Assembly (NCBI RefSeq): GCF_004214895.1
Contig: NZ_CP035952.1
Location: 2,986,501-3,050,500 of the forward strand
Source: Pseudomonas tructae
GTDB lineage: Bacteria; Pseudomonadota; Gammaproteobacteria; Pseudomonadales; Pseudomonadaceae
Reading direction: 5' to 3'
Length of the DNA stretch: 64,000 bases
The position numbers and the translations under genes are program-made. Under the pieces are notes generated by a model, which ran no database searches, was not told the origin of the DNA, and saw nothing but the letters and a program-made list of their open reading frames with translations. This document shows, piece by piece, positions 1 to 64,000 of this stretch. Within the stretch, counting starts at the first letter, position 1. The number at the start of each line of letters is the position of its first letter.

Positions 1-2969
1 ACACCACAGGCTTTGCCCAGTCCAGCCCCGAGCAGCCGCACCTGCGCCCGTTCCGTCGCGATATCCCGGTGCTGCAGGCGATCTGCGCCCAGGACAACGA
101 ACCGGCCTGGCAGGCCAGCGAGCAGGGCCTGGGCGCCCGCGACCTGGCCATGCACATTGCCTTGCCGGAGCTGGACGGGCGCATCATTACCCGGCCGGTC
201 AGTTTCAAGGACCTGGCCTGGCGCAGCGAGCGCAGCCAGTCCGACGTGGTCTGCTACCGGGCACAACCCGAGCGCATGGACTTTGTCGCTGAACTGGCGC
301 GGCGCTGGTGCGAGCTGGCGCGCCTGCCCAATGGGCACAAGCGCGTGGCGCTGATCCTGGCCAACTACCCGACCCGCGATGGCCGCATTGGCAACGGTGT
401 CGGTCTCGATACCCCGGCTGCCGCGCTGACTATCCTGCGTGCCTTGCAGGCACAAGGTTATCCGCTGGCGCCTTTGCCCGAGAGCGGTACGGCGCTGATC
501 CAGGCCTTGCTCGGCGGGGTCAGCAACGACCTCGACAGCCTCGACCTGCGCCCGTGCATGCAGAGCATGGCCCTGGACGATTACCTGGCTGCTTTTGCCG
601 CCTTGCCCGAAGCCAACCAGGTTGCCGTGCGCGAACGTTGGGGCGAGCCGAGCCAGGACCCGATGTTTCGCAGCGGGCGCATGATGATCGCCGGCCTGCG
701 CTATGGCCTGACCTTTGTCGGCATCCAGCCGGCGCGGGGCTACCAGCTGGACCAGAGCGCGGTCTACCACGACCCTGACCTGGTGCCACCGCACGGTTAC
801 CTGGCGTTCTACTTCTGGCTGCGCCATGGCTTTGCCGCCGATGCGCTGATCCACGTTGGCAAGCATGGCAACCTGGAATGGCTGCCGGGCAAGGGTGTTG
901 GCCTGTCCGCGAGCTGTTGGCCGGATGCCTTGCTCGGCCCGCTGCCGAACATCTACCCGTTTATCGTCAATGACCCGGGCGAGGGCGCCCAGGCCAAGCG
1001 CCGCACCCAGGCGGTGATCATCGACCACCTGATGCCGCCGCTGACCCGCGCCGAAACCTACGGGCCGTTGCGCCACCTGGAGCTACTGGCTGACGAGTAC
1101 TACGAAGCTCAGTTGCTCGACCCGCGCCGGGCCCGGGAGTTGCAGCGCGATATCCTCGCGCTGGTGCGCGACAATCACATTGACCGCGAGCTGCAGATCG
1201 AAGGCGCGCTGGACGATGCTGCCATCTGGCTGCCACGCCTGGACACCTACCTGTGCGACCTCAAGGAATCGCAGATCCGCGATGGCCTGCATGTGTTTGG
1301 CGAGTCGCCGGCCGGGCGCTTGCGCATCGATACCCTGCTGGCCCTGTTGCGGGTCGAGCGGGGCGATGGACGCGGGGCCAACGGCAGTTTGTTGCGGGCC
1401 TTGGCCAAGGCGCTGAACCTGGGCTTCGATCCGCTCGATTGCGACCTTGGCCAGCCCTGGCAGGGGCCACGGCCTGCGCTGTTGGTGACATCGGACGAGG
1501 CATGGCGCACCGCGGGCGATACCCGCGAGCGCCTGGAGCTGTATGCCGGCCAACTGATCGAGCAGACGCTCAACGGCGCTGTGCAACTGGCGCAAGGCCC
1601 CGAATGGGCGCAGGTACGGAGCATTCTCGAGGCACTGGAGCAGCACGTTGCCCCGCAACTGGACGGCTGCGGCCCGGCAGAAATGCACGGCCTGCTCGCC
1701 GCCCTCGATGGCCGCTTCGTGCCTGCCGGCCCCAGTGGCGCACCGAGTCGCGGGCGGTTGGACGTGCTGCCGACCGGGCGCAACTTCTATACCGTCGATG
1801 TGCGCAACCTGCCGACCACCACCGCCTGGCGCATTGGTTTTACTTCGGCCAACCTGATCCTTGAGCGGCACCTGCAGGACCACGGCGACCACCTGCGCCA
1901 ACTGGGCCTGTCGGTGTGGGGCACTGCGACCATGCGCACCGGCGGTGACGACATCGCCCAGGCCATGGCCTTGCTCGGCGTGCGGCCGGTGTGGGCCAGT
2001 GGTAGCCAGCGGGTCGACGATTTCGAGATCTTGCCCTTGAGCTTGCTGGACCGGCCACGGGTGGATGTCACCTTGCGGGTCTCGGGGTTCTTCCGCGATG
2101 CCTTCGGCAACCTGATCAAGCTGTTCGATGCTGCAGTGCAAGCGGTGGCGGCGCTGGATGAGCCAGATGAGCTCAACCCCCTGGCGGCCAAGGTGCGCAG
2201 CGAGCGGGCAGAGTTGCAGGCCCAGGGCCTGGACGCCGAACAGGCAGGCCGGCAGGCCGGCTGGCGGGTGTTCGGGGCAAAGCCTGGGGCTTATGGCGCT
2301 GGCGTGCAGAACGCCATTGACGGGCGCCTGTGGAATGACCGCCAGGACCTGGCCGAGGTCTACCTGAATCACGGCGGCTTCGCCTACGGTGCTGGCGATG
2401 ACGGCACGCCGGCGCGAGCCGACTTTGCCCGGCGCCTGAGCCAGGTGCAGGCGGTGCTGCAGAATCAGGACAACCACGAGCACGACCTGCTCGATTCCAA
2501 CGACTATTACCAGTTCCAGGGTGGCATGCTCGCCGCCGTGGAAAGCCTGGGCGGCAACAGCGTCGCCAGCTACCACGGCGATCACAGCCAGCCGGACCGG
2601 CCGCGCATTCGCACCCTCAAGGAAGAACTCAACCGGGTGATTCGCGCCCGTGCGCTGAACCCCAAATGGATAGACGGGGCCAAGCGGCACGGCTATAAAG
2701 GTGCCTTCGAGCTGGCGGCCACTGTCGATAACCTGTTTGCCTTCGACGCCACCACCCACCTGATCGACGACCATCATTACCAGGCGCTGGCCGATGCCTA
2801 TGTGCTCGATGGGCCGACTCGCGAGTTTATCCGCCAGCACAACCCCGACGCCTTGCGCGACATCACCGAGCGCCTGCTCGAAGCCCAACAGCGCGGGCTG
2901 TGGCAGGATCCGGGCGACTACCGTGAAGCCCTCGAGGAGCAGTTGCTCGACGGCGAAGAAGAGAATTGA
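1..2969 (+). CDS. cobN: Cobaltochelatase subunit CobN, C-terminal part (5' end outside window)
   Basis: This is the large subunit of the aerobic cobaltochelatase, which inserts cobalt into hydrogenobyrinic acid a,c-diamide in the cytoplasm during cobalamin synthesis. The reading frame is already open at base 3 with no start, so about 988 C-terminal residues of a protein usually near 1,200-1,300 are present. The segment HVGKHGNLEWLPGKGVGLS and the stretch leading to PNIYPFIVNDPGEGAQAKRR are typical CobN/BchH family blocks. The C-terminus is rich in acidic residues. The stop is separated by one base from the ATG of the next gene, an AAA+ ATPase, which fits a CobN-ChlI-ChlD type chelatase operon. 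Family identity is secure; the substrate is inferred from the family. Confidence 0.95.
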   Translation, partial: TTGFAQSSPEQPHLRPFRRDIPVLQAICAQDNEPAWQASEQGLGARDLAMHIALPELDGRIITRPVSFKDLAWRSERSQSDVVCYRAQPERMDFVAELARRWCELARLPNGHKRVALILANYPTRDGRIGNGVGLDTPAAALTILRALQAQGYPLAPLPESGTALIQALLGGVSNDLDSLDLRPCMQSMALDDYLAAFAALPEANQVAVRERWGEPSQDPMFRSGRMMIAGLRYGLTFVGIQPARGYQLDQSAVYHDPDLVPPHGYLAFYFWLRHGFAADALIHVGKHGNLEWLPGKGVGLSASCWPDALLGPLPNIYPFIVNDPGEGAQAKRRTQAVIIDHLMPPLTRAETYGPLRHLELLADEYYEAQLLDPRRARELQRDILALVRDNHIDRELQIEGALDDAAIWLPRLDTYLCDLKESQIRDGLHVFGESPAGRLRIDTLLALLRVERGDGRGANGSLLRALAKALNLGFDPLDCDLGQPWQGPRPALLVTSDEAWRTAGDTRERLELYAGQLIEQTLNGAVQLAQGPEWAQVRSILEALEQHVAPQLDGCGPAEMHGLLAALDGRFVPAGPSGAPSRGRLDVLPTGRNFYTVDVRNLPTTTAWRIGFTSANLILERHLQDHGDHLRQLGLSVWGTATMRTGGDDIAQAMALLGVRPVWASGSQRVDDFEILPLSLLDRPRVDVTLRVSGFFRDAFGNLIKLFDAAVQAVAALDEPDELNPLAAKVRSERAELQAQGLDAEQAGRQAGWRVFGAKPGAYGAGVQNAIDGRLWNDRQDLAEVYLNHGGFAYGAGDDGTPARADFARRLSQVQAVLQNQDNHEHDLLDSNDYYQFQGGMLAAVESLGGNSVASYHGDHSQPDRPRIRTLKEELNRVIRARALNPKWIDGAKRHGYKGAFELAATVDNLFAFDATTHLIDDHHYQALADAYVLDGPTREFIRQHNPDALRDITERLLEAQQRGLWQDPGDYREALEEQLLDGEEEN

Positions 2970-2970
2970 C

Positions 2971-3972
2971 ATGAGCGAAGCTGCACACTTTCCCCTGGCT
3001 GCCGTAGTGGGCGCCGATGAGCTGAAACTGGCGTTGTGCCTGACCGCCATCGACCCGAAAATTGGCGGGGTGCTGATCGAAGGCCCGCGGGGCATGGCCA
3101 AGAGCACCCTGGCGCGCGGCCTGGCCGATTTGCTCGGCGAAGGGCCGTTCGTGACATTGCCCCTGGGCGCCAGTGAAGAGCGCTTGGTCGGCACCCTGGA
3201 CCTGGATGCTGCGCTGGGCCAGGGCAAGGCGCAGTTTTCCCCCGGGGTGTTGGCCAAGGCCGACGGCGGCGTGCTGTATGTCGATGAAGTCAATCTGTTG
3301 GCGGACCACCTGGTCGACCTGCTGCTGGATGTCGCCGCCAGCGGCACCAACCGGGTTGAACGCGACGGGATCTCCCACCGGCACAGCGCGCGCTTCGTGC
3401 TGATTGGCACCATGAACCCGGAAGAGGGCGAGTTGCGCCCGCAGTTGCTCGACCGCTTCGGCCTCAATGTGGTCCTCGAAGGCCAGCCGTTGCCGCAAGC
3501 CCGTGGCCAGATCATTCGCCGGCGCCTGGATTTCGACACTGACCCCGAGGCGTTCTGTGGCCAATGGGCAGCGGCCCAGGCCGCCTTGCGCGAGCGCTGC
3601 CATAGCGCCCGTGAGCGGCTGCAACAGATTGCCCTGGACGACCGGGCGCTGGAGCAGATCACCGAGCGCTGTTTCGCCGCTGGAGTCGATGGCCTGCGCG
3701 CCGACCTGGTCTGGCTGCGGGCGGCCCGGGCCCACGCCGCCTGGCGCGGTGCCGTGGCGATCGACGCCGAGGATATCGATGCCGTGGCCGAATTCGCCTT
3801 GCGCCACCGTCGTCGCGAGGCTCCCGCACCACAGCCACAAACGCCCGACAGCGGCGCTGCGGCGCAGCCATCAGCAGGTCAGCAGGGCCAGGGCCAATGG
3901 GGTGAACTGGCGCCACAGGCAACCCCAAGTGCTGCCCGGCGCGAGGTGCCGAACTGGGCAAAAAAGCCCTGA
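2971..3972 (+). CDS. chlI: AAA+ ATPase subunit of cobalt/magnesium chelatase (ChlI/BchI type), zero-frame product
   Basis: This is an AAA+ motor subunit (333 aa) that would drive metal insertion by CobN. Walker A is GPRGMAKS (residues 38-45) and Walker B is VLYVDE (101-106). The segment FVLIGTMNPEEGELRPQLLD is the usual ChlI sensor and arginine-finger region. After about residue 290 the chain becomes a low-complexity Pro/Gln/Ala linker, as in ChlD proteins, and ends NWAKKP. The start is the ATG just after the cobN stop. The stop TGA lies immediately after a slippery A_AAA_AAG, so the same start can also yield a longer ATPase-VWA product (see next entry). Many bacteria without cobS/cobT are thought to use ChlI/ChlD-like partners for CobN. 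Confidence 0.9.
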   Translation: MSEAAHFPLAAVVGADELKLALCLTAIDPKIGGVLIEGPRGMAKSTLARGLADLLGEGPFVTLPLGASEERLVGTLDLDAALGQGKAQFSPGVLAKADGGVLYVDEVNLLADHLVDLLLDVAASGTNRVERDGISHRHSARFVLIGTMNPEEGELRPQLLDRFGLNVVLEGQPLPQARGQIIRRRLDFDTDPEAFCGQWAAAQAALRERCHSARERLQQIALDDRALEQITERCFAAGVDGLRADLVWLRAARAHAAWRGAVAIDAEDIDAVAEFALRHRRREAPAPQPQTPDSGAAAQPSAGQQGQGQWGELAPQATPSAARREVPNWAKKP

Positions 3973-4637
3973 GCATCCGTCGTCATTCAACGGCGGATGC
4001 CAAACCCCGCCCAGGTTCTCTTGCCCAAGGGCCGCGTGGCCGGGCAAAAACGGCCCGCCAAGGTGCGGTGGCCTGGCCGCTGACGTTGCTCAAGGGGCGC
4101 CCGCGCACCCGCAGCGACCTGTGCTGGCAGCAACGCACGGCCAGTAGCCATGAGTTGTGGCTGGTAATCGTCGATGCTTCGGCCTCGACCCGGCGGCATC
4201 AGGCCTTGAGCCGCGCCAAAGGCATGCTTGCCGAATTTTTCGACCAGGCCTACCGCAACCGCGCCCGGCTGGCCCTGCTCACCGCCAGCGGCACGGCGCC
4301 GCGCTGGCAACGCCATGGGCTCAAGGCGTCGGCCAGTTTGCAGCCGTGGTTGCAGGACCTTGGGGCGGGGGGCGGCACGCCATTGCTGGCAGCGCTGGAA
4401 CAGGCGCGGCAGTGGCTGCAGGAGCGCCAGCGGCGCTATCCGACGCAACTGCAACGTTGCTTGATCGTCACCGACGGGCGGATTAAAACCTGGGACGCGT
4501 TGCAGCCGCTGCCGTGCCAGACCCTGTTGGTGGACATCGAAAGTTCGCCCATCAGGCTGGGCAGGGCGCAGTTACTTGCGCAGCAGTTGCATGCCGATTA
4601 CCGGCATGTGGAGACACTGGCGGAAATCACCAGGTAA
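2971..4637 (+). CDS. chlD: ChlD-type ATPase-VWA fusion made by -1 frameshift (join 2971..3966, 3966..4637)
   Basis: The VWA reading frame (mod 3 = 0) overlaps the end of chlI in the -1 frame and runs open from 3906 to the TAA at 4635-4637. A -1 slip at 3960-3966 would give about 555 residues: AAA+ (1-332), then a basic linker containing GPRGRAKTARQ, then a VWA domain with the MIDAS motif DASAS. That matches the usual AAA-linker-VWA order of ChlD. The only conventional start in the VWA frame is GTG at 4068. It would give a 189-aa protein lacking the basic linker normally found before the VWA domain, so independent translation looks less likely. Frameshifting of this kind is known for chlD genes; its use here is inferred from sequence only. 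Confidence 0.75.
3960..4000 (+). promoter_or_regulatory. Programmed -1 frameshift signal: slippery heptamer plus hairpin
   Basis: The slippery heptamer A_AAA_AAG occupies 3960-3966 in the chlI frame. It is followed by a 6-nt spacer containing the zero-frame TGA, then a hairpin. The left arm GCATCCGTCG (3973-3982) pairs with CGGCGGATGC (3991-4000) through ten base pairs including one G-U, around an 8-nt loop. Heptamer, spacer length and downstream stem all match the classic bacterial -1 signal. Confidence 0.8.
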
Positions 4638-4705
4638 CTTTTGGAAATTAAAAAGTGCTGCGGCCAAGTGTCGCAGCTTGAGCGGGAAGTGTTAACAAAG
4701 TTGCA

Positions 4706-4730
4706 AAGGCGCACGTTCGAAGTGCGCCTT
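4706..4730. terminator. Hairpin between convergent genes, probable bidirectional terminator
   Basis: AAGGCGCAC (4706-4714) and GTGCGCCTT (4722-4730) form a perfect 9-bp stem with a 7-nt loop between the chlD stop and the stop of the minus-strand gene at 4748. The T tracts are short on both sides, so efficiency is uncertain. A second, weaker hairpin (GCTGCG 4657-4662 with CGCAGC 4672-4677) lies just upstream. Confidence 0.55.
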
Positions 4731-4747
4731 CACACTCACAAGCGTGC

Positions 4748-5014
4748 TTACTTTGGCATTGACCAAGGCTGTAGCGCATAACCTTTTTCGCTCAACTCGG
4801 CGCGCACTTCTTCAATTAAATGAGCCAGTTGCGCAGGGTCGGAGTAGGTGCTGCTGGGTACTTGCTTGGCGCCAATGCGGGTGCTGGTCCGGTCGATGAC
4901 TGCCAGGCTCAGTTCACCTGTACCGTTGGGTACATCCCAGGCGACACACTGGAACGGTTCGAAGGCGTGGTCGGCAATCAGCAGTGCTTCGTTGACACGG
5001 AGCGGGGCGTTCAT
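4748..5014 (-). CDS. Conserved hypothetical protein, 88 aa
   Basis: A small cytoplasmic-looking protein starting MNAPLRVNEALLIADHAFEP, with no signal peptide, membrane segment or motif I can name. The reading frame extends upstream to 5104. The ATG at 5014 is chosen because a purine-rich AGAGAGACCG precedes it and because the preceding 30 codons look like non-coding DNA. The protein is acidic and ends LQPWSMPK. It resembles small hypothetical proteins common in Pseudomonas, but I do not recognise a function. It is transcribed towards the chlD terminator hairpin and is divergent from the sigma-54 regulator gene. Confidence 0.7.
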   Translation of the reverse strand: MNAPLRVNEALLIADHAFEPFQCVAWDVPNGTGELSLAVIDRTSTRIGAKQVPSSTYSDPAQLAHLIEEVRAELSEKGYALQPWSMPK

Positions 5015-5337
5015 GGGTTCGGTCTCTCTGTGGGCCCAAACAATCGAATAAAACCGTGCGGCGATCGCGCAGCGGTGAGTTACTTGTACTGATGCACGCA
5101 GCACCAGGGTGAGTCACATCTCTATTGAAAATTATTTAACCGTGTTTGCGCAACGCGACTAAGTGTCGCCGCCTCAGACGTTGAAAACGCAGAAAAATTC
5201 CCGGCCCTTAGGCAACTAACGATACTTTGCAGACAGACGGTAGTGGGCGATTGACGCATCGTTGCTACTGTTAAAACGGGCCTGCCAACACACTGTTTCT
5301 ACTTAAAATTCCAACTATTGGCGCCAAGGAATAGGTC
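5015..5337. other. Divergent intergenic region between the hypothetical gene and the sigma-54 activator gene
   Basis: This 323-bp stretch should hold both promoters. No convincing sigma-54 -24/-12 element was found. The segment AAGTGTCGCCGCCTCAGACG (from 5161) partly resembles the dyad sites found upstream of fapA (an AGTGT half-site, then a GCC...CAGAC core) but lacks the right half ACACT. AT-rich DNA around 5120-5145 could belong to a promoter. Nothing else is evident. Confidence 0.4.
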
Positions 5338-6663
5338 ATGCTAGAGCCTGCATCCAACCGCCGCCTGCTGATCGTCGACCCGTGCGATGACTGCCATCGT
5401 TTGTTACCAGGCTTGCGCACTGTCGGTTGGGATGTGCACAGCTGTACCTTGACCTCGGCCCTGGAGCATCCCTGCGATGTCGGCCTGCTGCGTTTGCAGG
5501 CTACGCACCTGCAGCACCCGGATGCGGTCAAGGACCTGATCAGCCGCAGCAATACCGAATGGATTGCGGTCTTGAGCCCTGAGGAGTTGCGGGCACAGAA
5601 TGTTGGCGACTTTGTCTGTGAATGGTTTTTTGACTTTCATACCTTGCCGTTCGATGTCTCGCGGGTCCAGGTGACCCTGGGGCGCGCGTTCGGCATGGCG
5701 CGCCTGCGGGGCAAAGGCTATGTGCATGTCGACGAGCCTGAACATGAATTGCTCGGTGATAGCCGGCCGATCCGTGAACTGCGCAAGCTGCTCAGCAAGC
5801 TGGCGCCCACCGAGTCGCCGGTGCTGATCCGTGGTGAAAGCGGCACCGGCAAGGAGCTGGTGGCGCGCACCCTGCATCGCCAGTCCCAGCGCCGCGACAA
5901 GCCTTTTGTGCCGATCAACTGCGGGGCGATCCCCGAACACCTGATCCAGTCGGAGTTGTTCGGCCACGAGAAGGGCGCTTTTACCGGCGCCCATCAGCGC
6001 AAGATCGGCCGTATTGAAGCTGCCCACGGCGGCACTTTGTTCCTCGACGAAATTGGCGACCTGCCGTTGGAGCTGCAAGCCAACCTGCTGCGTTTTCTAC
6101 AGGAGAAGCACATCGAGCGGGTCGGCGGTAGTCAGCCGATTGCCGTGGATGTGCGGGTCCTGGCGGCAACTCACGTTGATCTGGAAAAAGCCATCAATAG
6201 CGGGCGCTTTCGTGAAGACTTGTATTACCGTTTGAACGTTCTGCAGGTGGTCACGGCGCCACTGCGCGACCGCCACGGTGATCTGTCGATGCTGGCCAGT
6301 CACTTTTCCCATTTCTACAGCCTGGAAACCGGGCGTCGTCCGCGCAGTTTCAGCGAGGATGCCCTGGTTGCCATGGGCAAGCACGACTGGCCGGGCAATG
6401 TCCGCGAATTGGCCAATCGGGTGCGGCGCGGCCTGGTGCTGGCAGAAGGTCGGCAAATTGAGCCCCAGGACCTTGGTCTGCTCAGCCAGGAGGCCAGCGC
6501 ACCGAGCATCGGCACCCTCGAAGATTACAAGCACCGTGCTGAACGCCAGGCCCTGTGCGATGTGCTCAATCGCCACAGCGACAACCTGAGCATTGCCGCC
6601 AAGGTCCTGGGCGTGTCCCGGCCGACCTTCTACCGCCTGCTGCACAAGCATCAGATTCGCTAG
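5338..6663 (+). CDS. brfA: Sigma-54 enhancer-binding protein, VpsR/BrfA-like; likely activator of fap
   Basis: A 441-aa bacterial enhancer-binding protein. Residues 1-130 form a receiver-like domain ([11 protein letters not shown]) of the VpsR type. The AAA+ domain follows, with Walker A GESGTGKE (166-173), the sigma-54 contact loop GAFTGA (213-218) and Walker B FLDEIGD. The C-terminus ends in a Fis-type helix-turn-helix ([18 protein letters not shown]). GAFTGA is intact, so it should contact RpoN. BrfA of P. fluorescens, a c-di-GMP-responsive protein of this type, is reported to activate fap. This gene lies next to fap, and fapA has a sigma-54 promoter with paired upstream dyads. The assignment to BrfA is by family, domain order and context; c-di-GMP binding cannot be read from the sequence. 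Confidence 0.85.
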
Positions 6664-6667
6664 CTGA

Positions 6668-6702
6668 GTAGGCGCGGACTTGACCCGCGATAGCAATCGC
6701 GG
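6668..6702 (+). repeat. REP-like element and hairpin after brfA
   Basis: The segment 6668-6691 is a diverged P. putida-type REP (GCGCGGACTTGACCCGCGAT). Its 3' part overlaps a perfect hairpin, CCGCGAT (6685-6691) with ATCGCGG (6696-6702) and a 4-nt loop. It may also act as an end-of-transcript structure for brfA. Confidence 0.65.
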
Positions 6703-6764
6703 CATAGGTATCTACACTTCTCTAATCCTGATCTATGAAGAGGGCTCACGGGTGGTCTGCGCAT

Positions 6765-6842
6765 GCGTGCTTATCCAGTTGATTTGGCGAGGCTGCCGGC
6801 CCCTTCCGCCCTTACGTGAACTGCCCCCCGAATGTTGGACAC
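6765..6842 (+). repeat. Left arm of a ~78-bp imperfect inverted repeat enclosing the IS3 element
   Basis: This arm matches the reverse complement of 8236-8313 over about 78 bp with only a few mismatches. The inner 26 bp (from 6817) correspond to the IS3-type terminal repeat starting TGAACTGCCCCCCGAATG. The outer 52 bp, including GCTGCCGGCCCCTTCCGCCC, lie outside the usual IS3 end. Confidence 0.8.
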
Positions 6843-6865
6843 CTGACCTCACCGAAGGGTGTTCC

Positions 6866-7408
6866 ATGACGAAATACAACCTATCGCTCAAGCAATCACT
6901 GATCGAAGAATGTCTGTCTGCCAAAAGTGTTCATGAGGTGGCACTCAAGCATGGCATGAGCCCGTCGATCCTGCGCCGCTGGGTCAAAGGCTATGAGAAG
7001 CACGGTGCTGCAGGTTTGATTGCCAAATACAGCCATTACGACGCCCAGTTCAAATTGAAGGTGTTGCAGTGCGTCGAGCAAGACGGGCTGTCGGCCCAGC
7101 AAGCTTGTATACGGTTTGATATCCGTGGCCCGAGCAGCATCAGGCAATGGAAAAAGTTGTACGATGAAGGCGGAGTTGAAGCACTTCAGCCGCATCGTCA
7201 CCGAGAGTCCAGCATGCCCCGCAAGCCTTCCAAACAACCCAAAGAGAGCGCTGCTGTTCCCCCGGACGCTGAGCTGTCCCCTGAACAGATGCTCAAAGAA
7301 CTGGCATATCTGCGTGCAGAGAATGCCTATCTAAAAAAACTCGATGCCTTGATCCAAGCGGACCCTCGCACTGCGCGGTCAGAAAAGCGCAGGCCGTCCA
7401 AGGATTGA
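6866..7408 (+). CDS. IS3-family transposase OrfA (double helix-turn-helix)
   Basis: OrfA (180 aa) carries two helix-turn-helix segments of the HTH_28 kind (about residues 5-50, with KSVHEVALKHGMSPSILRRWV, and 55-110, with LSAQQACIRFD) and a C-terminal leucine-zipper-like coiled coil ending LRAENAYLKKLDALIQ. This is the architecture of the IS150 group. It binds the IS ends and by itself would be regulatory. The start is ATG 6866, inside the IS and just after the left terminal repeat; the longer frame from 6680 begins outside the element. A run of seven A (7333-7339) near the end is the frameshift site to OrfB. Confidence 0.85.
   Translation: MTKYNLSLKQSLIEECLSAKSVHEVALKHGMSPSILRRWVKGYEKHGAAGLIAKYSHYDAQFKLKVLQCVEQDGLSAQQACIRFDIRGPSSIRQWKKLYDEGGVEALQPHRHRESSMPRKPSKQPKESAAVPPDAELSPEQMLKELAYLRAENAYLKKLDALIQADPRTARSEKRRPSKD
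7333..7339 (+). promoter_or_regulatory. Slippery A_AAA_AAA heptamer for OrfA-OrfB -1 frameshifting
   Basis: The OrfA codons read CTA AAA AAA CTC, giving the heptamer A_AAA_AAA. The -1 frame is open from here to OrfB without a stop, so a -1 slip would make the OrfAB transposase expected of IS3 elements. Confidence 0.7.
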
Positions 7409-8229
7409 GGCATGTATATCCACTTGCTTTGCTACTACGTGCTGCTGGGTTGGCGCGCAGTACTTTCTACTACCAAAACAAAGCACTGCTGACTGACAAG
7501 CATGCTGATCTTAAAGAGCGCATACGCAGTGTCTATCACAAGCACCAAGGGCGCTACGGCTATCGCCGCATCACCGCGACCCTTGGGCACAATGGCGAGG
7601 CAGTCAATCACAAGAAAGTGCAGCGATTGATGCAGTTGATGGGCCTGAAATCGCTGGTCAGGGTGAAGAAATACCGCTCTTATCGGGGCGATGAGGGCCT
7701 TGTTGCACCTAATCTGCTCAAGCGTGAATTCAAAGCAGAAGCCCCCAACCAGAAATGGGCAACCGACGTGACGGAGTTCAAGGTAAAGGGGCAGAAACTG
7801 TTCCTTTCGCCTGTGATGGACCTGTACAACGGAGAAATCCTGGCTTACCAGACCAACCGCCGTCCCGAATTCAATATGGTTTCGAGTATGTTGGAACAAG
7901 CCTTTGGGCGGCTTAATCAAGATGACAAACCGATACTGCACTCTGATCAGGGCTGGCAGTACCGCCAGCCGACCTACCGGCACATGCTGGCTGAAAAGAA
8001 CATTGAGCAGAGCATGTCGCGTAAGGGTAACTGCCTGGACAATGCTGCCATGGAAAGCTTTTTCGGCACACTCAAGAGTGAATTCTTCTACCTGGAATCG
8101 TTTGAAAGTGTCGAGCAACTGGCATCAGGGCTAGATGACTACATCGCTTATTACAACCAAGAGCGCATAAGCCTCAGACTGAATGGCTTGAGTCCGGTAC
8201 AGTTTCGGACCCAAGCGCTGAATCATTAG
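7405..8229 (+). CDS. IS3-family transposase OrfB (DDE integrase core), normally made as OrfAB
   Basis: This is the catalytic half of the IS3 transposase. An HTH_21-like region (YHKHQGRYGYRRITATL) is followed by an rve integrase core with WATDVTEF, HSDQGWQY and DNAAMESFFGTLKSE supplying the D-D-E triad. The only start in frame near the OrfA end is TTG at 7405, but the frame is open upstream to the A7 slippery run. The real product is therefore most likely an OrfA-OrfB fusion formed by -1 frameshifting. The integrase core looks intact, so the element may still be mobile. Confidence 0.9.
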   Translation: MRHVYPLALLLRAAGLARSTFYYQNKALLTDKHADLKERIRSVYHKHQGRYGYRRITATLGHNGEAVNHKKVQRLMQLMGLKSLVRVKKYRSYRGDEGLVAPNLLKREFKAEAPNQKWATDVTEFKVKGQKLFLSPVMDLYNGEILAYQTNRRPEFNMVSSMLEQAFGRLNQDDKPILHSDQGWQYRQPTYRHMLAEKNIEQSMSRKGNCLDNAAMESFFGTLKSEFFYLESFESVEQLASGLDDYIAYYNQERISLRLNGLSPVQFRTQALNH

Positions 8230-8235
8230 CGCCCC

Positions 8236-8313
8236 CTGTCCAACATTCGGGGGTCAGTTCACGTAAGGGCGGAAGGGGCCGGCAGCGTCACCACATCAAC
8301 TGGATAAGCACGC
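8236..8313 (-). repeat. Right arm of the ~78-bp inverted repeat enclosing the IS3 element
   Basis: This is the reverse complement of 6765-6842 with a few mismatches. The inner part holds the right IS terminal repeat, which ends TCAGTTCA at 8261. The outer part (8262-8313) continues the match beyond the IS end through TGGATAAGCACGC. Confidence 0.8.
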
Positions 8314-8365
8314 CTATCAAGAACCAATAGGCTGACTCGCTAGAGATGGATGGATACCTATGCTC

Positions 8366-8395
8366 ATCGCGGGGCAAGCCCACAGCGCTCCCACA
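8366..8395 (-). repeat. REP element, inverted relative to the one after brfA
   Basis: The + strand reads ATCGCGGGGCAAGCCC, then CTCCCACA, the reverse complement of the common REP. Together with 6668-6691 it makes an inverted REP pair flanking the IS-containing segment. Adjacent DNA (TGGATACCTATG) also mirrors CATAGGTATC on the left side. Confidence 0.75.
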
Positions 8396-8404
8396 GCATC
8401 AAAA

Positions 8405-8424
8405 CCCGCCGAAGCGGGCTTTTT
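8405..8424. terminator. Terminator at the end of the fap operon
   Basis: CCCGC (8405-8409) and GCGGG (8414-8418) form a stem with a CGAA loop. T4 follows on the + strand (8421-8424) and A4 precedes at 8401-8404 (T4 on the minus strand), so it can serve fapF on the minus strand. Confidence 0.75.
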
Positions 8425-8426
8425 GC

Positions 8427-9707
8427 TTAGAAGTAGTACGGGAATTTCAGACTGAAGGAGAAGTCCGGCGAGTCGTCGGTCAGGCCAATCGAAAGGTTGG
8501 GCACGATGGTCAGGTTGTCGGTGGCGGCCAGGGTCATGCCGATGTTGAAGTTGGCCGCGTTGTAGTCGCTGCTCGGCACCGACTGCCAGCTGCCACCGTC
8601 AGGCTTGATCTTGCTCTTGCTGGCAAACTGGTCAGAGAACGAAAACGACATACTCATCTTCTCGTTCAAGGCAAAGGCAATACCGGCACCGATCTGCCAG
8701 GAGTCGCCGAGTTTTACGTCACCGGGGACCTTGGTGTTGATGGTCGGGCTGATGTCGCTGAACGAGTCCTGCATGTTGTAGGTGTAGGACAGGCTGCCGA
8801 ACAGTACGGCAGGGTCGAAGGTCTTGACCAGCGAGATGCCCGGAGTGATCGCCCAGACCCCGTTGCCGGTGGGCAGGCTCTCCGGTACCGAGAGGTTGTC
8901 GTTGGTCGGGTCGTTGACCAGCTTGATGCCATAGGGGTCCTTGCCGGTGGGCGCCTTGACCCGCAGGGTGGCTACGGCATCGGGCCAGTTTTCCGATTCA
9001 TCGAGGAACTTGTAAGCAATACCGACGTTGACATCGCCAATGGTCGGGTCGCGCCTGACGGTGGCATCGGAGGTCACCGGCCCGGCGCCACCGGCACCGC
9101 CCGAGGAATAGGTGGATTCGCGGTAGACCACCGGGACGTTGATATCGAACTGCCAACGCTGGTCGAGGTTATAGCGGGCGGTCAGGTCCAGGGTCCAGTT
9201 GTCGGCCTTGATCCGGTCGAGGTTGATGTTGCCGAGGAAAATCGAGTCCAGCGCCAGAAAACCGTTGAGAACCAGGGCACGGGTGTCGTAGTGGGTATAG
9301 GTCAGGCCGGTTTCGACGCTGAACCTGCCGCCACCGAAGAAGCCGCTGGCCTCGTCGTACAGGTTGGACACGCTTTGTGCCGGCTCCGAGTCGTCTTTGA
9401 GCGACTGGCCGTAGGAGCTGCCGGTGGTTCCTGGTGCACCGCTGGCCACGGTCTGGCCGCCCTTGACGGTCTCCGCCGGGGACTTGGTCAAGCGTCTGGG
9501 TGCAGGGGCTTGCGGTGCTGCTTCAACCTGGCGAACGCGCTGTTCGAGGACCATCAGCGCGTTCTGTTGTGCTTCGTAACGTTGTTTCAACTCCATGAGT
9601 TCTTGTTTTAGTACTTCTACCTGAGGATCGGCTGCTGCGTAGAGCATGGTTGCCGGTGTCAGGCCACTCAAACAGACGATAGCTCTGAACGTTAACGATC
9701 GGTGCAT
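8427..9707 (-). CDS. fapF: FapF, outer-membrane exporter of functional amyloid
   Basis: FapF (426 aa) is the outer-membrane beta-barrel that secretes Fap amyloid subunits. A signal peptide (to about LYAA) is followed by an N-terminal coiled coil ([19 protein letters not shown]), a low-complexity linker, and a barrel of alternating aromatic strands ending in FKFPYYF-like residues (FSLKFPYYF) with terminal Phe for BAM insertion. It is the last gene of fapABCDEF and is followed by a terminator. Length and architecture agree with known FapF proteins. The start ATG at 9707 is the only one that gives a proper signal peptide. Confidence 0.93.
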
Positions 9708-9753
9708 GGGTTAGCCGTCCCTTCTGACTACATATGATGAGACTGAGCGTAGA

Positions 9754-10500
9754 TCAGAATCCGAGAGTGCGAAGGCCTTTGAGTTGGTCCAGGTTGCCAT
9801 TGAGCGAGCCGGCGCTGGGTACGTTCTCACGCAGCACGACATTGAGCGAGGTGAGGTTGCTGACCCGGTTGCCGGCGCCCAGCAAGGTGGTGTTCTGCAT
9901 CAGGCCGCCCTGGGCCAGGCGTTGCACGGTGTTGCCCTGGTTGTTGTTGGCGACGATGTTGAATTGCACACCGCTACCGGTGGACGTAACGCTCAACGAG
10001 CCTGCGCCATTGGCGCCGACCAGGGTCGAGCCTGCGGCCAGTGCCTGGCCTTCCTGCGCGGTGACCGGCGCCTGACTGGCCTTGGTGACGTTGATATCGA
10101 CGTTGTTGTAGGCGGTATTGTTGTCGCCGGCCGCCCGCACCACCTGGGTCACGCCTTCGGTACTGTTGAGACCGTTGCCGCCGCTGACGCTACCGGTGCC
10201 GGTGCTTTGCGCGTGGGTGGAACCGGTGCCTTTTTCGTCGATCATTGACACATAGAACTGCGGTTTTAGCGTTGTTTGTTGAATTTGCATCGAGGATTTG
10301 GCGCCAATCACTTCACCATTGGCATTTTGCCAGGTGCTGCTCATGACAATGCCGAAGCTGACGATGCGTCCGGGCATGACAAAGCGCCCGCGCAAGTTCG
10401 CCAGTTCCTGGTCCTTCAATTCAATGGGTTTGAGCGTCTGTGCCTGGGTGGGCAGGCTGGCAGCCAGACAAACCACGGCGAGCCAGATTGAAGTCTTCAT
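9754..10500 (-). CDS. fapE: FapE, secreted component of functional amyloid
   Basis: FapE (248 aa) is an exported accessory found in small amounts in Fap fibrils; its exact role is unclear. The protein starts MKTSIWLAVVCLAASLPTQA, a clean signal peptide. An upstream in-frame extension to 10521 is rejected because GGGAG lies seven bases before the ATG at 10500. The mature part is rich in Asn, Gly, Ser and Thr and contains AAGDNNTAYNNVDINVT and FNIVANNNQGNTVQRLAQGG, fragments resembling the amyloid repeats of FapB/C. It ends LKGLRTLGF. It lies between fapD and fapF in the usual order. Confidence 0.9.
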   Translation of the reverse strand: MKTSIWLAVVCLAASLPTQAQTLKPIELKDQELANLRGRFVMPGRIVSFGIVMSSTWQNANGEVIGAKSSMQIQQTTLKPQFYVSMIDEKGTGSTHAQSTGTGSVSGGNGLNSTEGVTQVVRAAGDNNTAYNNVDINVTKASQAPVTAQEGQALAAGSTLVGANGAGSLSVTSTGSGVQFNIVANNNQGNTVQRLAQGGLMQNTTLLGAGNRVSNLTSLNVVLRENVPSAGSLNGNLDQLKGLRTLGF

Positions 10501-10533
10501 GGGATGCTCCCGGAGCCTCATGCTCCCTTGTCA

Positions 10534-11214
10534 TTAGAAGAAGTCGCTTTGGATGAACCCGAAATCCATCAGCTCAGCGTCTTGCACCGGGGTGAAGGTA
10601 TTGATGCGGTTCTTGGCGGTCAGCGGCAGCGGCGGGTCGAGCAAGGCATTGGTCTTGTCGTAACCCCGGCCGATGACGGCGAAGATGATGCCGTTCCAGC
10701 CTTTGACGAAATCGCCGACTTTGTAGCGTTTGTGGCCCAGTACCGGGTCGCCGACGTAAGCCCAGCCGTTGTGGACTTTCTGCAAGACTACAAAGTGCTT
10801 GTAGCCACGGATGTCCATCAGCACCACCACCGGGATACGGACATTCTGCAAGGCGTCGATTTCTACCCGGTAACCACGGGCACGCATGCCCAGGCTTTCC
10901 ACGTAACGCTTCATGTCGAGCATGGAGAAGCCCTGGACCCTGACCATGTCATGGTCGGAGTGGGCCAGCATGCCTTCGATGATCTGTTCTTCATTGACGT
11001 CCAGCCAATAGGCCTGACGCAAAATGGTCGCCAGTGCTGCGGCGCCACAACTGAAATCGGTTTTTTGTTGCACAAGGTCAGCGAACTTGCGTTCGCGTAC
11101 GCTCTGGATGGGTTTGAATACCACCGCGCCTCCTGGCAGCACCGAAAGCGGCAGTTGCGCCGCTTCGCTCAAGCTTGCCAGGCACAGCAAAAATGCCAAG
11201 GCGAAAATGCGCAT
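10534..11214 (-). CDS. fapD: FapD, C39-family cysteine peptidase of the fap system
   Basis: FapD (226 aa) is a periplasmic C39-type peptidase homologue needed for Fap biogenesis. A signal peptide (MRIFALAFLLCLASLSEA) precedes the C39 domain. The catalytic Cys is in KTDFSCGAAALATILR, the His in YKHFVVLQKV and the Asp in GDPVLG. The longer frame to 11382 is rejected because it would run through the fapC/fapD terminator; the ATG at 11214 gives a proper leader. Expression relative to FapC is probably reduced by the terminator at 11240-11263. Confidence 0.92.
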   Translation of the reverse strand: MRIFALAFLLCLASLSEAAQLPLSVLPGGAVVFKPIQSVRERKFADLVQQKTDFSCGAAALATILRQAYWLDVNEEQIIEGMLAHSDHDMVRVQGFSMLDMKRYVESLGMRARGYRVEIDALQNVRIPVVVLMDIRGYKHFVVLQKVHNGWAYVGDPVLGHKRYKVGDFVKGWNGIIFAVIGRGYDKTNALLDPPLPLTAKNRINTFTPVQDAELMDFGFIQSDFF

Positions 11215-11239
11215 GTTCGATGCCCCCCTGCCGGTGTTG

Positions 11240-11263
11240 AAAAAAGGCCCCCCGAAGGGGGCC
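11240..11263 (-). terminator. Strong intercistronic terminator between fapC and fapD
   Basis: On the minus strand, a 7-bp GGCCCCC/GGGGGCC stem (11246-11252 with 11257-11263) is followed directly by six T (11240-11245). This is a textbook intrinsic terminator inside the operon. It would let most transcripts end after the main fibre gene fapC, lowering fapD-F. Confidence 0.85.
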
Positions 11264-11278
11264 TCCAGGCCACAGCAT

Positions 11279-12604
11279 TTACATCGAGGTGTTGGAAATG
11301 GCCAGCGAGTTGCTTTGTTGGTTGCCTTGACCGGCCGCCACGTTGACGCCCAGGTTGCCGCTGCCGCCATTGACCGAACCACTCAGGGTTGCGGTGTTGG
11401 TTACAGGGTTGGCCCAGCCAGTTGGAGTCAGCACTTGATAAGAGAAAGTATTGCTCAAATCGTAAGAGCTGCTTTCACTGTAGCTTTTCGCTTTGTCGTA
11501 CTCAGACTCGGACGACTTGCTGCCCGATTTCTCGAACGAGGAGTCGAAGGCTTTTTCGAAGGAGGAGTCATACGACTTGTCCCACGAAGAGCTGGACTCT
11601 TTGTTCCAGGTTTTTTCAACCGACGCATCCAGGGAAGCAGTCAGCGAAGCACTGGCTTCGTCAGTGCGGCTGCCATTGTTGCGGCGGCCATAATCCCAGG
11701 TACGTTCGCGGCTAGCGTCGAATTGCACGTCCAGCGATGCGTTCAGCGTAGCACCACGTGAACCGCTGGCTTCATGGCTTCTGGAGCCGCTTGCGTCAGA
11801 GCTCTTCGAGCCACTGGCCTCGAAGTGCTTGGCACCGGCCACTTCAAAGCTCGACGAGTTGCTCCTGCTGCCGCTGGCCTCGAAGGACTTGTCGTAGGAA
11901 GCACTGCCGCTGGCGGTTTTGGTCACCGTCAGAGTGTCGACGCGGTAGGTGCGGTCGGCGTTGTTGTTGACGGTCAGGCCAGGGCCGTTTTGCTCGGCAG
12001 AAGCAGTAGCGGTTGCGTTACCCAGTGCAGCGTTGGTATTGGCAATCGCCATGGTGTTTTTCTGCTGGTTCAGGTCGCCACCGGCAATGTTGATGCCCAT
12101 GTTGCCGCTGCCGTTGTTGCCCGAGCCACCCATGACGGCGGAGTTGGTGCTGCCGTAGTTGTCGACGCGGTTGTGGTTGCTGTATTGCGAGACTTTAGCA
12201 GTCGAGGTGGCATTGCCGAACACGAAGGTGTTGTCAATTTCCGAGACGGAACCGGCGTTGGCGATGGCGGCGGCGTTGTCTTGCTGGTTGCCGGCACCGG
12301 CAGCCACGTTGACGCCGACGTTGCCGCTGGTGCCGGTGGCCGAGCTGCTCATTTCAGCTTCGTTCACGGTACCTTCGTTGCGGATTTTGTTGTTGGTGCT
12401 GCTTTGTTTGTCCCAGGCGTTGGCGGTGGCGGTCACCGGGATTTTAGTAGGAGGAGGGGTATGATGACCATTGTTGTTGTGATGGCCATTGTTGTTATGG
12501 CCGTTATTGTGGCCACCACGTGGATCATTCCCTGCTTGTACAGCTACAGCCATGACCGCAGCAATTGCGAAAACCAGAGGCTTGAGTGCCATCGAAGGTT
12601 TCAT
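11279..12604 (-). CDS. fapC: FapC, major functional amyloid subunit
   Basis: FapC (441 aa) forms the extracellular amyloid fibril. Signal peptide 1-24 (AVQA) is followed by a His/Asn-rich segment (31-48). There are three amyloid repeats at about 92-117 (GNVGVNVAAGAGNQQDNAAA), 165-190 (GNMGINIAGGDLNQQKN) and 413-438 (GNLGVNVAAGQGNQQSN). Linker 1 is about 47 residues. Linker 2 (191-412) is long, Ser-rich and built of short motifs such as FEASGSRS, EASGSKS and SSFEKS. The protein contains no cysteine and ends three residues after repeat 3. GGAG lies upstream of ATG 12604. A terminator follows the gene. Confidence 0.95.
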   Translation of the reverse strand: MKPSMALKPLVFAIAAVMAVAVQAGNDPRGGHNNGHNNNGHHNNNGHHTPPPTKIPVTATANAWDKQSSTNNKIRNEGTVNEAEMSSSATGTSGNVGVNVAAGAGNQQDNAAAIANAGSVSEIDNTFVFGNATSTAKVSQYSNHNRVDNYGSTNSAVMGGSGNNGSGNMGINIAGGDLNQQKNTMAIANTNAALGNATATASAEQNGPGLTVNNNADRTYRVDTLTVTKTASGSASYDKSFEASGSRSNSSSFEVAGAKHFEASGSKSSDASGSRSHEASGSRGATLNASLDVQFDASRERTWDYGRRNNGSRTDEASASLTASLDASVEKTWNKESSSSWDKSYDSSFEKAFDSSFEKSGSKSSESEYDKAKSYSESSSYDLSNTFSYQVLTPTGWANPVTNTATLSGSVNGGSGNLGVNVAAGQGNQQSNSLAISNTSM

Positions 12605-12656
12605 GGTGATTCTCCGTACTTTATTTTAGGTTAAGTGTTGTTATTACCTGTTTGGG

Positions 12657-13229
12657 TCAATCTGCGACCCGGATGCTCAGGGTGTTGGCCGTTCGGTTTC
12701 CCACCCCGGCACTCTGATTCAACTGAATGACCCCACGGCTGCCGGTGAAGGCCTGGTCACTGGTAGTGACCTGGCGAGAGCCGGGTGTCGAGTCAGTTGG
12801 ATCGGAGTTGTTGAGCAGCGCCACGTTCTGTTGCATGAGGACGCTGTCGTCGATACTTTGCGGTTGACTGCTGATGCTGATCCGCAGTGCATTGGCTTGC
12901 TGGTTGGCGGCGCCCGCGCTCTGGTTGACCCCCAGTGCGCCGCTGCCATTGCTGAAGGAGTTGCCCTGAATACCGGACTGGGCATCCATGTTCGGGTCGA
13001 CCTGGGTACGCAAGCGCTGGCGGATCTGGGTAGTGGCGCTGGCACCATGGCCTACAGCGATAGCCCGGGCGTTGGCTTGTTGCTGTTGATCACCGGCAGC
13101 CTGGTTGACCGTAAGGTTGCCCTGGTACTGGGCGCCGGTGGTGTCGATGTTGGCGTTATTGATCACTGGGGGTTGGGCGAGGGCCGGTGTACTGCAGAAC
13201 ATGGCCAGAATCAGCAGCCGATGCTTCAT
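12657..13229 (-). CDS. fapB: FapB, minor amyloid subunit / nucleator
   Basis: FapB (190 aa) is thought to nucleate FapC polymerisation. A signal peptide (to ALAQ) is followed by three repeats: LTVNQAAGDQQQQANARAIA, LGVNQSAGAANQQANALRIS and IQLNQSAGVGNRTANTLSIR. Linkers are short compared with FapC, as expected. The only Cys is in the leader. The gene follows fapA almost directly, with GGAGG just before its ATG, so translation is probably coupled. Confidence 0.94.
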   Translation of the reverse strand: MKHRLLILAMFCSTPALAQPPVINNANIDTTGAQYQGNLTVNQAAGDQQQQANARAIAVGHGASATTQIRQRLRTQVDPNMDAQSGIQGNSFSNGSGALGVNQSAGAANQQANALRISISSQPQSIDDSVLMQQNVALLNNSDPTDSTPGSRQVTTSDQAFTGSRGVIQLNQSAGVGNRTANTLSIRVAD

Positions 13230-13230
13230 C

Positions 13231-13668
13231 TCACTGACCTCCGGTCAAGATCTGCAGGGGCGCCAGGCCTTTCTGCACGCTAGAGTTGACCATGTTGGAT
13301 ATGCCGTTGCCGGAGTTGCCGGAGCGTCCGCCAGCCAGATTGGGCAGTTGTGTCTGGTTATTGATATTGCCGCCCAGGTTGCTGGTCTGTTGCGTGATCA
13401 TGGAACTGATGCCAGCACCGCTGCTGATAGTGGCAAAGTCACCGTCGCTGAGCTCGTTGGTTTGCTTGAGGATCTGCACCGAGGGGTTGGTATTGACCGT
13501 GGTCGGGTACGGATCGGGCACCAAGGGGGCGCGCACGGCGTTGCGTGTTTGCACATCGCGGGTAATCACCACGATCCCGTTTTCTGCCTGGACCGGAACG
13601 TTGACGCTGGCTCCCAGTACGCAGCTGATCAGCACGAGGCGGTAGATGCCTTTATCAATTTTTCCCAC
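13231..13668 (-). CDS. fapA: FapA, periplasmic chaperone-like component of the Fap system
   Basis: FapA (145 aa) is the first gene of the operon and is thought to keep FapB/FapC unpolymerised in the periplasm. I place the start at GTG 13668 (MGKIDKGIYRLVLISCVLGA...), which gives a signal peptide ending at about VQA and has AAGGA ten bases upstream. The reading frame runs on to 13854, but that extension crosses the sigma-54 promoter and cannot be translated from it. The mature protein contains LKQTNELSDGDFATISSGAG and a Gly/Asn-rich C-terminus, and ends QILTGGQ. Confidence 0.88.
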   Translation of the reverse strand: MGKIDKGIYRLVLISCVLGASVNVPVQAENGIVVITRDVQTRNAVRAPLVPDPYPTTVNTNPSVQILKQTNELSDGDFATISSGAGISSMITQQTSNLGGNINNQTQLPNLAGGRSGNSGNGISNMVNSSVQKGLAPLQILTGGQ

Positions 13669-13721
13669 GATGGCAATTCCTTCTTCGGTGCGCTGGCCTT
13701 GTTCAGCGTTGCGAGGAAGAG

Positions 13722-13738
13722 AGCAGAAGCTGTGCCGG
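13722..13738 (-). promoter_or_regulatory. Sigma-54 promoter of the fap operon
   Basis: The minus strand reads CCGGCACAGCTTCTGCTC. GG (-24) and GC (-12) are exactly ten bases apart, matching TGGCAC-N5-TTGCW at most positions. Transcription would begin near 13711, about 45 bases before the fapA GTG. An RpoN-type activator gene (brfA) is the nearest regulator. Confidence 0.75.
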
Positions 13739-13798
13739 TTTTTGTTTTTTATTGGAAAACAACGGCTTGGGACAATTGATCGGGAAGGGTCAAAAAAT

Positions 13799-13820
13799 AG
13801 TGTAACGCCACTGAGACACT
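13799..13820. promoter_or_regulatory. Dyad site 1 upstream of the fap sigma-54 promoter (candidate enhancer site)
   Basis: A 22-bp site, AGTGT-N12-ACACT, about 60-80 bp upstream of the -24 element. It shares AGTGT-N8-TGAGACACT with the reverse complement of the site at 13880-13901, with no gaps. Two such sites upstream of a sigma-54 promoter suggest binding by the enhancer-binding protein. Confidence 0.6.
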
Positions 13821-13879
13821 CACCGCCTGCAGGGTTGGATCCTGCGGGCGCCATGGCGTATCAAGGGCCACAGGCGTCG

Positions 13880-13901
13880 AGTGTCTCAGGCGCTTAACAC
13901 T
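13880..13901. promoter_or_regulatory. Dyad site 2 upstream of the fap sigma-54 promoter (candidate enhancer site)
   Basis: AGTGT-N12-ACACT, inverted relative to site 1. Both share an 11-bp arm (CTGAGACACTC / GAGTGTCTCAG). The centres are 81 bp apart and site 2 lies about 145-165 bp upstream of the -24 element, a usual enhancer distance. Confidence 0.6.
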
Positions 13902-13988
13902 TTCACCTTTACAGACTGCGGCCGCTTTAGATCGCGGTTTTGCGTAGAGGGGAGTGTTTCAGAAATGGACAGTTGTGCGGAAATTGAT

Positions 13989-14513
13989 TCAAGTACCGAG
14001 CAAGTGAGCTACGGCGGCAAAGGCCGCCTGCTTGCGCTGTTGCCAGTCACCTTGCAGCACCTGGCAAGGCTGGCGGTGCAGGGTCAGCCAGGCGCCAGTA
14101 GCCTGAAAAAACGCCTGGCGTTCGGCCAGTTGCGGCTGGCAGCGTTGCCCGTCGTCGTGCCAGGCGACCGACTCGGGGCTGAGCAGCAAGTGCAGATCGT
14201 AATGACGCGCCAGCAAAGCGTCTTCGAGCCACGCCGGGCAGTGGCCAAACAGCGTGCGGCTCCAGAGCATGTTGCTCAACAGGTGGGTATCGAGAATCAG
14301 CAGTCGCGGCTGCCGGGCGCGGGCGGCGTCTTCCCAGGCCAACTGCCCGTGGGCAATGGCCGGAATGTCGGCATAGCAGGTATCGCGTGCCTGTTGGTCA
14401 ATGAAGTGACGGACGTACTCGCCCACCAGCTCACCGCCAAAGCGCCTCTGGATTTCGTTGCCGAGCCAGCTTTTGCCGCTGGACTCAGGGCCGGTGAGCA
14501 CCAGTACCTTCAT
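13989..14513 (-). CDS. NadR-like AAA/ribosylnicotinamide kinase
   Basis: A 174-aa P-loop protein resembling the kinase domain of NadR, which phosphorylates nicotinamide riboside to NMN. Walker A is GPESSGKS near the N-terminus (MKVLVLTGPESSGKSWL). The motifs LLILDTHLLSNMLW and YDLHLLLSPE suit the NadR/AAA_28 family. It has no repressor HTH or NMN adenylyltransferase domain. The start ATG at 14513 overlaps the pnuC stop (ATGA), so the two are co-translated. Adjacency to pnuC strongly supports a nicotinamide riboside uptake-and-phosphorylation pair. Confidence 0.85.
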   Translation of the reverse strand: MKVLVLTGPESSGKSWLGNEIQRRFGGELVGEYVRHFIDQQARDTCYADIPAIAHGQLAWEDAARARQPRLLILDTHLLSNMLWSRTLFGHCPAWLEDALLARHYDLHLLLSPESVAWHDDGQRCQPQLAERQAFFQATGAWLTLHRQPCQVLQGDWQQRKQAAFAAVAHLLGT

Positions 14514-15076
14514 GGCAACGCAAGCGCCGGATCGCGTCGCCAATCACGCCAGCCTTGCACCGCTATCAGGGTGAACAGGGCGTAAAGTGCGGCAGTCAGG
14601 TACATGGCCTTGGACAGGAACAAACCGACGAAAATCACATCGAGGATGATCCACAGCGGCCAGCACTGCAGACGCTTTTGCGCCATCCACCATTGCGCGA
14701 CCAGGCTGAAGCCGGTCAAGGCGGCGTCAAGCCAAGGGTGGACAGCGTCGGTCCAGGTCGCCATGGCCGCGCCCAGGCCGAGGCTGCCGAGCAACCCCAG
14801 GCCCAAGCCGAAGGCCACTGCATGCGGCTCCAGCAAGCTGACCTGGCGCGCATCGCGCTGGCGGTCCGGGCGTGTCCATTGCCACCAGCCATACAGTTGC
14901 AGCACGGCATAGACCAGTTGCAGGAGCATGTCCGAGTACAGCTTCACGTCGTAAAAGATCCAGGTGTACAGCACCACCATCACCAGGCCGATGGGCCAGC
15001 ACCAGGGGTTCTGCTTGGTCGTGAGCCACACGGCGATGACGCCGAGCACGGCGGCGAACAGTTCGAGGCCGGACAT
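14510..15076 (-). CDS. pnuC: PnuC-type nicotinamide riboside transporter
   Basis: PnuC (188 aa) is an inner-membrane facilitator for nicotinamide riboside. It has about seven hydrophobic segments. The family region around NPWCWPIGLVMVVLYTWIFY and the aromatic segment LQLYGWWQWTR are recognisable, as is PLWIILDVIFVGLFLSKAMYLTAALY. The gene ends in an ATGA overlap with the NadR-like kinase, which traps the substrate by phosphorylation. Upstream lies a REP and then the 3' end of the chemoreceptor gene. Confidence 0.92.
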   Translation of the reverse strand: MSGLELFAAVLGVIAVWLTTKQNPWCWPIGLVMVVLYTWIFYDVKLYSDMLLQLVYAVLQLYGWWQWTRPDRQRDARQVSLLEPHAVAFGLGLGLLGSLGLGAAMATWTDAVHPWLDAALTGFSLVAQWWMAQKRLQCWPLWIILDVIFVGLFLSKAMYLTAALYALFTLIAVQGWRDWRRDPALALP

Positions 15077-15165
15077 CGGCGTTCCTTGGCAGATTCGAGG
15101 GAAGGGCGCCGATTGTACCTTGTGGCGCGCCAGGCGCCACTAGCAAGCGGGATGGGTCTGCACGC

Positions 15166-15205
15166 TGTGGGAGCGGCGGTGCGACGCCTCGACTCGCCCC
15201 GCGAT
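15166..15205 (+). repeat. REP element (long form)
   Basis: TGTGGGAGCGGCGGTGCGAC, then a spacer, then CGCCCCGCGAT. This is the longer P. putida REP form, located between pnuC and the chemoreceptor stop. Confidence 0.75.
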
Positions 15206-15217
15206 AGCATTTCCCGA

Positions 15218-16852
15218 TTAGACCCGGAACTGTCGCAGCAACTGCTCAAGTTGCCCGCTCAATTGGAACAGCGCCTTGCCCGAATCACTCGAATGCTGCG
15301 CCGCCAGGGCCGTTTGCTGCGACAGGTCGGCAGTCTCGGTGACGTTGCGGTTGATCTCCTCGACCACATGCGACTGTTGCAAGGTGGCGCTGGCAATCGA
15401 GGCGTTGAGCGCGGTCAGGTTGTGCAGGGCCTGGCTGATGGCATCCAGGCTGACCCCGGCTTCACTGGCCTGCTCGACGGTCTGGCGCGAGGCTTGGCTG
15501 CTGGCATCGATGGCTTTTACCGCAGCTTCCGATTGGCCTTGCAGGTGTTCGATCATGCTCTGGATTTCAGCGGTGGACTGCTGGGTGCGCTGGGCCAGCA
15601 GGCGTACCTCGTCGGCCACCACCGCAAAGCCGCGACCCTGCTCGCCGGCCCGCGCAGCCTCGATGGCGGCGTTGAGGGCCAGCAGGTTGGTTTGTTCGGC
15701 AATTGAGCGAATCACCTCCAGGACACTGCCGATGCGCGTGCTCTGGCCGGCCAGGGCGCGGATCACCTGGACCGCCTCGTCAATGGTCGTCGACAGTTGG
15801 TCGATGCGCTGCAGGCTGCCGTGAATGCTGTGCTGGCCTTGCTCGGCACGCAGCTGGGCATCGTGCATTTCGCTGGAAGCCTGTTCGGCGTTCTTGGCTA
15901 CATCCTGGACCGCGTAGGTCACTTCGTTGATTGCCGTGGCTACTTGCTCCATTTGTTGCGACTGTTGCTCGCTACGCTGCTGGGCCTGGCCGGCGTTGCT
16001 GCCGACGTCGTTGGCCGATTGCGCCAAGGCATGTACCGCGCCCTGCAGTTGGCTGATCACCCCCTGCAACTTGCTGGTAAAGCTGTTGAAGTGGGTGCCC
16101 AGCTGAGTGACTTCATCAAAGCCGTGGGTGTCCAGGCGCCGGGTCAGGTCACTCTCGCCACTGGCGATGGTGGCCATGGCGTCGACCGCTTCCTGCAGCG
16201 GTCGGGCGATGCTGCGGGCGATCAGGACCACCAGCAGGGCCATGACCAGGGCGATACCCAGGCCAAGGATCGAGGCATCGCGCAGTTGGCGCAGGAACTC
16301 GGCCTGCATGTCGTCGATGTACACCCCCGAGCCGATCACCCAGCCCCAGGGCTGGAACAGCTGCACATACGAAGTTTTTTTCACCGGCTCGCTGGCCCCG
16401 GGCTTGGGCCAGCGGTAGTCGATGCTGCCGGCGCCCTTGGCCTTGGCCAGCGCCGCCATCTCGTTGAACAGGGCAAAGCCGTCCGGGTCACGAATCGCCG
16501 AGAGGTCCTGGCCATCGAGCTTGGGGTTGGCCGGATGCATGATCATCTTCGGCCCCAGGTCGTTGATCCAGAAATAGTCATTCTGGTCATAGCGCAAACC
16601 GCGTACCACGCTCAGGGCCTGTTGCTGGGCCGCCTCGCGAGTAAGGCTGCCGGCCGCCTCCAGGCCCTGGTAGTAGGCCAGGATGCCGGCAGCGGTCTGC
16701 ACCACGTGGCGGGTCTTTTCCGCCTTGGCCTGGTACAGGTCGCCATGGATCTGGCGCAGCATCAGCAGTCCGAGGGTCACCAGCATCACCACGGCCACCA
16801 CCAGGATCAGCCACAAGCGGCGGCTGATCGACATACTACGAAGCGTTTTCAT
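15218..16852 (-). CDS. Methyl-accepting chemotaxis protein with a single Cache (sCache_2) sensor
   Basis: A 544-aa inner-membrane chemoreceptor. TM1 (about 10-30, [20 protein letters not shown]) is followed by a periplasmic sensor with the sCache_2 block [15 protein letters not shown] and [14 protein letters not shown]2 is about residues 187-210, followed by HAMP ([10 protein letters not shown]...). The signalling domain contains the conserved hairpin tip [20 protein letters not shown] and [11 protein letters not shown]. The start ATG at 16852 follows GGGGTACGC; an extension to 16894 would put 14 polar residues before TM1. sCache_2 receptors often bind small carboxylates, but the ligand cannot be predicted here. 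Confidence 0.92.
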
Positions 16853-17152
16853 GGAATGCGTACCCCAGTTCTTTTTGTTGTCTTGCCCATGCAAGCACGG
16901 TTTATCCGCCGAACCTACTCGACCAAGGGCTAAGTGCCTGATTCGCTGAGCCCTGTTGCGTTGTACCAGCAGCGTTTAGCCCAGAGGTCTGATAGGATTT
17001 CGGCCTCGACGGGATAAACCTGAAGGCCGCGTGAACTTTTCTGCTGGCTTTGCGACCAACTGTCGCTTGTAGAACGGCCAGGCGTTGAACAGCCATTGGC
17101 AATTAAAAGACTTTAACGGGGCGTGCCGCAGGCATTGCCTCACGGGGGAAAC
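16853..17152. other. Divergent intergenic region, chemoreceptor gene / uppP
   Basis: About 300 bp holding both promoters. A possible FliA-like -10 (GCGGATAA on the minus strand near 16905-16912) faces the chemoreceptor gene, but no matching -35 was found. No RNA gene or hairpin of note was seen. Confidence 0.35.
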
Positions 17153-17983
17153 ATGGATCTTTGGACCGGCCTGCAGGCTGTCATTCTAGGTATTGTCGAA
17201 GGCTTGACGGAGTTCTTGCCGATTTCCAGTACCGGCCACCAGATCGTCGTCGCCGATCTGATCAACTTCGGTGGTGAACGGGCCATGGCCTTCAACATCA
17301 TCATCCAGTTGGGTGCGATCCTGGCGGTGGTCTGGGAGTTTCGCCGCAAGATCCTTGAGGTGGTGGTGGGGCTGCCACGTCAACGCCAGGCCCAGCGCTT
17401 CACCGTCAACCTGCTGATTGCCTTCATGCCGGCAGTGGTGCTGGGCGTGTTGTTCGCCGACCTCATCCACGAGTACCTGTTCAACCCTGTTACCGTCGCT
17501 GCGGCGCTGGTTGTAGGTGGGGTGATCATGCTCTGGGCCGAGCGCCGCGAGCATGTGATCCGCGTCGACCAGGTCGACGACATGCGCTGGAGCGACGCCC
17601 TGAAAATCGGCTGTGCCCAGTGCCTGGCGATGATTCCGGGGACTTCGCGCTCGGGCTCGACCATCATTGGCGGCCTGTTGTTCGGCCTGTCGCGCAAAGC
17701 GGCCACCGAGTTTTCGTTCTTCCTGGCCATGCCGACCATGGTCGGTGCTGCGGTGTACTCGGGCTACAAGTACCGTGACCTGTTCCAGCCCGACGATTTC
17801 CCGGTGTTCGCCATCGGTTTCGTGGTCTCGTTCATCTTCGCCATGATCGCCGTGCGCGGCCTGCTCAAATTCATCGCCAACCACAGCTATGCAGCCTTTG
17901 CCTGGTACCGCATCGTGTTTGGCTTGATCATCCTCGGCACCTGGGCATTCGGCTGGGTCGACTGGGCCACGGCGCACGGTTGA
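17153..17983 (+). CDS. uppP: Undecaprenyl-diphosphatase UppP (BacA)
   Basis: UppP (276 aa) dephosphorylates undecaprenyl diphosphate to recycle the lipid carrier for peptidoglycan and other surface polymers. It is an integral inner-membrane protein whose active site faces the periplasm. The two signature blocks are present: [14 protein letters not shown] near the N-terminus and [13 protein letters not shown] in the middle. There are about eight hydrophobic segments and a family-typical length. The ATG at 17153 has GGGGGAA just upstream. Overexpression of this family gives bacitracin resistance. Confidence 0.96.
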
Positions 17984-17985
17984 AC

Positions 17986-18432
17986 ATGAGCCGTCGTCAG
18001 CCGCAACCGCGCCGCGCAACCTCTGCCAGCGGCGCCCTGCACAACCCCCGGAGCAAGTGGCTGGCCTTCGCTGGCTTGTGCGTGCTACCCGTAGCGGGCG
18101 CTTTGCAGATGCTGTTGAGCGGGCAGTCGTGGCTGCCGGCGCTGGCCTACCCACTGGCCAGCCTGGCGAGCTTCCTGCTGTACTGGCGCGACAAGCAACA
18201 GGCCCGCAACCAGGCCTGGCGTACCCCGGAGAAGGTCCTGCATGCCAGTGAGCTGCTGGGCGGCTGGCCGGGTGCGTTGCTGGCGCAGCAACGCTTTCGC
18301 CACAAGACCCGCAAGCTGTCGTTCCAGGCAAGCTTCTGGGGCATTGTCGCTGTGCATCAAGTGTTCTGGGTCGACCACCTGCTGCTCGGTGGTCGTTGGC
18401 TTGGCGCTGCCCTGGCGCCGGTGCTCAGATAA
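17986..18432 (+). CDS. DUF1294 family membrane protein
   Basis: A 148-aa protein with a basic N-terminus (SRRQPQPRRATSASG) and two to three membrane segments (WLAFAGLCVLPVAGAL, LAYPLASLASFLLYW, and one near the C-terminus). The block LLYWRDKQQARNQAWRTPEKVLH and GGWPGALLAQQRFRHKTRK is the DUF1294 signature. ATG 17986 lies just after the uppP stop; a TTG at 17980 overlapping that stop is the alternative. In some relatives this domain is fused to a cold-shock domain, which is absent here. Function unknown. Confidence 0.85.
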   Translation: MSRRQPQPRRATSASGALHNPRSKWLAFAGLCVLPVAGALQMLLSGQSWLPALAYPLASLASFLLYWRDKQQARNQAWRTPEKVLHASELLGGWPGALLAQQRFRHKTRKLSFQASFWGIVAVHQVFWVDHLLLGGRWLGAALAPVLR

Positions 18433-18784
18433 GCAAGCCCGGCTGCTGGCGCTTGGGCAGGCGCCTGACCACCAACTGGTGGGAGCGTTGCAGCAAATCG
18501 GTCAGCTCGGCCCGGCCCATGGGGTAGGGCGCTGCCATGCTGATCCAGTGGGCCCGGGCCAGGTACGGCGCCGGGCGCACCCCGGGGCGATCGACATAGC
18601 CCAGAAACAGATCGCCATCGACCTTGAACGACAACCCCGCGCCCGCCAGGTCAAGCACCGCGAACATCTTGTTGCCGGCCACCGAGAACACCCGCACGCC
18701 GCCCCATTTGTAGTCTTCACGGGCACCGGGCAGGCTCAGGCAGAAGGCTGCCGCCTGCTCTTCACTGAGTTTGCTTTCAGACAT
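18425..18784 (-). CDS. MmcQ/YjbR family DNA-binding-like protein
   Basis: A 119-aa protein of the MmcQ/YjbR (CyaY-like fold) family. Typical blocks are LSLPGAREDYKWGG near the start, VFSVAGNKMFAVL and ISMAAPYPMGRAELTDLLQRSHQLV. The biochemical role of the family is not established. The ATG at 18784 overlaps the end of the upstream lysR-type gene by 8 bp on the same strand, suggesting co-translation. Its 3' end overlaps the DUF1294 gene by a few bases in convergent orientation. Confidence 0.88.
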   Translation of the reverse strand: MSESKLSEEQAAAFCLSLPGAREDYKWGGVRVFSVAGNKMFAVLDLAGAGLSFKVDGDLFLGYVDRPGVRPAPYLARAHWISMAAPYPMGRAELTDLLQRSHQLVVRRLPKRQQPGLLI

Positions 18785-19685
18785 AACGCTCCCCGCATTG
18801 GGCGAATTCCGCCACCAGATGATCGATCCACACCCGCACTGCCGGCAGCAATCCGCGTCGATGCGGATAGACCGCCTGCAGGTAGCCGCCGGGCAGCGAC
18901 CAGTCTGGCAGCAGGCGCACCAGCTCGCCACGGGCAAGTTCCTCTTCGCAGTGCATGATCGGCAGCGCGGTAAAGCCCAGGCCCGCGATGGCCGCGGCCT
19001 TGCGCACGACAAAGTCGTCAATCGCCAGCCGCGCTTCCAGGGTCAGCTCATGCTTGCGGCCCTTGGCGTCGAGCAGGCGCAGGTGCACCAGGCGGTCGGC
19101 ATCCACTGCGCCAAGTACCGGCAGGCTGGCCAGGTCTTGCGGGTGATCGAGCGGCTGCGCAGCGACGAAGGACGGGGAGGCCACCAGAAACATTTGTGCC
19201 TGGCGCAAACGGCGGGTGACCAGGGCCGGGTCCTCGTCACCCAGATCGCGCACGCGCAGGGCAACGTCGACCCCTTCGGTGATCAGGTCGACCCGGCGGT
19301 TGAGCAGGATCATGTCCAGTTGCACCTGCGGGTATTGTTGCAGGAAACGGCTGATCACCTGCGGCAAGAACTCATGGGCCAGCCCCACCGGGCACGACAC
19401 CCGCAAGCGCCCGCGCGGCTCGCTGGTCATGCTGGCCACCGCTTCATCGGCCATTTCCGCTTCCAGCAGCATTGCCTGGCAATGGCGCAAGTAGCGCTCG
19501 CCCACGGCGGTCAGCTTCAGTTGCCGGGTGGTGCGCTGCAACAAGCGGGTACCCAGGCGTTCTTCGAGCTCGGCGATGCGCCGCGACAGGCGTGACTTGG
19601 GGATGCCCAGCAGGCGGCCGGCGGCGGCAAAACCGCCGGCTTCGACCACGCGGGCAAAGTAGAACAGATCGTTGAGGTCTTGCAT
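18777..19685 (-). CDS. LysR-type transcriptional regulator (likely regulator of azoR)
   Basis: A 302-aa LysR regulator with an N-terminal winged helix-turn-helix (FYFARVVEAGGFAAAGRLLGIPKSRLSRRIAELEERLGTRLLQR) and a periplasmic-binding-protein-like effector domain (GRLRVSCPVGLAHEFLP...). I choose ATG 19685 (MQDLNDLFYF), preceded by GGTGAG, over ATG 19697. The latter lies inside a perfect palindrome and has a poorly spaced ribosome site. The gene is divergent from azoR and shares a 7-6-7 palindrome at its 5' end, the typical layout for LysR control of a neighbour and of itself. The effector is unknown. Confidence 0.9.
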   Translation of the reverse strand: MQDLNDLFYFARVVEAGGFAAAGRLLGIPKSRLSRRIAELEERLGTRLLQRTTRQLKLTAVGERYLRHCQAMLLEAEMADEAVASMTSEPRGRLRVSCPVGLAHEFLPQVISRFLQQYPQVQLDMILLNRRVDLITEGVDVALRVRDLGDEDPALVTRRLRQAQMFLVASPSFVAAQPLDHPQDLASLPVLGAVDADRLVHLRLLDAKGRKHELTLEARLAIDDFVVRKAAAIAGLGFTALPIMHCEEELARGELVRLLPDWSLPGGYLQAVYPHRRGLLPAVRVWIDHLVAEFAQCGERYV

Positions 19686-19696
19686 GTGGCTCACCA

Positions 19697-19716
19697 TTGT
19701 CCTGCCAATAGGACAA
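19697..19716. promoter_or_regulatory. Palindromic operator between the lysR-type gene and azoR
   Basis: A perfect inverted repeat, TTGTCCT-N6-AGGACAA. A further TTGTCC occurs near 19765, closer to azoR. Placement at the start of the regulator gene suggests autoregulation and azoR control. Confidence 0.55.
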
Positions 19717-19813
19717 ACTAACGCATTTTTGCAGACTTATCAGTTATTCGCCGCCCAAGTAGGATTGTCCCCATCGTGATCGCCCACTTGCGGTCTTCAT
19801 TCAGGAGAGTCCC

Positions 19814-20425
19814 ATGAAACTGTTGCACATCGATTCGAGCATCCTGGGCGACAATTCCGCCTCCCGTCAGCTGAGCCGCAGCGTGGTCGAAGCCTGGAAA
19901 GCCGCCGATCCGTCGCTGCAGGTGACCTACCGTGACCTGGCGGGCGACGCCATCAGTCACTTCTCCGCCGCGACCCTGGTGGCCGCCGGCACTCCGGAAG
20001 AACTGCGCGATGCTGCCCAGCAGCACGAAGCCAGGCTCAGCGCCGAAACCCTGCAGGAGTTCCTCGACGCCGATGCCGTGGTGCTGGCCGCCCCGATGTA
20101 CAACTTCACCGTGCCCACCCAGCTCAAGGCCTGGATCGATCGCGTGGCGGTAGCAGGCAAGACCTTCCGTTACACCGAAGCCGGCCCGCAAGGCCTGTGC
20201 GGCGACAAGAAGGTGATCCTGGTGTCGACTGCTGGCGGCCTGCATGCCGGTCAACCTACCGGTGCCGGCCATGAAGACTTCCTCAAGGTGTTCCTGGGCT
20301 TCATCGGCATCACCGACCTTGAGATCGTCCGTGCCCATGGCCTGGCCTACGGCGATGAGCACCGGGTCAAGGCGCTCAACGCCGCCCAGGTACAAATCAG
20401 CAACGAGCTGTTCGCCGCCGCCTGA
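19814..20425 (+). CDS. azoR: FMN-dependent NADH-azoreductase (AzoR)
   Basis: AzoR (203 aa) is a cytoplasmic flavodoxin-fold quinone/azo reductase using FMN and NAD(P)H. The N-terminal [20 protein letters not shown] is the FMN phosphate-binding segment, and [19 protein letters not shown] with [10 protein letters not shown] complete the flavin site. Length matches the family. CAGGAG lies upstream of the ATG at 19814. It is divergent from a LysR regulator and followed by a clear terminator, so it is a monocistronic, probably inducible gene (for example by quinones or electrophiles). Confidence 0.95.
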
Positions 20426-20440
20426 TCCCCGCGCCTGAGT

Positions 20441-20475
20441 AACCGACTGCCGGCAGTGCCCGCAGTCGGTTTTTT
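20441..20475 (+). terminator. Intrinsic terminator after azoR
   Basis: AACCGACTGC (20441-20450) pairs with GCAGTCGGTT (20462-20471), followed by a T tract to 20475. Confidence 0.85.
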
Positions 20476-20571
20476 CATTGAGATTTCATCTGCGCCGATC
20501 TGGCCCGTTCTATGCTCGCTTAAAGCTCACGCGTAAGCGTTCATCGAAACAGCCGGGGAGGGTGCGCACCC

Positions 20572-21603
20572 ATGCGGCGTCTTCGCGCAGTGCTCATGCT
20601 TGTCCTGCTGGGCGGCCCGCTGCTGGTGCACGCCGAGCCGGCTGCGCACTGGAGTGTCGGGGTGCACCGGCTGAGTTTCGCCGACCCGCTGGATGCACAA
20701 CCGGTGCAGGCCCTGGCGTTCTACCCCTCCAGCGGCCCTGAGCGCAGTAGCCGCCTGGAAGGCTATCGGGTCCAGGCCTGGGAAGGCGCGCCGATGGTCA
20801 TCGGCCGCTATCCACTGTTGTTGCTGTCCCATGGCAACACCGGCACGCCACTGGCGTTGCATGATCTGGCCACCGCCCTGGCCCGGCGCGGTTTTATCGT
20901 TGTCGCCGTGACTCACCCAGGCGATAACGCCCGGGACCACAGCCGCCTGGGAACCCTGAGCAACCTCTATGGGCGACCGCTGCAGATCAGCGCCGCCATC
21001 ACCGCCAGCCTCGCTGATGCCTTCCTGGCCCCTTACATCAGCGGCCCGCAGGTCGGGGTGATCGGCTACTCGGCGGGGGGCGAGACGGCGCTGATCCTCT
21101 CCGGTGCGCAACCGGACCTGCAACGCTTGCAACGCTACTGCAAGGAGCGGCCACTGGATGCCGACGCCTGCAAGACTCGCGGTGTGCTCATCGCAGACCG
21201 TGGCGACCTGGGCGCCACAGCCGATCCTCGGGTCAAGGCAGTGCTACTGATGGCGCCCTTGAGTCTGATGTTCGGTCGCCATGCGTTAGCCGAGGTCAAG
21301 GTGCCGGCGTTGATCTACAGCGGTGACAAGGACCAGTTGCTGGCGATCGACAAGAATGCCCAGGCCCTGGCACGCAAACTGCCCGTCACCCCCAACTATA
21401 AATTGCTCGCCGGTGCCGGCCACTTTGTCTTCATGGCCCCGTGCGACGACGAACAACGGCAGAAAATGGCCGCGTTGTGCAACGACCCGGAAGGTGTCGA
21501 CCGCGAGGGTATCCACCTGTCCTTGCAGGCCGAAGCGGCGCGGTTTTTCAACCATGCCCTGGGTGACAAGCACCAGGGCGGGTTGCATATGGCCGATCAA
21601 TAG
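20572..21603 (+). CDS. Secreted alpha/beta hydrolase (PAF-acetylhydrolase/dienelactone-hydrolase-like)
   Basis: A 343-aa exported hydrolase with a signal peptide (MRRLRAVLMLVLLGGPLLVHA). The nucleophile Ser is in GYSAGG. The oxyanion region is LLLSHGNTGTP, the likely acid is in YSGDKDQLL and the His is in LLAGAGHFVF. The segment RYPLLLLSHGN and the ATALARRGFIVVAVTHPGDN block resemble predicted dienelactone hydrolases and PAF-AH-type esterases found in the periplasm of Pseudomonas. The substrate is unknown. Strong GGGGAGGG precedes the ATG. The gene overlaps the convergent MFS gene by 7 bp. Confidence 0.85.
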   Translation: MRRLRAVLMLVLLGGPLLVHAEPAAHWSVGVHRLSFADPLDAQPVQALAFYPSSGPERSSRLEGYRVQAWEGAPMVIGRYPLLLLSHGNTGTPLALHDLATALARRGFIVVAVTHPGDNARDHSRLGTLSNLYGRPLQISAAITASLADAFLAPYISGPQVGVIGYSAGGETALILSGAQPDLQRLQRYCKERPLDADACKTRGVLIADRGDLGATADPRVKAVLLMAPLSLMFGRHALAEVKVPALIYSGDKDQLLAIDKNAQALARKLPVTPNYKLLAGAGHFVFMAPCDDEQRQKMAALCNDPEGVDREGIHLSLQAEAARFFNHALGDKHQGGLHMADQ

Positions 21604-22769
21604 ACCTGGCTGCGCCGCGCCAGCAGCATCGTCAAACCAACGCCCAGCAGCGACAACAAGGCAGCCACGCAGAAGATCCAGGCATAACCCAGGTACACGG
21701 CGATCGCGCCCATCAACGGCCCGGCAATGGCCAGGGCCAGGTCGAAAAACACCGCATAGGCGCCCAGGCCTGCGCCGCGGCTGGCGCTGGGCACCTGCTT
21801 GATGGCCTCCACACCCAGCGCCGGGTACACCAGCGACAGGCCGAAACCGGCCAGCCCCGCACCGACCAGGGCCAGCGCCGGTACGGGGGCCAGCCACAGC
21901 AGGGCCAGGCCCAGGGCTTCGGTGGCCATGCAGGCCATTGCCACCTGATAACCCCCGAAGCGGTTGACCGCGTTGACGAACAGCAGCCTTGACGCAATGA
22001 AGCAGATGCCGAAGGCGCTCAGGCACCAGGCGGCGCCGTGCCAGCCCTGTTCGAGGTAGAACAGGGTGACGAAAGTGGTCAGGGTGCCATAACCGATCGA
22101 GGCCAAGGTCAGGCTCACGCCGCAGGGAGCCACCCGTGCAAACGCGGCCCAGAATGGCAGGCGTTCGCCGCGCAGCAGCGGGATCGACGGCTGGTTGCGG
22201 ATCACCAGGAGGGCCAGCAGCGCCAGGGCACTCAAGCTCAGGCCCAGGCTGGCGAAGTTGACCTGCTCGATCAGCTTCACCCCCAGTGGGGCGCCGATGG
22301 CGATCGCGCCGTAAGAGGCAATGCCGTTCCAGGAAATCACCCGTGCAGTATGCTCGGCGCCCACCGCGCCGATCCCCCAACTGAGCGTGCCGACGCCGAT
22401 CAGGCCCTGGGCAACGCCCAGTAGCACGCGAGCGCCGAGCAACACCAGCAGGCTCAGTAGTGGCAGGCTCAGAGTCAGCGCCGACAGGAACGTTAGTGCG
22501 CCACTGGCGGCGATACCGACCAGGCCAATGATGATCGCCCGCTTGCTGCCCAGGGTATCGGCCGCGCGCCCGGCAAACGGACGGCTGAGCAGGGTCGCCA
22601 GGTACTGCAGGCCGATGGTGATGCCGGCGACGACTGCGCCGAAGCCCAGTTCATCGTGCACGTAGCTGGGCAACACGGCGATGGGCAGGCCGATGCACAG
22701 GAAGGCGATAAAGGTATAGAAGACAATCGAAAGGATTTGCCGGGTAATCAACCGGGTGTCGACGGACAT
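21597..22769 (-). CDS. MFS transporter, YhhS-like
   Basis: A 390-aa major-facilitator protein with twelve predicted membrane segments. The loop 2-3 motif reads GRAADTLGSKRAII, and SRPFAGR precedes it. LARVLLGVAQGLIGVGTLSWGIGAVG resembles the YhhS/arabinose-efflux-like group. No substrate can be assigned. No regulator is adjacent; an REP-containing intergenic region separates it from the MscS gene upstream. Confidence 0.88.
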   Translation of the reverse strand: MSVDTRLITRQILSIVFYTFIAFLCIGLPIAVLPSYVHDELGFGAVVAGITIGLQYLATLLSRPFAGRAADTLGSKRAIIIGLVGIAASGALTFLSALTLSLPLLSLLVLLGARVLLGVAQGLIGVGTLSWGIGAVGAEHTARVISWNGIASYGAIAIGAPLGVKLIEQVNFASLGLSLSALALLALLVIRNQPSIPLLRGERLPFWAAFARVAPCGVSLTLASIGYGTLTTFVTLFYLEQGWHGAAWCLSAFGICFIASRLLFVNAVNRFGGYQVAMACMATEALGLALLWLAPVPALALVGAGLAGFGLSLVYPALGVEAIKQVPSASRGAGLGAYAVFFDLALAIAGPLMGAIAVYLGYAWIFCVAALLSLLGVGLTMLLARRSQVY

Positions 22770-22866
22770 GAGCTCGTTCGCTGGCGGGCGGTGGGAGAGG
22801 GCTATGATCGCCGGGTGTGAGGAGAAAAGAAAGCAGGCTAACTAATGCCAGCGATGGGGGATTCCA

Positions 22867-22891
22867 TGTAGGAGCGGGCTTGCCCCGCGAT
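22867..22891 (+). repeat. REP element
   Basis: TGTAGGAGCGGGCTTGCCCC then GCGAT. This is one member of a pair between the MFS gene and the MscS gene. Confidence 0.85.
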
Positions 22892-22994
22892 GGGTATCTA
22901 TAGGCCTGTGGATTGGCTGATGGCGGTAAGGTGCAGGCTTGAGATGGGGTAGAGTCTGCAAGGCTTGCAGCGCTCTGGAGATCGAGCGCCGCCC

Positions 22995-23018
22995 GCGCGG
23001 CGCAAGCCCGCTCCCACA
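22995..23018 (-). repeat. REP element, inverted partner, just after the MscS gene
   Basis: The + strand GGCGCAAGCCCGCTCCCACA is the reverse complement of the REP core with slight divergence. With 22867-22891 it forms a convergent REP pair downstream of the mechanosensitive channel stop. Confidence 0.75.
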
Positions 23019-23021
23019 TTG

Positions 23022-25400
23022 TTAGCCTTGGGGCTGTGCAGGCTTGGCCAGCTCGATACCCGCAGCCCCCAAGCGCTTGAGAATCTCGAACAGCAGTTCG
23101 CTCTTGGTCACTCCGACGATTCGCGGGCTGGCGACGTAGCCGGTTACCGTCAGGGTGATGCCGTCCGGGGTGAGTTTGCTGAAACGTACGAACGGTGCGG
23201 GCTTGTCGAGGATGGTCGGGTGTTCGCAGTAAACCTCGTAGAGCAGGGTTTGCACCTGTTCGGGGTCGATGTCCAGCGGGAACACCAGCTCCAGCGACGC
23301 CACACCCTGGGCACTGCCGCCCAGGGTCACGTTGCGCAGGTTTTGCGAGATCAGTTGCGAGTTGGGCACGATGACGATGGAGCGGTCGCTCAGTTGTATT
23401 TCGGTGGCGCGCACGTTGATCCGGCGGATATCGCCCTCGACCCCACTGATGCTGATCAGGTCGCCGACCTTGACCGGTCGCTCGGTGAGCAGAATCAGCC
23501 CGGAGACGAAGTTCTTGACGATTTCCTGCAGGCCAAAGCCAATGCCCACCGACAGGGCACTGACGATCCAGGCCAGGTTGGTCCACTTCACTCCCAGCGC
23601 CGACAAGGTCAGCAGGATCACCAGGGCATAGCCGATATTGGCGAACAGGGTGCTGAGGGATGCGCACATGCCCGGGTCCATGTCGGTCTTGGGCAGGAAC
23701 TCGTTATCCAGCCAGCGGCGCAGGGTACGAATCAGGTAGATGCCGAGCACCAGCGCCAGCAGGGCATTGAACAGGTGCCCGGGAATGATGTTGAACTGGC
23801 GCAGGCCGGCTCCCCCGAGGAACGCCATGATATTGCTCGCCAGTTGCCCGAGGGTGGTGCCGATGCCGCCAACGAACAGGGTGACGACCGCCAACAGCAG
23901 CAGCGCGGCGCGGCCGAATCCGCTGATCAGGGTTTCGACCTGATCCAGGCGCCGGTCACCGATGCCCAGCAGTTCCTTGAGCGCCTTGCCGCTGGCCTGC
24001 CGAGGTGAAAAGAAGTGCTCGCAGCTGTCCCTGAACACCTGCATCAGCAGGTAAAAGCCGGACAGCAGGAGAAAGATCCAGACCGTCTCGTAGGTGATAA
24101 AACGTGCCAGCGACACATAGCCGGTCAGCAGCGCCAGCACCGAGGCGACCATTGCCAGGCTGGCCAGGGTGTAGATCAACCCGGCCAGGGTCGAGGCGGC
24201 TTCGGGGACGTCTCCGGCGGCGGCCATGCTGCGCCGGGCGCTGCTGGTGCGCACCAGCAAGGCGATGATCAGCACGGTGATGGTCAGTGCAGCAATGCCC
24301 CGGCCGGCGAGCAGCAGCTGGCTGCTCATGCCGGCGGCGCTGGCGACCTGCACCAGGGCCACCAGCACCAGCAGTGCGACCGCCAGCCAGCGGGCGAAAG
24401 GCTGCAGCACCAGGGCAACCGGGTCGGCAATGTCCGGCAGGCGCCAGGAGGGGTGTGTGGTCGAAAGCAGCGCGCGGCTCAAGCCGGTGATCAGCACGCA
24501 GGTGTAGGCAAGCTTTTCGAATTCCTCGGAGAACGTCGTCAGCGGCGACGGCAATGGCAAGTGGTGGGTACAGGCGTAGAACAGCAGGTTCAGGGCGATA
24601 CCGGTGGCCAGCAGGGTTGCCAGTACCGAGGCCAGGGCTAGCGAACTGCGGCGCAGGCGGCCTTCGGGTACGCGGTGCATGCACAACCAGGCCATCCAAC
24701 GGTCGACCAGGCGCCGGCCCACTGTCCAGATCAGCAGCGCCAGAACCACCAGCGTCACGGTGTAGAACCGCTGGCCCGGTTGCCAGACCGCGGCGGCGCT
24801 TTCACCTACCTGGGCCATGAACGCCTGCAGGCGCTGGCGGTCGTCCGCCGAAGGTCGGAACAGCGGCGACCAGAACGCAGGATTGAGCAGGCTGTGGGTG
24901 CTCAAGGTCAGTTCGCTTTCGAGCATGCTGCGGCGCAGACCGGAAATCTGCGTGAGCAGGTTCTTGGCATTGTCTTTCAAGGTGGCCAGGGCCTTGAGGG
25001 TGGTATCGAGGCTGTTTTTCTGTTCGCTCAGGGCCGTGCGCTGGGTGGCGATATCCGAAGTGCCCGGCACCAGGCTGTCGACCGGCGCCGGGCCCAGCAC
25101 CTCCAGTTGAGCTTGCAACTGCGCTTGCTCGGGCAGCAGCGCAGTGGACAACCGGTCGATATCGACCATCAGCACTTGCAGGCGGTCCTGCGGGCCTTCG
25201 AGCTGGGCGTAGTTACTGGCTTGGGATATCTCCTGCTTGAGGCTGTCCAGGCGCAACTGCAAGGCCTGCAGGTCAGTCTGCGTCACTTTGATTGCGGTGT
25301 CGGCGGGGGCCTGCGCAGGTTCGGCGGCCAATAAACGGGTGGTACCCGCAAACAGCAGGGTGAGGGCGAGTATGCCGATCATCGTCAAAGCCTTGCGCAT
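23022..25400 (-). CDS. Large MscS-family mechanosensitive channel with DUF3772 domain
   Basis: A 792-aa inner-membrane channel. A signal peptide precedes a periplasmic coiled-coil DUF3772 region (about 40-190, LQALQLRLDSLKQEISQA). About eight to ten membrane segments follow, then the C-terminal MscS core: IVSALSVGIGFGLQEIVKNFVSGLILL pore helix and the beta domain (RPVKVGDLISISGVEGDIRRI, IVIVPNSQLISQNLRN). It should release solutes on hypo-osmotic shock or modulate envelope tension. It is divergent from a second MscS-type gene, with only 130 bp between them. Confidence 0.92.
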   Translation of the reverse strand: MRKALTMIGILALTLLFAGTTRLLAAEPAQAPADTAIKVTQTDLQALQLRLDSLKQEISQASNYAQLEGPQDRLQVLMVDIDRLSTALLPEQAQLQAQLEVLGPAPVDSLVPGTSDIATQRTALSEQKNSLDTTLKALATLKDNAKNLLTQISGLRRSMLESELTLSTHSLLNPAFWSPLFRPSADDRQRLQAFMAQVGESAAAVWQPGQRFYTVTLVVLALLIWTVGRRLVDRWMAWLCMHRVPEGRLRRSSLALASVLATLLATGIALNLLFYACTHHLPLPSPLTTFSEEFEKLAYTCVLITGLSRALLSTTHPSWRLPDIADPVALVLQPFARWLAVALLVLVALVQVASAAGMSSQLLLAGRGIAALTITVLIIALLVRTSSARRSMAAAGDVPEAASTLAGLIYTLASLAMVASVLALLTGYVSLARFITYETVWIFLLLSGFYLLMQVFRDSCEHFFSPRQASGKALKELLGIGDRRLDQVETLISGFGRAALLLLAVVTLFVGGIGTTLGQLASNIMAFLGGAGLRQFNIIPGHLFNALLALVLGIYLIRTLRRWLDNEFLPKTDMDPGMCASLSTLFANIGYALVILLTLSALGVKWTNLAWIVSALSVGIGFGLQEIVKNFVSGLILLTERPVKVGDLISISGVEGDIRRINVRATEIQLSDRSIVIVPNSQLISQNLRNVTLGGSAQGVASLELVFPLDIDPEQVQTLLYEVYCEHPTILDKPAPFVRFSKLTPDGITLTVTGYVASPRIVGVTKSELLFEILKRLGAAGIELAKPAQPQG

Positions 25401-25530
25401 GGTACTGCCCGCTCAGGTGGTTGATCTCCCAGCCTATGAGGGTAGGTCAGTTTGCGGGTTTCAGGCACCGTACTACGCTGCTGATAGCCAAAGTTGCCAG
25501 GAAGCACTCAACTCGTGGACATGCGCTCAG

Positions 25531-27156
25531 ATGGGTAATCGAATCCTTGCCGGCCTGGCGCTATGCTGTTTGCTGGCATCGATGCTGGTCAGCGGCGCAA
25601 GCCGGGCTGCCGTGGAAGCGGCGCTGCTTGACGCAGAACCTGCAGAACTGAAGATCGCCAACCGCAGCATCATGGTCTTTCACGCCACCCTGCTCGGCGA
25701 GGCGCCTGCCGCCCGGGTCAAGCGCGCCGAACAGGTGATCAACGAGCGGCTGGATGAAGGCTTCGACAACACGGTCAGTGTCGACGCCGTCCAGGGCAAC
25801 TACCTGGTGCTGCTCGGTGACCGCCGGGCGTTCATCGTCTCGCCCGGTGACCTGGTCGGCGGCGAACTCAATATTCAGCAGGAGGCGCAGGCGGCGGCCT
25901 CGCGCTTGCGTCAGGTGGTGTCCGAAGCGCAGCAGGCACGCAGCCCGCGGTTTTTGCTCAGTGCTGCGGGGCTGAGCATCGCGGCGACCCTGGTGTACCT
26001 GCTGCTGCTCAGGCTCGCGGGCTGGTTGCACCGCAAAGCGCTGTCGTGGCTGCCCCAGCATGTGCGTAAGCACACCAGCGCCTTGCGTATTGGTCAAACC
26101 CAGCTGATCGACGCCAGCAACCTGTTTCCGCTGTTGCGGCGTTTGCTGGGCCTGGTGCGCTGGATTCTGGTAGCGCTGCTGACCTATGAATGGCTCAGCT
26201 TCGTCCTGCAACGCTTCCCCTACACCCGGCCCTGGGGCGAAAGCCTGAACCTCTACTTGTATGGGCTGCTGCGCCATGTGCTGACGGGCATGCTCGAGGC
26301 CATCCCGGGTTTGTTGATTGCCCTGCTGATTTTCTTCATTGCGCGCGGCATCATCGCCTTCAGCAAGCGCCTGCTCGAACGGCTGGCGCGGCCCGGGTCG
26401 ATCAGCTGGTTGAACCAGGAAACCCTGCAGCCGACCACACGGCTGACGTCACTGGCGATCTGGCTGTTCGCCCTGGCCATGGCCTATCCGTACCTGCCCG
26501 GTGCCGACACCGAGGCGTTCAAGGGGCTGTCGGTCTTGATCGGCCTGATGATTTCCCTGGGCGCCACCAGCGTCGTCGGCCAGGCTGCGGCCGGGCTGAT
26601 CCTCACCTACACGCGTACCTTGCGGCCCGGCGAGTACGTGCGCATCGGCGAGTACGAAGGCACCGTCACCGAGCTTGGCATGTTCACCACCACCATCCGC
26701 ACCGGGCTGGGTGAAGTGCTGACGCTGCCCAACTCGATGATCACCGGGGCGGTGACCAAGAACTACTCGCGGGTGGTGCAAGGCCAGGGGTATGTCGTCG
26801 ACACCACTGTCACCATCGGCTACGACACGCCCTGGCGCCAGGTCGAGGCGATGCTGCTGGAAGCGGCGCGGCGCACCGAGGGTGTGCTCGAGTCACCCCG
26901 GCCGCAGGTTTTCCAGACGGCATTGTCAGACTTCTACCCCGAATATCGCCTGGTGGCCCAGGCCGTGCCCAGCGAACCACGGCCGCGGGCCGAACTGCTG
27001 ACCCTGCTGCACGCCAACATCCAGGACGTGTTCAACGAGTTCGGCGTGCAGATCATGTCGCCACACTACCTGGGCGACCCGCAGCAGGAGAAGGTGGTGC
27101 CCAGGGAACACTGGTACAACGCGCCGGCGGTCCGCCCTGAGAGCAGCGAACCTTGA
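25531..27156 (+). CDS. MscS-family mechanosensitive channel, first gene of the Bat-like operon
   Basis: A 541-aa MscS-type protein. A signal peptide (MGNRILAGLALCCLLASMLVSGASRA) is followed by a periplasmic domain (LDEGFDNTVSVDAVQGNYLVLLGD), five or so membrane segments, and an MscS core with IGLMISLGATSVVGQAAAGLILTYTRTLRPGEYVRIGEYEGTV split over the pore helix and beta domain. The start ATG at 25531 is chosen for the signal peptide; the upstream frame to 25237 overlaps the divergent channel gene. Its stop overlaps the TTG start of the cytochrome gene (TTGA), so the two are co-translated. Confidence 0.9.
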   Translation: MGNRILAGLALCCLLASMLVSGASRAAVEAALLDAEPAELKIANRSIMVFHATLLGEAPAARVKRAEQVINERLDEGFDNTVSVDAVQGNYLVLLGDRRAFIVSPGDLVGGELNIQQEAQAAASRLRQVVSEAQQARSPRFLLSAAGLSIAATLVYLLLLRLAGWLHRKALSWLPQHVRKHTSALRIGQTQLIDASNLFPLLRRLLGLVRWILVALLTYEWLSFVLQRFPYTRPWGESLNLYLYGLLRHVLTGMLEAIPGLLIALLIFFIARGIIAFSKRLLERLARPGSISWLNQETLQPTTRLTSLAIWLFALAMAYPYLPGADTEAFKGLSVLIGLMISLGATSVVGQAAAGLILTYTRTLRPGEYVRIGEYEGTVTELGMFTTTIRTGLGEVLTLPNSMITGAVTKNYSRVVQGQGYVVDTTVTIGYDTPWRQVEAMLLEAARRTEGVLESPRPQVFQTALSDFYPEYRLVAQAVPSEPRPRAELLTLLHANIQDVFNEFGVQIMSPHYLGDPQQEKVVPREHWYNAPAVRPESSEP

Positions 27157-29441
27157 AGGCGGCGGCAAGGCTTGGCCTGCTGGTGCTGGTCTGGGCCGTC
27201 ACCAGCGTTGCCTGGGCAACTGGCGAGGTCGGCCGCTTGCCGGCGGCGGCCACAAATTCCGAAGGCTACGCCAGGCCAGATAGCTGCCAGGGCTGCCATG
27301 CCGAGCAAACAGGGCAGTGGCAGCACTCGGACCATGCCTGGGCCCTGCGTGATGCCAACGCCGCCAATGTGCTGGGCAACTTCGACGACGTACGCTTCGA
27401 CGAGGCCGGGGTCAAGGCGCGCTTCTACCGCAAGAGTGGCGGCTTTTTCGTCCACATCGAAGGCGAGCAGGGCAAGCCCGAGGAATTTCGCATCCTCTAT
27501 ACCTTCGGCCACCGGCCGCTGCAGCAGTATCTGGTGGCATTGTCGCGCGGCCGCCTGCAGGCACTGACCATCGCCTGGGACAGCCGGACCAAGGAGCAGG
27601 GCGGGCAGCGCTGGTTCTCCCTGTACCCCGGCCAACGGTTTACGCCCGACGACCCCTTGCACTGGACGGGCCGCTACCAGAACTGGAATGCGATGTGCGC
27701 CGACTGCCATTCCACCCGCCTGCAAAAGCACTATGACGACCAGCAGGACAGTTTCGCCAGCACCTGGCAGGAGCAGACCGTCGGCTGCCAGGGCTGTCAC
27801 GGGCCTGGCCAGAAGCATGTCGACTGGGCGCGGGCCAAGCCGGCCGAGGCCGTGCCGGGCAAGGGGTTGGTCGTGGATTTCAAGGCGCTGGGCAGCCGTG
27901 GCATGGTCGAGCAGTGCGCCTACTGCCACAGTCGCCGTCAGGGGCTGGGCGACGGCCAGTTGCCAGGCCATCCGCAACTGGACCAGAGCCTGCCGGCCAC
28001 GCTGCGCCAGGGGCTGTACCATGGCGACGGGCAGATTGACGGCGAGGTGTATGAATTCGGTTCGTTCACCCAGAGCAAGATGTACGCGGCGGGTGTGGCC
28101 TGTACCGATTGCCATAACCCGCACACCGGCAAGGTACGCATCGAAGGCAATGGCCTGTGCCTGCAATGCCATAACAGCGGGCCCGACACTGCGCGTTTTT
28201 CCGGCTTGCAAGCCAAGGACTACGACAGCCCCAGCCATCACCATCATGTGCCAGGCTCACCCGGCGCCCAGTGCGTGAACTGCCATATGCCGAGCAAGAC
28301 CTATATGCAGGTGGATCCGCGCCGAGACCACAGCCTGCGTATCCCGCACCCGGACCTTGCCGCGCAGAGCGCCAGCCCCGACGCCTGCACCGGCTGCCAC
28401 CAGGACCGCCAACCGGCCTGGGCGGCCAGTGCCATCGCGCAATGGTTCGCCACGCCGAAACGCCCGGTACATTACGGGCAGACGTTGCAGGGCGTGCGCG
28501 CCGACCCGTCGACCGCCCTCAGCCGTCTGGGCTACCTGCTGGCCGACCCGGCCAACCCGGCCATCGTCCGCGCCACCGCCGCCGACCAGTTGGCCGACCT
28601 GGGCCCGGCAGCCAGCAGCCAGTTGCGCTGGGCGCTGCAGGACCCGGAACCGTTGATCCGCGCCTACGCGGTTGCGGGTTTTGCCAGCGTGCCTGCCGAA
28701 CAACGCCTGCAGCCGCTGCTGCCGCTGCTCGAAGACCCGCGCCTGGCGGTCCGCGATGAAACCGTGCGGGCCCTGGCTGATATCCCGGAAACCCAATTGC
28801 CCCAGGCCAACCAGGCCATGTTCCAGGCCCTGCTGGCCGACTACGAGCGGCGTCTGCGCGGCAATGCCGACCTGCCCGGCGGACGCCTGAACCTGGCCGT
28901 TTTGCTGTCGCGCCAGGGGCGTGACGAGCAGGCCATGGAGCAGTACCGCAAGGCCCTGGGCATGGACCCGTATTTTGTTCCGGCACGGGTCAACCTGGTC
29001 ACCCTGGCCAACGCCGCACAGCGTCCGGACGAGGCCGAACGGTTGCTGCGCGACGGCGTGGCACTGGCGAAGATGCCGGCGGCCGACCGTGGCAACCTGG
29101 CCTACATGCTCGCCCTGTTGCTGGTCGAGCGCGGCCAGGCCGAAGAGGCCCTGGGCTGGATGGAACAGGCCGCCGAGGCCGTGCCTGGCAACCCACGCAT
29201 CCGCTATAACCAGGGCTTGCTGCTGTCGCGCATGCAACGGCGTGAGGACGCCTTGCAGGCATTGCGCAGTGGCTTGCAACAGTCGCCGGATGACCCGGAC
29301 CTGCTGTATTCGCTGATCTACCTGCATGCCCTGGCCGGTGAGCGCGAGCAAGCGTTCGGCTATGTCCGGCACTTGCGCGAAGTGGCCCCGGACGACCCGC
29401 GCCTGCAAGCGATCGAGCCCTATTGGCGCAACGGCCAGTAA
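27153..29441 (+). CDS. Octahaem c-type cytochrome with HEAT-like and TPR regions
   Basis: A 762-aa exported protein with a signal peptide ending near AWA. Eight CxxCH sites are visible: CQGCH, CADCH, CQGCH, CAYCH, CTDCH, CLQCH, CVNCH and CTGCH. These give a cytochrome c554/NrfA-like multihaem domain over about residues 40-430. A helical HEAT-like section (about 440-540) and TPRs (about 560-760, such as EQAMEQYRKALGMDPYFVPA) follow. The start is TTG at 27153, overlapping the mscS stop. It resembles cytochrome/TPR proteins annotated in Pseudomonas, but its electron partners are unknown. The TPR part suggests a scaffold in the periplasm for neighbouring operon products. Confidence 0.88.
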   Translation: MKAAARLGLLVLVWAVTSVAWATGEVGRLPAAATNSEGYARPDSCQGCHAEQTGQWQHSDHAWALRDANAANVLGNFDDVRFDEAGVKARFYRKSGGFFVHIEGEQGKPEEFRILYTFGHRPLQQYLVALSRGRLQALTIAWDSRTKEQGGQRWFSLYPGQRFTPDDPLHWTGRYQNWNAMCADCHSTRLQKHYDDQQDSFASTWQEQTVGCQGCHGPGQKHVDWARAKPAEAVPGKGLVVDFKALGSRGMVEQCAYCHSRRQGLGDGQLPGHPQLDQSLPATLRQGLYHGDGQIDGEVYEFGSFTQSKMYAAGVACTDCHNPHTGKVRIEGNGLCLQCHNSGPDTARFSGLQAKDYDSPSHHHHVPGSPGAQCVNCHMPSKTYMQVDPRRDHSLRIPHPDLAAQSASPDACTGCHQDRQPAWAASAIAQWFATPKRPVHYGQTLQGVRADPSTALSRLGYLLADPANPAIVRATAADQLADLGPAASSQLRWALQDPEPLIRAYAVAGFASVPAEQRLQPLLPLLEDPRLAVRDETVRALADIPETQLPQANQAMFQALLADYERRLRGNADLPGGRLNLAVLLSRQGRDEQAMEQYRKALGMDPYFVPARVNLVTLANAAQRPDEAERLLRDGVALAKMPAADRGNLAYMLALLLVERGQAEEALGWMEQAAEAVPGNPRIRYNQGLLLSRMQRREDALQALRSGLQQSPDDPDLLYSLIYLHALAGEREQAFGYVRHLREVAPDDPRLQAIEPYWRNGQ

Positions 29442-29525
29442 CAGCGCCTTGCAGCGCAGGTCATGGCAACTATTGTTAGCGAACCTCACACCAGTAGCAC
29501 AACCGATAGCACAAGGAGCGCAGGG

Positions 29526-30500
29526 GTGAACATTCATGCACAGGTCCTGGGGCTGCAAGCGTCTGTCGCCGAGAGAGTCCTCGGCCAGGCCGACACCATT
29601 GCGCACATCGTCCTGGCGCTGCTTGCCAACGGCCATGTGCTGCTGGAAAGCCTGCCGGGGCTGGCCAAGACGCGCACGGTAAAGGCCCTGGCCACTCACC
29701 TGGACGCGCAAATGCGCCGCATCCAGTTCACCCCCGACCTGTTGCCCTCTGACGTGACCGGTGGCGAGATCCTGCAGCAGGGCAGTGAAGGCAACAGCAT
29801 CAAGTTCCAGCCTGGCCCGCTGTTCGGCAATGTAATCCTGGCCGACGAGATCAACCGGGCGCCAGCCAAGGTCCAGGCGGCGCTGCTGGAGGCAATGGAG
29901 GAGCGGCAGATCACCGTGGCCGGGCACAGTTATCCGATGGCGGGGCTGTTCATGGTACTGGCAACCCAGAACCCGATCGAACAGGAGGGCACCTACCCGT
30001 TGCCCGAGGCGCAGATGGACCGCTTCCTTATGAAGCTGCAGCTTGATTACCCGCAGCCCGAGGACGAGGCCCAGGTGTTGCGCCTGGTGCGCAGCGAAGA
30101 CCAGGGCGCTGGCAGCGCCGCTGCGCAAGCGCAGCGCCTGAACCAGGAGGTGATCTTCGCGGCCCGCCAGGAGGTGGCGCGGGTGCACGTGGCGCCGGCC
30201 ATCGACCGTTACCTGATCGACCTGGTCAACGCCACCCGTCACCCCGAACCCTATGACGCCGACCTCAGGCGCTGGATTCGCATCGGTGCCAGTCCCCGTG
30301 GCGGTATCAGCCTTGACCGCGTGGCTCGGGCCCATGCATGGCTGAACGGTCAGGATTTCGTCTCCCCGGACAACGTGCGCGCCATCGTCCACCCGGTGCT
30401 GCGTCACCGCCTGCAGCTGTCTTACGACGCGATCAGCGATGGGGTAGGCGCCGATCAGGTGATCGACCGTTTACTGGACAGAGTCGCTATTGCGACCTGA
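29526..30500 (+). CDS. MoxR-family AAA+ ATPase
   Basis: A MoxR ATPase (324 aa from this start), a chaperone-like AAA+ protein that works with DUF58 and VWA proteins. Walker A is LLESLPGLAKTRT (family form GxPGxAKT), Walker B is VILADEINRAPAKVQAALL, and sensor 1 is MVLATQNPIEQEGTYPLPEAQ. I choose GTG 29526 because AAGGAG lies seven bases upstream and homology starts here; ATG 29463 would add 21 Ser/Thr-rich residues without a good ribosome site. It is followed closely by DUF58, DUF4381, two VWA genes and BatD. Confidence 0.92.
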   Translation: MNIHAQVLGLQASVAERVLGQADTIAHIVLALLANGHVLLESLPGLAKTRTVKALATHLDAQMRRIQFTPDLLPSDVTGGEILQQGSEGNSIKFQPGPLFGNVILADEINRAPAKVQAALLEAMEERQITVAGHSYPMAGLFMVLATQNPIEQEGTYPLPEAQMDRFLMKLQLDYPQPEDEAQVLRLVRSEDQGAGSAAAQAQRLNQEVIFAARQEVARVHVAPAIDRYLIDLVNATRHPEPYDADLRRWIRIGASPRGGISLDRVARAHAWLNGQDFVSPDNVRAIVHPVLRHRLQLSYDAISDGVGADQVIDRLLDRVAIAT

Positions 30501-30511
30501 CGGGGCGACCC

Positions 30512-31462
30512 ATGGCAAGCAACCGCGTGACCGCAGATGGCTATGTCTACATTGCGCTCGAGCAACTGATGGCGCTGGAGCCCCGTGCCCGTGGCCTGAG
30601 TTTTGTCGCCCGGCAGCCGCTGTCGAGCATCTTGTCGGGCAACCATGGTTCACGTTTGCGCGGGCGCGGGCTAAGTTTCGATGAACTGCGCCACTACCAG
30701 CCCGGCGATGACCTGCGTCACCTGGACTGGCGCGCCTCGCTGCGTTTTGGCAAGCCCTTCGTGCGTACCTTCAACGAAGAGCGCGACCGGCCGACCTTGC
30801 TGCTGGTCGACCAGCGCATGAGCATGTATTTCGGTTCGCAGCGCTACTTCAAATCGGTGACCGCCGCGCAACTGGCGGCGCTGTGCGCCTGGATGGCGTT
30901 TCACGCCGGCGATCGCGTCGGCGGCCTGGTGATGGGCAGCGACGGCCTGGCCCAGGTGCGCCCCTTGCGCAGCCGCAGCCGGGTGCAGGCCCTGTGCGCG
31001 GCGGTGACACGGGCCAACCACAGCTTGTCGGCGCTGGGCGAAGACCCCCACAGCGATGGGCAACTGGACCAGGCCCTGCGCACCTGCGTGGCAGTGGCCG
31101 GGCATGACCACCTGATCTGCATCATCAGCGATTTTGCCGGCGTGAGCCCACAGACCCTGCCGTTGCTACGCCAGTTGCGCGCGCACAACGATGTGATTGC
31201 CATTCAGGTCTACGATCCGATTGCCTTGAATGTGCCGGACAAAGGGCACCTGACCATCACTCAGGGCACTTTGCAGGTCGAGCTGCAAGTGGGCCAGCGC
31301 CAGGTCAACCGACCCCTGAGTGAGTTTTTGGCCGGGCGCTTGCGCGATGTCGCCGAACTGCTGCAGCGCAGCCAGGTACCGTTGCTGATGATCAGCACCG
31401 GTCAGGACAGTCTGGAGCAGTTGCGCAAGGAGCTGGGCCGCCTGGCCCAGGTGGCGCGATGA
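30512..31462 (+). CDS. DUF58 domain protein of the MoxR-VWA operon
   Basis: A 316-aa cytoplasmic DUF58 protein. The family signature FDELRHYQPGDDLRHLDWRASLRFGKPFVRTF is complete, followed by LLLVDQRMSMYFGS, a degenerate VWA-like metal site, and a VWA-like C-terminal half (LICIISDFAGVSPQTL). It has no membrane segments, in contrast to many DUF58 proteins. Its ATG at 30512 is 11 bases after the moxR stop. The longer frame from 30338 overlaps moxR and is rejected. It is likely a substrate or adaptor of the MoxR ATPase. Confidence 0.92.
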   Translation: MASNRVTADGYVYIALEQLMALEPRARGLSFVARQPLSSILSGNHGSRLRGRGLSFDELRHYQPGDDLRHLDWRASLRFGKPFVRTFNEERDRPTLLLVDQRMSMYFGSQRYFKSVTAAQLAALCAWMAFHAGDRVGGLVMGSDGLAQVRPLRSRSRVQALCAAVTRANHSLSALGEDPHSDGQLDQALRTCVAVAGHDHLICIISDFAGVSPQTLPLLRQLRAHNDVIAIQVYDPIALNVPDKGHLTITQGTLQVELQVGQRQVNRPLSEFLAGRLRDVAELLQRSQVPLLMISTGQDSLEQLRKELGRLAQVAR

Positions 31463-31959
31463 GCACGCCCGTGCGGCCGGCAATCGACCAGCTTAAGGAA
31501 CTGGCGAGCGGTGCGCCGCCGTTCAGCTATTGGCCACAGACCTGGGCCTGGGGCGTGTTGCTGGCGGTGCTGTTGTTCAGCCTCGGCGCCTGGGGCGCGT
31601 GGCGCTGGCGCCAGTGGTGGCGTGACCGCTACCGGCGCCAGGCACTGCTGCGCCTCGATCAGTTACGCGCAGCGCCTGCCGAGCAGCGCCTGGCGGCCTT
31701 GCGCGAGTTGCCCGAACTGCTCAAGCGCACGGCGTTGTCGATGCTTGGTGCACCGCCGGTGGCCAGCCTTGGCGGGGCGTCCTGGCAGGCGTTTCTCGCC
31801 GCCCATGCGCGGTACCCGCTGCCGGCGGGCTTTGCCTTTGATCTGCAGCAGATCGCCTACGGGCCGGACGCCCAGTTGCAGAGCCTGGATGAAGCGTCGG
31901 TGGCCGCGCTGTTCAGCACCAGCCGACGCTGGATCGAGACCCATCATGTGGCGGTTTGA
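31459..31959 (+). CDS. DUF4381 membrane protein
   Basis: A 166-aa protein with one membrane segment (WAWGVLLAVLLFSLGAWGAW) followed by basic residues (RWRQWWRDRYRRQALLRLDQL) and a helical cytoplasmic domain. This matches DUF4381, found in MoxR-VWA operons. Its ATG overlaps the DUF58 stop (ATGA), and its 3' end overlaps the next gene by 14 bases. Probably a membrane anchor for the complex. Confidence 0.9.
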   Translation: MSTPVRPAIDQLKELASGAPPFSYWPQTWAWGVLLAVLLFSLGAWGAWRWRQWWRDRYRRQALLRLDQLRAAPAEQRLAALRELPELLKRTALSMLGAPPVASLGGASWQAFLAAHARYPLPAGFAFDLQQIAYGPDAQLQSLDEASVAALFSTSRRWIETHHVAV

Positions 31960-32929
31960 GTACCCGTGGGTGTTTCTTCTGCTGCCGCTGGCGTGGGCGG
32001 TGTATCGCTGGGCACAGCCCTATCATGAAGCCCGCAGCGCCCTGCGCGTGCCGTTCTTCTCGGCCATGAGCCGGGCACTGGGCAAACGCCCCCAGAGCAG
32101 CGGGGTGTTGTCTGCGGGCTGGCAATTGCCGCTCAACCTGCTGGTCTTTGCCTTGCTGGTGGCTGCCTGTGCGCGGCCGGTGCTGGTCGAGCAGCCGATT
32201 ACCCATCAGCAACCGACCCGCGACCTGATGCTCGCCCTCGACATCTCACAGTCCATGCAGGCCCGCGACTACACCGGCGCCGATGGCCAGCGCAGCGACC
32301 GGCTGACGGCGGTCAAGGCGGTGGTGCGCGACTTTATCGCGCGGCGCAAGGACGATCGCATCGGCTTGATCCTGTTCGGCACCGGCGCCTATCCGCAAGC
32401 GCCGTTGACCCTCGACCATGCCAGCCTGCTGTCGCTGCTGGACGAGGCGGGGGTTGGCATGGCCGGCCCCAACACCGCTCTGGGCGATGCCATCGGCCTG
32501 ACCATCAAGTTGCTGGCGGCGGCCAAGGAACGGGACAAAGTGCTAATCCTGCTCACGGACGGCAATGACACTGGCAGCGCCATCACCCCTGAGCATGCGG
32601 CCAGGCTCGCCCGCCAGCAGGGCATCGTGGTGCACACCATCGGTATTGGCGACCCCGAGGCCAGCGGCGAGGACAAGGTCGACCTGCAAACCCTGGAAAG
32701 TATCGCCCGCACCACCGGTGGACGCTTCTGGCGCGCCGACGACAGCAATAGCCTGCAAGACGTCTACCTGACCCTCGACCTCATCACCCCGCACGCAGTG
32801 ACCACCCTCAGCCACCAGCCACGGCGCGACCTGTTCTACTGGCCCTTGGGTGCTGCACTATTGGCGTTGCTCGGCGCTCAGGCCCTGGCCTGGCTGCTGG
32901 CGCAGCGCGCTGTGGCGATGGAGCCTTGA
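31946..32929 (+). CDS. VWA domain membrane protein (BatA-like)
   Basis: A 327-aa inner-membrane protein. N-terminal segments (FEYPWVFLLLPLAWAVYRW and LPLNLLVFALLVAACARPVL) precede a periplasmic VWA domain with an intact MIDAS (ALDISQSM, DxSxS) and LLTDGNDTGS. A C-terminal membrane helix (YWPLGAALLALLGAQALAWLL) closes it. This is the BatA/aerotolerance-type layout. The start ATG at 31946 overlaps DUF4381. It probably forms a complex with the next VWA/TPR protein and BatD. Confidence 0.92.
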   Translation: MWRFEYPWVFLLLPLAWAVYRWAQPYHEARSALRVPFFSAMSRALGKRPQSSGVLSAGWQLPLNLLVFALLVAACARPVLVEQPITHQQPTRDLMLALDISQSMQARDYTGADGQRSDRLTAVKAVVRDFIARRKDDRIGLILFGTGAYPQAPLTLDHASLLSLLDEAGVGMAGPNTALGDAIGLTIKLLAAAKERDKVLILLTDGNDTGSAITPEHAARLARQQGIVVHTIGIGDPEASGEDKVDLQTLESIARTTGGRFWRADDSNSLQDVYLTLDLITPHAVTTLSHQPRRDLFYWPLGAALLALLGAQALAWLLAQRAVAMEP

Positions 32930-32931
32930 AC

Positions 32932-34515
32932 ATGGACATCGACCTCAGCGCTATGCACTTTCTGCGTCCCTGGTGGTTGTTGTTACTGTTGCCGGGCGTG
33001 CTGCTGCCGCTGGCCTGGTTGCGCCGGCATGACCTGAAGCGGCAACTGACCGGCATCATAGCCCCACACCTGGTCGAGTACCTGGTGATTCGCCCCGAGG
33101 ATAGTCAGCGCTTGCGCCCGGCACATCTGCTTGGCGCCGTGCTGGTCGTCGGCGGGTTGGCTGCCGCAGGGCCGACCTGGACCCAGGACCTGCCGGACTT
33201 TGTCGACAACCGCGCAGCGCTGATCCTGGCCGTGGACCTGTCGCCCAGCATGGACGCCGACGATGTCCCGCCCAGCCGCCTGACGGCCGTGCGGCATACC
33301 CTGCATGATCTGGTCCAGCGCCGCGCCGGGGCCCGCACGGCGCTGATCGCCTATGCCGGCAGTGCGCACCTGGTGTTGCCCGCCACCGACGATCCGGATT
33401 TGCTTGATACCTTCATCCAGGCACTGAGCACTGACCTGATTGCCCAACCTGGCAAGGACGTGCTCGCGGTGGTGGGCATTGCCCATAAGCTGCTGGAGGC
33501 TGAAAACACTCCCGGTACCCTGGTGCTGTTCACCGATGGCGCCGACCCTGGCCAGTTCGATGCTCTAAGCCAGCGCTTGAACGACAGCGATCTGCAGGTA
33601 CTGGTGCTGGCCGTCGGCAGCCAGGACACCGGGGTGCTGCACGATGCCAAGGGCATGCCACGCCTGGATGCTCAGGGCCGCCCCGTGCAGGGCCGCTTTG
33701 ATGCCCGGGCGCTCAAGGGCCTCGCTGCGGCGGCTGATGCGCCGTTGGGCAGCCTGACCCTGGACGACGATGATCTGGACTGGATCGAACTGCATGCCCA
33801 GCAGCATTTCCAGGCGGCCCAAGGCGATGGCGCAAGCGTGCACTGGAAGGATGCTGGCTACTGGCTGTGCTGGCCGCTGGTGCTGCTGGCGCTGTACGGC
33901 GTGCGCCGCGGCTGGCGGGTCAACTGGCTGGCCGGCGTGCTTGCGGTGGCTTTGCTGGGCAACTGGCCTGTGCCTGCGCGTGCCAGTGGTCTGGCCGATG
34001 CTTTTTTTACCGCCGACCAACAAGGGCGCTGGGCGTTCGAGCAGGGCCGCTATGGGCAAGCCGCCGCGCACTTCGAAGACCCTTACTGGAAAGGCGTGGC
34101 CGCCTATCAAGCATCTGACTACTCGTTGGCGCTGGCCAGCCTTGCGCGGCTGGACACAGCTTCGGCGTGGTTTTACCAGGGCAACTGTTACGTGCGCCTG
34201 TTCAGGTTCGCCCAGGCGATTGCCGCCTACCGCCAGGCACTGCGCCTGCAACCGCAGTTCGCCGAGGCCACGGCCAACCTGGCGTTGGCCCAGGCGCTGC
34301 TCAAGGACTACCAGGCCCAGCAGCAGGACAACCCCGAGCTCAAGCCGGACAAGGTGATTGAAGACCAGACACCTGTCGAAGGCGGCAAACTGCACGCGCA
34401 ACCCACACCTGTGGCGGCCTCTGACCAGGTATGGCTGGAGAACCTGGGCACGTCACCGGCGCAGTTCCTCAAACGCAAGTTCCAGCTGCAACAGTCCGCG
34501 CAGGGGCACCAATGA
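32932..34515 (+). CDS. VWA and TPR domain membrane protein (BatB/BatC-like)
   Basis: A 527-aa protein combining BatB and BatC. Two N-terminal membrane segments flank a short loop, followed by a VWA domain with MIDAS LAVDLSPSMDADD and LVLFTDGADPGQ. A further membrane region (YWLCWPLVLLALYGV, LAGVLAVALLGNW) precedes a TPR unit (WFYQGNCYVRLFRFAQAIAAYRQAL) and a polar Gln-rich tail. ATG 32932 has GGAG upstream; a TTG at 32926 overlapping the previous stop is possible. It ends in an ATGA overlap with batD. Confidence 0.92.
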   Translation: MDIDLSAMHFLRPWWLLLLLPGVLLPLAWLRRHDLKRQLTGIIAPHLVEYLVIRPEDSQRLRPAHLLGAVLVVGGLAAAGPTWTQDLPDFVDNRAALILAVDLSPSMDADDVPPSRLTAVRHTLHDLVQRRAGARTALIAYAGSAHLVLPATDDPDLLDTFIQALSTDLIAQPGKDVLAVVGIAHKLLEAENTPGTLVLFTDGADPGQFDALSQRLNDSDLQVLVLAVGSQDTGVLHDAKGMPRLDAQGRPVQGRFDARALKGLAAAADAPLGSLTLDDDDLDWIELHAQQHFQAAQGDGASVHWKDAGYWLCWPLVLLALYGVRRGWRVNWLAGVLAVALLGNWPVPARASGLADAFFTADQQGRWAFEQGRYGQAAAHFEDPYWKGVAAYQASDYSLALASLARLDTASAWFYQGNCYVRLFRFAQAIAAYRQALRLQPQFAEATANLALAQALLKDYQAQQQDNPELKPDKVIEDQTPVEGGKLHAQPTPVAASDQVWLENLGTSPAQFLKRKFQLQQSAQGHQ

Positions 34516-35807
34516 AATCTCTGCTGGCAGCTCTGCTGATCTGCCTGTCGCCCCTGGCGCTGGCGGCCGATCCCCAGGTGCGGGTGGAGCAGCGGCTGGT
34601 GCCGGATACCCCGATCATGGTCGGTGCCACTGTCAGCCTTGAGATCGATCTGCTGGTGGACACCTGGTTCACCGACGCCCCGGTATTACCCACCCTGGAC
34701 CTGCCCGACGCAGTGGTCGGGCCGCCCGGTGGCGAGGCGCAGCACCTGAACCGGGACATCGCCGGCACGCGCTTCTTCGGCTTGCGCTATAGCTACCAGA
34801 TCATCCCGCAGGCGGCCCGGCGTTTCGAAATTCCGGCGCTGGCCTTCAAGGTCATGCCGGGGCAGGGCAGCGGCCCGTTGATGGTCAGCAGCCAGCCCTT
34901 GGTGTTTCAGGCCAGGGACGGTGCGGACAATGCGAATGACGCGCAACCGGTCGCGCGGACGCTGAGCCTGACTCAGGATATCCAGCGCTCGCACACACCA
35001 CTACGGGCCGGCGATAGCATTACCCGCCGGCTGCGTATCGAAGCGCCCGGGGCCCAGGCCATGCTCTTGCCGGCGCCGGAGTTGGCCGAGGTCGAGGGAC
35101 TCAAGCGTTATGTGCAAGTGCCCAGGGTCAAGCCACTGAGCGACGGGCGCGGTGGCACGCTGGGCGGTGAGCGCGAGGATACGGTGAACTATGTGATCGG
35201 CGCTGCCGGCCATTACCGCTTGCCGGCCATCGTTTATCACTGGCGCGATGCAGCAAGTGGCGAGGTGCACCAGGCCCGGGTGCCGGCGGTCGATTTTGCG
35301 GCCGACGCGCTCAGTTACCAGGTGCCGTTCTCCATCCGCGAAGACCTGCACGCCCTGGGCCATCAGGCCAGCATCAGGATCGGTGAAGGCGGGTTGCTGC
35401 TGGGCGGATGCCTGCTGGCCTTTGCAGCGCTGGTGTGGCTGGCACGGGCCAAGCTGGGCGCGCTCTGGCGACAATTCCTGCGTGGGCGGGCACGCCGCGA
35501 ACAGGCCTGGCACGACTCGCCGGCCTATGCCTGGAAACTGGCCCGGCACCAGTGCGGGCAACAGCCGGCTCGGCTCGATGCCCTGTACCTGTGGGCGCGC
35601 CGCAGCAGTGGCAGGTACACGCTTGCGTCGCTGCGCACGCAATTATCCGGCGCAGCCGAGAATCGTTTGCTAGCCTTCTTCAAGTCCCGATATGGCAACG
35701 ATCCTGCGCCTGGGCACGTCACCATCAGCTTGCAACGCTTGCCGCCAGCTGGGCAGCGTCGGCAGATGGTCGCTGTCCGACACGGCCTCAAGCCACTGAA
35801 CCCTTGA
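34512..35807 (+). CDS. BatD-like protein
   Basis: A 431-aa exported protein. A signal peptide (MKSLLAALLICLSPLALA) is followed by periplasmic beta-rich Ig-like domains of the BatD/oxygen-tolerance family (RRFEIPALAFKVMPG, RAGDSITRRLRIEAPGAQAMLLP). One membrane segment (GGLLLGGCLLAFAALVWLARA) and a basic cytoplasmic tail follow. It is the last of the overlapping MoxR-Bat genes; the ATG overlaps the previous stop. It is presumed to assemble with the VWA proteins in the inner membrane. Confidence 0.9.
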   Translation: MKSLLAALLICLSPLALAADPQVRVEQRLVPDTPIMVGATVSLEIDLLVDTWFTDAPVLPTLDLPDAVVGPPGGEAQHLNRDIAGTRFFGLRYSYQIIPQAARRFEIPALAFKVMPGQGSGPLMVSSQPLVFQARDGADNANDAQPVARTLSLTQDIQRSHTPLRAGDSITRRLRIEAPGAQAMLLPAPELAEVEGLKRYVQVPRVKPLSDGRGGTLGGEREDTVNYVIGAAGHYRLPAIVYHWRDAASGEVHQARVPAVDFAADALSYQVPFSIREDLHALGHQASIRIGEGGLLLGGCLLAFAALVWLARAKLGALWRQFLRGRARREQAWHDSPAYAWKLARHQCGQQPARLDALYLWARRSSGRYTLASLRTQLSGAAENRLLAFFKSRYGNDPAPGHVTISLQRLPPAGQRRQMVAVRHGLKPLNP

Positions 35808-35848
35808 TCTAACCAAGTGGGCAAACGCCAGGCGGCAAGGACGGTCCC

Positions 35849-36853
35849 ATGGGTCAGCGTTTAGTTCCAAGCAGTGTCCTGCGATCGATGCTGTACCTGC
35901 TGTTGTTGATACCTGTGCTGGCGCAGGCGGCAGATGCGCTGCCGTCCTGGCGCGACGGGCCTTCGCGTCAGGCGATCGAGGCCTTCGTCAGCGCCGTGAC
36001 CGGCGAAGGCAGCCCGAACTACCGCAAGCCTGCCGAGCGGATTGCCGTGTTCGACAACGACGGCACCTTGTGGAGCGAGCAGCCGCTGTATTTCGAGCTG
36101 CTGTTTTCCATGGCCGAGGTCAAGCGCCTGGCCCCCGAGCATCCCGAGTGGAAGACCCAGCAGCCGTTCCAGGCAGTGCTCGAGGACGACCACAAGGCCC
36201 TGGCCGAGCAGGGCATGGACGGCATGCTCAAGATCGTCGCCGCCACCCACTCCGGCATGAGCACCGAGGACTTTCTGGCCCGTAGCCGCAGCTGGCTGGC
36301 CAGCGCCCGGCACCCGAAGACCGGCAGGCCCTACACCGAAATGGTCTTCCAGCCCATGCTTGAGCTGCTCGATTACCTGCGCAGCAATGGCTTTCGTACC
36401 TATATTGTATCTGGCGGCGAGGTCGCCTTCATGCGCGCCTTCGCCGAGGAAGTCTATGGCATCCCGCCCGAGCAGGTGATCGGCACCACCCTGGCGGCCG
36501 AGTACAAGGACAGCGACGGCAAACCGATCATCGAGCGGCTGGCAAAACTTGCGCACAACGACGACGGCCCCGGCAAGCCGGTGAGCATCGAGGCGGTGAT
36601 CGGCCGCCGGCCGCTGCTGGCTTTTGGCAACTCCGACGGCGACCTGCAGATGCTGCAATGGACCATGGCCGGTGAGGGCCGGCGCTTTGCCGCGCTGGTG
36701 CACCACACCGATGGCCAGCGTGAGTGGGCCTATGACCGCAACAGCAACGTAGGGCGCCTGGACAAGGCGCTGGATGCCGCTGGCCAACAGGGTTGGGCAG
36801 TGGTGGACATGGCCAAAGAATGGCGCCGTGTCTATCCCTTCGACAAGGAGTAA
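35849..36853 (+). CDS. Periplasmic HAD-superfamily phosphatase
   Basis: A 334-aa exported HAD hydrolase. A signal peptide (LRSMLYLLLLIPVLAQA) precedes the HAD core. Motif I is VFDNDGTLW (nucleophile Asp), motif II is YIVSGGE and motif IV is LAFGNSDGDLQML. The cap region lies between motifs I and II. It resembles the SerB-like HAD group, but periplasmic location argues against serine synthesis. AAGGA precedes the ATG. It sits 40 bases after batD and 105 bases before the sulfatase, in the same direction, suggesting a joint role in removing phosphate or sulfate groups outside the cytoplasm. Confidence 0.9.
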   Translation: MGQRLVPSSVLRSMLYLLLLIPVLAQAADALPSWRDGPSRQAIEAFVSAVTGEGSPNYRKPAERIAVFDNDGTLWSEQPLYFELLFSMAEVKRLAPEHPEWKTQQPFQAVLEDDHKALAEQGMDGMLKIVAATHSGMSTEDFLARSRSWLASARHPKTGRPYTEMVFQPMLELLDYLRSNGFRTYIVSGGEVAFMRAFAEEVYGIPPEQVIGTTLAAEYKDSDGKPIIERLAKLAHNDDGPGKPVSIEAVIGRRPLLAFGNSDGDLQMLQWTMAGEGRRFAALVHHTDGQREWAYDRNSNVGRLDKALDAAGQQGWAVVDMAKEWRRVYPFDKE

Positions 36854-36958
36854 CAGCCACACCGGAACCGCAGAGCACTGGGTCCCAGCCAGCAGTCGGA
36901 ATCATGCGTGCACGGAGTCGCGGACCTTGCGACAGTAACGTGAACGGAGAGCAACGTC

Positions 36959-38527
36959 ATGAAGTCCAGTAGAACGTGGTTGTCGGCAGTCGCGCTCGCG
37001 ACCTCGGCGACCCTGGCTGCCGGCATTGCCGGCGCGGCCGAGAAGCCGAACATCCTGGTGATTTTTGGCGACGATATCGGCCAGACCAACATCAGCGCCT
37101 ATTCCAAGGGCGTGGTTGGCTACCAGACACCGAACATCGATCGGATTGCCAAGGAAGGCATGATGTTCACCGATTACTATGCCGAAAACAGTTGCACGGC
37201 CGGGCGCTCGACCTTCATCACCGGGCAGGTGGCCAAGCGTACCGGGTTGTCCAAGGTCGGCATGCCGGGAGTGCCGGTAGGCTTGCAGGCGCGTGATGTA
37301 ACCATCGCCCAGGCCCTGAAGGCGCAGGGTTATGCCACCGGGCAGTTCGGCAAGAACCACTTGGGCGACCGCGACGAGTACCTGCCGACCAACCATGGCT
37401 TTGACGAGTTCTTCGGTAATCTCTACCACCTCAACGCCGAAGAGGAACCGGAGCGCCCGTACTGGCCCAAGGACGACCCTGAGTTTCTCAAATCGGCCAC
37501 GCCCAGGGGGGTGATCAAGTCCAGTGCCGATGGCAAGATCGAGGACACCGGTGCGCTCAACAGCAAGCGCATGGAAACCATCGATGACGAAACCACCCAG
37601 GCCGCGATCAACTTCATCGAGAAGCAGGCCAAGGCCGACAAGCCGTTCTTCGTCTGGATGAACACCACGCGCATGCACGCCTTTACCCACGTGCGCGAGT
37701 CGATGCGCGGGCAGAGCGGCATGGTCGGCAACGAGTATGCCGACGGCATGCTGGAACACGACGGTGACATCGGCAAGCTGCTCAAGACCCTCGATGACCT
37801 GAAAATCACCGACAACACCATCGTCGTCTACACCACCGACAACGGCCCTAACCAGTGGTCCTGGCCGGATGCGGCGACAACGCCGTTCCGCAACGAGAAA
37901 AACTCCAACTGGGAAGGCGCCTACCGGGTTCCCGCCATTGTTCGCTGGCCGGGCAAGATCAAGGCCGATACAGTCAGCACGCAGATGTTCTCCGGGCTCG
38001 ATTGGTTCCCGACCTTGCTCGCTATCGCCGGTGACACCGATATCAAGGAGCGCCTGCTCAAGGGCGCCGATGTCGGCGGCAAGAACTTCAAGGTACACCT
38101 GGATGGCTACAACCAGCTGGACTACCTGACCGGCAAGGCCGACAAAAGCGCACGCAGCGAGTTCTACTACTTCAACGATGACGCCGAGCTGGTCGCAATG
38201 CGCTTCAACGACTGGAAGGTGGTGTATTGCGAACAGCGCGCTCCGGGTGGCTTCCCGGTCTGGAGCGAACCGTTCACCTGCCTGCGCGCACCCAAACTGT
38301 TCAACTTGCGCATGGATCCATACGAGCGTGCAGACGTGGTTTCGGACCAGTACTACGACTGGCTGACGAAGAACGATTACCTGTTCTTCCAGGGCACCCA
38401 GAAGTCCGCCATGTTCCTCCAGACCTTCATCGAGTACCCACCCAGCCAGCGTCCGGCGAGCTTCAGCATCGACCAGATCGAGTCTGACGTGAACAAGAAG
38501 ATCGAAGAAAAAATGAAAGCCAAGTAA
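36959..38527 (+). CDS. Arylsulfatase, formylglycine (Cys) type I
   Basis: A 522-aa exported sulfatase with a signal peptide ending near IAGAA. The metal site begins with LVIFGDDIGQ. The formylglycine motif is CTAGRSTFITGQ with Cys79 as the residue to be oxidised, which requires a formylglycine-generating enzyme not seen in this window. The sequence KNHLGDRDEYLPTNHGFDEF and NTTRMHAFTHV add conserved metal and sulfate ligands. GGAGAGC precedes the ATG. It is followed by a strong terminator. The sulfate-ester substrate is unknown; related enzymes in Pseudomonas are sulfur-scavenging. Confidence 0.93.
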   Translation: MKSSRTWLSAVALATSATLAAGIAGAAEKPNILVIFGDDIGQTNISAYSKGVVGYQTPNIDRIAKEGMMFTDYYAENSCTAGRSTFITGQVAKRTGLSKVGMPGVPVGLQARDVTIAQALKAQGYATGQFGKNHLGDRDEYLPTNHGFDEFFGNLYHLNAEEEPERPYWPKDDPEFLKSATPRGVIKSSADGKIEDTGALNSKRMETIDDETTQAAINFIEKQAKADKPFFVWMNTTRMHAFTHVRESMRGQSGMVGNEYADGMLEHDGDIGKLLKTLDDLKITDNTIVVYTTDNGPNQWSWPDAATTPFRNEKNSNWEGAYRVPAIVRWPGKIKADTVSTQMFSGLDWFPTLLAIAGDTDIKERLLKGADVGGKNFKVHLDGYNQLDYLTGKADKSARSEFYYFNDDAELVAMRFNDWKVVYCEQRAPGGFPVWSEPFTCLRAPKLFNLRMDPYERADVVSDQYYDWLTKNDYLFFQGTQKSAMFLQTFIEYPPSQRPASFSIDQIESDVNKKIEEKMKAK

Positions 38528-38538
38528 GTGCATGACAC

Positions 38539-38567
38539 GCGTCCGCCTGTGGGCGGACGCCCTTTTT
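38539..38567 (+). terminator. Intrinsic terminator after the sulfatase gene
   Basis: GCGTCCGCC (38539-38547) pairs with GGCGGACGC (38552-38560), loop TGTG, followed by CC and five T. It ends the upstream transcript before the next gene. Confidence 0.9.
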
Positions 38568-38590
38568 CACACCTCGCCCAGGTATCGTCA

Positions 38591-41122
38591 ATGGCTTCAG
38601 CCGCCAGGCCCAGCGCTGCGAATGCGGTATGTACCGCTGACTCCCCCTCACATCTGGCACTGTGGCTGCCCGCTGTCTTGCTGCTGCTTTCGGGCGCTGC
38701 GGCGCTGATCTATCAGGTGTTGTGGATCAAGCAGCTGTCGCTGGTGGTGGGCGTGGAAGTGCACGCGGTGACTACCGGTATCAGTGCGTTTTTTGCCGGG
38801 CTCGCCTTGGGCGGATTGCTCTTCGGGCGCTGGGCCGATCGCCTGCGCAGGCCGGTTCGCCTGTATGCCGTGCTGGAACTGGCGGTGGCGCTGCTGGGTA
38901 TCGGCAGCACCCTGGCGCTGGCGGTTTGCGCGCCGCTGTTTGCTCGTCTGGAAGCGTCCATTGGCTGGCTGGCCTGGGGGTTGCCTTTTGCCCTGGTGGG
39001 GCTGCCCGCGCTGTTGATGGGTGGCACTTTGCCAGTATTGGTGCGGGCCCTGGCCCCGGGCGACGGCCAACTGGCGCAGGCCAGCGGGCGGTTGTATGCG
39101 GCCAATACCGCCGGGGCCATTGTCGGCACCGTGCTTGGCGCTTTTGTGCTGTTGCCGCAGTTGGGGGTGACCGGCAGCGCCCTGGCCGCCGCCACGATGA
39201 ACCTGCTGGCCGGGCTGGGCGCCTGGCTGGCCCGGCGTAACGACCAGGTAGCGGTGCGCACCGTCGCGCCGACCGCGCGCGCGCGTACACCCAAGGCGCG
39301 CCTGGCCATCGGCCTGTACTGTCTTGCCGGTGGCGTAGCGCTGGGGTACGAACTGGTCTGGAGCCAGTCGATCGTGCAATTCATGAGCACCCGCGCCTAT
39401 GCCTTTGCTGTGGTCCTGGCCACTTACCTGTGCGGCCTGGTCGTCGGTAGCGCCCTTTATGCACGGCGCGCCGACCGCGTGCGTGACCCTTGGGGGCTGT
39501 TTGGCGTGCTTATCGCTTGCGCGGGCCTCTTGGCACTGTTGCAGGTCGCGGGCCTGGGGCGCTGGCTGGTGCTGGCCCAGACCCAGGCGGAACTGATCGT
39601 CGTGCAGGCCACCGGCAACCAACTGGCCGGCATGTGCGCGCGTTTCGCCACCGCAGCCCTGAGCATGGTGTTTTTGCCCACCGTGCTGTTAGGCGCGGCG
39701 TTCCCGTTGGCGATCCGCCTTGGGGTGGATGGCGCACATGTTGGCCGTGACGTTGGCCGGGTAGTGGCGCTCAATACCCTGGGCGGTATCGCCGGCGTCG
39801 TTTTGACCGGTTTCGTGCTGGTGCCGGGGCTCGGCCTGGTGCGCACCCTGGCGCTGCTGGCCGGGCTTGCGGCGCTGATCGGCCTGCTGGCGACATGGCG
39901 CGGCCACGGCGTGAGGCGTGGTGCACAGGTCACGGTGGTGGCGGTGGCGCTGGCCAGCGCCTTGACCGGCATCCTCACACCGCCCCAGCGCCTGGCCGAA
40001 CTGCTGCCCGGGGCACGCAACGGTGCACTGACCTATTACCGCGAAGGCAAGGGCGGGACCGTGGCGGTGGTCAGCCAGCAACGCCAGGGCCAAGCTTTCA
40101 ACCGCCTGTACATCCAGGGTGTCTCCAACACTGGCGATGCCATGCCGTCGTTGCGCTACATGCGCTTGCAGGCACTGCTGCCGTTGTTGATCCATGCCGG
40201 CGAGCCGCGTTCGGCACTGGTGATTGGTTTCGGTACCGGGATCACGGCAGGCGCCATGCTGCGTTACCCAGGTTTGGAGCGCCCGGTGGTGGCCGAGCTG
40301 TTGCCCGAGGTATTGGAGGCCGCGCCGCTGTTCAAAGGTAATTTCGATGCCGTGCACGACCCGCGCCTGGACATTCGCCTGCGTGATGGCCGCCGCGAAC
40401 TGTTGCGCAGCGCCGAGCGCTATGACCTGATCACTCTGGAGCCACCGCCGCCGTCTGCGGCCGGGGTGGTCAACCTGTATTCGCGGGATTTCTACCAGTT
40501 GGCCGCACAGCGCCTGCAAGCGGCCGGGCTGGTGGCGCAGTGGTTGCCGCTGCCAACCCAGAATGATCAGGACAGCCGTTCACTGGTGCGCAGCTTCATC
40601 GACGTGTTCCCCCACGCTTCGCTGTGGACCACGGAGTTCCACGAGATGTTGCTGATCGGCTCGCTGCAGCCCTTGCAACTGGATGTGCCGCGCATCACCC
40701 GGCGGTTTTCCCATCCGGCCGTGGCCTCCGCGCTGGCCGAGGTGGGCGTGGATTCGGTGCACGCCTTGCTGGCCACCTGGATCACCGATCGCACGGGGCT
40801 TGAACGCTATGCCGGCACCGCAGCGGCGGTGACCGACGATCAGCCGCGCATCGAGTACTCGGCATGGGTGCGGCCAGGGGAAATTACCCGGGTCCTGCCA
40901 ACCTTGCTGGCGTTACGCCAGGCGCCGCCGCTGCTGAACGCCGACCCTGGCGTTGCCGGGGCGGTGAATGATCAGTGGCTGACCTTGCAGCGCTTTTACA
41001 GCCTGAGCCTGCACGCCTACAACGGCAATCGACAGGCGTGGGCGCGCAAGGCCCGTGCGCTGCAGCGCAGTGACGGCAACAACCCCTATTTTCGCTGGTT
41101 CCTCGGTAATCGGCAGCCCTGA
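38591..41122 (+). CDS. Membrane protein with C-terminal spermidine-synthase-like domain
   Basis: An 843-aa protein. About twelve to fourteen membrane segments in the first 450 residues (starting AVLLLLSGAAALIYQVLWIKQLSLVVG, as in MFS-fused spermidine synthases) are followed by a cytoplasmic methyltransferase-fold domain. The SAM-binding loop is ALVIGFGTGITAGAML. Where true aminopropyltransferases have an Asp-rich catalytic D-x-S-D-P, this protein reads ITLEPPPPSAAG, so it probably does not make spermidine. The start ATG 38591 is preferred because the frame start at 38528 lies before the terminator. It ends directly against the convergent porin gene. Confidence 0.85.
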   Translation: MASAARPSAANAVCTADSPSHLALWLPAVLLLLSGAAALIYQVLWIKQLSLVVGVEVHAVTTGISAFFAGLALGGLLFGRWADRLRRPVRLYAVLELAVALLGIGSTLALAVCAPLFARLEASIGWLAWGLPFALVGLPALLMGGTLPVLVRALAPGDGQLAQASGRLYAANTAGAIVGTVLGAFVLLPQLGVTGSALAAATMNLLAGLGAWLARRNDQVAVRTVAPTARARTPKARLAIGLYCLAGGVALGYELVWSQSIVQFMSTRAYAFAVVLATYLCGLVVGSALYARRADRVRDPWGLFGVLIACAGLLALLQVAGLGRWLVLAQTQAELIVVQATGNQLAGMCARFATAALSMVFLPTVLLGAAFPLAIRLGVDGAHVGRDVGRVVALNTLGGIAGVVLTGFVLVPGLGLVRTLALLAGLAALIGLLATWRGHGVRRGAQVTVVAVALASALTGILTPPQRLAELLPGARNGALTYYREGKGGTVAVVSQQRQGQAFNRLYIQGVSNTGDAMPSLRYMRLQALLPLLIHAGEPRSALVIGFGTGITAGAMLRYPGLERPVVAELLPEVLEAAPLFKGNFDAVHDPRLDIRLRDGRRELLRSAERYDLITLEPPPPSAAGVVNLYSRDFYQLAAQRLQAAGLVAQWLPLPTQNDQDSRSLVRSFIDVFPHASLWTTEFHEMLLIGSLQPLQLDVPRITRRFSHPAVASALAEVGVDSVHALLATWITDRTGLERYAGTAAAVTDDQPRIEYSAWVRPGEITRVLPTLLALRQAPPLLNADPGVAGAVNDQWLTLQRFYSLSLHAYNGNRQAWARKARALQRSDGNNPYFRWFLGNRQP

Positions 41123-42421
41123 TCAGAAGCGCCAGGTGGCGCCACCGCCGAGTATGTGCAACGCCGCGTCACGGTAGCTTCCGGACAGCGTCGTGCCGGA
41201 GCGGGCCTTGCTTTGCTCGACGTCCATGTCGCCGAGCCAGACCAGGGTGTAGGCCATGTGCAGGTCCAGCCCTTCATCCAGTTGGTAGTTGACCCCTGCC
41301 GCCAGGCGCCAGGTATCGCCCATCGGGTTGTCGACGGTGCGGTCGCTGTCGTCCACGGCCGAGGTGTCGTAGCCGACCCCGGCACTCCAGCGCAAGCGCG
41401 GTGTGGCCTGGTACTGGGCGCCGAGGGCGGCGTGCCAGGTGTCCTTGTAGTGGCGGTCGACGCTGCGGCTGACGTTGCCAGCAGCGTCGGCATCCACCTC
41501 AACGCCAATATCGCCGAACTCGCTCCAGTCCTGCCAGCCGAGGCTGGCCAGCAGCTTCCATTGCGGATCGAGGTCATGGGCAACGCTCAGCAGCACGGTT
41601 TGCGGGACATTCATGTCCAGCTCCAGGCTGTTGACGTCCAACTGGCGCAAGGCCAGGTTGAGCAGCGGGTTGCTGATGTCGCTCAGGTGCGGTTTGTCCT
41701 CGAACTCGAGCTTGACCTTGCTGGTGTAGGCCAGGCCCAGCTGAGTAGCCGGTGACAGGCGATAATGCAGGCCCAGGTTGACGCCGACGCCGACGTCGGT
41801 GTCCTGGTATTCGAGCTGGCCGTCCGGTCGATCGGCGAGGCCGAGCAGGTTGTTGTTGACCGCCATCTCGGTGCGGTAGTAGCCGTAGAGAATGCGCGGA
41901 CCGATACCGAAGGAAAGATCGTCGGTGATCTTGTAGGCGAGCGTCGGTTGCAAGGACACACCGATCACCGCTGCTTCCTGGGTGAAATAGCGCCCGGCCC
42001 AGTCATCGTCGTAGTCCAGCGCCAGGCCAAAGTTGCCGTACATGCCAAAGCCGATGGCGGTGCGTTCGTCGAGCCGGTGGCTGATGAACAGGCTCGCGCC
42101 GGGCAGGTACTGCAGGGCATTGCCACCTTCGTTGCCGTCGAACTGGTTGGTGCTGTCGCGAGAAAAGCGGATGTTGCCGAGAATCAGCTGGCCGTTGGCG
42201 CTGACCTGGGTGCCTGCCAGCTGGGTCAGGCCCGCGGGATTGCTCATCAGTACGCTGGGGTCGGTGGCCAGGGCGGCGGCACCGGCGTTGGCCAGGCCAT
42301 TGCCTTCCTGGCCGGCCTCGTAGATGAGGATGCCACCGGCCCAGGCGTTGCCGGTGAATACAGCGCCGCACAGCAGCAGCGAGGGGAGTGTGCGGGCGGG
42401 CAGGGGAGCGTGTCGTTTCAT
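41123..42421 (-). CDS. FadL/OmpP1/TodX-family outer membrane protein
   Basis: A 432-aa outer-membrane barrel of the FadL family for hydrophobic compounds. A signal peptide (to NAWA) is followed by the family N-terminus GILIYEAGQEGNGLANAGAAALATDPSVLMSNPAGLTQL, matching the FadL plug (AG.A..A.D.S....NPAG). Beta strands run to the terminal Phe (GGGATWRF). The substrate could be long-chain fatty acids or other lipids. It is downstream of, and in the same direction as, the luxR-type gene, 111 bases away, so it could be controlled by or co-transcribed with it. Confidence 0.92.
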   Translation of the reverse strand: MKRHAPLPARTLPSLLLCGAVFTGNAWAGGILIYEAGQEGNGLANAGAAALATDPSVLMSNPAGLTQLAGTQVSANGQLILGNIRFSRDSTNQFDGNEGGNALQYLPGASLFISHRLDERTAIGFGMYGNFGLALDYDDDWAGRYFTQEAAVIGVSLQPTLAYKITDDLSFGIGPRILYGYYRTEMAVNNNLLGLADRPDGQLEYQDTDVGVGVNLGLHYRLSPATQLGLAYTSKVKLEFEDKPHLSDISNPLLNLALRQLDVNSLELDMNVPQTVLLSVAHDLDPQWKLLASLGWQDWSEFGDIGVEVDADAAGNVSRSVDRHYKDTWHAALGAQYQATPRLRWSAGVGYDTSAVDDSDRTVDNPMGDTWRLAAGVNYQLDEGLDLHMAYTLVWLGDMDVEQSKARSGTTLSGSYRDAALHILGGGATWRF

Positions 42422-42532
42422 TGTGACGTCCCGAATGAGTGATCAGGCTGACACCAACTGCCTTTCAAACTAGCCCGCCTTGCTGTAATGCAGGATGCTG
42501 CTGGTCGGATTCATCGACCAAAGGTGCAAAGC

Positions 42533-43303
42533 TCAGGCACCGGCCATCCATTTCGCCAGGCCATGGCGGCCGCTGACCCCCAGCTTGGCGGTGGCGCGCT
42601 TGAGGTAGGTTTCGATTGAGCTGGTCTTCAGGTTCAGCCGTTGCGCCAGTTGTGGAACCGTACCGCCAGTCAACAAGCCCATGCACACTTCCTGTTCGCG
42701 GACCGAGAGACTGATGGCGCCTTGTGCCAGGCGTTCACCGAAGGCGTGGCGCAAAGTGCCGGCGTCAAGTTCTGTCAGGGCGCAGCCGGCGCCTTGTTCA
42801 AGGAGCTGGCCATGGTGCTCGACCAGCGGCAGCAAGGTATCGGACAGGCTTTTGAGTTGCGACAGTTCGCTCAGGGAAAAGCCGCGCTGGCTGGGCAGGC
42901 GATGAAAGCAGATCACCCAGCGGCGGTTGCCACTGCGTGAAACCAGGTTGCACTGGTGGGCACTGTGGGGTTGATGGCGGGTGGTGGGTGGGGCCCTGAA
43001 CTCGATCAATAGCGGGTCCTTCATTTGCATGATCGATTGCAGCAGCGGATGGTGCAGATAGTCCATGGTCGGCAGATCCTGCTCAAGGCCGGCACTGCCC
43101 AGCACCTTGATGCGGCTGACACTGGCCTGGCGCGAGTCCAGGGTCCACTCACTGAGGTCAAGCTTGTGGATCGTCACCTGGGCATCGACCAGGCGCAGCA
43201 TCTGCTGGGCAAAGGTTTGGGCGCCGGTGCTGGCGATCAGTTCGCCCAGTTGCAGGTACAACTGCGGGTCGGGGCGGTAGGCGAGGCTGTCGGTCTGCTT
43301 CAT
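42533..43303 (-). CDS. LuxR-family transcriptional regulator divergent from the NRPS genes
   Basis: A 256-aa protein with a C-terminal LuxR helix-turn-helix (LSVREQEVCMGLLTGGTVPQLAQRLNLKTSSIETYLKRATAKLGV). The N-terminal ~190 residues show no autoinducer-binding or receiver signature that I recognise. Pseudomonas lipopeptide clusters normally have LuxR-type regulators beside the NRPS genes, and this one lies 304 bp from the first NRPS gene. It is therefore the candidate pathway regulator. The same-strand FadL gene is the alternative or additional target. Confidence 0.87.
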   Translation of the reverse strand: MKQTDSLAYRPDPQLYLQLGELIASTGAQTFAQQMLRLVDAQVTIHKLDLSEWTLDSRQASVSRIKVLGSAGLEQDLPTMDYLHHPLLQSIMQMKDPLLIEFRAPPTTRHQPHSAHQCNLVSRSGNRRWVICFHRLPSQRGFSLSELSQLKSLSDTLLPLVEHHGQLLEQGAGCALTELDAGTLRHAFGERLAQGAISLSVREQEVCMGLLTGGTVPQLAQRLNLKTSSIETYLKRATAKLGVSGRHGLAKWMAGA

Positions 43304-43607
43304 ATCCTGGTCATCCTTGAGTCAAAGCATCACGGCGGGTGTCTCGCGGTCGAGTTCTCCGAGGGCGGTACAAAGGGTGAGGGTATTCAAGCCCGGGTGT
43401 TGCTGATGCGTCTGTAATGGAAAACAGGGACAGAAAATGCCACTTATTCCTACTCAGGCAATGGTGAATGTTGGCTGATGGCCAATCTCCTACGCGATTT
43501 TCAGCAGCCGTCATCAGGCCTGTGCCTGTCCGGGTTTAAGGGGTCATGCCTGCTGGCAGGGCAATGCTTGAATCGGCAGATGATCAACCACAAGGATCCG
43601 CCGCCCC
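43304..43607. other. Divergent intergenic region, luxR-type gene / first NRPS gene
   Basis: 304 bp without a gene. It contains a small inverted repeat around GCCTGCTGGCAGGGC near 43548-43562 and an AAGGA ribosome site at 43589-43593, about 13-14 bases before the NRPS ATG. No clear -35/-10, lux box or sigma-54 element was recognised. Confidence 0.4.
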
Positions 43608-46600
43608 ATGCCCGCCGCCAACACTTTTGCCCTCACCGCCGCCCAGCGTGACATCTGGCTGGACCAGATCAGCCATGGCGACTCGCCGCGGTACAACGTC
43701 GGCGGCTATGTCGACTTCGACGGCGACATCGATGCCGGTCGGCTACGCCAGGCGTTGGTGCACTTGATGGGCCTGCACGACAGCCTGCGTACGGTGCTGG
43801 TGGCGCAGGACGAGGACAGCGGTGTGCCGCGCCAGTGTTTTAGCGATGGGCTTGCGGTCGACCTTAGCGAGCATGATCTACGCGCCATCCCCGAGCCGTT
43901 CGCGGCTGCACAGGCCTTGATGAAGGCCAGGCTGCAGCGCCCTTATGCGCTGGATACAGCGCCCTTGTGGGGGACGATGCTGATTCGCATCGCTGACCGG
44001 CGCTACCTGTTTGTCCTGCATACCCACCACCTGATCCTCGATGGCTGGGGGATAGACCAGATGTTCAAGCAGACCGCCGACTGCTATCGCTTGCTTGAAC
44101 AGGGCCAACCCTTGCCCGACACGGCGCCGTCCTACCGCGATTTCATCGATGACGACGCCCACTATCAGCAGTCGACGCGGCAGGCCCGCGATCGCGACTA
44201 CTGGCTGGCCAAGTACAAGCAGCTTCCGGATCCCTTGCTGGCACCTCGTGAGCGTGGCGCACTGATCGCGGCCGAGCCGACGGCTGCTCTGGAACTGCCC
44301 TTCGACGCCGGGTTGCTTACACGCATGCGGCAACTGGCGCAGGACCTGCAAGCGTCGGCTTTTCACGTGTTGCTGGCGGCCCTGCATGTGTGTTGCGCAC
44401 GTACCTGGCAACGTGACGAGTGGGTACTCGGCTTGCCGGTGCGCAACCGCAGCAACGCAAGGTTCAAGGCAACCATGGGCTTGTTCAGCCAGGTCAGCGC
44501 CTTGCACATGGACTTCGGCCGCAGCCAGTCGTTCGCCGAACTGGTGGGCGCCATTGGCGATACCCTCAAGCAGGATTTTCGTCATCAGCGCTTCTCGCTG
44601 AGTGACCTGAACCGGGCGCTGGGTGCGCAGCGTGAGGAACGCTCGCAACTGTTCGAACTGATGCTGTCCTACGAAGAAGACGACAACGACCTGCGTTATG
44701 GTCAAACGGCCAGCCACTCCGTGATGATCTGCAACGGCCACGGACCGACCCCCTTGAGTATTCACCTGCGCGGCAACAGTCACAGCGCCAAGGCGTGCCT
44801 GCACCTGGTTTACAACCACGCCTGGTTCAGTGCCGAGGAGGTCCGGGCCCTGGCCGAGCGTTTACTGTATGTACTGGAGCAGGGTTTGCAACGACCGGAA
44901 CTGAGCATCGCCGCCTTCGACGTGCTGACCGCCAGCGAACACGCCCGTTTGCAGGCCTGGAACGCCACCTCGGTGCCCGCCGCGTGCCAGGCGCTGATCC
45001 ATCGGCGGATCGAGGCTCAGGCTGCAGCTTGGCCGCAAGCGGTGGCCGCCTTTCACAACGGCCAGCAGCTGAGTTACGGTGAGTTGAACCGCCGGGCCGA
45101 TATCCTCGCCCGGCACCTAATCGCCCTGGGCAGCCAGCCTGAGCAACGTGTCGCGGTGGTTGCCCGGCGTGGGCTGGACACCCTGGTCGGTTTGCTGGCG
45201 GTGCTCAAGAGCGGTGCTGCGTACGTGCCGATCGACCCGGCGCAACCTCTTGAACGCCTGGCTTACCTGCTCGATGACAGTGCGCCGCAGGTGGTCTTGA
45301 CGCAGTCCTCGCTGAGCGAGCGCCTGCCTGCCCATGGTCGGCCACAGATCGAACTGGACCGCTGCGACTGGAACGAGGCGCTGGACAGTCGCCCGCTGTC
45401 GCTGGCCCAGAGTGCCGACAGCCTGGCCTATGTCATCTACACCTCAGGCTCCACCGGCGAGCCGAAAGGGGTGATGGTCGAGCACCGCATGCTCGCCAAC
45501 CTGGTCGATTGGAGTTGCACTGCCTTTGACTTGGGCCCCGGCCGCCAGCAGTCGTGCCTGGCCGGCTTCGGCTTCGATGCCATGGCCTGGGAAGTCTGGC
45601 CGGCACTGTGCAGCGGCGCGACCCTGCACCTGGCGCCGGTACGCGACGGCGCCGAGGATATCGAGGCCTTGCTGCGCTGGTGGCGTGCCCAGCCGCTGGA
45701 TGTGAGCTTCCTGCCGACGCCCGTGGCTGAACATGCCTTTGCCCAGGGCGAGCTGCATCCGACCTTGCACACCTTGCTGGTCGGCGGTGATCGCCTGCGC
45801 CGTCTGGGCCGTGAGCAGCGCTACCGGGTGATCAACAACTACGGCCCCACCGAAGCCACGGTGGTGGCCACTGCCGGGCAGGTCCAGGCAGGCCAGCCCC
45901 TGCATATCGGCGCGCCGGTGGCCAATACCCGAGCCTATGTGCTCGATGGCCAGCGCCGGTTGTTGCCGATCGGTGCAGTCGGTGAGCTCTACATCGGCGG
46001 TAGCGGCGTCGCCCGTGGCTATCTGAATCGCCCGGAACTGACGGCAGAGCGCTTTCTCAGCGACCCGCACAGCGAGGCTGCCAATGCGCGGATGTATCGC
46101 ACTGGCGACCTGGTGTGCTGGAACGCCGACGGCAACCTGGAATACCTTGGGCGCAACGACGACCAGGTGAAGATCCGTGGCGTGCGGGTCGAGCTTGCAG
46201 AAATCGAGGCGGCCCTGGCCAGCCATGCCCGGGTGCGCGAGTGCGTGGTGCTGCTGCGCGACGGCCAGTTGCAGGCCTGGTTCATTGGCGATGCAGCGGC
46301 TACCCCGCTGGAGTTGTACGAGCACCTGCGCCAGCGCCTGTCGGCGGCATTGTTGCCGGGTGCCTACACGAGGCTGACGGCCTGGCCGCTGACCGCCAAC
46401 GGCAAACTGGACCGTCGTGCGCTGCCCGTGGCCGATGACGCGGCCAAGGTCCGCCGCGTGCATGAGGCGCCGCAGGGTGAGATCGAGCAGCGCCTGGCAG
46501 TCTTGTGGGCCGAGTTGCTGAAGGTCGAACGGGTAGGGCGGCGGGACCATTTCTTTGAGCTGGGTGGCCATTCGCTGCTGGCGGTGCAACTGATCGGGCG

Positions 46601-49600
46601 CATGCGCCAGCAGGGTCTGCAAGCTGATGTGCAGGTGCTGTACGGCCAGTCGACCCTGGCCAGCCTGGCCGCCGCCGTGGTGGTTGGCGAGGTTGCGCAG
46701 GTCCCGGCCAACCGGGTCCCGAGCGACTGCCAACAGATTACCCCCGAGCTGCTTGCACTCACCGAACTTGACCAGGCGGCCATCGAACGTATCGTCGCGG
46801 CGGTGCCCGGAGGGGCCGCCAACGTGCAGGAGATTTATCCGCTGGCGCCGCTGCAGCAGGGCCTGCTCTACCATCATGTCACCGATGTGCGCGACCCTTA
46901 CCAGCAACAGGTGTTGTTCGCCTTTGCCGACCCGCAGTGCCTGGCAGCCTTTGCCCAGGCCCTGCAACGGGTGATCGAGCGCCACGACATCCTGCGCACC
47001 AGCCTTGTCTGGGAGGATCTTGAACAGCCCCAGCAAGTGGTATGGCGCAAGGCTCAGCTGGAGGTCGAAACCTGGAGCCAGGTTGCGCAGACGGGTGACG
47101 TCGGTGCGCAACTACGCAGTGATTACGATCCGCAGCAACGGCCGCTGGACTTGCGCCGGGCGCCGATGATGGCACTGGTCAGCGCCGAAGATCGCCAGCA
47201 AGGGCGCTGGCTGGGGTTGCTGCGTTTCCACCACCTGGTCAACGACGCGGTGTCCATCCAGGTACTACTGAGCGAACTTGAAGCGTTCATGGCCGGGAGC
47301 GGTGAGCAACTGCCTGAGCCTGTGGCGTACCGTGACTATGTTGCCCTCAGTGGCGCTGCCGAGCGCCAGGCTGGCCACCAGGCGTTTTTTCGCGAACAAC
47401 TGGTCGGCGTCGAGGCGCCTGTGCCCATCCCGGGACTGGGCGGTGCGACCGTTGATGAGGATCAACTGCACACCTGCAGCGAGCGCCTCGACGATGCACT
47501 GACCGCCACATTGCGCAACCTGGCCCGCCAGCAGGGCGCCAGCCTTGCCAGCCTCCTGCACCTGGCCTGGGCCCAGGTGCTCGGTACCCTGGCGGTGGTC
47601 GATGAGGTCACCGTCGGCACGGTGCTGCTGGGGCGGGCCATGGCTGGCAAAGACGCCGATCGCGCCATGGGCATGTTCATCAACAGCCTGCCGCTGCGGG
47701 TCAACCTCGCCGGGCAATCGGTCAGCCAGGCCCTGGCCGCGACCCATGGACGCCTGGCTGCGCTGCTGGGCCATGAAGATGCGCCGTTGATCCTGGCCCA
47801 GCATTGCAGCGGTCTGCCAGCGGGCACGCCGTTGTTCAACAGCCTGATCAACTACCGCTACGGGGCGGTGGTGCAGGGCCAGGTGCTGCCGGGGGTGACC
47901 CTGGTCGCGGCCAGCGAAGTGCTCAGCCATGGCCTGGTGCTGACCGTGGACGATCAGGAGCAGACCTTGCAGTTGGCCGTCCGCGCGCCACGGGCGATCG
48001 GTGCGCAACGGCTGCTGGACGCGCTGTCGACTGCCTTGCGGCAACTGGGCCAGGCCCTGGCCGAGGGTGGCCATGGTGCGCTGGAGGCGCTGTGCAGTGT
48101 GCCGGCCGCGGAGTTGCAGCGCCTGTTGCACGATTTCAACAGCACCGAGGACCGCCACAGCCCGCTGGACCAGACGCTGCCGGCACTGTTCGAGGCCCAG
48201 GTGCGGCGCACGCCCCAGGCCATCGCGCTGCAGAGCGAGGACGCCAGCCTCGACTACCAGACCCTCAATGCCCAGGCCAATCGCCTGGCTCATCGCCTGC
48301 TGAGCCTGGGCGTTGGTCCCGATACCCGGGTGGCGGTGTGCGTCGAGCGCGGGGTGGCAATGATGGTCGCCTTGCTCGGGGTGCTCAAGGCCGGTGGTGC
48401 CTACGTGCCCCTGGACCCCGGTTACCCGGCCGAGCGCCTGCAATTCTTGCTGACTGACAGCGCGCCCCAGGTACTGTTGGTGCATAGCGCCACCCGTGGC
48501 CTGTTCGAACCGTCGGGGTTAACCCTGCTGGACCTGGACCAGGACGCTTGGCAAGTCGGCGCCGATCACGATCCGCAGGTCCCGGGGTTGGGCCCGGCGC
48601 AGTTGGCCTACGTGATGTACACCTCGGGCTCCACGGGCACGCCCAAGGGGGTGATGATCGAGCATCGCGGCCTGTGCAACCTGATGCATTGGGGCTCGCA
48701 GATCTGCCTGCCACGGCCGGGCGATGCCTTGCTGCAACGGGCGCCGTTCACCTTCGATGGCTCAGTGTGGGAACTGTTCTGGCCGCTGACGGCAGGCCTG
48801 CGCCTGGTCCTGGCGCGACCGGACGGGCACCGCGATCCGGCCTACCTGGTGCAGTTGATCCAGGCCCGCCAGGTGACCCTGATCAAGTTCGTGCCGGCAC
48901 TGCTGCATCAGTTTCTCGAGGTGCCAGGTGTCGAGCGCTGTACCAGCCTGACCGACATTTTCTGCGGCGGCGGTGAGCTGACCCTGGCACTGCTGGCCAG
49001 CGTGCGCCAGCGCCTGCCCAAGGTGCGTTTGCACAACGTCTATGGTCCTACCGAGGCCACTGTGGACAGCACCGCCTGGACCCTGCGGGCCGATGAACCG
49101 CTGCCGCTGCAGGTGCCGCCCATTGGCCGGCCGATCGCCAACACCCGCCTGTATGTACTCGATGCCCACGACCGCCTGGTGCCGCTGGGTGCGGTGGGGC
49201 AGTTGCATATCGGTGGCGTCGGCGTGGCGCGTGGTTACCTGGGGTTGCCGGCCTTGCAGGCGCAACGTTTTATCGCCAGCCCGTTCGTGGACGGCGATCG
49301 TTTGTACCGTACCGGCGATCTGGTGCGTTACCGCGAGGATGGCCAGCTCGACTTTCTTGGCCGCAACGACTTTCAGGTCAAGCTGCGTGGGCTGCGGGTC
49401 GAGCTTGGCGAGATCGAGGCATGGCTGGTCGCGCACCCGGCGATCAGCCAGTGCGTGGTGCTGATGCGCGAAGAGCGCCTGGTGGCCTATTTCACCTGCC
49501 GCGAAGGTGCCCATGCGCCGGCCCTGGAGGTCCTGCGCAACCACTTGCTGGCGCGCATGCCCGAGTACATGGTGCCGTCGGCGTATGTGGCGCTGGCGCA

Positions 49601-49970
49601 ACTGCCGCTGAGCGCCAATGGCAAGGTGGATCGTCAGGCGTTGCCTGCCCCCGGTGCCGAAGCGGTGATCAGCCGCAGCTACCAGGCGCCACAGGGCGAG
49701 CTGGAAACGGCGCTGGCAGACATCTGGACGCAGGTGCTGAAAATCGAGCAGGTCGGTCGCGACGACAACTTCTTCGAATTGGGTGGCCATTCGCTGCTCG
49801 CCGTCAACCTGGTGGCGCGCATGCGCCAGGCCGGGTTGCATGTCGATGCACGGACCTTGTTCAGCCAGCCGACCCTGGCGGGCCTTGCGGCCAGCACCCA
49901 GCGCCAGCCGTTGCAGGTAGCGATTCCCGAGACGACCATCCCGAGCCTGGGCACGCGGCGGCGTCTGTGA
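43608..49970 (+). CDS. psoA: Lipopeptide NRPS, modules 1-2 (starter C-A-T-C-A-T), PsoA-like
   Basis: A 2,120-aa NRPS. The starter condensation domain (LTAAQRDIWLDQISHGD; active site HHLILDG at 140-146) is of the fatty-acylating type. A1 (TSGSTG at 612) has specificity residues read as DAWFLGNVVK, the usual Leu code. T1 has LGGHS with Ser989. C2 carries HHLVNDA at 1208-1214 (Gly replaced by Ala) and lacks the dual epimerisation motif, so residue 1 should stay L. A2 (TSGSTG at 1672) reads DGWKFGVVDK, Glu/Gln-like. T2 Ser is at 2062. There is no thioesterase; a short tail (TIPSLGTRRRL) suits docking to the next NRPS. Leu-Glu is the opening of putisolvin, entolysin and xantholysin; the name psoA is inferred from the later residues. 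Confidence 0.9.
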   Translation: MPAANTFALTAAQRDIWLDQISHGDSPRYNVGGYVDFDGDIDAGRLRQALVHLMGLHDSLRTVLVAQDEDSGVPRQCFSDGLAVDLSEHDLRAIPEPFAAAQALMKARLQRPYALDTAPLWGTMLIRIADRRYLFVLHTHHLILDGWGIDQMFKQTADCYRLLEQGQPLPDTAPSYRDFIDDDAHYQQSTRQARDRDYWLAKYKQLPDPLLAPRERGALIAAEPTAALELPFDAGLLTRMRQLAQDLQASAFHVLLAALHVCCARTWQRDEWVLGLPVRNRSNARFKATMGLFSQVSALHMDFGRSQSFAELVGAIGDTLKQDFRHQRFSLSDLNRALGAQREERSQLFELMLSYEEDDNDLRYGQTASHSVMICNGHGPTPLSIHLRGNSHSAKACLHLVYNHAWFSAEEVRALAERLLYVLEQGLQRPELSIAAFDVLTASEHARLQAWNATSVPAACQALIHRRIEAQAAAWPQAVAAFHNGQQLSYGELNRRADILARHLIALGSQPEQRVAVVARRGLDTLVGLLAVLKSGAAYVPIDPAQPLERLAYLLDDSAPQVVLTQSSLSERLPAHGRPQIELDRCDWNEALDSRPLSLAQSADSLAYVIYTSGSTGEPKGVMVEHRMLANLVDWSCTAFDLGPGRQQSCLAGFGFDAMAWEVWPALCSGATLHLAPVRDGAEDIEALLRWWRAQPLDVSFLPTPVAEHAFAQGELHPTLHTLLVGGDRLRRLGREQRYRVINNYGPTEATVVATAGQVQAGQPLHIGAPVANTRAYVLDGQRRLLPIGAVGELYIGGSGVARGYLNRPELTAERFLSDPHSEAANARMYRTGDLVCWNADGNLEYLGRNDDQVKIRGVRVELAEIEAALASHARVRECVVLLRDGQLQAWFIGDAAATPLELYEHLRQRLSAALLPGAYTRLTAWPLTANGKLDRRALPVADDAAKVRRVHEAPQGEIEQRLAVLWAELLKVERVGRRDHFFELGGHSLLAVQLIGRMRQQGLQADVQVLYGQSTLASLAAAVVVGEVAQVPANRVPSDCQQITPELLALTELDQAAIERIVAAVPGGAANVQEIYPLAPLQQGLLYHHVTDVRDPYQQQVLFAFADPQCLAAFAQALQRVIERHDILRTSLVWEDLEQPQQVVWRKAQLEVETWSQVAQTGDVGAQLRSDYDPQQRPLDLRRAPMMALVSAEDRQQGRWLGLLRFHHLVNDAVSIQVLLSELEAFMAGSGEQLPEPVAYRDYVALSGAAERQAGHQAFFREQLVGVEAPVPIPGLGGATVDEDQLHTCSERLDDALTATLRNLARQQGASLASLLHLAWAQVLGTLAVVDEVTVGTVLLGRAMAGKDADRAMGMFINSLPLRVNLAGQSVSQALAATHGRLAALLGHEDAPLILAQHCSGLPAGTPLFNSLINYRYGAVVQGQVLPGVTLVAASEVLSHGLVLTVDDQEQTLQLAVRAPRAIGAQRLLDALSTALRQLGQALAEGGHGALEALCSVPAAELQRLLHDFNSTEDRHSPLDQTLPALFEAQVRRTPQAIALQSEDASLDYQTLNAQANRLAHRLLSLGVGPDTRVAVCVERGVAMMVALLGVLKAGGAYVPLDPGYPAERLQFLLTDSAPQVLLVHSATRGLFEPSGLTLLDLDQDAWQVGADHDPQVPGLGPAQLAYVMYTSGSTGTPKGVMIEHRGLCNLMHWGSQICLPRPGDALLQRAPFTFDGSVWELFWPLTAGLRLVLARPDGHRDPAYLVQLIQARQVTLIKFVPALLHQFLEVPGVERCTSLTDIFCGGGELTLALLASVRQRLPKVRLHNVYGPTEATVDSTAWTLRADEPLPLQVPPIGRPIANTRLYVLDAHDRLVPLGAVGQLHIGGVGVARGYLGLPALQAQRFIASPFVDGDRLYRTGDLVRYREDGQLDFLGRNDFQVKLRGLRVELGEIEAWLVAHPAISQCVVLMREERLVAYFTCREGAHAPALEVLRNHLLARMPEYMVPSAYVALAQLPLSANGKVDRQALPAPGAEAVISRSYQAPQGELETALADIWTQVLKIEQVGRDDNFFELGGHSLLAVNLVARMRQAGLHVDARTLFSQPTLAGLAASTQRQPLQVAIPETTIPSLGTRRRL

Positions 49971-50098
49971 AACACCCGGGGGCCGCCTGGCGGCCCCGGG
50001 CTAGAGCGGCTTTGTCCCGACTTCCCATGTCAGACCGGCCGGTCATGATCCATTAGCGTGTCGACGATTTCCCTTTTGGCAAAGCAGGATGCTTACCG

Positions 50099-53000
50099 AT
50101 GCTCTTCAGCGAACTGATGGCTGCGCTCTCCACCCATGCAATCCGACTCCAGCGTGAAGACCAGGACCTGATTGTCCTGGGCGACGACCAAACCCTGGAC
50201 GACAACCTGTGGGAGGCACTGTCGCGGCACAAGCCAGCGTTACTGGCCATGCTCGCTGAACAGGATGACGACTGGTTGAGCCCGGCGTTTCGTATCACTC
50301 CGGACATGCTGCCGCTGGTCGACCTCGACCAGGCCGCGATCGATCGAATCGTCGCCAGCGTCCCGGGTGGGGCGGCGAACGTCCAGGACATCTACCCCCT
50401 GGCGCCGCTGCAGCAGGGCATGCTCTACCATCACCTGGCAGCCGGCGACGGTGATCCGTACCTGTCGCAAGTACAGCTGCGCTTTGCCAGCCGCGAGCAC
50501 CTGGAGGCTTTTGCCGCCGGCCTGCAGTGGGTGATCCAGCGTCATGACATCCTGCGTACTGCGCTGCACTGGGAGTACCTCGACGCGCCGGTGCAGGTGG
50601 TCTGGCGCGAGGCGCAGCTGATGCGCGAGGCCGTTGCCGTGGACGGCGCCCAGGCGTTGGCGCAGTTGTGCAGCCGTTTTGACCCCCGGCACTACCGCCT
50701 GGACCTGCATCAGGCGCCGTTGATGCAACTGATGCATGCCCGCGGCGAAGGTGAGGCGTGGGTGGCATTGCTGTCGTTCCACCACACCGTGATGGACCAC
50801 ACCGCGCTGGATATCGTGCGCCGCGAAATTCACGCGCACCTGACCGGTGAGACTGCCCAGCTGGCGGCGCCGGTGGCGTTTCGCAATGTGCTGGCCGAGG
50901 CGCGCCTGGCCCTGGACGAGCAGGCCCATGAGGATTTCTTTACCCAGATGCTCGCCGACATCGACGCGCCGACCCTGGCGTTCGGCTTGCAAGACAAGGG
51001 CGATCAGGCGCTCGAAGAGGCGCGCCTGAGCCTGGCACCCTCACTCAGCCGCCGCCTGCGCGAGCAGGCCCGGCAACTGGGGGTGAGTCCGGCAAGCGTG
51101 CTGCATCTGGGCTTCGCCCGCCTGCTCGGGCAGTTGTCGGCCCGCCAGAGTGTGGTGTTCGGCAGCGTGCTGCTGGGGCGCATGAGCACCGGCGCCGGTG
51201 GCGATCAGGCGTTGGGCATGTTCATCAATACTCTGCCGCTGCGCGTCGATTTGGGCCAGCACGGCGTGCGTGATGCCCTGCTGACGACCCACCGGCGGCT
51301 CAGCGCCTTGCTCGGCCATGAACAGGCCTCGTTGGCGCTGGCTCAGCGTTGCAGTGCGGTCGCGGCGCCGACGCCGTTGTTCAACAGTTTGCTCAACTAT
51401 CGCCATAGCGCGGGCGGTGATGCTGCCGAGATCATCCCGGTGGCACCGGGCATCGATATCGTCGGGGCCCAGGAACGTACCGACTACCCCTTGACCGTGA
51501 GCGTCGATGATCTGGGCGAAGACTTCCGCTTGAGCGTGCAGGCCCTCGCGCCATGGGGTGCCGAGCGCCTCTGTGGGCTGCTGGAACAGACATTGGCCAG
51601 CTTGGTCGAGGCCCTGGAACACACACCAGCGCTGCCTGTTCAGACGCTTGCAGTCCTGCCCGCGCAAGCGCGTGAACAGCTTGTGCACGCTTTCAATGCC
51701 ACGGCCCAGGCCTACGCGCAGGGGCACACCGTGCACGCCCTGGTCGAGGCCCAGGCGCGCCGTGCCCCCGAGGCCGTAGCGCTGAGCCAGGACGGCCTGG
51801 CCCTGAGCTATGGCGAGTTGAACCGGCGTGCCAATCGCCTGGCCCACAGCCTGATCGAGCGTGGCGTGCAACTGGGCGATCGGGTTGCCCTGTGCCTGCC
51901 GCGCAGCGCCGAGCGGGTCATCGGCCTGTTGGCCGTGCTCAAGGCCGGTGCCGCCTACGTGCCGGTGGACCCGAACTACCCGGCCGAGCGTATCGCCTAC
52001 CTGCTGGCCGACAGCGCGCCGACCCTGGTGCTGGCCGATTCGCGCATCGACGGGCTGGCGAACAACGTGCCACGGCTCGACCTCGACCAGCCGGGCGCCT
52101 ACCACCTGGCCGATGACAATCCTCATGTGCCAGGCCTGTACGCGCAGCAGCTGGCCTACGTGGTCTACACCTCCGGTTCCACCGGCCAGCCCAAGGGCGT
52201 GATGATCGAACACCATGCCCTGGCCAACCTGGTGCACTGGCATTGCCAGGCCTTCGACGTGGTGGCCGGTACGCATACCGCAAGCGTCGCAGGCTTCGGT
52301 TTCGACGCCATGGCCTGGGAAGTCTGGCCGGCGTTGTGCGCCGGGGCCACATTGCACTTGCCGCCTGTGCACATCGGCAACGAGCATGTCGATGAGCTGC
52401 TCGACTGGTGGCTGGAGCAACCATTGGCGGTCAGCTTCCTGCCCACGCCAGTGGCCGAGCAGGCCCTGCGCCGCGAGCGTCAGCATCCGACGCTACGCGC
52501 CTTGCTGATCGGTGGTGATCGCCTGCGCCAGTTCGAACGCGACCCGGGCTTTGCCGTGATCAACAACTATGGCCCGACCGAGACCACGGTGGTTGCCACC
52601 TCCGGACGCGTAATGCCGAACGGCACGCTGGATATCGGTAGGCCCATCGCCAACACCCGCGTGTATGTCCTCGACGAGGGCCTGCAACCGGTGCCAGTGG
52701 GGGTTACCGGCGAGTTGTACATTGGCGGCGCACAGGTAGCACGGGGTTACCTGAATCGCCCCGAACTGACGGCAGAGCGTTTTCTCGACGACCCGTTCAG
52801 CGATGCGCCGGGTGCGCGCATGTACCGCAGCGGCGACCTGGTGCGCTGGAATGCCGATGGCACCCTGGACTATCTGGGCCGCAACGACGACCAGGTGAAG
52901 ATCCGCGGTGTGCGGGTCGAGCTGGGCGAGGTCGAGGCAGCCTTGGCTATGCAACCGGGCATCGACGATGCTGTGGCACTGGTGCGCGGTGAGCGGTTGC

Positions 53001-56000
53001 TGGCCTGGTTTACCGAAACTGCGCCGGTCGACCTTGATTCGTTACGTCAGGCCCTGCAAGCCAAGCTACCGGCGCACCTGGTGCCGCAGGCGTTCGTGCG
53101 CCTGGAACTGTGGCCACTGACCAGCCACGGCAAGCTCGACCGTCGCGCGCTGCCGGATCCAGACCCAGCGGCGCTGCTTGGTCAGGCCTATGAAGCACCG
53201 CAGAACGATGCCGAAGCGACCATGGCTGCAGTGTGGGCCGAAGTGCTGGGGGTCGAGCGGGTAGGGCGCCATGACAACTTCTTCGAACTGGGTGGTCATT
53301 CGCTGCTGGCGGTGACCCTGGTCGAGCGCCTGCGCAAGGCCGGCCTGCTTATCGACGTGCGGGTACTGTTCGCCCAACCGACCCTGGCCGCGCTTGCCGC
53401 TGCGGCCGGCGGCAGTCGCGAGGTGGCGGTGCCGGCCAACCGGGTGCCGAACCATGCCGAGCGCATCACCCCGGACATGCTCAGCCTGATCGAGCTGAGC
53501 CAGGCCGATATCGAGCGTATCGTTGCCACTGTGCCGGGTGGCGCTGGCAACGTGCAGGAGATCTACCCGCTGGCGCCCCTGCAGGAGGGCGTGCTCTATC
53601 ATCACCTGAGTGCCGAGCACGGCGACCCCTACCTGTTGCAGACCCGCCTGGCCTTCGACAGCGTCGAGCGCTTGCTGGCCTGGGCCGGAGCCTTGCAGCA
53701 AGTGATCGATCGCCATGACATCCTGCGCACCGCAGTGCTCTGGCAAGGGCTGGCACAGCCGGTTCAGGTGGTCTGGCGCAACGCCGAGCTGGCCGTGATC
53801 GAAACCGACACGCTGCCGGACGAGCCGAGTCTGGACCTGTCCCAGGCACCGCTCACGCGCCTGTACTACAGCCTGGACCCGGTCAACCATCAGGTGCTGG
53901 CGATTTTGCTGTTCCATCACCTGACCCTCGACCACACCGCCATGGACGTGGTCGCCGGCGAAATGCGCGCGCTGCTGTTCGGCCAGGCGCAGACCCTGCC
54001 GGCCGCCGTGCCCTATCGCAACTATGTGGCCCAGGCGCGCTTGGGCGACCAGGCCGGCCACGAAGCGTTCTTCCGTGAAATGCTCGGCGACGTCGATGAG
54101 CCGACTTTGCCGCTGGGTCTTGCCGATGTGCAGGGCGACGGTCGCAGCATCGACACGGCTTACCAGGCGCTCGACGTCGAAGTTGGCCTGCGCCTGCGCA
54201 GCCAGGCGCGTCAGCTCGGGGTCAGCGCCGCGAGTCTGATGCACCTGGCCTGGGCGCGGGTGCTCGGGGTACTTGCCAACCGTCGCGACGTGGTCTTCGG
54301 CACCGTGCTGATGGGCCGTCTGCAGGGCGGTGAAGGCGCCGACCGGGCGCTGGGCATGTTCATCAATACCTTGCCGTTGCGGGTCGACACGGGGGCCGCA
54401 GCGCGTGTTGCGGTACGCGCGACCCACCGCAGCCTGTCGGCATTGCTCGGCCACGAGCACGCACCCCTGGCCCTGGCCCAGCGCTGCAGCGGCGTGGCGG
54501 TGTCCTCGCCGTTGTTCAGCGCCTTGCTCAACTACCGCCACACGGCCGACGATGCGCCACGCGAAGGTGAGGGCATCTGGGCGGGCGTGCGCCTGCTCGG
54601 TGGCCAAGAGCGCAGCAACTATCCGTTGACCCTGAGTGTCAACGACCTGGGTAAAGGCTTTAGCTTCAACGTACTGGCGCTGCCGGGTATTGGCGCGCAG
54701 CGGGTGGCCCAGTGGATGGCCAATGCTGTGGAGCAACTGTTGCAGGTGTTGGAGCAGGGGCTGGAGACGGCAGTCGATGGTTTGCCGATCCACGATGGCG
54801 ATGAACGTCGGCAACTACTGGAAAACTTCAACTCAACGACACAGGCATTCCCTCAGGTGCACACTGTGCACGCCCTGGTCGAGGCCCAGGCGCGCCGTGC
54901 CCCCGAGGCTGTGGCGCTGAGCCAGGACGGCCTGATCTTGAGCTTCGGCGAGATGAACCAGCGCGCCAACCGCCTGGCCCACAGCCTGATCGAGCGTGGC
55001 GTGCAACTGGGCGATCGGGTTGCCCTGTGCCTGCCGCGCAGCGCCGATCGGCTCATCGGCCTGTTGGCCGTGCTCAAGGCCGGTGCCGCCTACGTGCCGG
55101 TGGACCCGAACTACCCGGCCGAGCGTATCGCTTACCTGCTGGCCGACAGCGCGCCGACCCTGGTGCTGGCCGATTCACGCATCGACGGGCTGGCGAACAA
55201 CGTGCCACGGCTCGACCTCGACCAGCCGGGCGCCTACCACCTGGCCGATGACAATCCTCATGTGCCAGGCCTGAACGCGCAGCAGCTGGCCTACGTGGTC
55301 TACACCTCCGGTTCCACCGGCCAGCCCAAGGGCGTGATGATCGAACACCATGCCCTGGCCAACCTGGTGCACTGGCATTGCCAGGCCTTCGACGTGGTGG
55401 CCGGTACGCATACCGCAAGCGTCGCAGGCTTTGGTTTCGACGCCATGGCCTGGGAAGTCTGGCCGGCGTTGTGCGCCGGCGCCACATTGCACTTGCCGCC
55501 GGTGCACATCGGCAACGAGCATGTCGATGAACTGCTCGACTGGTGGCTGGAGCAACCACTGGCAGTCAGCTTCCTGCCCACGCCAGTGGCCGAGCAGGCC
55601 CTGCGCCGCGAGCGCCAGCATCCGACCCTGCGGACTCTGTTGATCGGTGGAGATCGCCTGCGCCAGTTCGAGCGCGACCCGGGCTTTGCCGTGATCAACA
55701 ACTATGGCCCGACCGAGACCACGGTGGTTGCCACCTCCGGACGCGTAATGCCGAACGGCACGCTGGATATCGGTAGGCCCATCGCCAACACCCGCGTGTA
55801 TGTCCTCGACGAGGGCCTGCAACCGGTGCCAGTGGGTGTTACTGGCGAGCTGTACATCGGCGGCGCACAGGTGGCACGGGGTTACCTGAATCGCCCCGAA
55901 CTGACGGCAGAGCGTTTTCTCGACGACCCGTTCAACGATGCGCCGGGCTCACGGATGTACCGCAGCGGCGACCTGGTGCGCTGGAATGCCGATGGCACCC

Positions 56001-59000
56001 TGGACTATCTGGGCCGCAACGACGACCAGGTGAAGATCCGCGGTGTGCGGGTCGAGCTGGGCGAGGTCGAGGCAGCCTTGGCTATGCAACCGGGCATCGA
56101 CGATGCTGTGGCACTGGTGCGCGGCGAGCGGTTGCTGGCCTGGTTTACCGAAACTGCGCCGGTCGACCTTGATTCGTTACGTCAGGCCCTGCAAACCAAA
56201 CTGCCGGCACACCTGGTGCCGCAGGCGTTCGTGCGCCTGGAACAGTGGCCACTGACCAGCCACGGCAAACTGGACCGTCGCGCGCTGCCGGATCCAGACC
56301 CGGCGGCGCTGCTTGGTCAGGCCTATGAAGCACCGCAAAACGATGCCGAAGCGACCATGGCGGCGGTGTGGGCCGAGGTGCTGGGGGTCGAGCGGGTAGG
56401 GCGCCATGACAACTTCTTCGAACTGGGTGGTCATTCGCTGCTGGCGGTGACCCTGATCGAGCGCCTGCGCCAGCAAAGCCTGTCCACCGATGTACGGGTG
56501 CTGTTCAGCCAACCGACTGTCGCTGCCCTGGCGGCTGCGCTGGGCCAGGGGCGTCAGGTCGCGGTGCCGCAGAACCGAATTGCGGCCGACTGCACCCGTA
56601 TCACCCCTGACATGTTGCCCCTGGTGACGCTGAGCCAGGCCGACATCGAGCGAATCATCGCCACCGTGCCGGGCGGTGCTGCCAACGTGCAGGACATCTA
56701 CCCGCTGGCACCGCTGCAGGAAGGCATCCTCTATCACCACCTGAGCGCCGTCGACGCCGACCCCTACCTGCTGCAATGGCGTCTGGCCTTTGACAGCCCG
56801 GCGCGTCTGCAAGCCTTTGCCAACGCCCTGGATCAGGTCGTCGCCCGCCATGACATCCTGCGTACCACCGTGCTCTGGGACAGCCTGCCACAACCGGTTC
56901 AAGTGGTATGGCGCACCGTCCCCACTGTGCTTGTGGGAGCGGGCTTGCCCCGCGATCAACACACCGCCGTAGTAGACCTGAGTAGCGCCCCCCTGATCCG
57001 CCTGCACTACACCCAGGCCGTCGATACCCCGCGCATCGAAGCCACCCTGCAGTTCCACCACATCGTCCTTGACCAAACCGCCATGAAGGTCGTACTCGAG
57101 GAGATCGGCGACCACCTGCGTGGCCAGACGCCGCAGCACCCGCCGGTGCCGTACCGCAACTACGTGGCCCAGGCGCGCCTGGCCATCAGTGAGACCGAGC
57201 ATGAGGCATTCTTCCGCGCCCAATTGGCGGATATCGACGAGCCAACCCTGCCCTATGGCCTGAGCGACCTTCAGGGCCAGGTCAGCAACTTTGAACTGGC
57301 CACCGTGCAACTCGACAACGCCCAGTACCTGCGCCTGCGCAGCCAGGCCCAACAGTTGGGCGTGAGCGCTGCCAGCGTGTTGCACCTGGCCTGGGCGCGG
57401 CTATTGGCGGCCACCAGCGGCACCGACAACGTGGTGTTCGGCACCGTGCTGCTGGGCCGCTTGCAAGGCGGCGCCGGCGCCGACCGTGGGCTGGGCATGT
57501 TCATCAATACCTTGCCACTGCGCCTGGACCTGGACGGCCTGGGCGTGCGTGAGGGCGTGCGTCTGACCCACCAGCGCCTGAGCGCGCTGCTGGCTCACGA
57601 GCATGCGCCCCTGGCCCTGGCCCAACGCTGCAGCGGCGTGGCCGCGCCAACGCCGTTGTTCAGTGCCATCATCAACTACCGCCATAGTGCCAGCGCCGCC
57701 GAGCAGGCGCTGCAGCGCGAGGCCCTGGAAGGCATCGAGGCCCTGCCCAGCGGCGGCCATGGCAACTACCCGCTAAGCGTCAACGTCGACGACCTTGGCG
57801 ATGGCATGCGCATGACCGTGCAGGTAACCCCACAGGTAGGCGCGCAGCGGGTCTGTGAGCAGTTGCTGCAAGTGCTGAGCGGTGTGCTGCAGGCACTCGA
57901 GCAGCAGCCGCAGTCAGCGCTGCAGCAACTGCCACTGCAGGGGCCGGCAGAGCGCCAGCGCCTGCTGGTCGCAGCCAACGCCAGCGAGCAGCCCCATGAC
58001 CTTCGGCAAACACTGCATGGGTTGTTCGAGGCCCAGGTGCGGCGCACGCCGAACGCGGTAGCGGTGGAGGGCGAGGAGGGTGCGTCAAGCTATCGTCAGC
58101 TCGACGATCAGGCCAACCGCCTGGCCCATCACTTGATTGGCCTGGGGGTCAAACCGGATGACCGCGTGGCGATCTGCGTCGAGCGCGGGTTGTCGATGCT
58201 GGTCGGCCTGCTGGCCATCCTCAAGGCCGGTGGCGCCTATGTGCCGCTCGACCCGAGTTATCCGCCCGAGCGTATCGCCCATATGCTCAAGGACAGTACG
58301 CCGCTTGCAGTGCTTGCCCATGCCACCACCCGTGAGCTGTTGAAGGCGTGGCAAGGGCAACTGATCGACCTCGATCAGCCCGTCTGGGAGAAGCAACCCA
58401 GCAGCACACCACAGATCCCGGTGCTGAGCGCCCAAAACCTGGCCTACGTGATCTACACCTCCGGCTCCACCGGCCTGCCCAAAGGCGTGATGGTCGAGCA
58501 CCGCAACGTGGTCAACCTGGTGCACTGGAGCGCGCGCCTGTTCCCGGCGTCGCCTGGGGCCGCGGTGTTGCACAAGACCCCGAGCAGTTTCGATGCCTCG
58601 GTCTGGGAGCTGTTCTGGCCGCTGTGCAGCGGTGTGCGCCTGGTGTTGGCGCGGGCTCAGGATCCGCACGATCCACAGTACCTGGTGCAATTGATCCAAG
58701 CGCGTCAGGTCAGCGTCGTGCAGTTCGTCCCGGCCTTGCTGCAGCAGTTCCTTGACGCGCCGCAGAGTGAGCGCTGCACCGGCCTGAGCGATATCGTCTG
58801 CGGCGGTGGCGAGCTGACTGCGGCGTTGGCTGCGCAGGTGCGTCAACGCTTGCCCGGGGTGCGCCTGCACAACGTCTACGGCCCCACCGAGACCACGGTC
58901 GATTGCAGCGTGTGGACCCTTGCGCCCAGCGAGCCGGTGCCGCCGGGCGCGCTGCCAATCGGCAAACCGATCGACAACACCCGGTTGTATGTCCTGGACC

Positions 59001-62000
59001 GCCATGACCGGCCAGTACCCTGGGGCGTGGTCGGCCATCTGCACATCGGCGGCGCCGGGGTTGCCCGTGGCTACCTGGGCTTGCCGGCGCAACAGGCCGA
59101 ACGCTTCATCGCCAGCCCCTTCGTCGAGGGCGAGCGCCTGTATCGCAGCGGCGACCTGGTGCGCCAGCGTGAAGACGGGACCCTGGAGTTTCTGGGCCGC
59201 AACGACCATCAGGTGAAGATCCGCGGCCTGCGCATTGAACTGGGCGAGATCGAGGCCTGCCTGATCCGTGTGGCCGGTGTCCGTGAGGCGGTGGTCATGG
59301 CCCAAGCAGATGCCAGCAGCGGGCCGCGCCTGGTCGCCTATCACAGTGGTGAGCCGCAGGATGCGGACACCCTGCGCCAGGCGCTACTGACGCAGTTGCC
59401 GCAGTACATGGTCCCGGCGCTGTACATTCACCTCGACACACTGCCCCTGACCAGCAACGGCAAGCTCGACCGCAAGGCATTGCCGTCACCTGAGGCAGCC
59501 TTGCAGCAGCGCCCGTTTGCGCCGCCCCAGGGTGAGACGGAAACCTTGCTGGCGCGCCTGTGGGCCGAGCTGCTGGGTGTGGCGCAGGTCGGTCGGCACG
59601 ACAACTTCTTCGAACTGGGCGGCCACTCGCTGCTGGCCGTCAGCCTGACGGCGCGCCTGCGCCTGGAGGGCCTGCAGGTCGATGTGCGTACCCTGTTTGG
59701 CCAGCCGACCGTGGCCGCCCTGGCCGCCACCCTGGGTAATGATCGTCAGGTGACGGTGCCGCAGAACCGTATCCCTGACGGCTGCACCCGGATCACCCCG
59801 GACCTGCTCAGCCTGATCGAACTGGACCAGACGGCCATTGAGCGTATCGTCGCCAGCGTTGCCGGCGGCGCCGCCAACATCCAGGATATCTACCCGCTGG
59901 CACCGCTGCAGGAGGGCATTCTTTATCACCACCTGCGTGCTCAGGAGCACGATCCCTATGTGCTCTACTCGCGGCTGAACTTCGACAGCCTGGAACGTCT
60001 GCAGACCTTCGCCGCCGCCCTGGACCGGGTCATCGCCCGCCATGACGTGCTGCGCACCGTGGTGCTCTGGGACAGCCTGCCGCAACCGCTGCAAGTGGTC
60101 CTGCGCAACGTCCCCTCCGTGCTGGGAGCTACATCTGTGGGAGCGGGCTTGCCCCGCGATAGCTACACCCCGCCAATGGACCTGAGCACCGCCCCCCTGA
60201 TCCGCCTGCTCTACACCCAGGTTCCCGGCGCCGCGCACATCGAAGCCACCCTGCAGTTCCACCACATCGTCCTCGACCATACCGCCCTGGAGGTGGTCGG
60301 CGAAGAACTCAATGCATACCTGCAGGGCGCCGCAGCACCTGCACATGCCCCGGTACCGTACCGCAACTACGTGGCCCAGGCGCGCCTGGGCATCAGCCAG
60401 GCCGAGCATGAGGCGTTCTTCCGCGAGCAACTGGCCGACATCGACGAACCGACCCTGGCCTACGGCCTGAGTGACGTACAAGGCGATGGCCGTGATCTGC
60501 AAGAAGTGAAGATGCCCTTGTCGGGCGAGCTTGCCGCCGGCCTGCGCCGCCAGGCGCGGGCGTTGGGCATCAGCGTCGCCAGCCTGTTCCACCTGGCCTG
60601 GGCGCGCCTGCTGGGCGCGGCCAGTGGCAAGCACAGCGTGGTCTTCGGCACCGTGCTGCTGGGTCGCCTGCAAGGTGGCGAGGGCGCCGAACGGGCGCTG
60701 GGCATGTTCATCAACACCTTGCCGCTGCGGGTAGACCTGGCAGGGGTAAGCCTGCGCGATGCAGCCCATGCCACCCACCAGCGCCTGAGTGCGCTGCTGG
60801 CCCATGAGCACGCTTCGCTGGCCCTGGCCCAGCGCTGCAGCGGGGTTGCCGCGCCGCTGCCGCTGTTCAGCGCCATGCTCAATTACCGCCATGGCGCACT
60901 GGCCAGCGCAGAACAGCGCAAGGCCTGGCAGGGCATCGAGGTACTCGAAGGCCAGGAGCGCACCAACTATCCCCTGAGCCTTAACGTGGACGATCTGGGC
61001 GAAGATTTCCGCCTGGTGGCCATGACGCCTGCGCAAGTGGGCGCGGCGCGGATTTGCGCGCAGATGGTCCAGGTGCTTGAGGCCATGGTCACGGCCCTGG
61101 AGCAGCAGCCGCAGTTGCCGGTGCAGCAACTACCGGTGCTCGAGGCAGCAGAACGACGCCGGGTGCTGCTGGATTTCAACAACACCGAGGTGAACTACGA
61201 CCTCGGCCAGACCTTGCACGGCCTGATCGAGGCCCAGGTCGAGCGCACCCCGGATGCCGTGGCGGTGCGTGGCGAGGAGGGTGAGCTGAGCTATCGCCAG
61301 CTCAACCAGCAGGCCAACCGCCTGGCCCATCACCTGATCGGCTTGGGGGTCAAACCTGATGACCGCGTAGCGATCTGTGTCGAGCGCGGGTTGTCGATGG
61401 TGGTGGGGCTGTTGGCGATTCTCAAGGCCGGTGCGGCCTATGTGCCGGTGGACCCGGATTATCCGGTTGAGCGGATCCGTCACATGTTGGCCGACAGTGC
61501 GCCGGTTGCCGTGCTGGTGCATGCTGCCACGCGACATGTACCGGACAGCATCGGCATCATTGATCTGGACCTGCCGACCTGGCACGCACTGCCAGAGCGC
61601 AATCCGTGCCTCAACGGCCTGATGGCGAACCATCTGGCTTACGTGATCTACACCTCCGGCTCGACCGGCTTGCCTAAAGGCGTGATGAACGAGCATGCCG
61701 GTGTGGTCAACCGCCTGCTGTGGATGCAGGACGCCTATCAGCTGGGCAGCGATGACGTGGTGCTGCAAAAGACCCCATTCAGCTTCGACGTCTCGGTCTG
61801 GGAATTGCTCTGGCCGCTGCAGGCCGGTGCCCGGCTGGTCATGGCTCGCCCCGGCGGCCATCGCGACCCGCAGTACCTGCGCGAGATTATCCGTAGCGAA
61901 GGGGTCAGCACCTTGCACTTCGTGCCGTCGATGCTGGATGTGTTCCTGGCGGATGGCCACGTAGCAACTGAGCGACTGAAGCGGGTGCTGTGCAGTGGCG

Positions 62001-64000
62001 AAGCCTTGCCGGGCAGCCTGGTGCGGCGCTTCCACGCTCAATTGCCAACGGTCGAGCTGCACAACCTCTACGGTCCAACCGAAGCTGCGGTGGACGTCAG
62101 TGCCTGGCAGTGCAGCAGCGCACCGGACAATACGCCAATTGGCAAGCCGATTGCCAACACCACCTTGTACGTACTCGATGATCAACTGCAGCCGGTACCC
62201 CAGGGTGTGGCTGGCGAGCTGTATATCGGTGGCGTGCAGGTTGCCCGTGGATACTTGAACCGCGACGAACTCACCGCCGAGCGCTTTATCGATGACCCGT
62301 TCAGTTCACGTCCTGGCGCGCGGTTGTACCGCACCGGCGACCTGGCCCGGCACTTGGCCGACGGCAACCTTGAGTATCTGGGCCGCAACGATGATCAGGT
62401 GAAAATCCGTGGCTTGCGTATCGAACTGGGCGAAATCCAGGCCGGCCTGACCCGTTTGCCGGGCATCAAGGAAGCTGTGGTGATCGCCCGTGAACAACGC
62501 TTGATTGCCTACTACACCGGTGAACATCAGCCTGTGGAAACCTTGCGTGCCGCACTGCTCGTACACCTGCCAGAGTTCATGGTGCCCGCGCTGTTCATGC
62601 ACCTGGACGCATTACCGCTCAGCCCCAATGGCAAGCTCGATCGCAAGGCACTGCCGCAGGTCGAGGTCGAAAACCGCGCGTTCGAGGCCCCCGAGGGCGA
62701 GACCGAAACCCTGCTGGCCGGCCTTTGGACCGAACTGCTGGGGGTGGAGCGGGTAGGACGCCACGACAACTTCTTCGAACTGGGCGGCCATTCGCTGCTG
62801 GCGGTCAGCCTGACCTCACGCCTGCGCCAGCTCGGCCTGCAGGCCGATATCCGCGTACTGTTCGGCCAACCGACCCTCGCGGCCCTGGCGGCAGCGGTGG
62901 GGCGCGAGTCCGGGGTACAGGTCCCGGACAATCGCATCCCGGCGCACTGCAGCCGCATCAGCCCGGACATGCTGCCATTGGCCGAGCTGTCGCAGCAGGC
63001 CCTCGATGGCCTGGTGGCACAGATCCCTGGTGGCGCGGCCAATGTCCAGGACATCTACGCCCTGGCGCCGTTGCAGCAGGGCATTCTTTACCACCACCTG
63101 GCCCGCGAGGGCGCGGACCCCTATGTGCTGCAGGCGCGCTTCGCCTTTGCCGGACAAGCCGAGCTGGATGCCTTTGCTGCGGCCCTGGACAAGGTCATCG
63201 AACGCCACGACATACTGCGCACCAGCTTCCATTGGCAAGGGCTGGAGGAAGCCGTGCAAGTGGTCCAGTGCAGCGTCCCCTCTGTAGGAGTGGCCTTGCG
63301 CCGCGATGAATCCTCAGCGGTTCTTGATCTGAACCAGGCTCCACTGATCCGCCTACTGCAAACCCAGGCCAACGGCCGCCATGAAGCGACGTTGCTGCTG
63401 CACCACATCATCCTTGACCACGCCGCCGTCGAGCAGTTGGTGGCGCACATCAGTACGGTGCTGCAAGGTCAGGCATTGCCCGACGACAGCGTGCCTTACC
63501 GCAACTACGTGGCCCAGGCCCGTCTGGGTGCCAATACCCAGGCTGATGAAGCCTTGTTCCGCGAACTGCTGGGCGATATTGACGAGCCTACCGAAGTGTT
63601 CGGTCTGCGCGACGCCCAGGGCGACGGCACGGCGGTGCTCGACAGCCGCCTGGCCCTGGCGCCGAGCCTGGCCAGCCGCTTGCGCGCCCAGGCCCGCCAG
63701 TTGGGTGTCAGCCTCGCCAGCCTGGTGCACCAGGCCTGGGGCCAGGTGCTGGGGCAATTGTCCGGGCGCGAGGACGTGGTATTCGGCACGGTGCTGCTCG
63801 GCCGCCTGCAGGGTGGCGAAGGGGCTGAACGCGCCTTGGGCATGTTCATCAACACCTTGCCGTTGCGGGTCAGCGTCGGCGCTGGCGCAGTGGCTGAGGG
63901 CGTGCGCCTGACCCATCAGCGTCTGGCCCGCTTGCTGGCCCATGAACAGGCGTCCCTGGCCCTGGCCCAGCGCTGCAGCGGTGTAGCCGCTTCGCAACCG
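50099..64000 (+). CDS. psoB: Lipopeptide NRPS, modules 3-6 and part of module 7 (TubC dock, then C-A-T repeats), PsoB-like; truncated by window end
   Basis: The frame is open for 4,634 residues to the window end. Residues 1-52 form a TubC-like docking domain (MLFSELMAALSTHAIRLQRE). Four C-A-T modules follow: C active-site His pairs at 228, 1273, 2320 and 3388; A-domain TSGSTG at 691, 1736, 2787 and 3852; T-domain Ser at 1068, 2113, 3177 and 4232. A fifth C has HHIILDH at 4435. A-domain codes read DAWFLGNVVK (Leu), the same again, DAWQVGVVDK (Gln-like) and DVWHLSLVDK (Ser). C1 and C2 have HH-L-x4-GD, the dual epimerisation/condensation motif; C3-C5 keep most of it. Predicted chain so far is Leu-Glx-Leu-Leu/Ile-Gln-Ser, as in putisolvin. 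AGGA lies ten bases before ATG 50099. Confidence 0.9.
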   Translation, partial: MLFSELMAALSTHAIRLQREDQDLIVLGDDQTLDDNLWEALSRHKPALLAMLAEQDDDWLSPAFRITPDMLPLVDLDQAAIDRIVASVPGGAANVQDIYPLAPLQQGMLYHHLAAGDGDPYLSQVQLRFASREHLEAFAAGLQWVIQRHDILRTALHWEYLDAPVQVVWREAQLMREAVAVDGAQALAQLCSRFDPRHYRLDLHQAPLMQLMHARGEGEAWVALLSFHHTVMDHTALDIVRREIHAHLTGETAQLAAPVAFRNVLAEARLALDEQAHEDFFTQMLADIDAPTLAFGLQDKGDQALEEARLSLAPSLSRRLREQARQLGVSPASVLHLGFARLLGQLSARQSVVFGSVLLGRMSTGAGGDQALGMFINTLPLRVDLGQHGVRDALLTTHRRLSALLGHEQASLALAQRCSAVAAPTPLFNSLLNYRHSAGGDAAEIIPVAPGIDIVGAQERTDYPLTVSVDDLGEDFRLSVQALAPWGAERLCGLLEQTLASLVEALEHTPALPVQTLAVLPAQAREQLVHAFNATAQAYAQGHTVHALVEAQARRAPEAVALSQDGLALSYGELNRRANRLAHSLIERGVQLGDRVALCLPRSAERVIGLLAVLKAGAAYVPVDPNYPAERIAYLLADSAPTLVLADSRIDGLANNVPRLDLDQPGAYHLADDNPHVPGLYAQQLAYVVYTSGSTGQPKGVMIEHHALANLVHWHCQAFDVVAGTHTASVAGFGFDAMAWEVWPALCAGATLHLPPVHIGNEHVDELLDWWLEQPLAVSFLPTPVAEQALRRERQHPTLRALLIGGDRLRQFERDPGFAVINNYGPTETTVVATSGRVMPNGTLDIGRPIANTRVYVLDEGLQPVPVGVTGELYIGGAQVARGYLNRPELTAERFLDDPFSDAPGARMYRSGDLVRWNADGTLDYLGRNDDQVKIRGVRVELGEVEAALAMQPGIDDAVALVRGERLLAWFTETAPVDLDSLRQALQAKLPAHLVPQAFVRLELWPLTSHGKLDRRALPDPDPAALLGQAYEAPQNDAEATMAAVWAEVLGVERVGRHDNFFELGGHSLLAVTLVERLRKAGLLIDVRVLFAQPTLAALAAAAGGSREVAVPANRVPNHAERITPDMLSLIELSQADIERIVATVPGGAGNVQEIYPLAPLQEGVLYHHLSAEHGDPYLLQTRLAFDSVERLLAWAGALQQVIDRHDILRTAVLWQGLAQPVQVVWRNAELAVIETDTLPDEPSLDLSQAPLTRLYYSLDPVNHQVLAILLFHHLTLDHTAMDVVAGEMRALLFGQAQTLPAAVPYRNYVAQARLGDQAGHEAFFREMLGDVDEPTLPLGLADVQGDGRSIDTAYQALDVEVGLRLRSQARQLGVSAASLMHLAWARVLGVLANRRDVVFGTVLMGRLQGGEGADRALGMFINTLPLRVDTGAAARVAVRATHRSLSALLGHEHAPLALAQRCSGVAVSSPLFSALLNYRHTADDAPREGEGIWAGVRLLGGQERSNYPLTLSVNDLGKGFSFNVLALPGIGAQRVAQWMANAVEQLLQVLEQGLETAVDGLPIHDGDERRQLLENFNSTTQAFPQVHTVHALVEAQARRAPEAVALSQDGLILSFGEMNQRANRLAHSLIERGVQLGDRVALCLPRSADRLIGLLAVLKAGAAYVPVDPNYPAERIAYLLADSAPTLVLADSRIDGLANNVPRLDLDQPGAYHLADDNPHVPGLNAQQLAYVVYTSGSTGQPKGVMIEHHALANLVHWHCQAFDVVAGTHTASVAGFGFDAMAWEVWPALCAGATLHLPPVHIGNEHVDELLDWWLEQPLAVSFLPTPVAEQALRRERQHPTLRTLLIGGDRLRQFERDPGFAVINNYGPTETTVVATSGRVMPNGTLDIGRPIANTRVYVLDEGLQPVPVGVTGELYIGGAQVARGYLNRPELTAERFLDDPFNDAPGSRMYRSGDLVRWNADGTLDYLGRNDDQVKIRGVRVELGEVEAALAMQPGIDDAVALVRGERLLAWFTETAPVDLDSLRQALQTKLPAHLVPQAFVRLEQWPLTSHGKLDRRALPDPDPAALLGQAYEAPQNDAEATMAAVWAEVLGVERVGRHDNFFELGGHSLLAVTLIERLRQQSLSTDVRVLFSQPTVAALAAALGQGRQVAVPQNRIAADCTRITPDMLPLVTLSQADIERIIATVPGGAANVQDIYPLAPLQEGILYHHLSAVDADPYLLQWRLAFDSPARLQAFANALDQVVARHDILRTTVLWDSLPQPVQVVWRTVPTVLVGAGLPRDQHTAVVDLSSAPLIRLHYTQAVDTPRIEATLQFHHIVLDQTAMKVVLEEIGDHLRGQTPQHPPVPYRNYVAQARLAISETEHEAFFRAQLADIDEPTLPYGLSDLQGQVSNFELATVQLDNAQYLRLRSQAQQLGVSAASVLHLAWARLLAATSGTDNVVFGTVLLGRLQGGAGADRGLGMFINTLPLRLDLDGLGVREGVRLTHQRLSALLAHEHAPLALAQRCSGVAAPTPLFSAIINYRHSASAAEQALQREALEGIEALPSGGHGNYPLSVNVDDLGDGMRMTVQVTPQVGAQRVCEQLLQVLSGVLQALEQQPQSALQQLPLQGPAERQRLLVAANASEQPHDLRQTLHGLFEAQVRRTPNAVAVEGEEGASSYRQLDDQANRLAHHLIGLGVKPDDRVAICVERGLSMLVGLLAILKAGGAYVPLDPSYPPERIAHMLKDSTPLAVLAHATTRELLKAWQGQLIDLDQPVWEKQPSSTPQIPVLSAQNLAYVIYTSGSTGLPKGVMVEHRNVVNLVHWSARLFPASPGAAVLHKTPSSFDASVWELFWPLCSGVRLVLARAQDPHDPQYLVQLIQARQVSVVQFVPALLQQFLDAPQSERCTGLSDIVCGGGELTAALAAQVRQRLPGVRLHNVYGPTETTVDCSVWTLAPSEPVPPGALPIGKPIDNTRLYVLDRHDRPVPWGVVGHLHIGGAGVARGYLGLPAQQAERFIASPFVEGERLYRSGDLVRQREDGTLEFLGRNDHQVKIRGLRIELGEIEACLIRVAGVREAVVMAQADASSGPRLVAYHSGEPQDADTLRQALLTQLPQYMVPALYIHLDTLPLTSNGKLDRKALPSPEAALQQRPFAPPQGETETLLARLWAELLGVAQVGRHDNFFELGGHSLLAVSLTARLRLEGLQVDVRTLFGQPTVAALAATLGNDRQVTVPQNRIPDGCTRITPDLLSLIELDQTAIERIVASVAGGAANIQDIYPLAPLQEGILYHHLRAQEHDPYVLYSRLNFDSLERLQTFAAALDRVIARHDVLRTVVLWDSLPQPLQVVLRNVPSVLGATSVGAGLPRDSYTPPMDLSTAPLIRLLYTQVPGAAHIEATLQFHHIVLDHTALEVVGEELNAYLQGAAAPAHAPVPYRNYVAQARLGISQAEHEAFFREQLADIDEPTLAYGLSDVQGDGRDLQEVKMPLSGELAAGLRRQARALGISVASLFHLAWARLLGAASGKHSVVFGTVLLGRLQGGEGAERALGMFINTLPLRVDLAGVSLRDAAHATHQRLSALLAHEHASLALAQRCSGVAAPLPLFSAMLNYRHGALASAEQRKAWQGIEVLEGQERTNYPLSLNVDDLGEDFRLVAMTPAQVGAARICAQMVQVLEAMVTALEQQPQLPVQQLPVLEAAERRRVLLDFNNTEVNYDLGQTLHGLIEAQVERTPDAVAVRGEEGELSYRQLNQQANRLAHHLIGLGVKPDDRVAICVERGLSMVVGLLAILKAGAAYVPVDPDYPVERIRHMLADSAPVAVLVHAATRHVPDSIGIIDLDLPTWHALPERNPCLNGLMANHLAYVIYTSGSTGLPKGVMNEHAGVVNRLLWMQDAYQLGSDDVVLQKTPFSFDVSVWELLWPLQAGARLVMARPGGHRDPQYLREIIRSEGVSTLHFVPSMLDVFLADGHVATERLKRVLCSGEALPGSLVRRFHAQLPTVELHNLYGPTEAAVDVSAWQCSSAPDNTPIGKPIANTTLYVLDDQLQPVPQGVAGELYIGGVQVARGYLNRDELTAERFIDDPFSSRPGARLYRTGDLARHLADGNLEYLGRNDDQVKIRGLRIELGEIQAGLTRLPGIKEAVVIAREQRLIAYYTGEHQPVETLRAALLVHLPEFMVPALFMHLDALPLSPNGKLDRKALPQVEVENRAFEAPEGETETLLAGLWTELLGVERVGRHDNFFELGGHSLLAVSLTSRLRQLGLQADIRVLFGQPTLAALAAAVGRESGVQVPDNRIPAHCSRISPDMLPLAELSQQALDGLVAQIPGGAANVQDIYALAPLQQGILYHHLAREGADPYVLQARFAFAGQAELDAFAAALDKVIERHDILRTSFHWQGLEEAVQVVQCSVPSVGVALRRDESSAVLDLNQAPLIRLLQTQANGRHEATLLLHHIILDHAAVEQLVAHISTVLQGQALPDDSVPYRNYVAQARLGANTQADEALFRELLGDIDEPTEVFGLRDAQGDGTAVLDSRLALAPSLASRLRAQARQLGVSLASLVHQAWGQVLGQLSGREDVVFGTVLLGRLQGGEGAERALGMFINTLPLRVSVGAGAVAEGVRLTHQRLARLLAHEQASLALAQRCSGVAASQP
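51731..53340 (+). repeat. Module A-T segment, copy 1 of a near-identical tandem pair
   Basis: From GTGCACGCCCTGGTCGAGGC to the T-domain region GAACTGGGTGGTCATTCGCT and slightly beyond, this DNA matches 54866-56475 at a constant offset of 3,135 bases, with only scattered substitutions and no net indel at the positions compared. It covers the whole A domain and T domain. Confidence 0.85.
54866..56475 (+). repeat. Module A-T segment, copy 2 of a near-identical tandem pair
   Basis: Near-identical to 51731-53340. The flanking C domains are clearly more diverged, so the similarity is confined to the A-T unit. Confidence 0.85.
56932..56956 (+). repeat. REP sequence inside the NRPS coding region (third C domain of the second NRPS)
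   Basis: An exact 25-base REP (TGTGGGAGCGGGCTTGCCCC, then GCGAT) lies in frame and is translated VGAGLPRD. It is in the loop between QVVWR and the DLS.APLIRL block of the condensation domain. Confidence 0.9.
60136..60160 (+). repeat. REP sequence inside the NRPS coding region (fourth C domain)
   Basis: Identical to the 25 bases at 56932-56956, in the same frame and at the homologous position of the next condensation domain, again giving VGAGLPRD. Confidence 0.9.
63283..63307 (+). repeat. Degenerate REP sequence inside the NRPS coding region (fifth C domain)
   Basis: TGTAGGAGTGGCCTTGCGCC then GCGAT matches the REP at 21 of 25 positions, in the same frame and homologous position, giving VGVALRRD. 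Confidence 0.75.

Follow-up and report, generated by a model that had tools for sequence, protein, structure and literature searches.

The stretch of DNA analysed here, a 64-kb window of the Pseudomonas tructae genome (G000, called the own genome below), carries two nonribosomal peptide synthetase (NRPS) genes, the second of which contains REPs as translated sequence. The genes, C domains and repeat copies are as follows, in window numbering:

43608..49970, plus strand: NRPS1, 2120 aa, two modules, C loops without REP
50099..64000 within the window and on to 72448, plus strand: NRPS2, 7449 aa, seven modules
56660..57955, plus strand: C domain of NRPS2 module 3 (PF00668), which houses the first REP
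56932-56956, plus strand: REP TGTGGGAGCGGGCTTGCCCCGCGAT, 25/25, in frame, encoding VGAGLPRD, in the C loop of module 3
59852..61160, plus strand: C domain of NRPS2 module 4, approximate bounds set as for module 3
60136-60160, plus strand: REP TGTGGGAGCGGGCTTGCCCCGCGAT, 25/25, in frame, encoding VGAGLPRD, in the C loop of module 4
63017..64000, plus strand: C domain of NRPS2 module 5, start approximate, cut at the window end
63283-63307, plus strand: REP-like site with 21/25 identity to the main REP (23/25 to a minor variant of the host), in frame, encoding VGVALRRD, module 5
69643-69667 (G000:C1:3056143), beyond the window: fourth copy, 24/25, in the same C loop and frame of module 7

Once the NRPS2 frame is completed with DNA beyond the window, it contains seven T-domain motifs. 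Counted with the neighbouring genes, T-domain motifs number 2, 7 and 4 in the cluster, near whose C-terminal end two GxSxG motifs lie. A [2-7-4] layout of this kind is assigned in the available text of PMC9948697 to predicted lipotridecapeptides, of which two come from the Putida group. The C domains are recognised by the PF00668 profile and by the C-domain fold with HHxxxD.

The original prediction held that two identical 25-base REPs and a degenerate third are translated in one frame, between the motifs QVVxR and DLxxAPLIRL of three C domains. This is what is found. The copies at 56932 and 60136 are exact, the third has 4 mismatches in 25, and all three share the frame running from 50099 and lie between these motifs (QVVQC at 63283), encoding VGAGLPRD, VGAGLPRD and VGVALRRD. 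The unrelated residues predicted at this loop elsewhere were seen in NRPS1 (second C domain) and NRPS2 (first two C domains). With the fourth copy, the C-loop element is present in modules 3, 4, 5 and 7 of NRPS2, and the 7449-aa frame stays open across all four inserts.

At 56932 and 60136, a GTRG tag (GTGG) is followed by the imperfect palindrome GCGGG-CTTGC-CCCGC, an architecture that is weaker at 63283. The C-loop copies in the window are single REPs and not REPINs (two inverted REPs with a short spacer), and they are coding and not extragenic; their naming as Pseudomonas REPs of the GTAG type follows from sequence, copy number and RAYT and disregards location, and PMC3733652 likewise uses the name for intragenic copies. 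In contrast to the coding copies, a pair of inverted REPs at 22867-23018, with 1 and 3 mismatches, lies outside the synthetase genes. The 63283 site differs from the minor REP variant of the own genome by 2 mismatches (2/4 of the places listed at 2 mismatches) and from its P. rubra orthologue by a single base in 23. Its nearness to that variant and the close agreement with P. rubra make it look like an earlier capture of the minor variant, rather than a decayed main REP.

REPs are normally located between genes. The own genome holds 704 REPs within 2 mismatches (363 + 341), against 0 for a reversed control. Its one Y1_Tnp gene (PF01797) matches NF047646, the REP-associated tyrosine transposase (RAYT), at E 2.1e-44. 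This gene (G000:C1:5569976-5570284) has exact REPs on either side, and the roughly 2.4 kb around it contain seven REPs, six of them exact, so the RAYT sought by the original prediction is present. The prediction also called for a count of coding and intergenic copies. A codon heuristic applied to 29 of the 704 copies classed 0/29 other exact REPs as coding, and the module-3 copy as coding; open frames around other REPs were not accepted as genes. The synthetase elements are real REPs outside their normal place, because of the 704 copies, the RAYT flanked by REPs and the non-coding character of the other sampled copies.

Chance likeness or an assembly error, the latter named by the original prediction as a way it could fail, can be set aside as practically negligible. 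The window contains 4 matches to the REP at up to 3 mismatches against a mean of 0.00 in 100 shuffles, and the REPs recur in the single-contig genomes G000 and G344 as well as in independently sequenced species.

Related synthetases show where else such elements lie. The survey covered 207 NRPS-like frames (1.88 Mb without repeats, 128 loci) gathered by likeness to the REP-bearing C domain, with NRPS regions from 39 of 126 genomes with a match plus the own genome. The share of REP-bearing genomes is biased because of this choice of loci, while the position of REPs inside genes is unaffected. Frames ran from stop to stop. Because domain detection relied on motifs, some C and A domains escaped it, and the loop set comprises 507 C and 92 A loops. 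Twelve REP types, at up to 3 mismatches, gave 34 matches: 16 in the C loop, nine in a loop of the A domain and nine ahead of a probable start. All 25 matches in probable coding DNA therefore fall in the C loop (16) or the A loop (9). The A-loop figure counts REPIN halves apart and includes two matches moved by hand from 'other' (L068 aa 4184, L187 aa 4239); it is an undercount, as 40-base de-duplication removes repeats common to REPINs (e.g. the + half in L060, and L073 matches). Five extra matches appear at 4 mismatches: one C-loop, one A-loop (L187 aa 4269), two pre-start and one likely due to chance (L078 aa 859). At up to 4 mismatches, the C-loop matches are all in + orientation (17/17).

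REPs just ahead of a probable synthetase start were seen in frames of L062, L066, L068, L078, L083, L109, L119 and L120. A REPIN that seemed to lie in another large frame, of 2247 aa in G389, is in fact ahead of an NRPS start.

With five REP types at up to 4 mismatches, matches occurred in 15/311 short C loops, 0/196 long C loops and 8/92 A loops (reversed controls 0, 0 and 0). Among other 100-base pieces 4/2854 matched, all 4 overlapping the C or A loop. Looser limits of 6, 7 and 8 mismatches gave 18, 31 and 75 of 311 short C loops (reversed controls 1, 8 and 39), 3, 11 and 54 of 196 long C loops (1, 12 and 41) and 17, 76 and 365 of 2854 other pieces (12, 87 and 400). With loop composition uncontrolled, the short-loop excess hints at decayed REP copies, which are not claimed here.

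A search of 5.8 billion proteins supplied 44 public relatives, 14 of which have REP-like C-loop peptides and nine REPIN-like A loops, with 17 having either (a hand count at peptide level). According to the original prediction, the same loop in distant REP-free genera would count against it. None was found among these 44 proteins (75 candidates only), the named ones being Pseudomonas except for one Pantoea sp. Ap-967. Loci L057, L067, L070 and L089 are labelled Pantoea or Stenotrophomonas, but their synthetases resemble those of the Pseudomonas putida group, and the labels may be wrong.

The A loop, delimited by PSMLDVFL..CSGE, has 23-24 residues in 75/92 cases and at least 44 in eight, all eight with REP-derived letters. 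For example, the insert in Pseudomonas sp. S37 is a complete REPIN of ~90 nt belonging to the host's own family; among 40 places scored in that genome, two are the synthetase A loops and the other 38 show 89-95% identity. The inserts of L068 and L060 each consist of two inverted REPs around a short spacer and recur in the genome; L055 holds part of a REPIN only. When the R28 A loop was searched as protein in 398 genomes, 18 genomes matched at E <=1e-12. The match was a synthetase A loop in three of them (G178, G344 and G413, two places each), and the other listed matches were shorter ones to REPIN translations. A loops of different genomes hold REPINs of different families. In P. juntendi (L076, L187), A loops of up to 98 residues contain a REP belonging to a different family as well as repeated additional letters, in frames open for thousands of residues. 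Counting modules along the putisolvin peptide given in the available text of PMC8788793, the A domains with such inserts would correspond to Ser6 and Ser9. That text also names COR19 and P. vlassakiae WCU_60 and WCU_64 as producers of putisolvins III-V.

Loop REPs differ in type between hosts. CTTG is found in the own genome, P. rubra and Ap-967, TTCA in S37 and G344 (and in R28 in A loops), CGAG in CC120222-01a, and CCTYGTGTC in the A loops of P. juntendi. Genomic copies of the CTTG, TTCA, CGAG and CCTYGTGTC types, in that order, are:

Own genome: 557, 0, 0, 0
P. rubra: 313, 0, 0, 0
Ap-967: 528, 1, 0, 6
S37: 12, 575, 11, 374
G344: 108, 50, 96, 84
P. juntendi: 0, 18, 25, 113
CC120222-01a: 15, 21, 35, 329
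R28: 2, 21, 35, 12

In 8/8 genomes the loop type is repeated elsewhere in the host genome, although in G344, CC120222-01a and R28 another of the four types is commoner; the counts leave out further A-loop variants of G344 and CC120222-01a, and P. vlassakiae. In a ninth genome, G165, the two types tried (CTTG and TTCA) were absent, and its loops gave no REP match.

Reading phase differs as well. CTTG copies are read in phase 0 (VGAGLPRD or VGAGLPRE), and C-loop copies of TTCA and CGAG in phase 1 (CGSGFTRE, CGSGRARE). An alignment of C loops from relatives, as originally proposed, revealed that orthologous module-3 loops carry different REP types in phase 0 or 1, and that several species have none. 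Two phases at orthologous loops mean that no single inherited insertion can account for them without compensating shifts. Independent captures in several lineages are shown by these alignments, because both REP types and reading phases differ in orthologous domains. The insertions of modules 4, 5 and 7 are common to the own genome and P. rubra. No clean empty site was found in the loci compared; P. rubra module 3 is without a REP, although a remnant may persist there, and has a chimeric C domain.

The history of the modules was followed in a tree of 76 C domains with the loop left out. Domains formed clades by module for module 4 (9/9, support 0.95), module 5 (8/8, 1.0), module 3 (8/9, 0.91) and module 7 (6/8, 0.98). 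Falling outside these clades, module 7 of the own genome and that of P. rubra group with module 3 (support 1.0), and P. rubra module 3 groups with module 2. Because C domains form clades by module across species, the module duplications predate the species; on this tree, the modules are older than the species and the loop content is species-bound.

The own module 7 C domain (at about 69545 in window numbering) groups with module 3, as does its P. rubra counterpart but not those of the other species in the tree, which suggests a C-domain replacement. P. rubra module 3 (L156) is itself a chimera, resembling own module 3 to ~180 bases past the loop and grouping with module 2 thereafter (82-97% identity to own module 3 around the loop, 55-85% further on).

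These data bear on the two routes that the original prediction had left open, a single entry followed by module duplication or repeated hits at the site. Under the first, a single REP invaded one C domain in an ancestor, duplication took it to the others, and the differences between species are later decay. This would fit the shared loop, the uniform + orientation (17/17), the mostly single REP type per genome and the insertions that the own genome and P. rubra have in common. It is nevertheless contradicted by duplications older than the species, by orthologous module-3 loops that differ in type and phase or lack a REP, and by A-loop REPINs from different families. Types, phases and the module-wise tree speak against a single insertion with module duplication, which we reject as quite improbable. 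Repeated hits are favoured instead by the types, the phases, the repetition of each loop type in its host and the second site in A domains. Of the proposed spread between modules, short-tract conversion is supported and whole-module duplication is not, because C domains cluster for the most part by module rather than by species.

Loop copying by gene conversion is best shown for modules 3 and 4 of CC120222-01a, where identity is 100% in the loop, 96% in the next 72 bp, 84% just upstream and 75% further out on both sides. Compared with their R28 orthologues, the same two modules are 88% identical overall and 58-59% in the loop. Similar copying is suggested for modules 4 and 7 of G344 (96%, 99%, then 85%).

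More generally, the excess of identity just downstream of the loop over that further away averaged +8.05 points across 4 genomes with REP-bearing loops (6 pairs), whereas the mean for 21 REP-free genomes (51 pairs) was -8.63; the one-sided Mann-Whitney p is 0.002, uncorrected for relatedness. Domains cut by contig ends were dropped (one each in G344 and S37, two of three in Ap-967), P. rubra contributed no pair, one REP-free pair (G131) is a duplicate at 100%, and the REP-free genomes P. juntendi, R28 and P. vlassakiae have A-loop REPINs. In the own genome the excess is +0.7 only. Conversion is clear in some genomes only, because the loops of own modules 3, 4 and 7 show no homogenisation outside the REP (65-75% alike).

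REP copies might themselves seed recombination, perhaps through RAYT nicking or hairpin breaks, with conversion from the genomic pool holding the consensus. The identity excess near the loop, the CC120222-01a tract and the closer likeness of REP letters than of the rest of the loop would all agree with this. However, the genomes are related and the REP-bearing ones cluster, leaving the p value uncorrected for phylogeny; the own genome is almost without excess; and conversion may have carried the REP, not been caused by it. Such seeding is considered unlikely, and of the original idea that REPs serve as homology for module recombination, a causal role is suggested only, by the +8.05 against -8.63 contrast.

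In 14 pairs of REP-bearing loops, which were selected for still matching a REP and have ancestry in common, 314/322 REP letters are identical as against 557/713 in the rest of the loop (hand sums), which a plain neutral spacer would not predict. The selection of REP-matching loops explains part of this agreement, and renewal from the genomic pool could account for the rest. For instance, own and P. rubra module 4 are 94-95% identical outside the loop, 73% in the loop outside the REP and 23/23 within it. An exchange that renews itself, with the REP/RAYT pool re-seeding loops and the copies raising short conversions between modules, appears distinctly unlikely. If true, it would mean that a mobile repeat shapes the evolution of nonribosomal assembly lines. 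In P. rubra module 7 (L053:10250-10500), about 30 extra in-frame bases split the REP, with both halves largely kept; the loop therefore seems to keep growing after capture.

In structural models, both inserts are low-confidence loops between regular elements. The AlphaFold model of the module-3 C domain (mean pLDDT 81.1) matches solved C domains, and residues 91-100, encoded by REP letters, have a mean pLDDT of 58 between strands 80-84 and 113-119. In an A domain with a REPIN (mean pLDDT 76.1), residues 238-272 fall below 50, between a helix (227-239) and a strand (278-282); the alignments behind the models are shallow (71 and 43 sequences), and the low pLDDT may partly reflect that. Both inserts fit tolerated surface loops, which are probably floppy. 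The original prediction of a REP domesticated as a surface loop is upheld for in-frame coding within a low-confidence loop, but the usefulness of that loop is not borne out.

Selection on the peptide itself, with VGAGLPRD or CGSGFTRE aiding the C domain, e.g. by partner contact or folding, seems very improbable. The REP loops of modules 4, 5 and 7 do persist in the own genome and P. rubra with the REP part little changed (the 30-base split in P. rubra module 7 excepted). Yet closely similar DNA read in two phases yields unrelated peptides, REP-free orthologues exist, the loop has low confidence in the model and the A domains hold a different element. A messenger hairpin that slows ribosomes between protein subdomains or stabilises the transcript is also hard to credit and can be given very little weight. 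The three REPs can fold (-14.5, -13.1 and -8.9 kcal/mol over 40 nt), but their z-scores (-1.13, -1.14 and -0.24) lie near that of a nearby control stretch (-0.79), which rules out a strong hairpin signal, and they sit inside a domain and not between domains.

The probable explanation, in which we have good though not complete confidence, is that of repeated independent captures at permissive loops followed by short-tract conversion. Host-family single REPs (C loop) and whole REPINs (A loop) would have been inserted into P. putida-group lipopeptide synthetase genes, most likely by the RAYT route that spreads REPs. An insertion would persist only if it left the frame open and fell where the enzyme can accommodate added residues, in these genes two surface loops. 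Capture occurred independently in several lineages, and the REP-bearing loop can then be copied to paralogous modules of one gene by short gene-conversion tracts. The residues encoded by the insert probably amount to a spacer that the enzyme tolerates, with no specific function.

Intragenic GTAG/CGTC REPs are the subject of Di Nocera et al. (2013; PMC3733652). The available text describes REPs or REP dimers wholly inside ORFs, with dimers or groups encoding 20-30 aa, and different REPs at about one recB site in two Xanthomonas species. The host genes named in that text are DNA repair, replication and RNA genes, not NRPSs, and its P. putida cases lie mostly at ORF starts and are thought non-coding. 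The synthetase elements resemble these REPs in lying within ORFs and, as at recB, in recurring at one site. They differ from what this text covers in that one NRPS loop has received REPs in several paralogous modules of a single protein, another domain provides a second target loop and local copying occurs between modules. The same text mentions Rickettsia palindromic elements, palindromic repeats in frame in genes of probably working proteins. The likeness there is one of mode only, an in-frame palindromic insert in a gene that stays open; element families and hosts are others, and the synthetase elements are REPs with hundreds of genomic copies. Pseudomonas REPINs are described in extragenic space in the available part of PMC3116915. 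The S37 A-loop insert is likewise a host-family REPIN, but a coding one, and the C-loop copies are single REPs, unlike the REPINs of that source. Exchange between modules is known to shape lipopeptide synthetases (PMC9948697; PMC8097286, as far as their available text goes); compared with this, the tract seen here is very short, centred on a C-domain loop and carries a mobile repeat.

The open-access literature (titles and abstract starts) yielded no paper on REPs in NRPS genes. Intragenic REPs are known; recurrent capture at two lipopeptide synthetase loops appears to be new as far as that literature shows, and to the same extent so do the hits in paralogous modules, the in-frame whole REPINs in A domains and the local copying between modules.

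These loci offer a natural set of repeated mobile-repeat insertions in a probably working enzyme, at two loops, in several species and with measurable products. Both the choice and survival of REP sites and the question of whether repeats speed exchange between modules are therefore testable. The two loops are also natural insertion points for NRPS engineering. REPIN-derived A loops occur in two public proteins that bear the putisolvin synthetase name PsoB: P0017 has them in each of the two A domains found, and P0018 in one. This suggests that synthetases with such loops can work.
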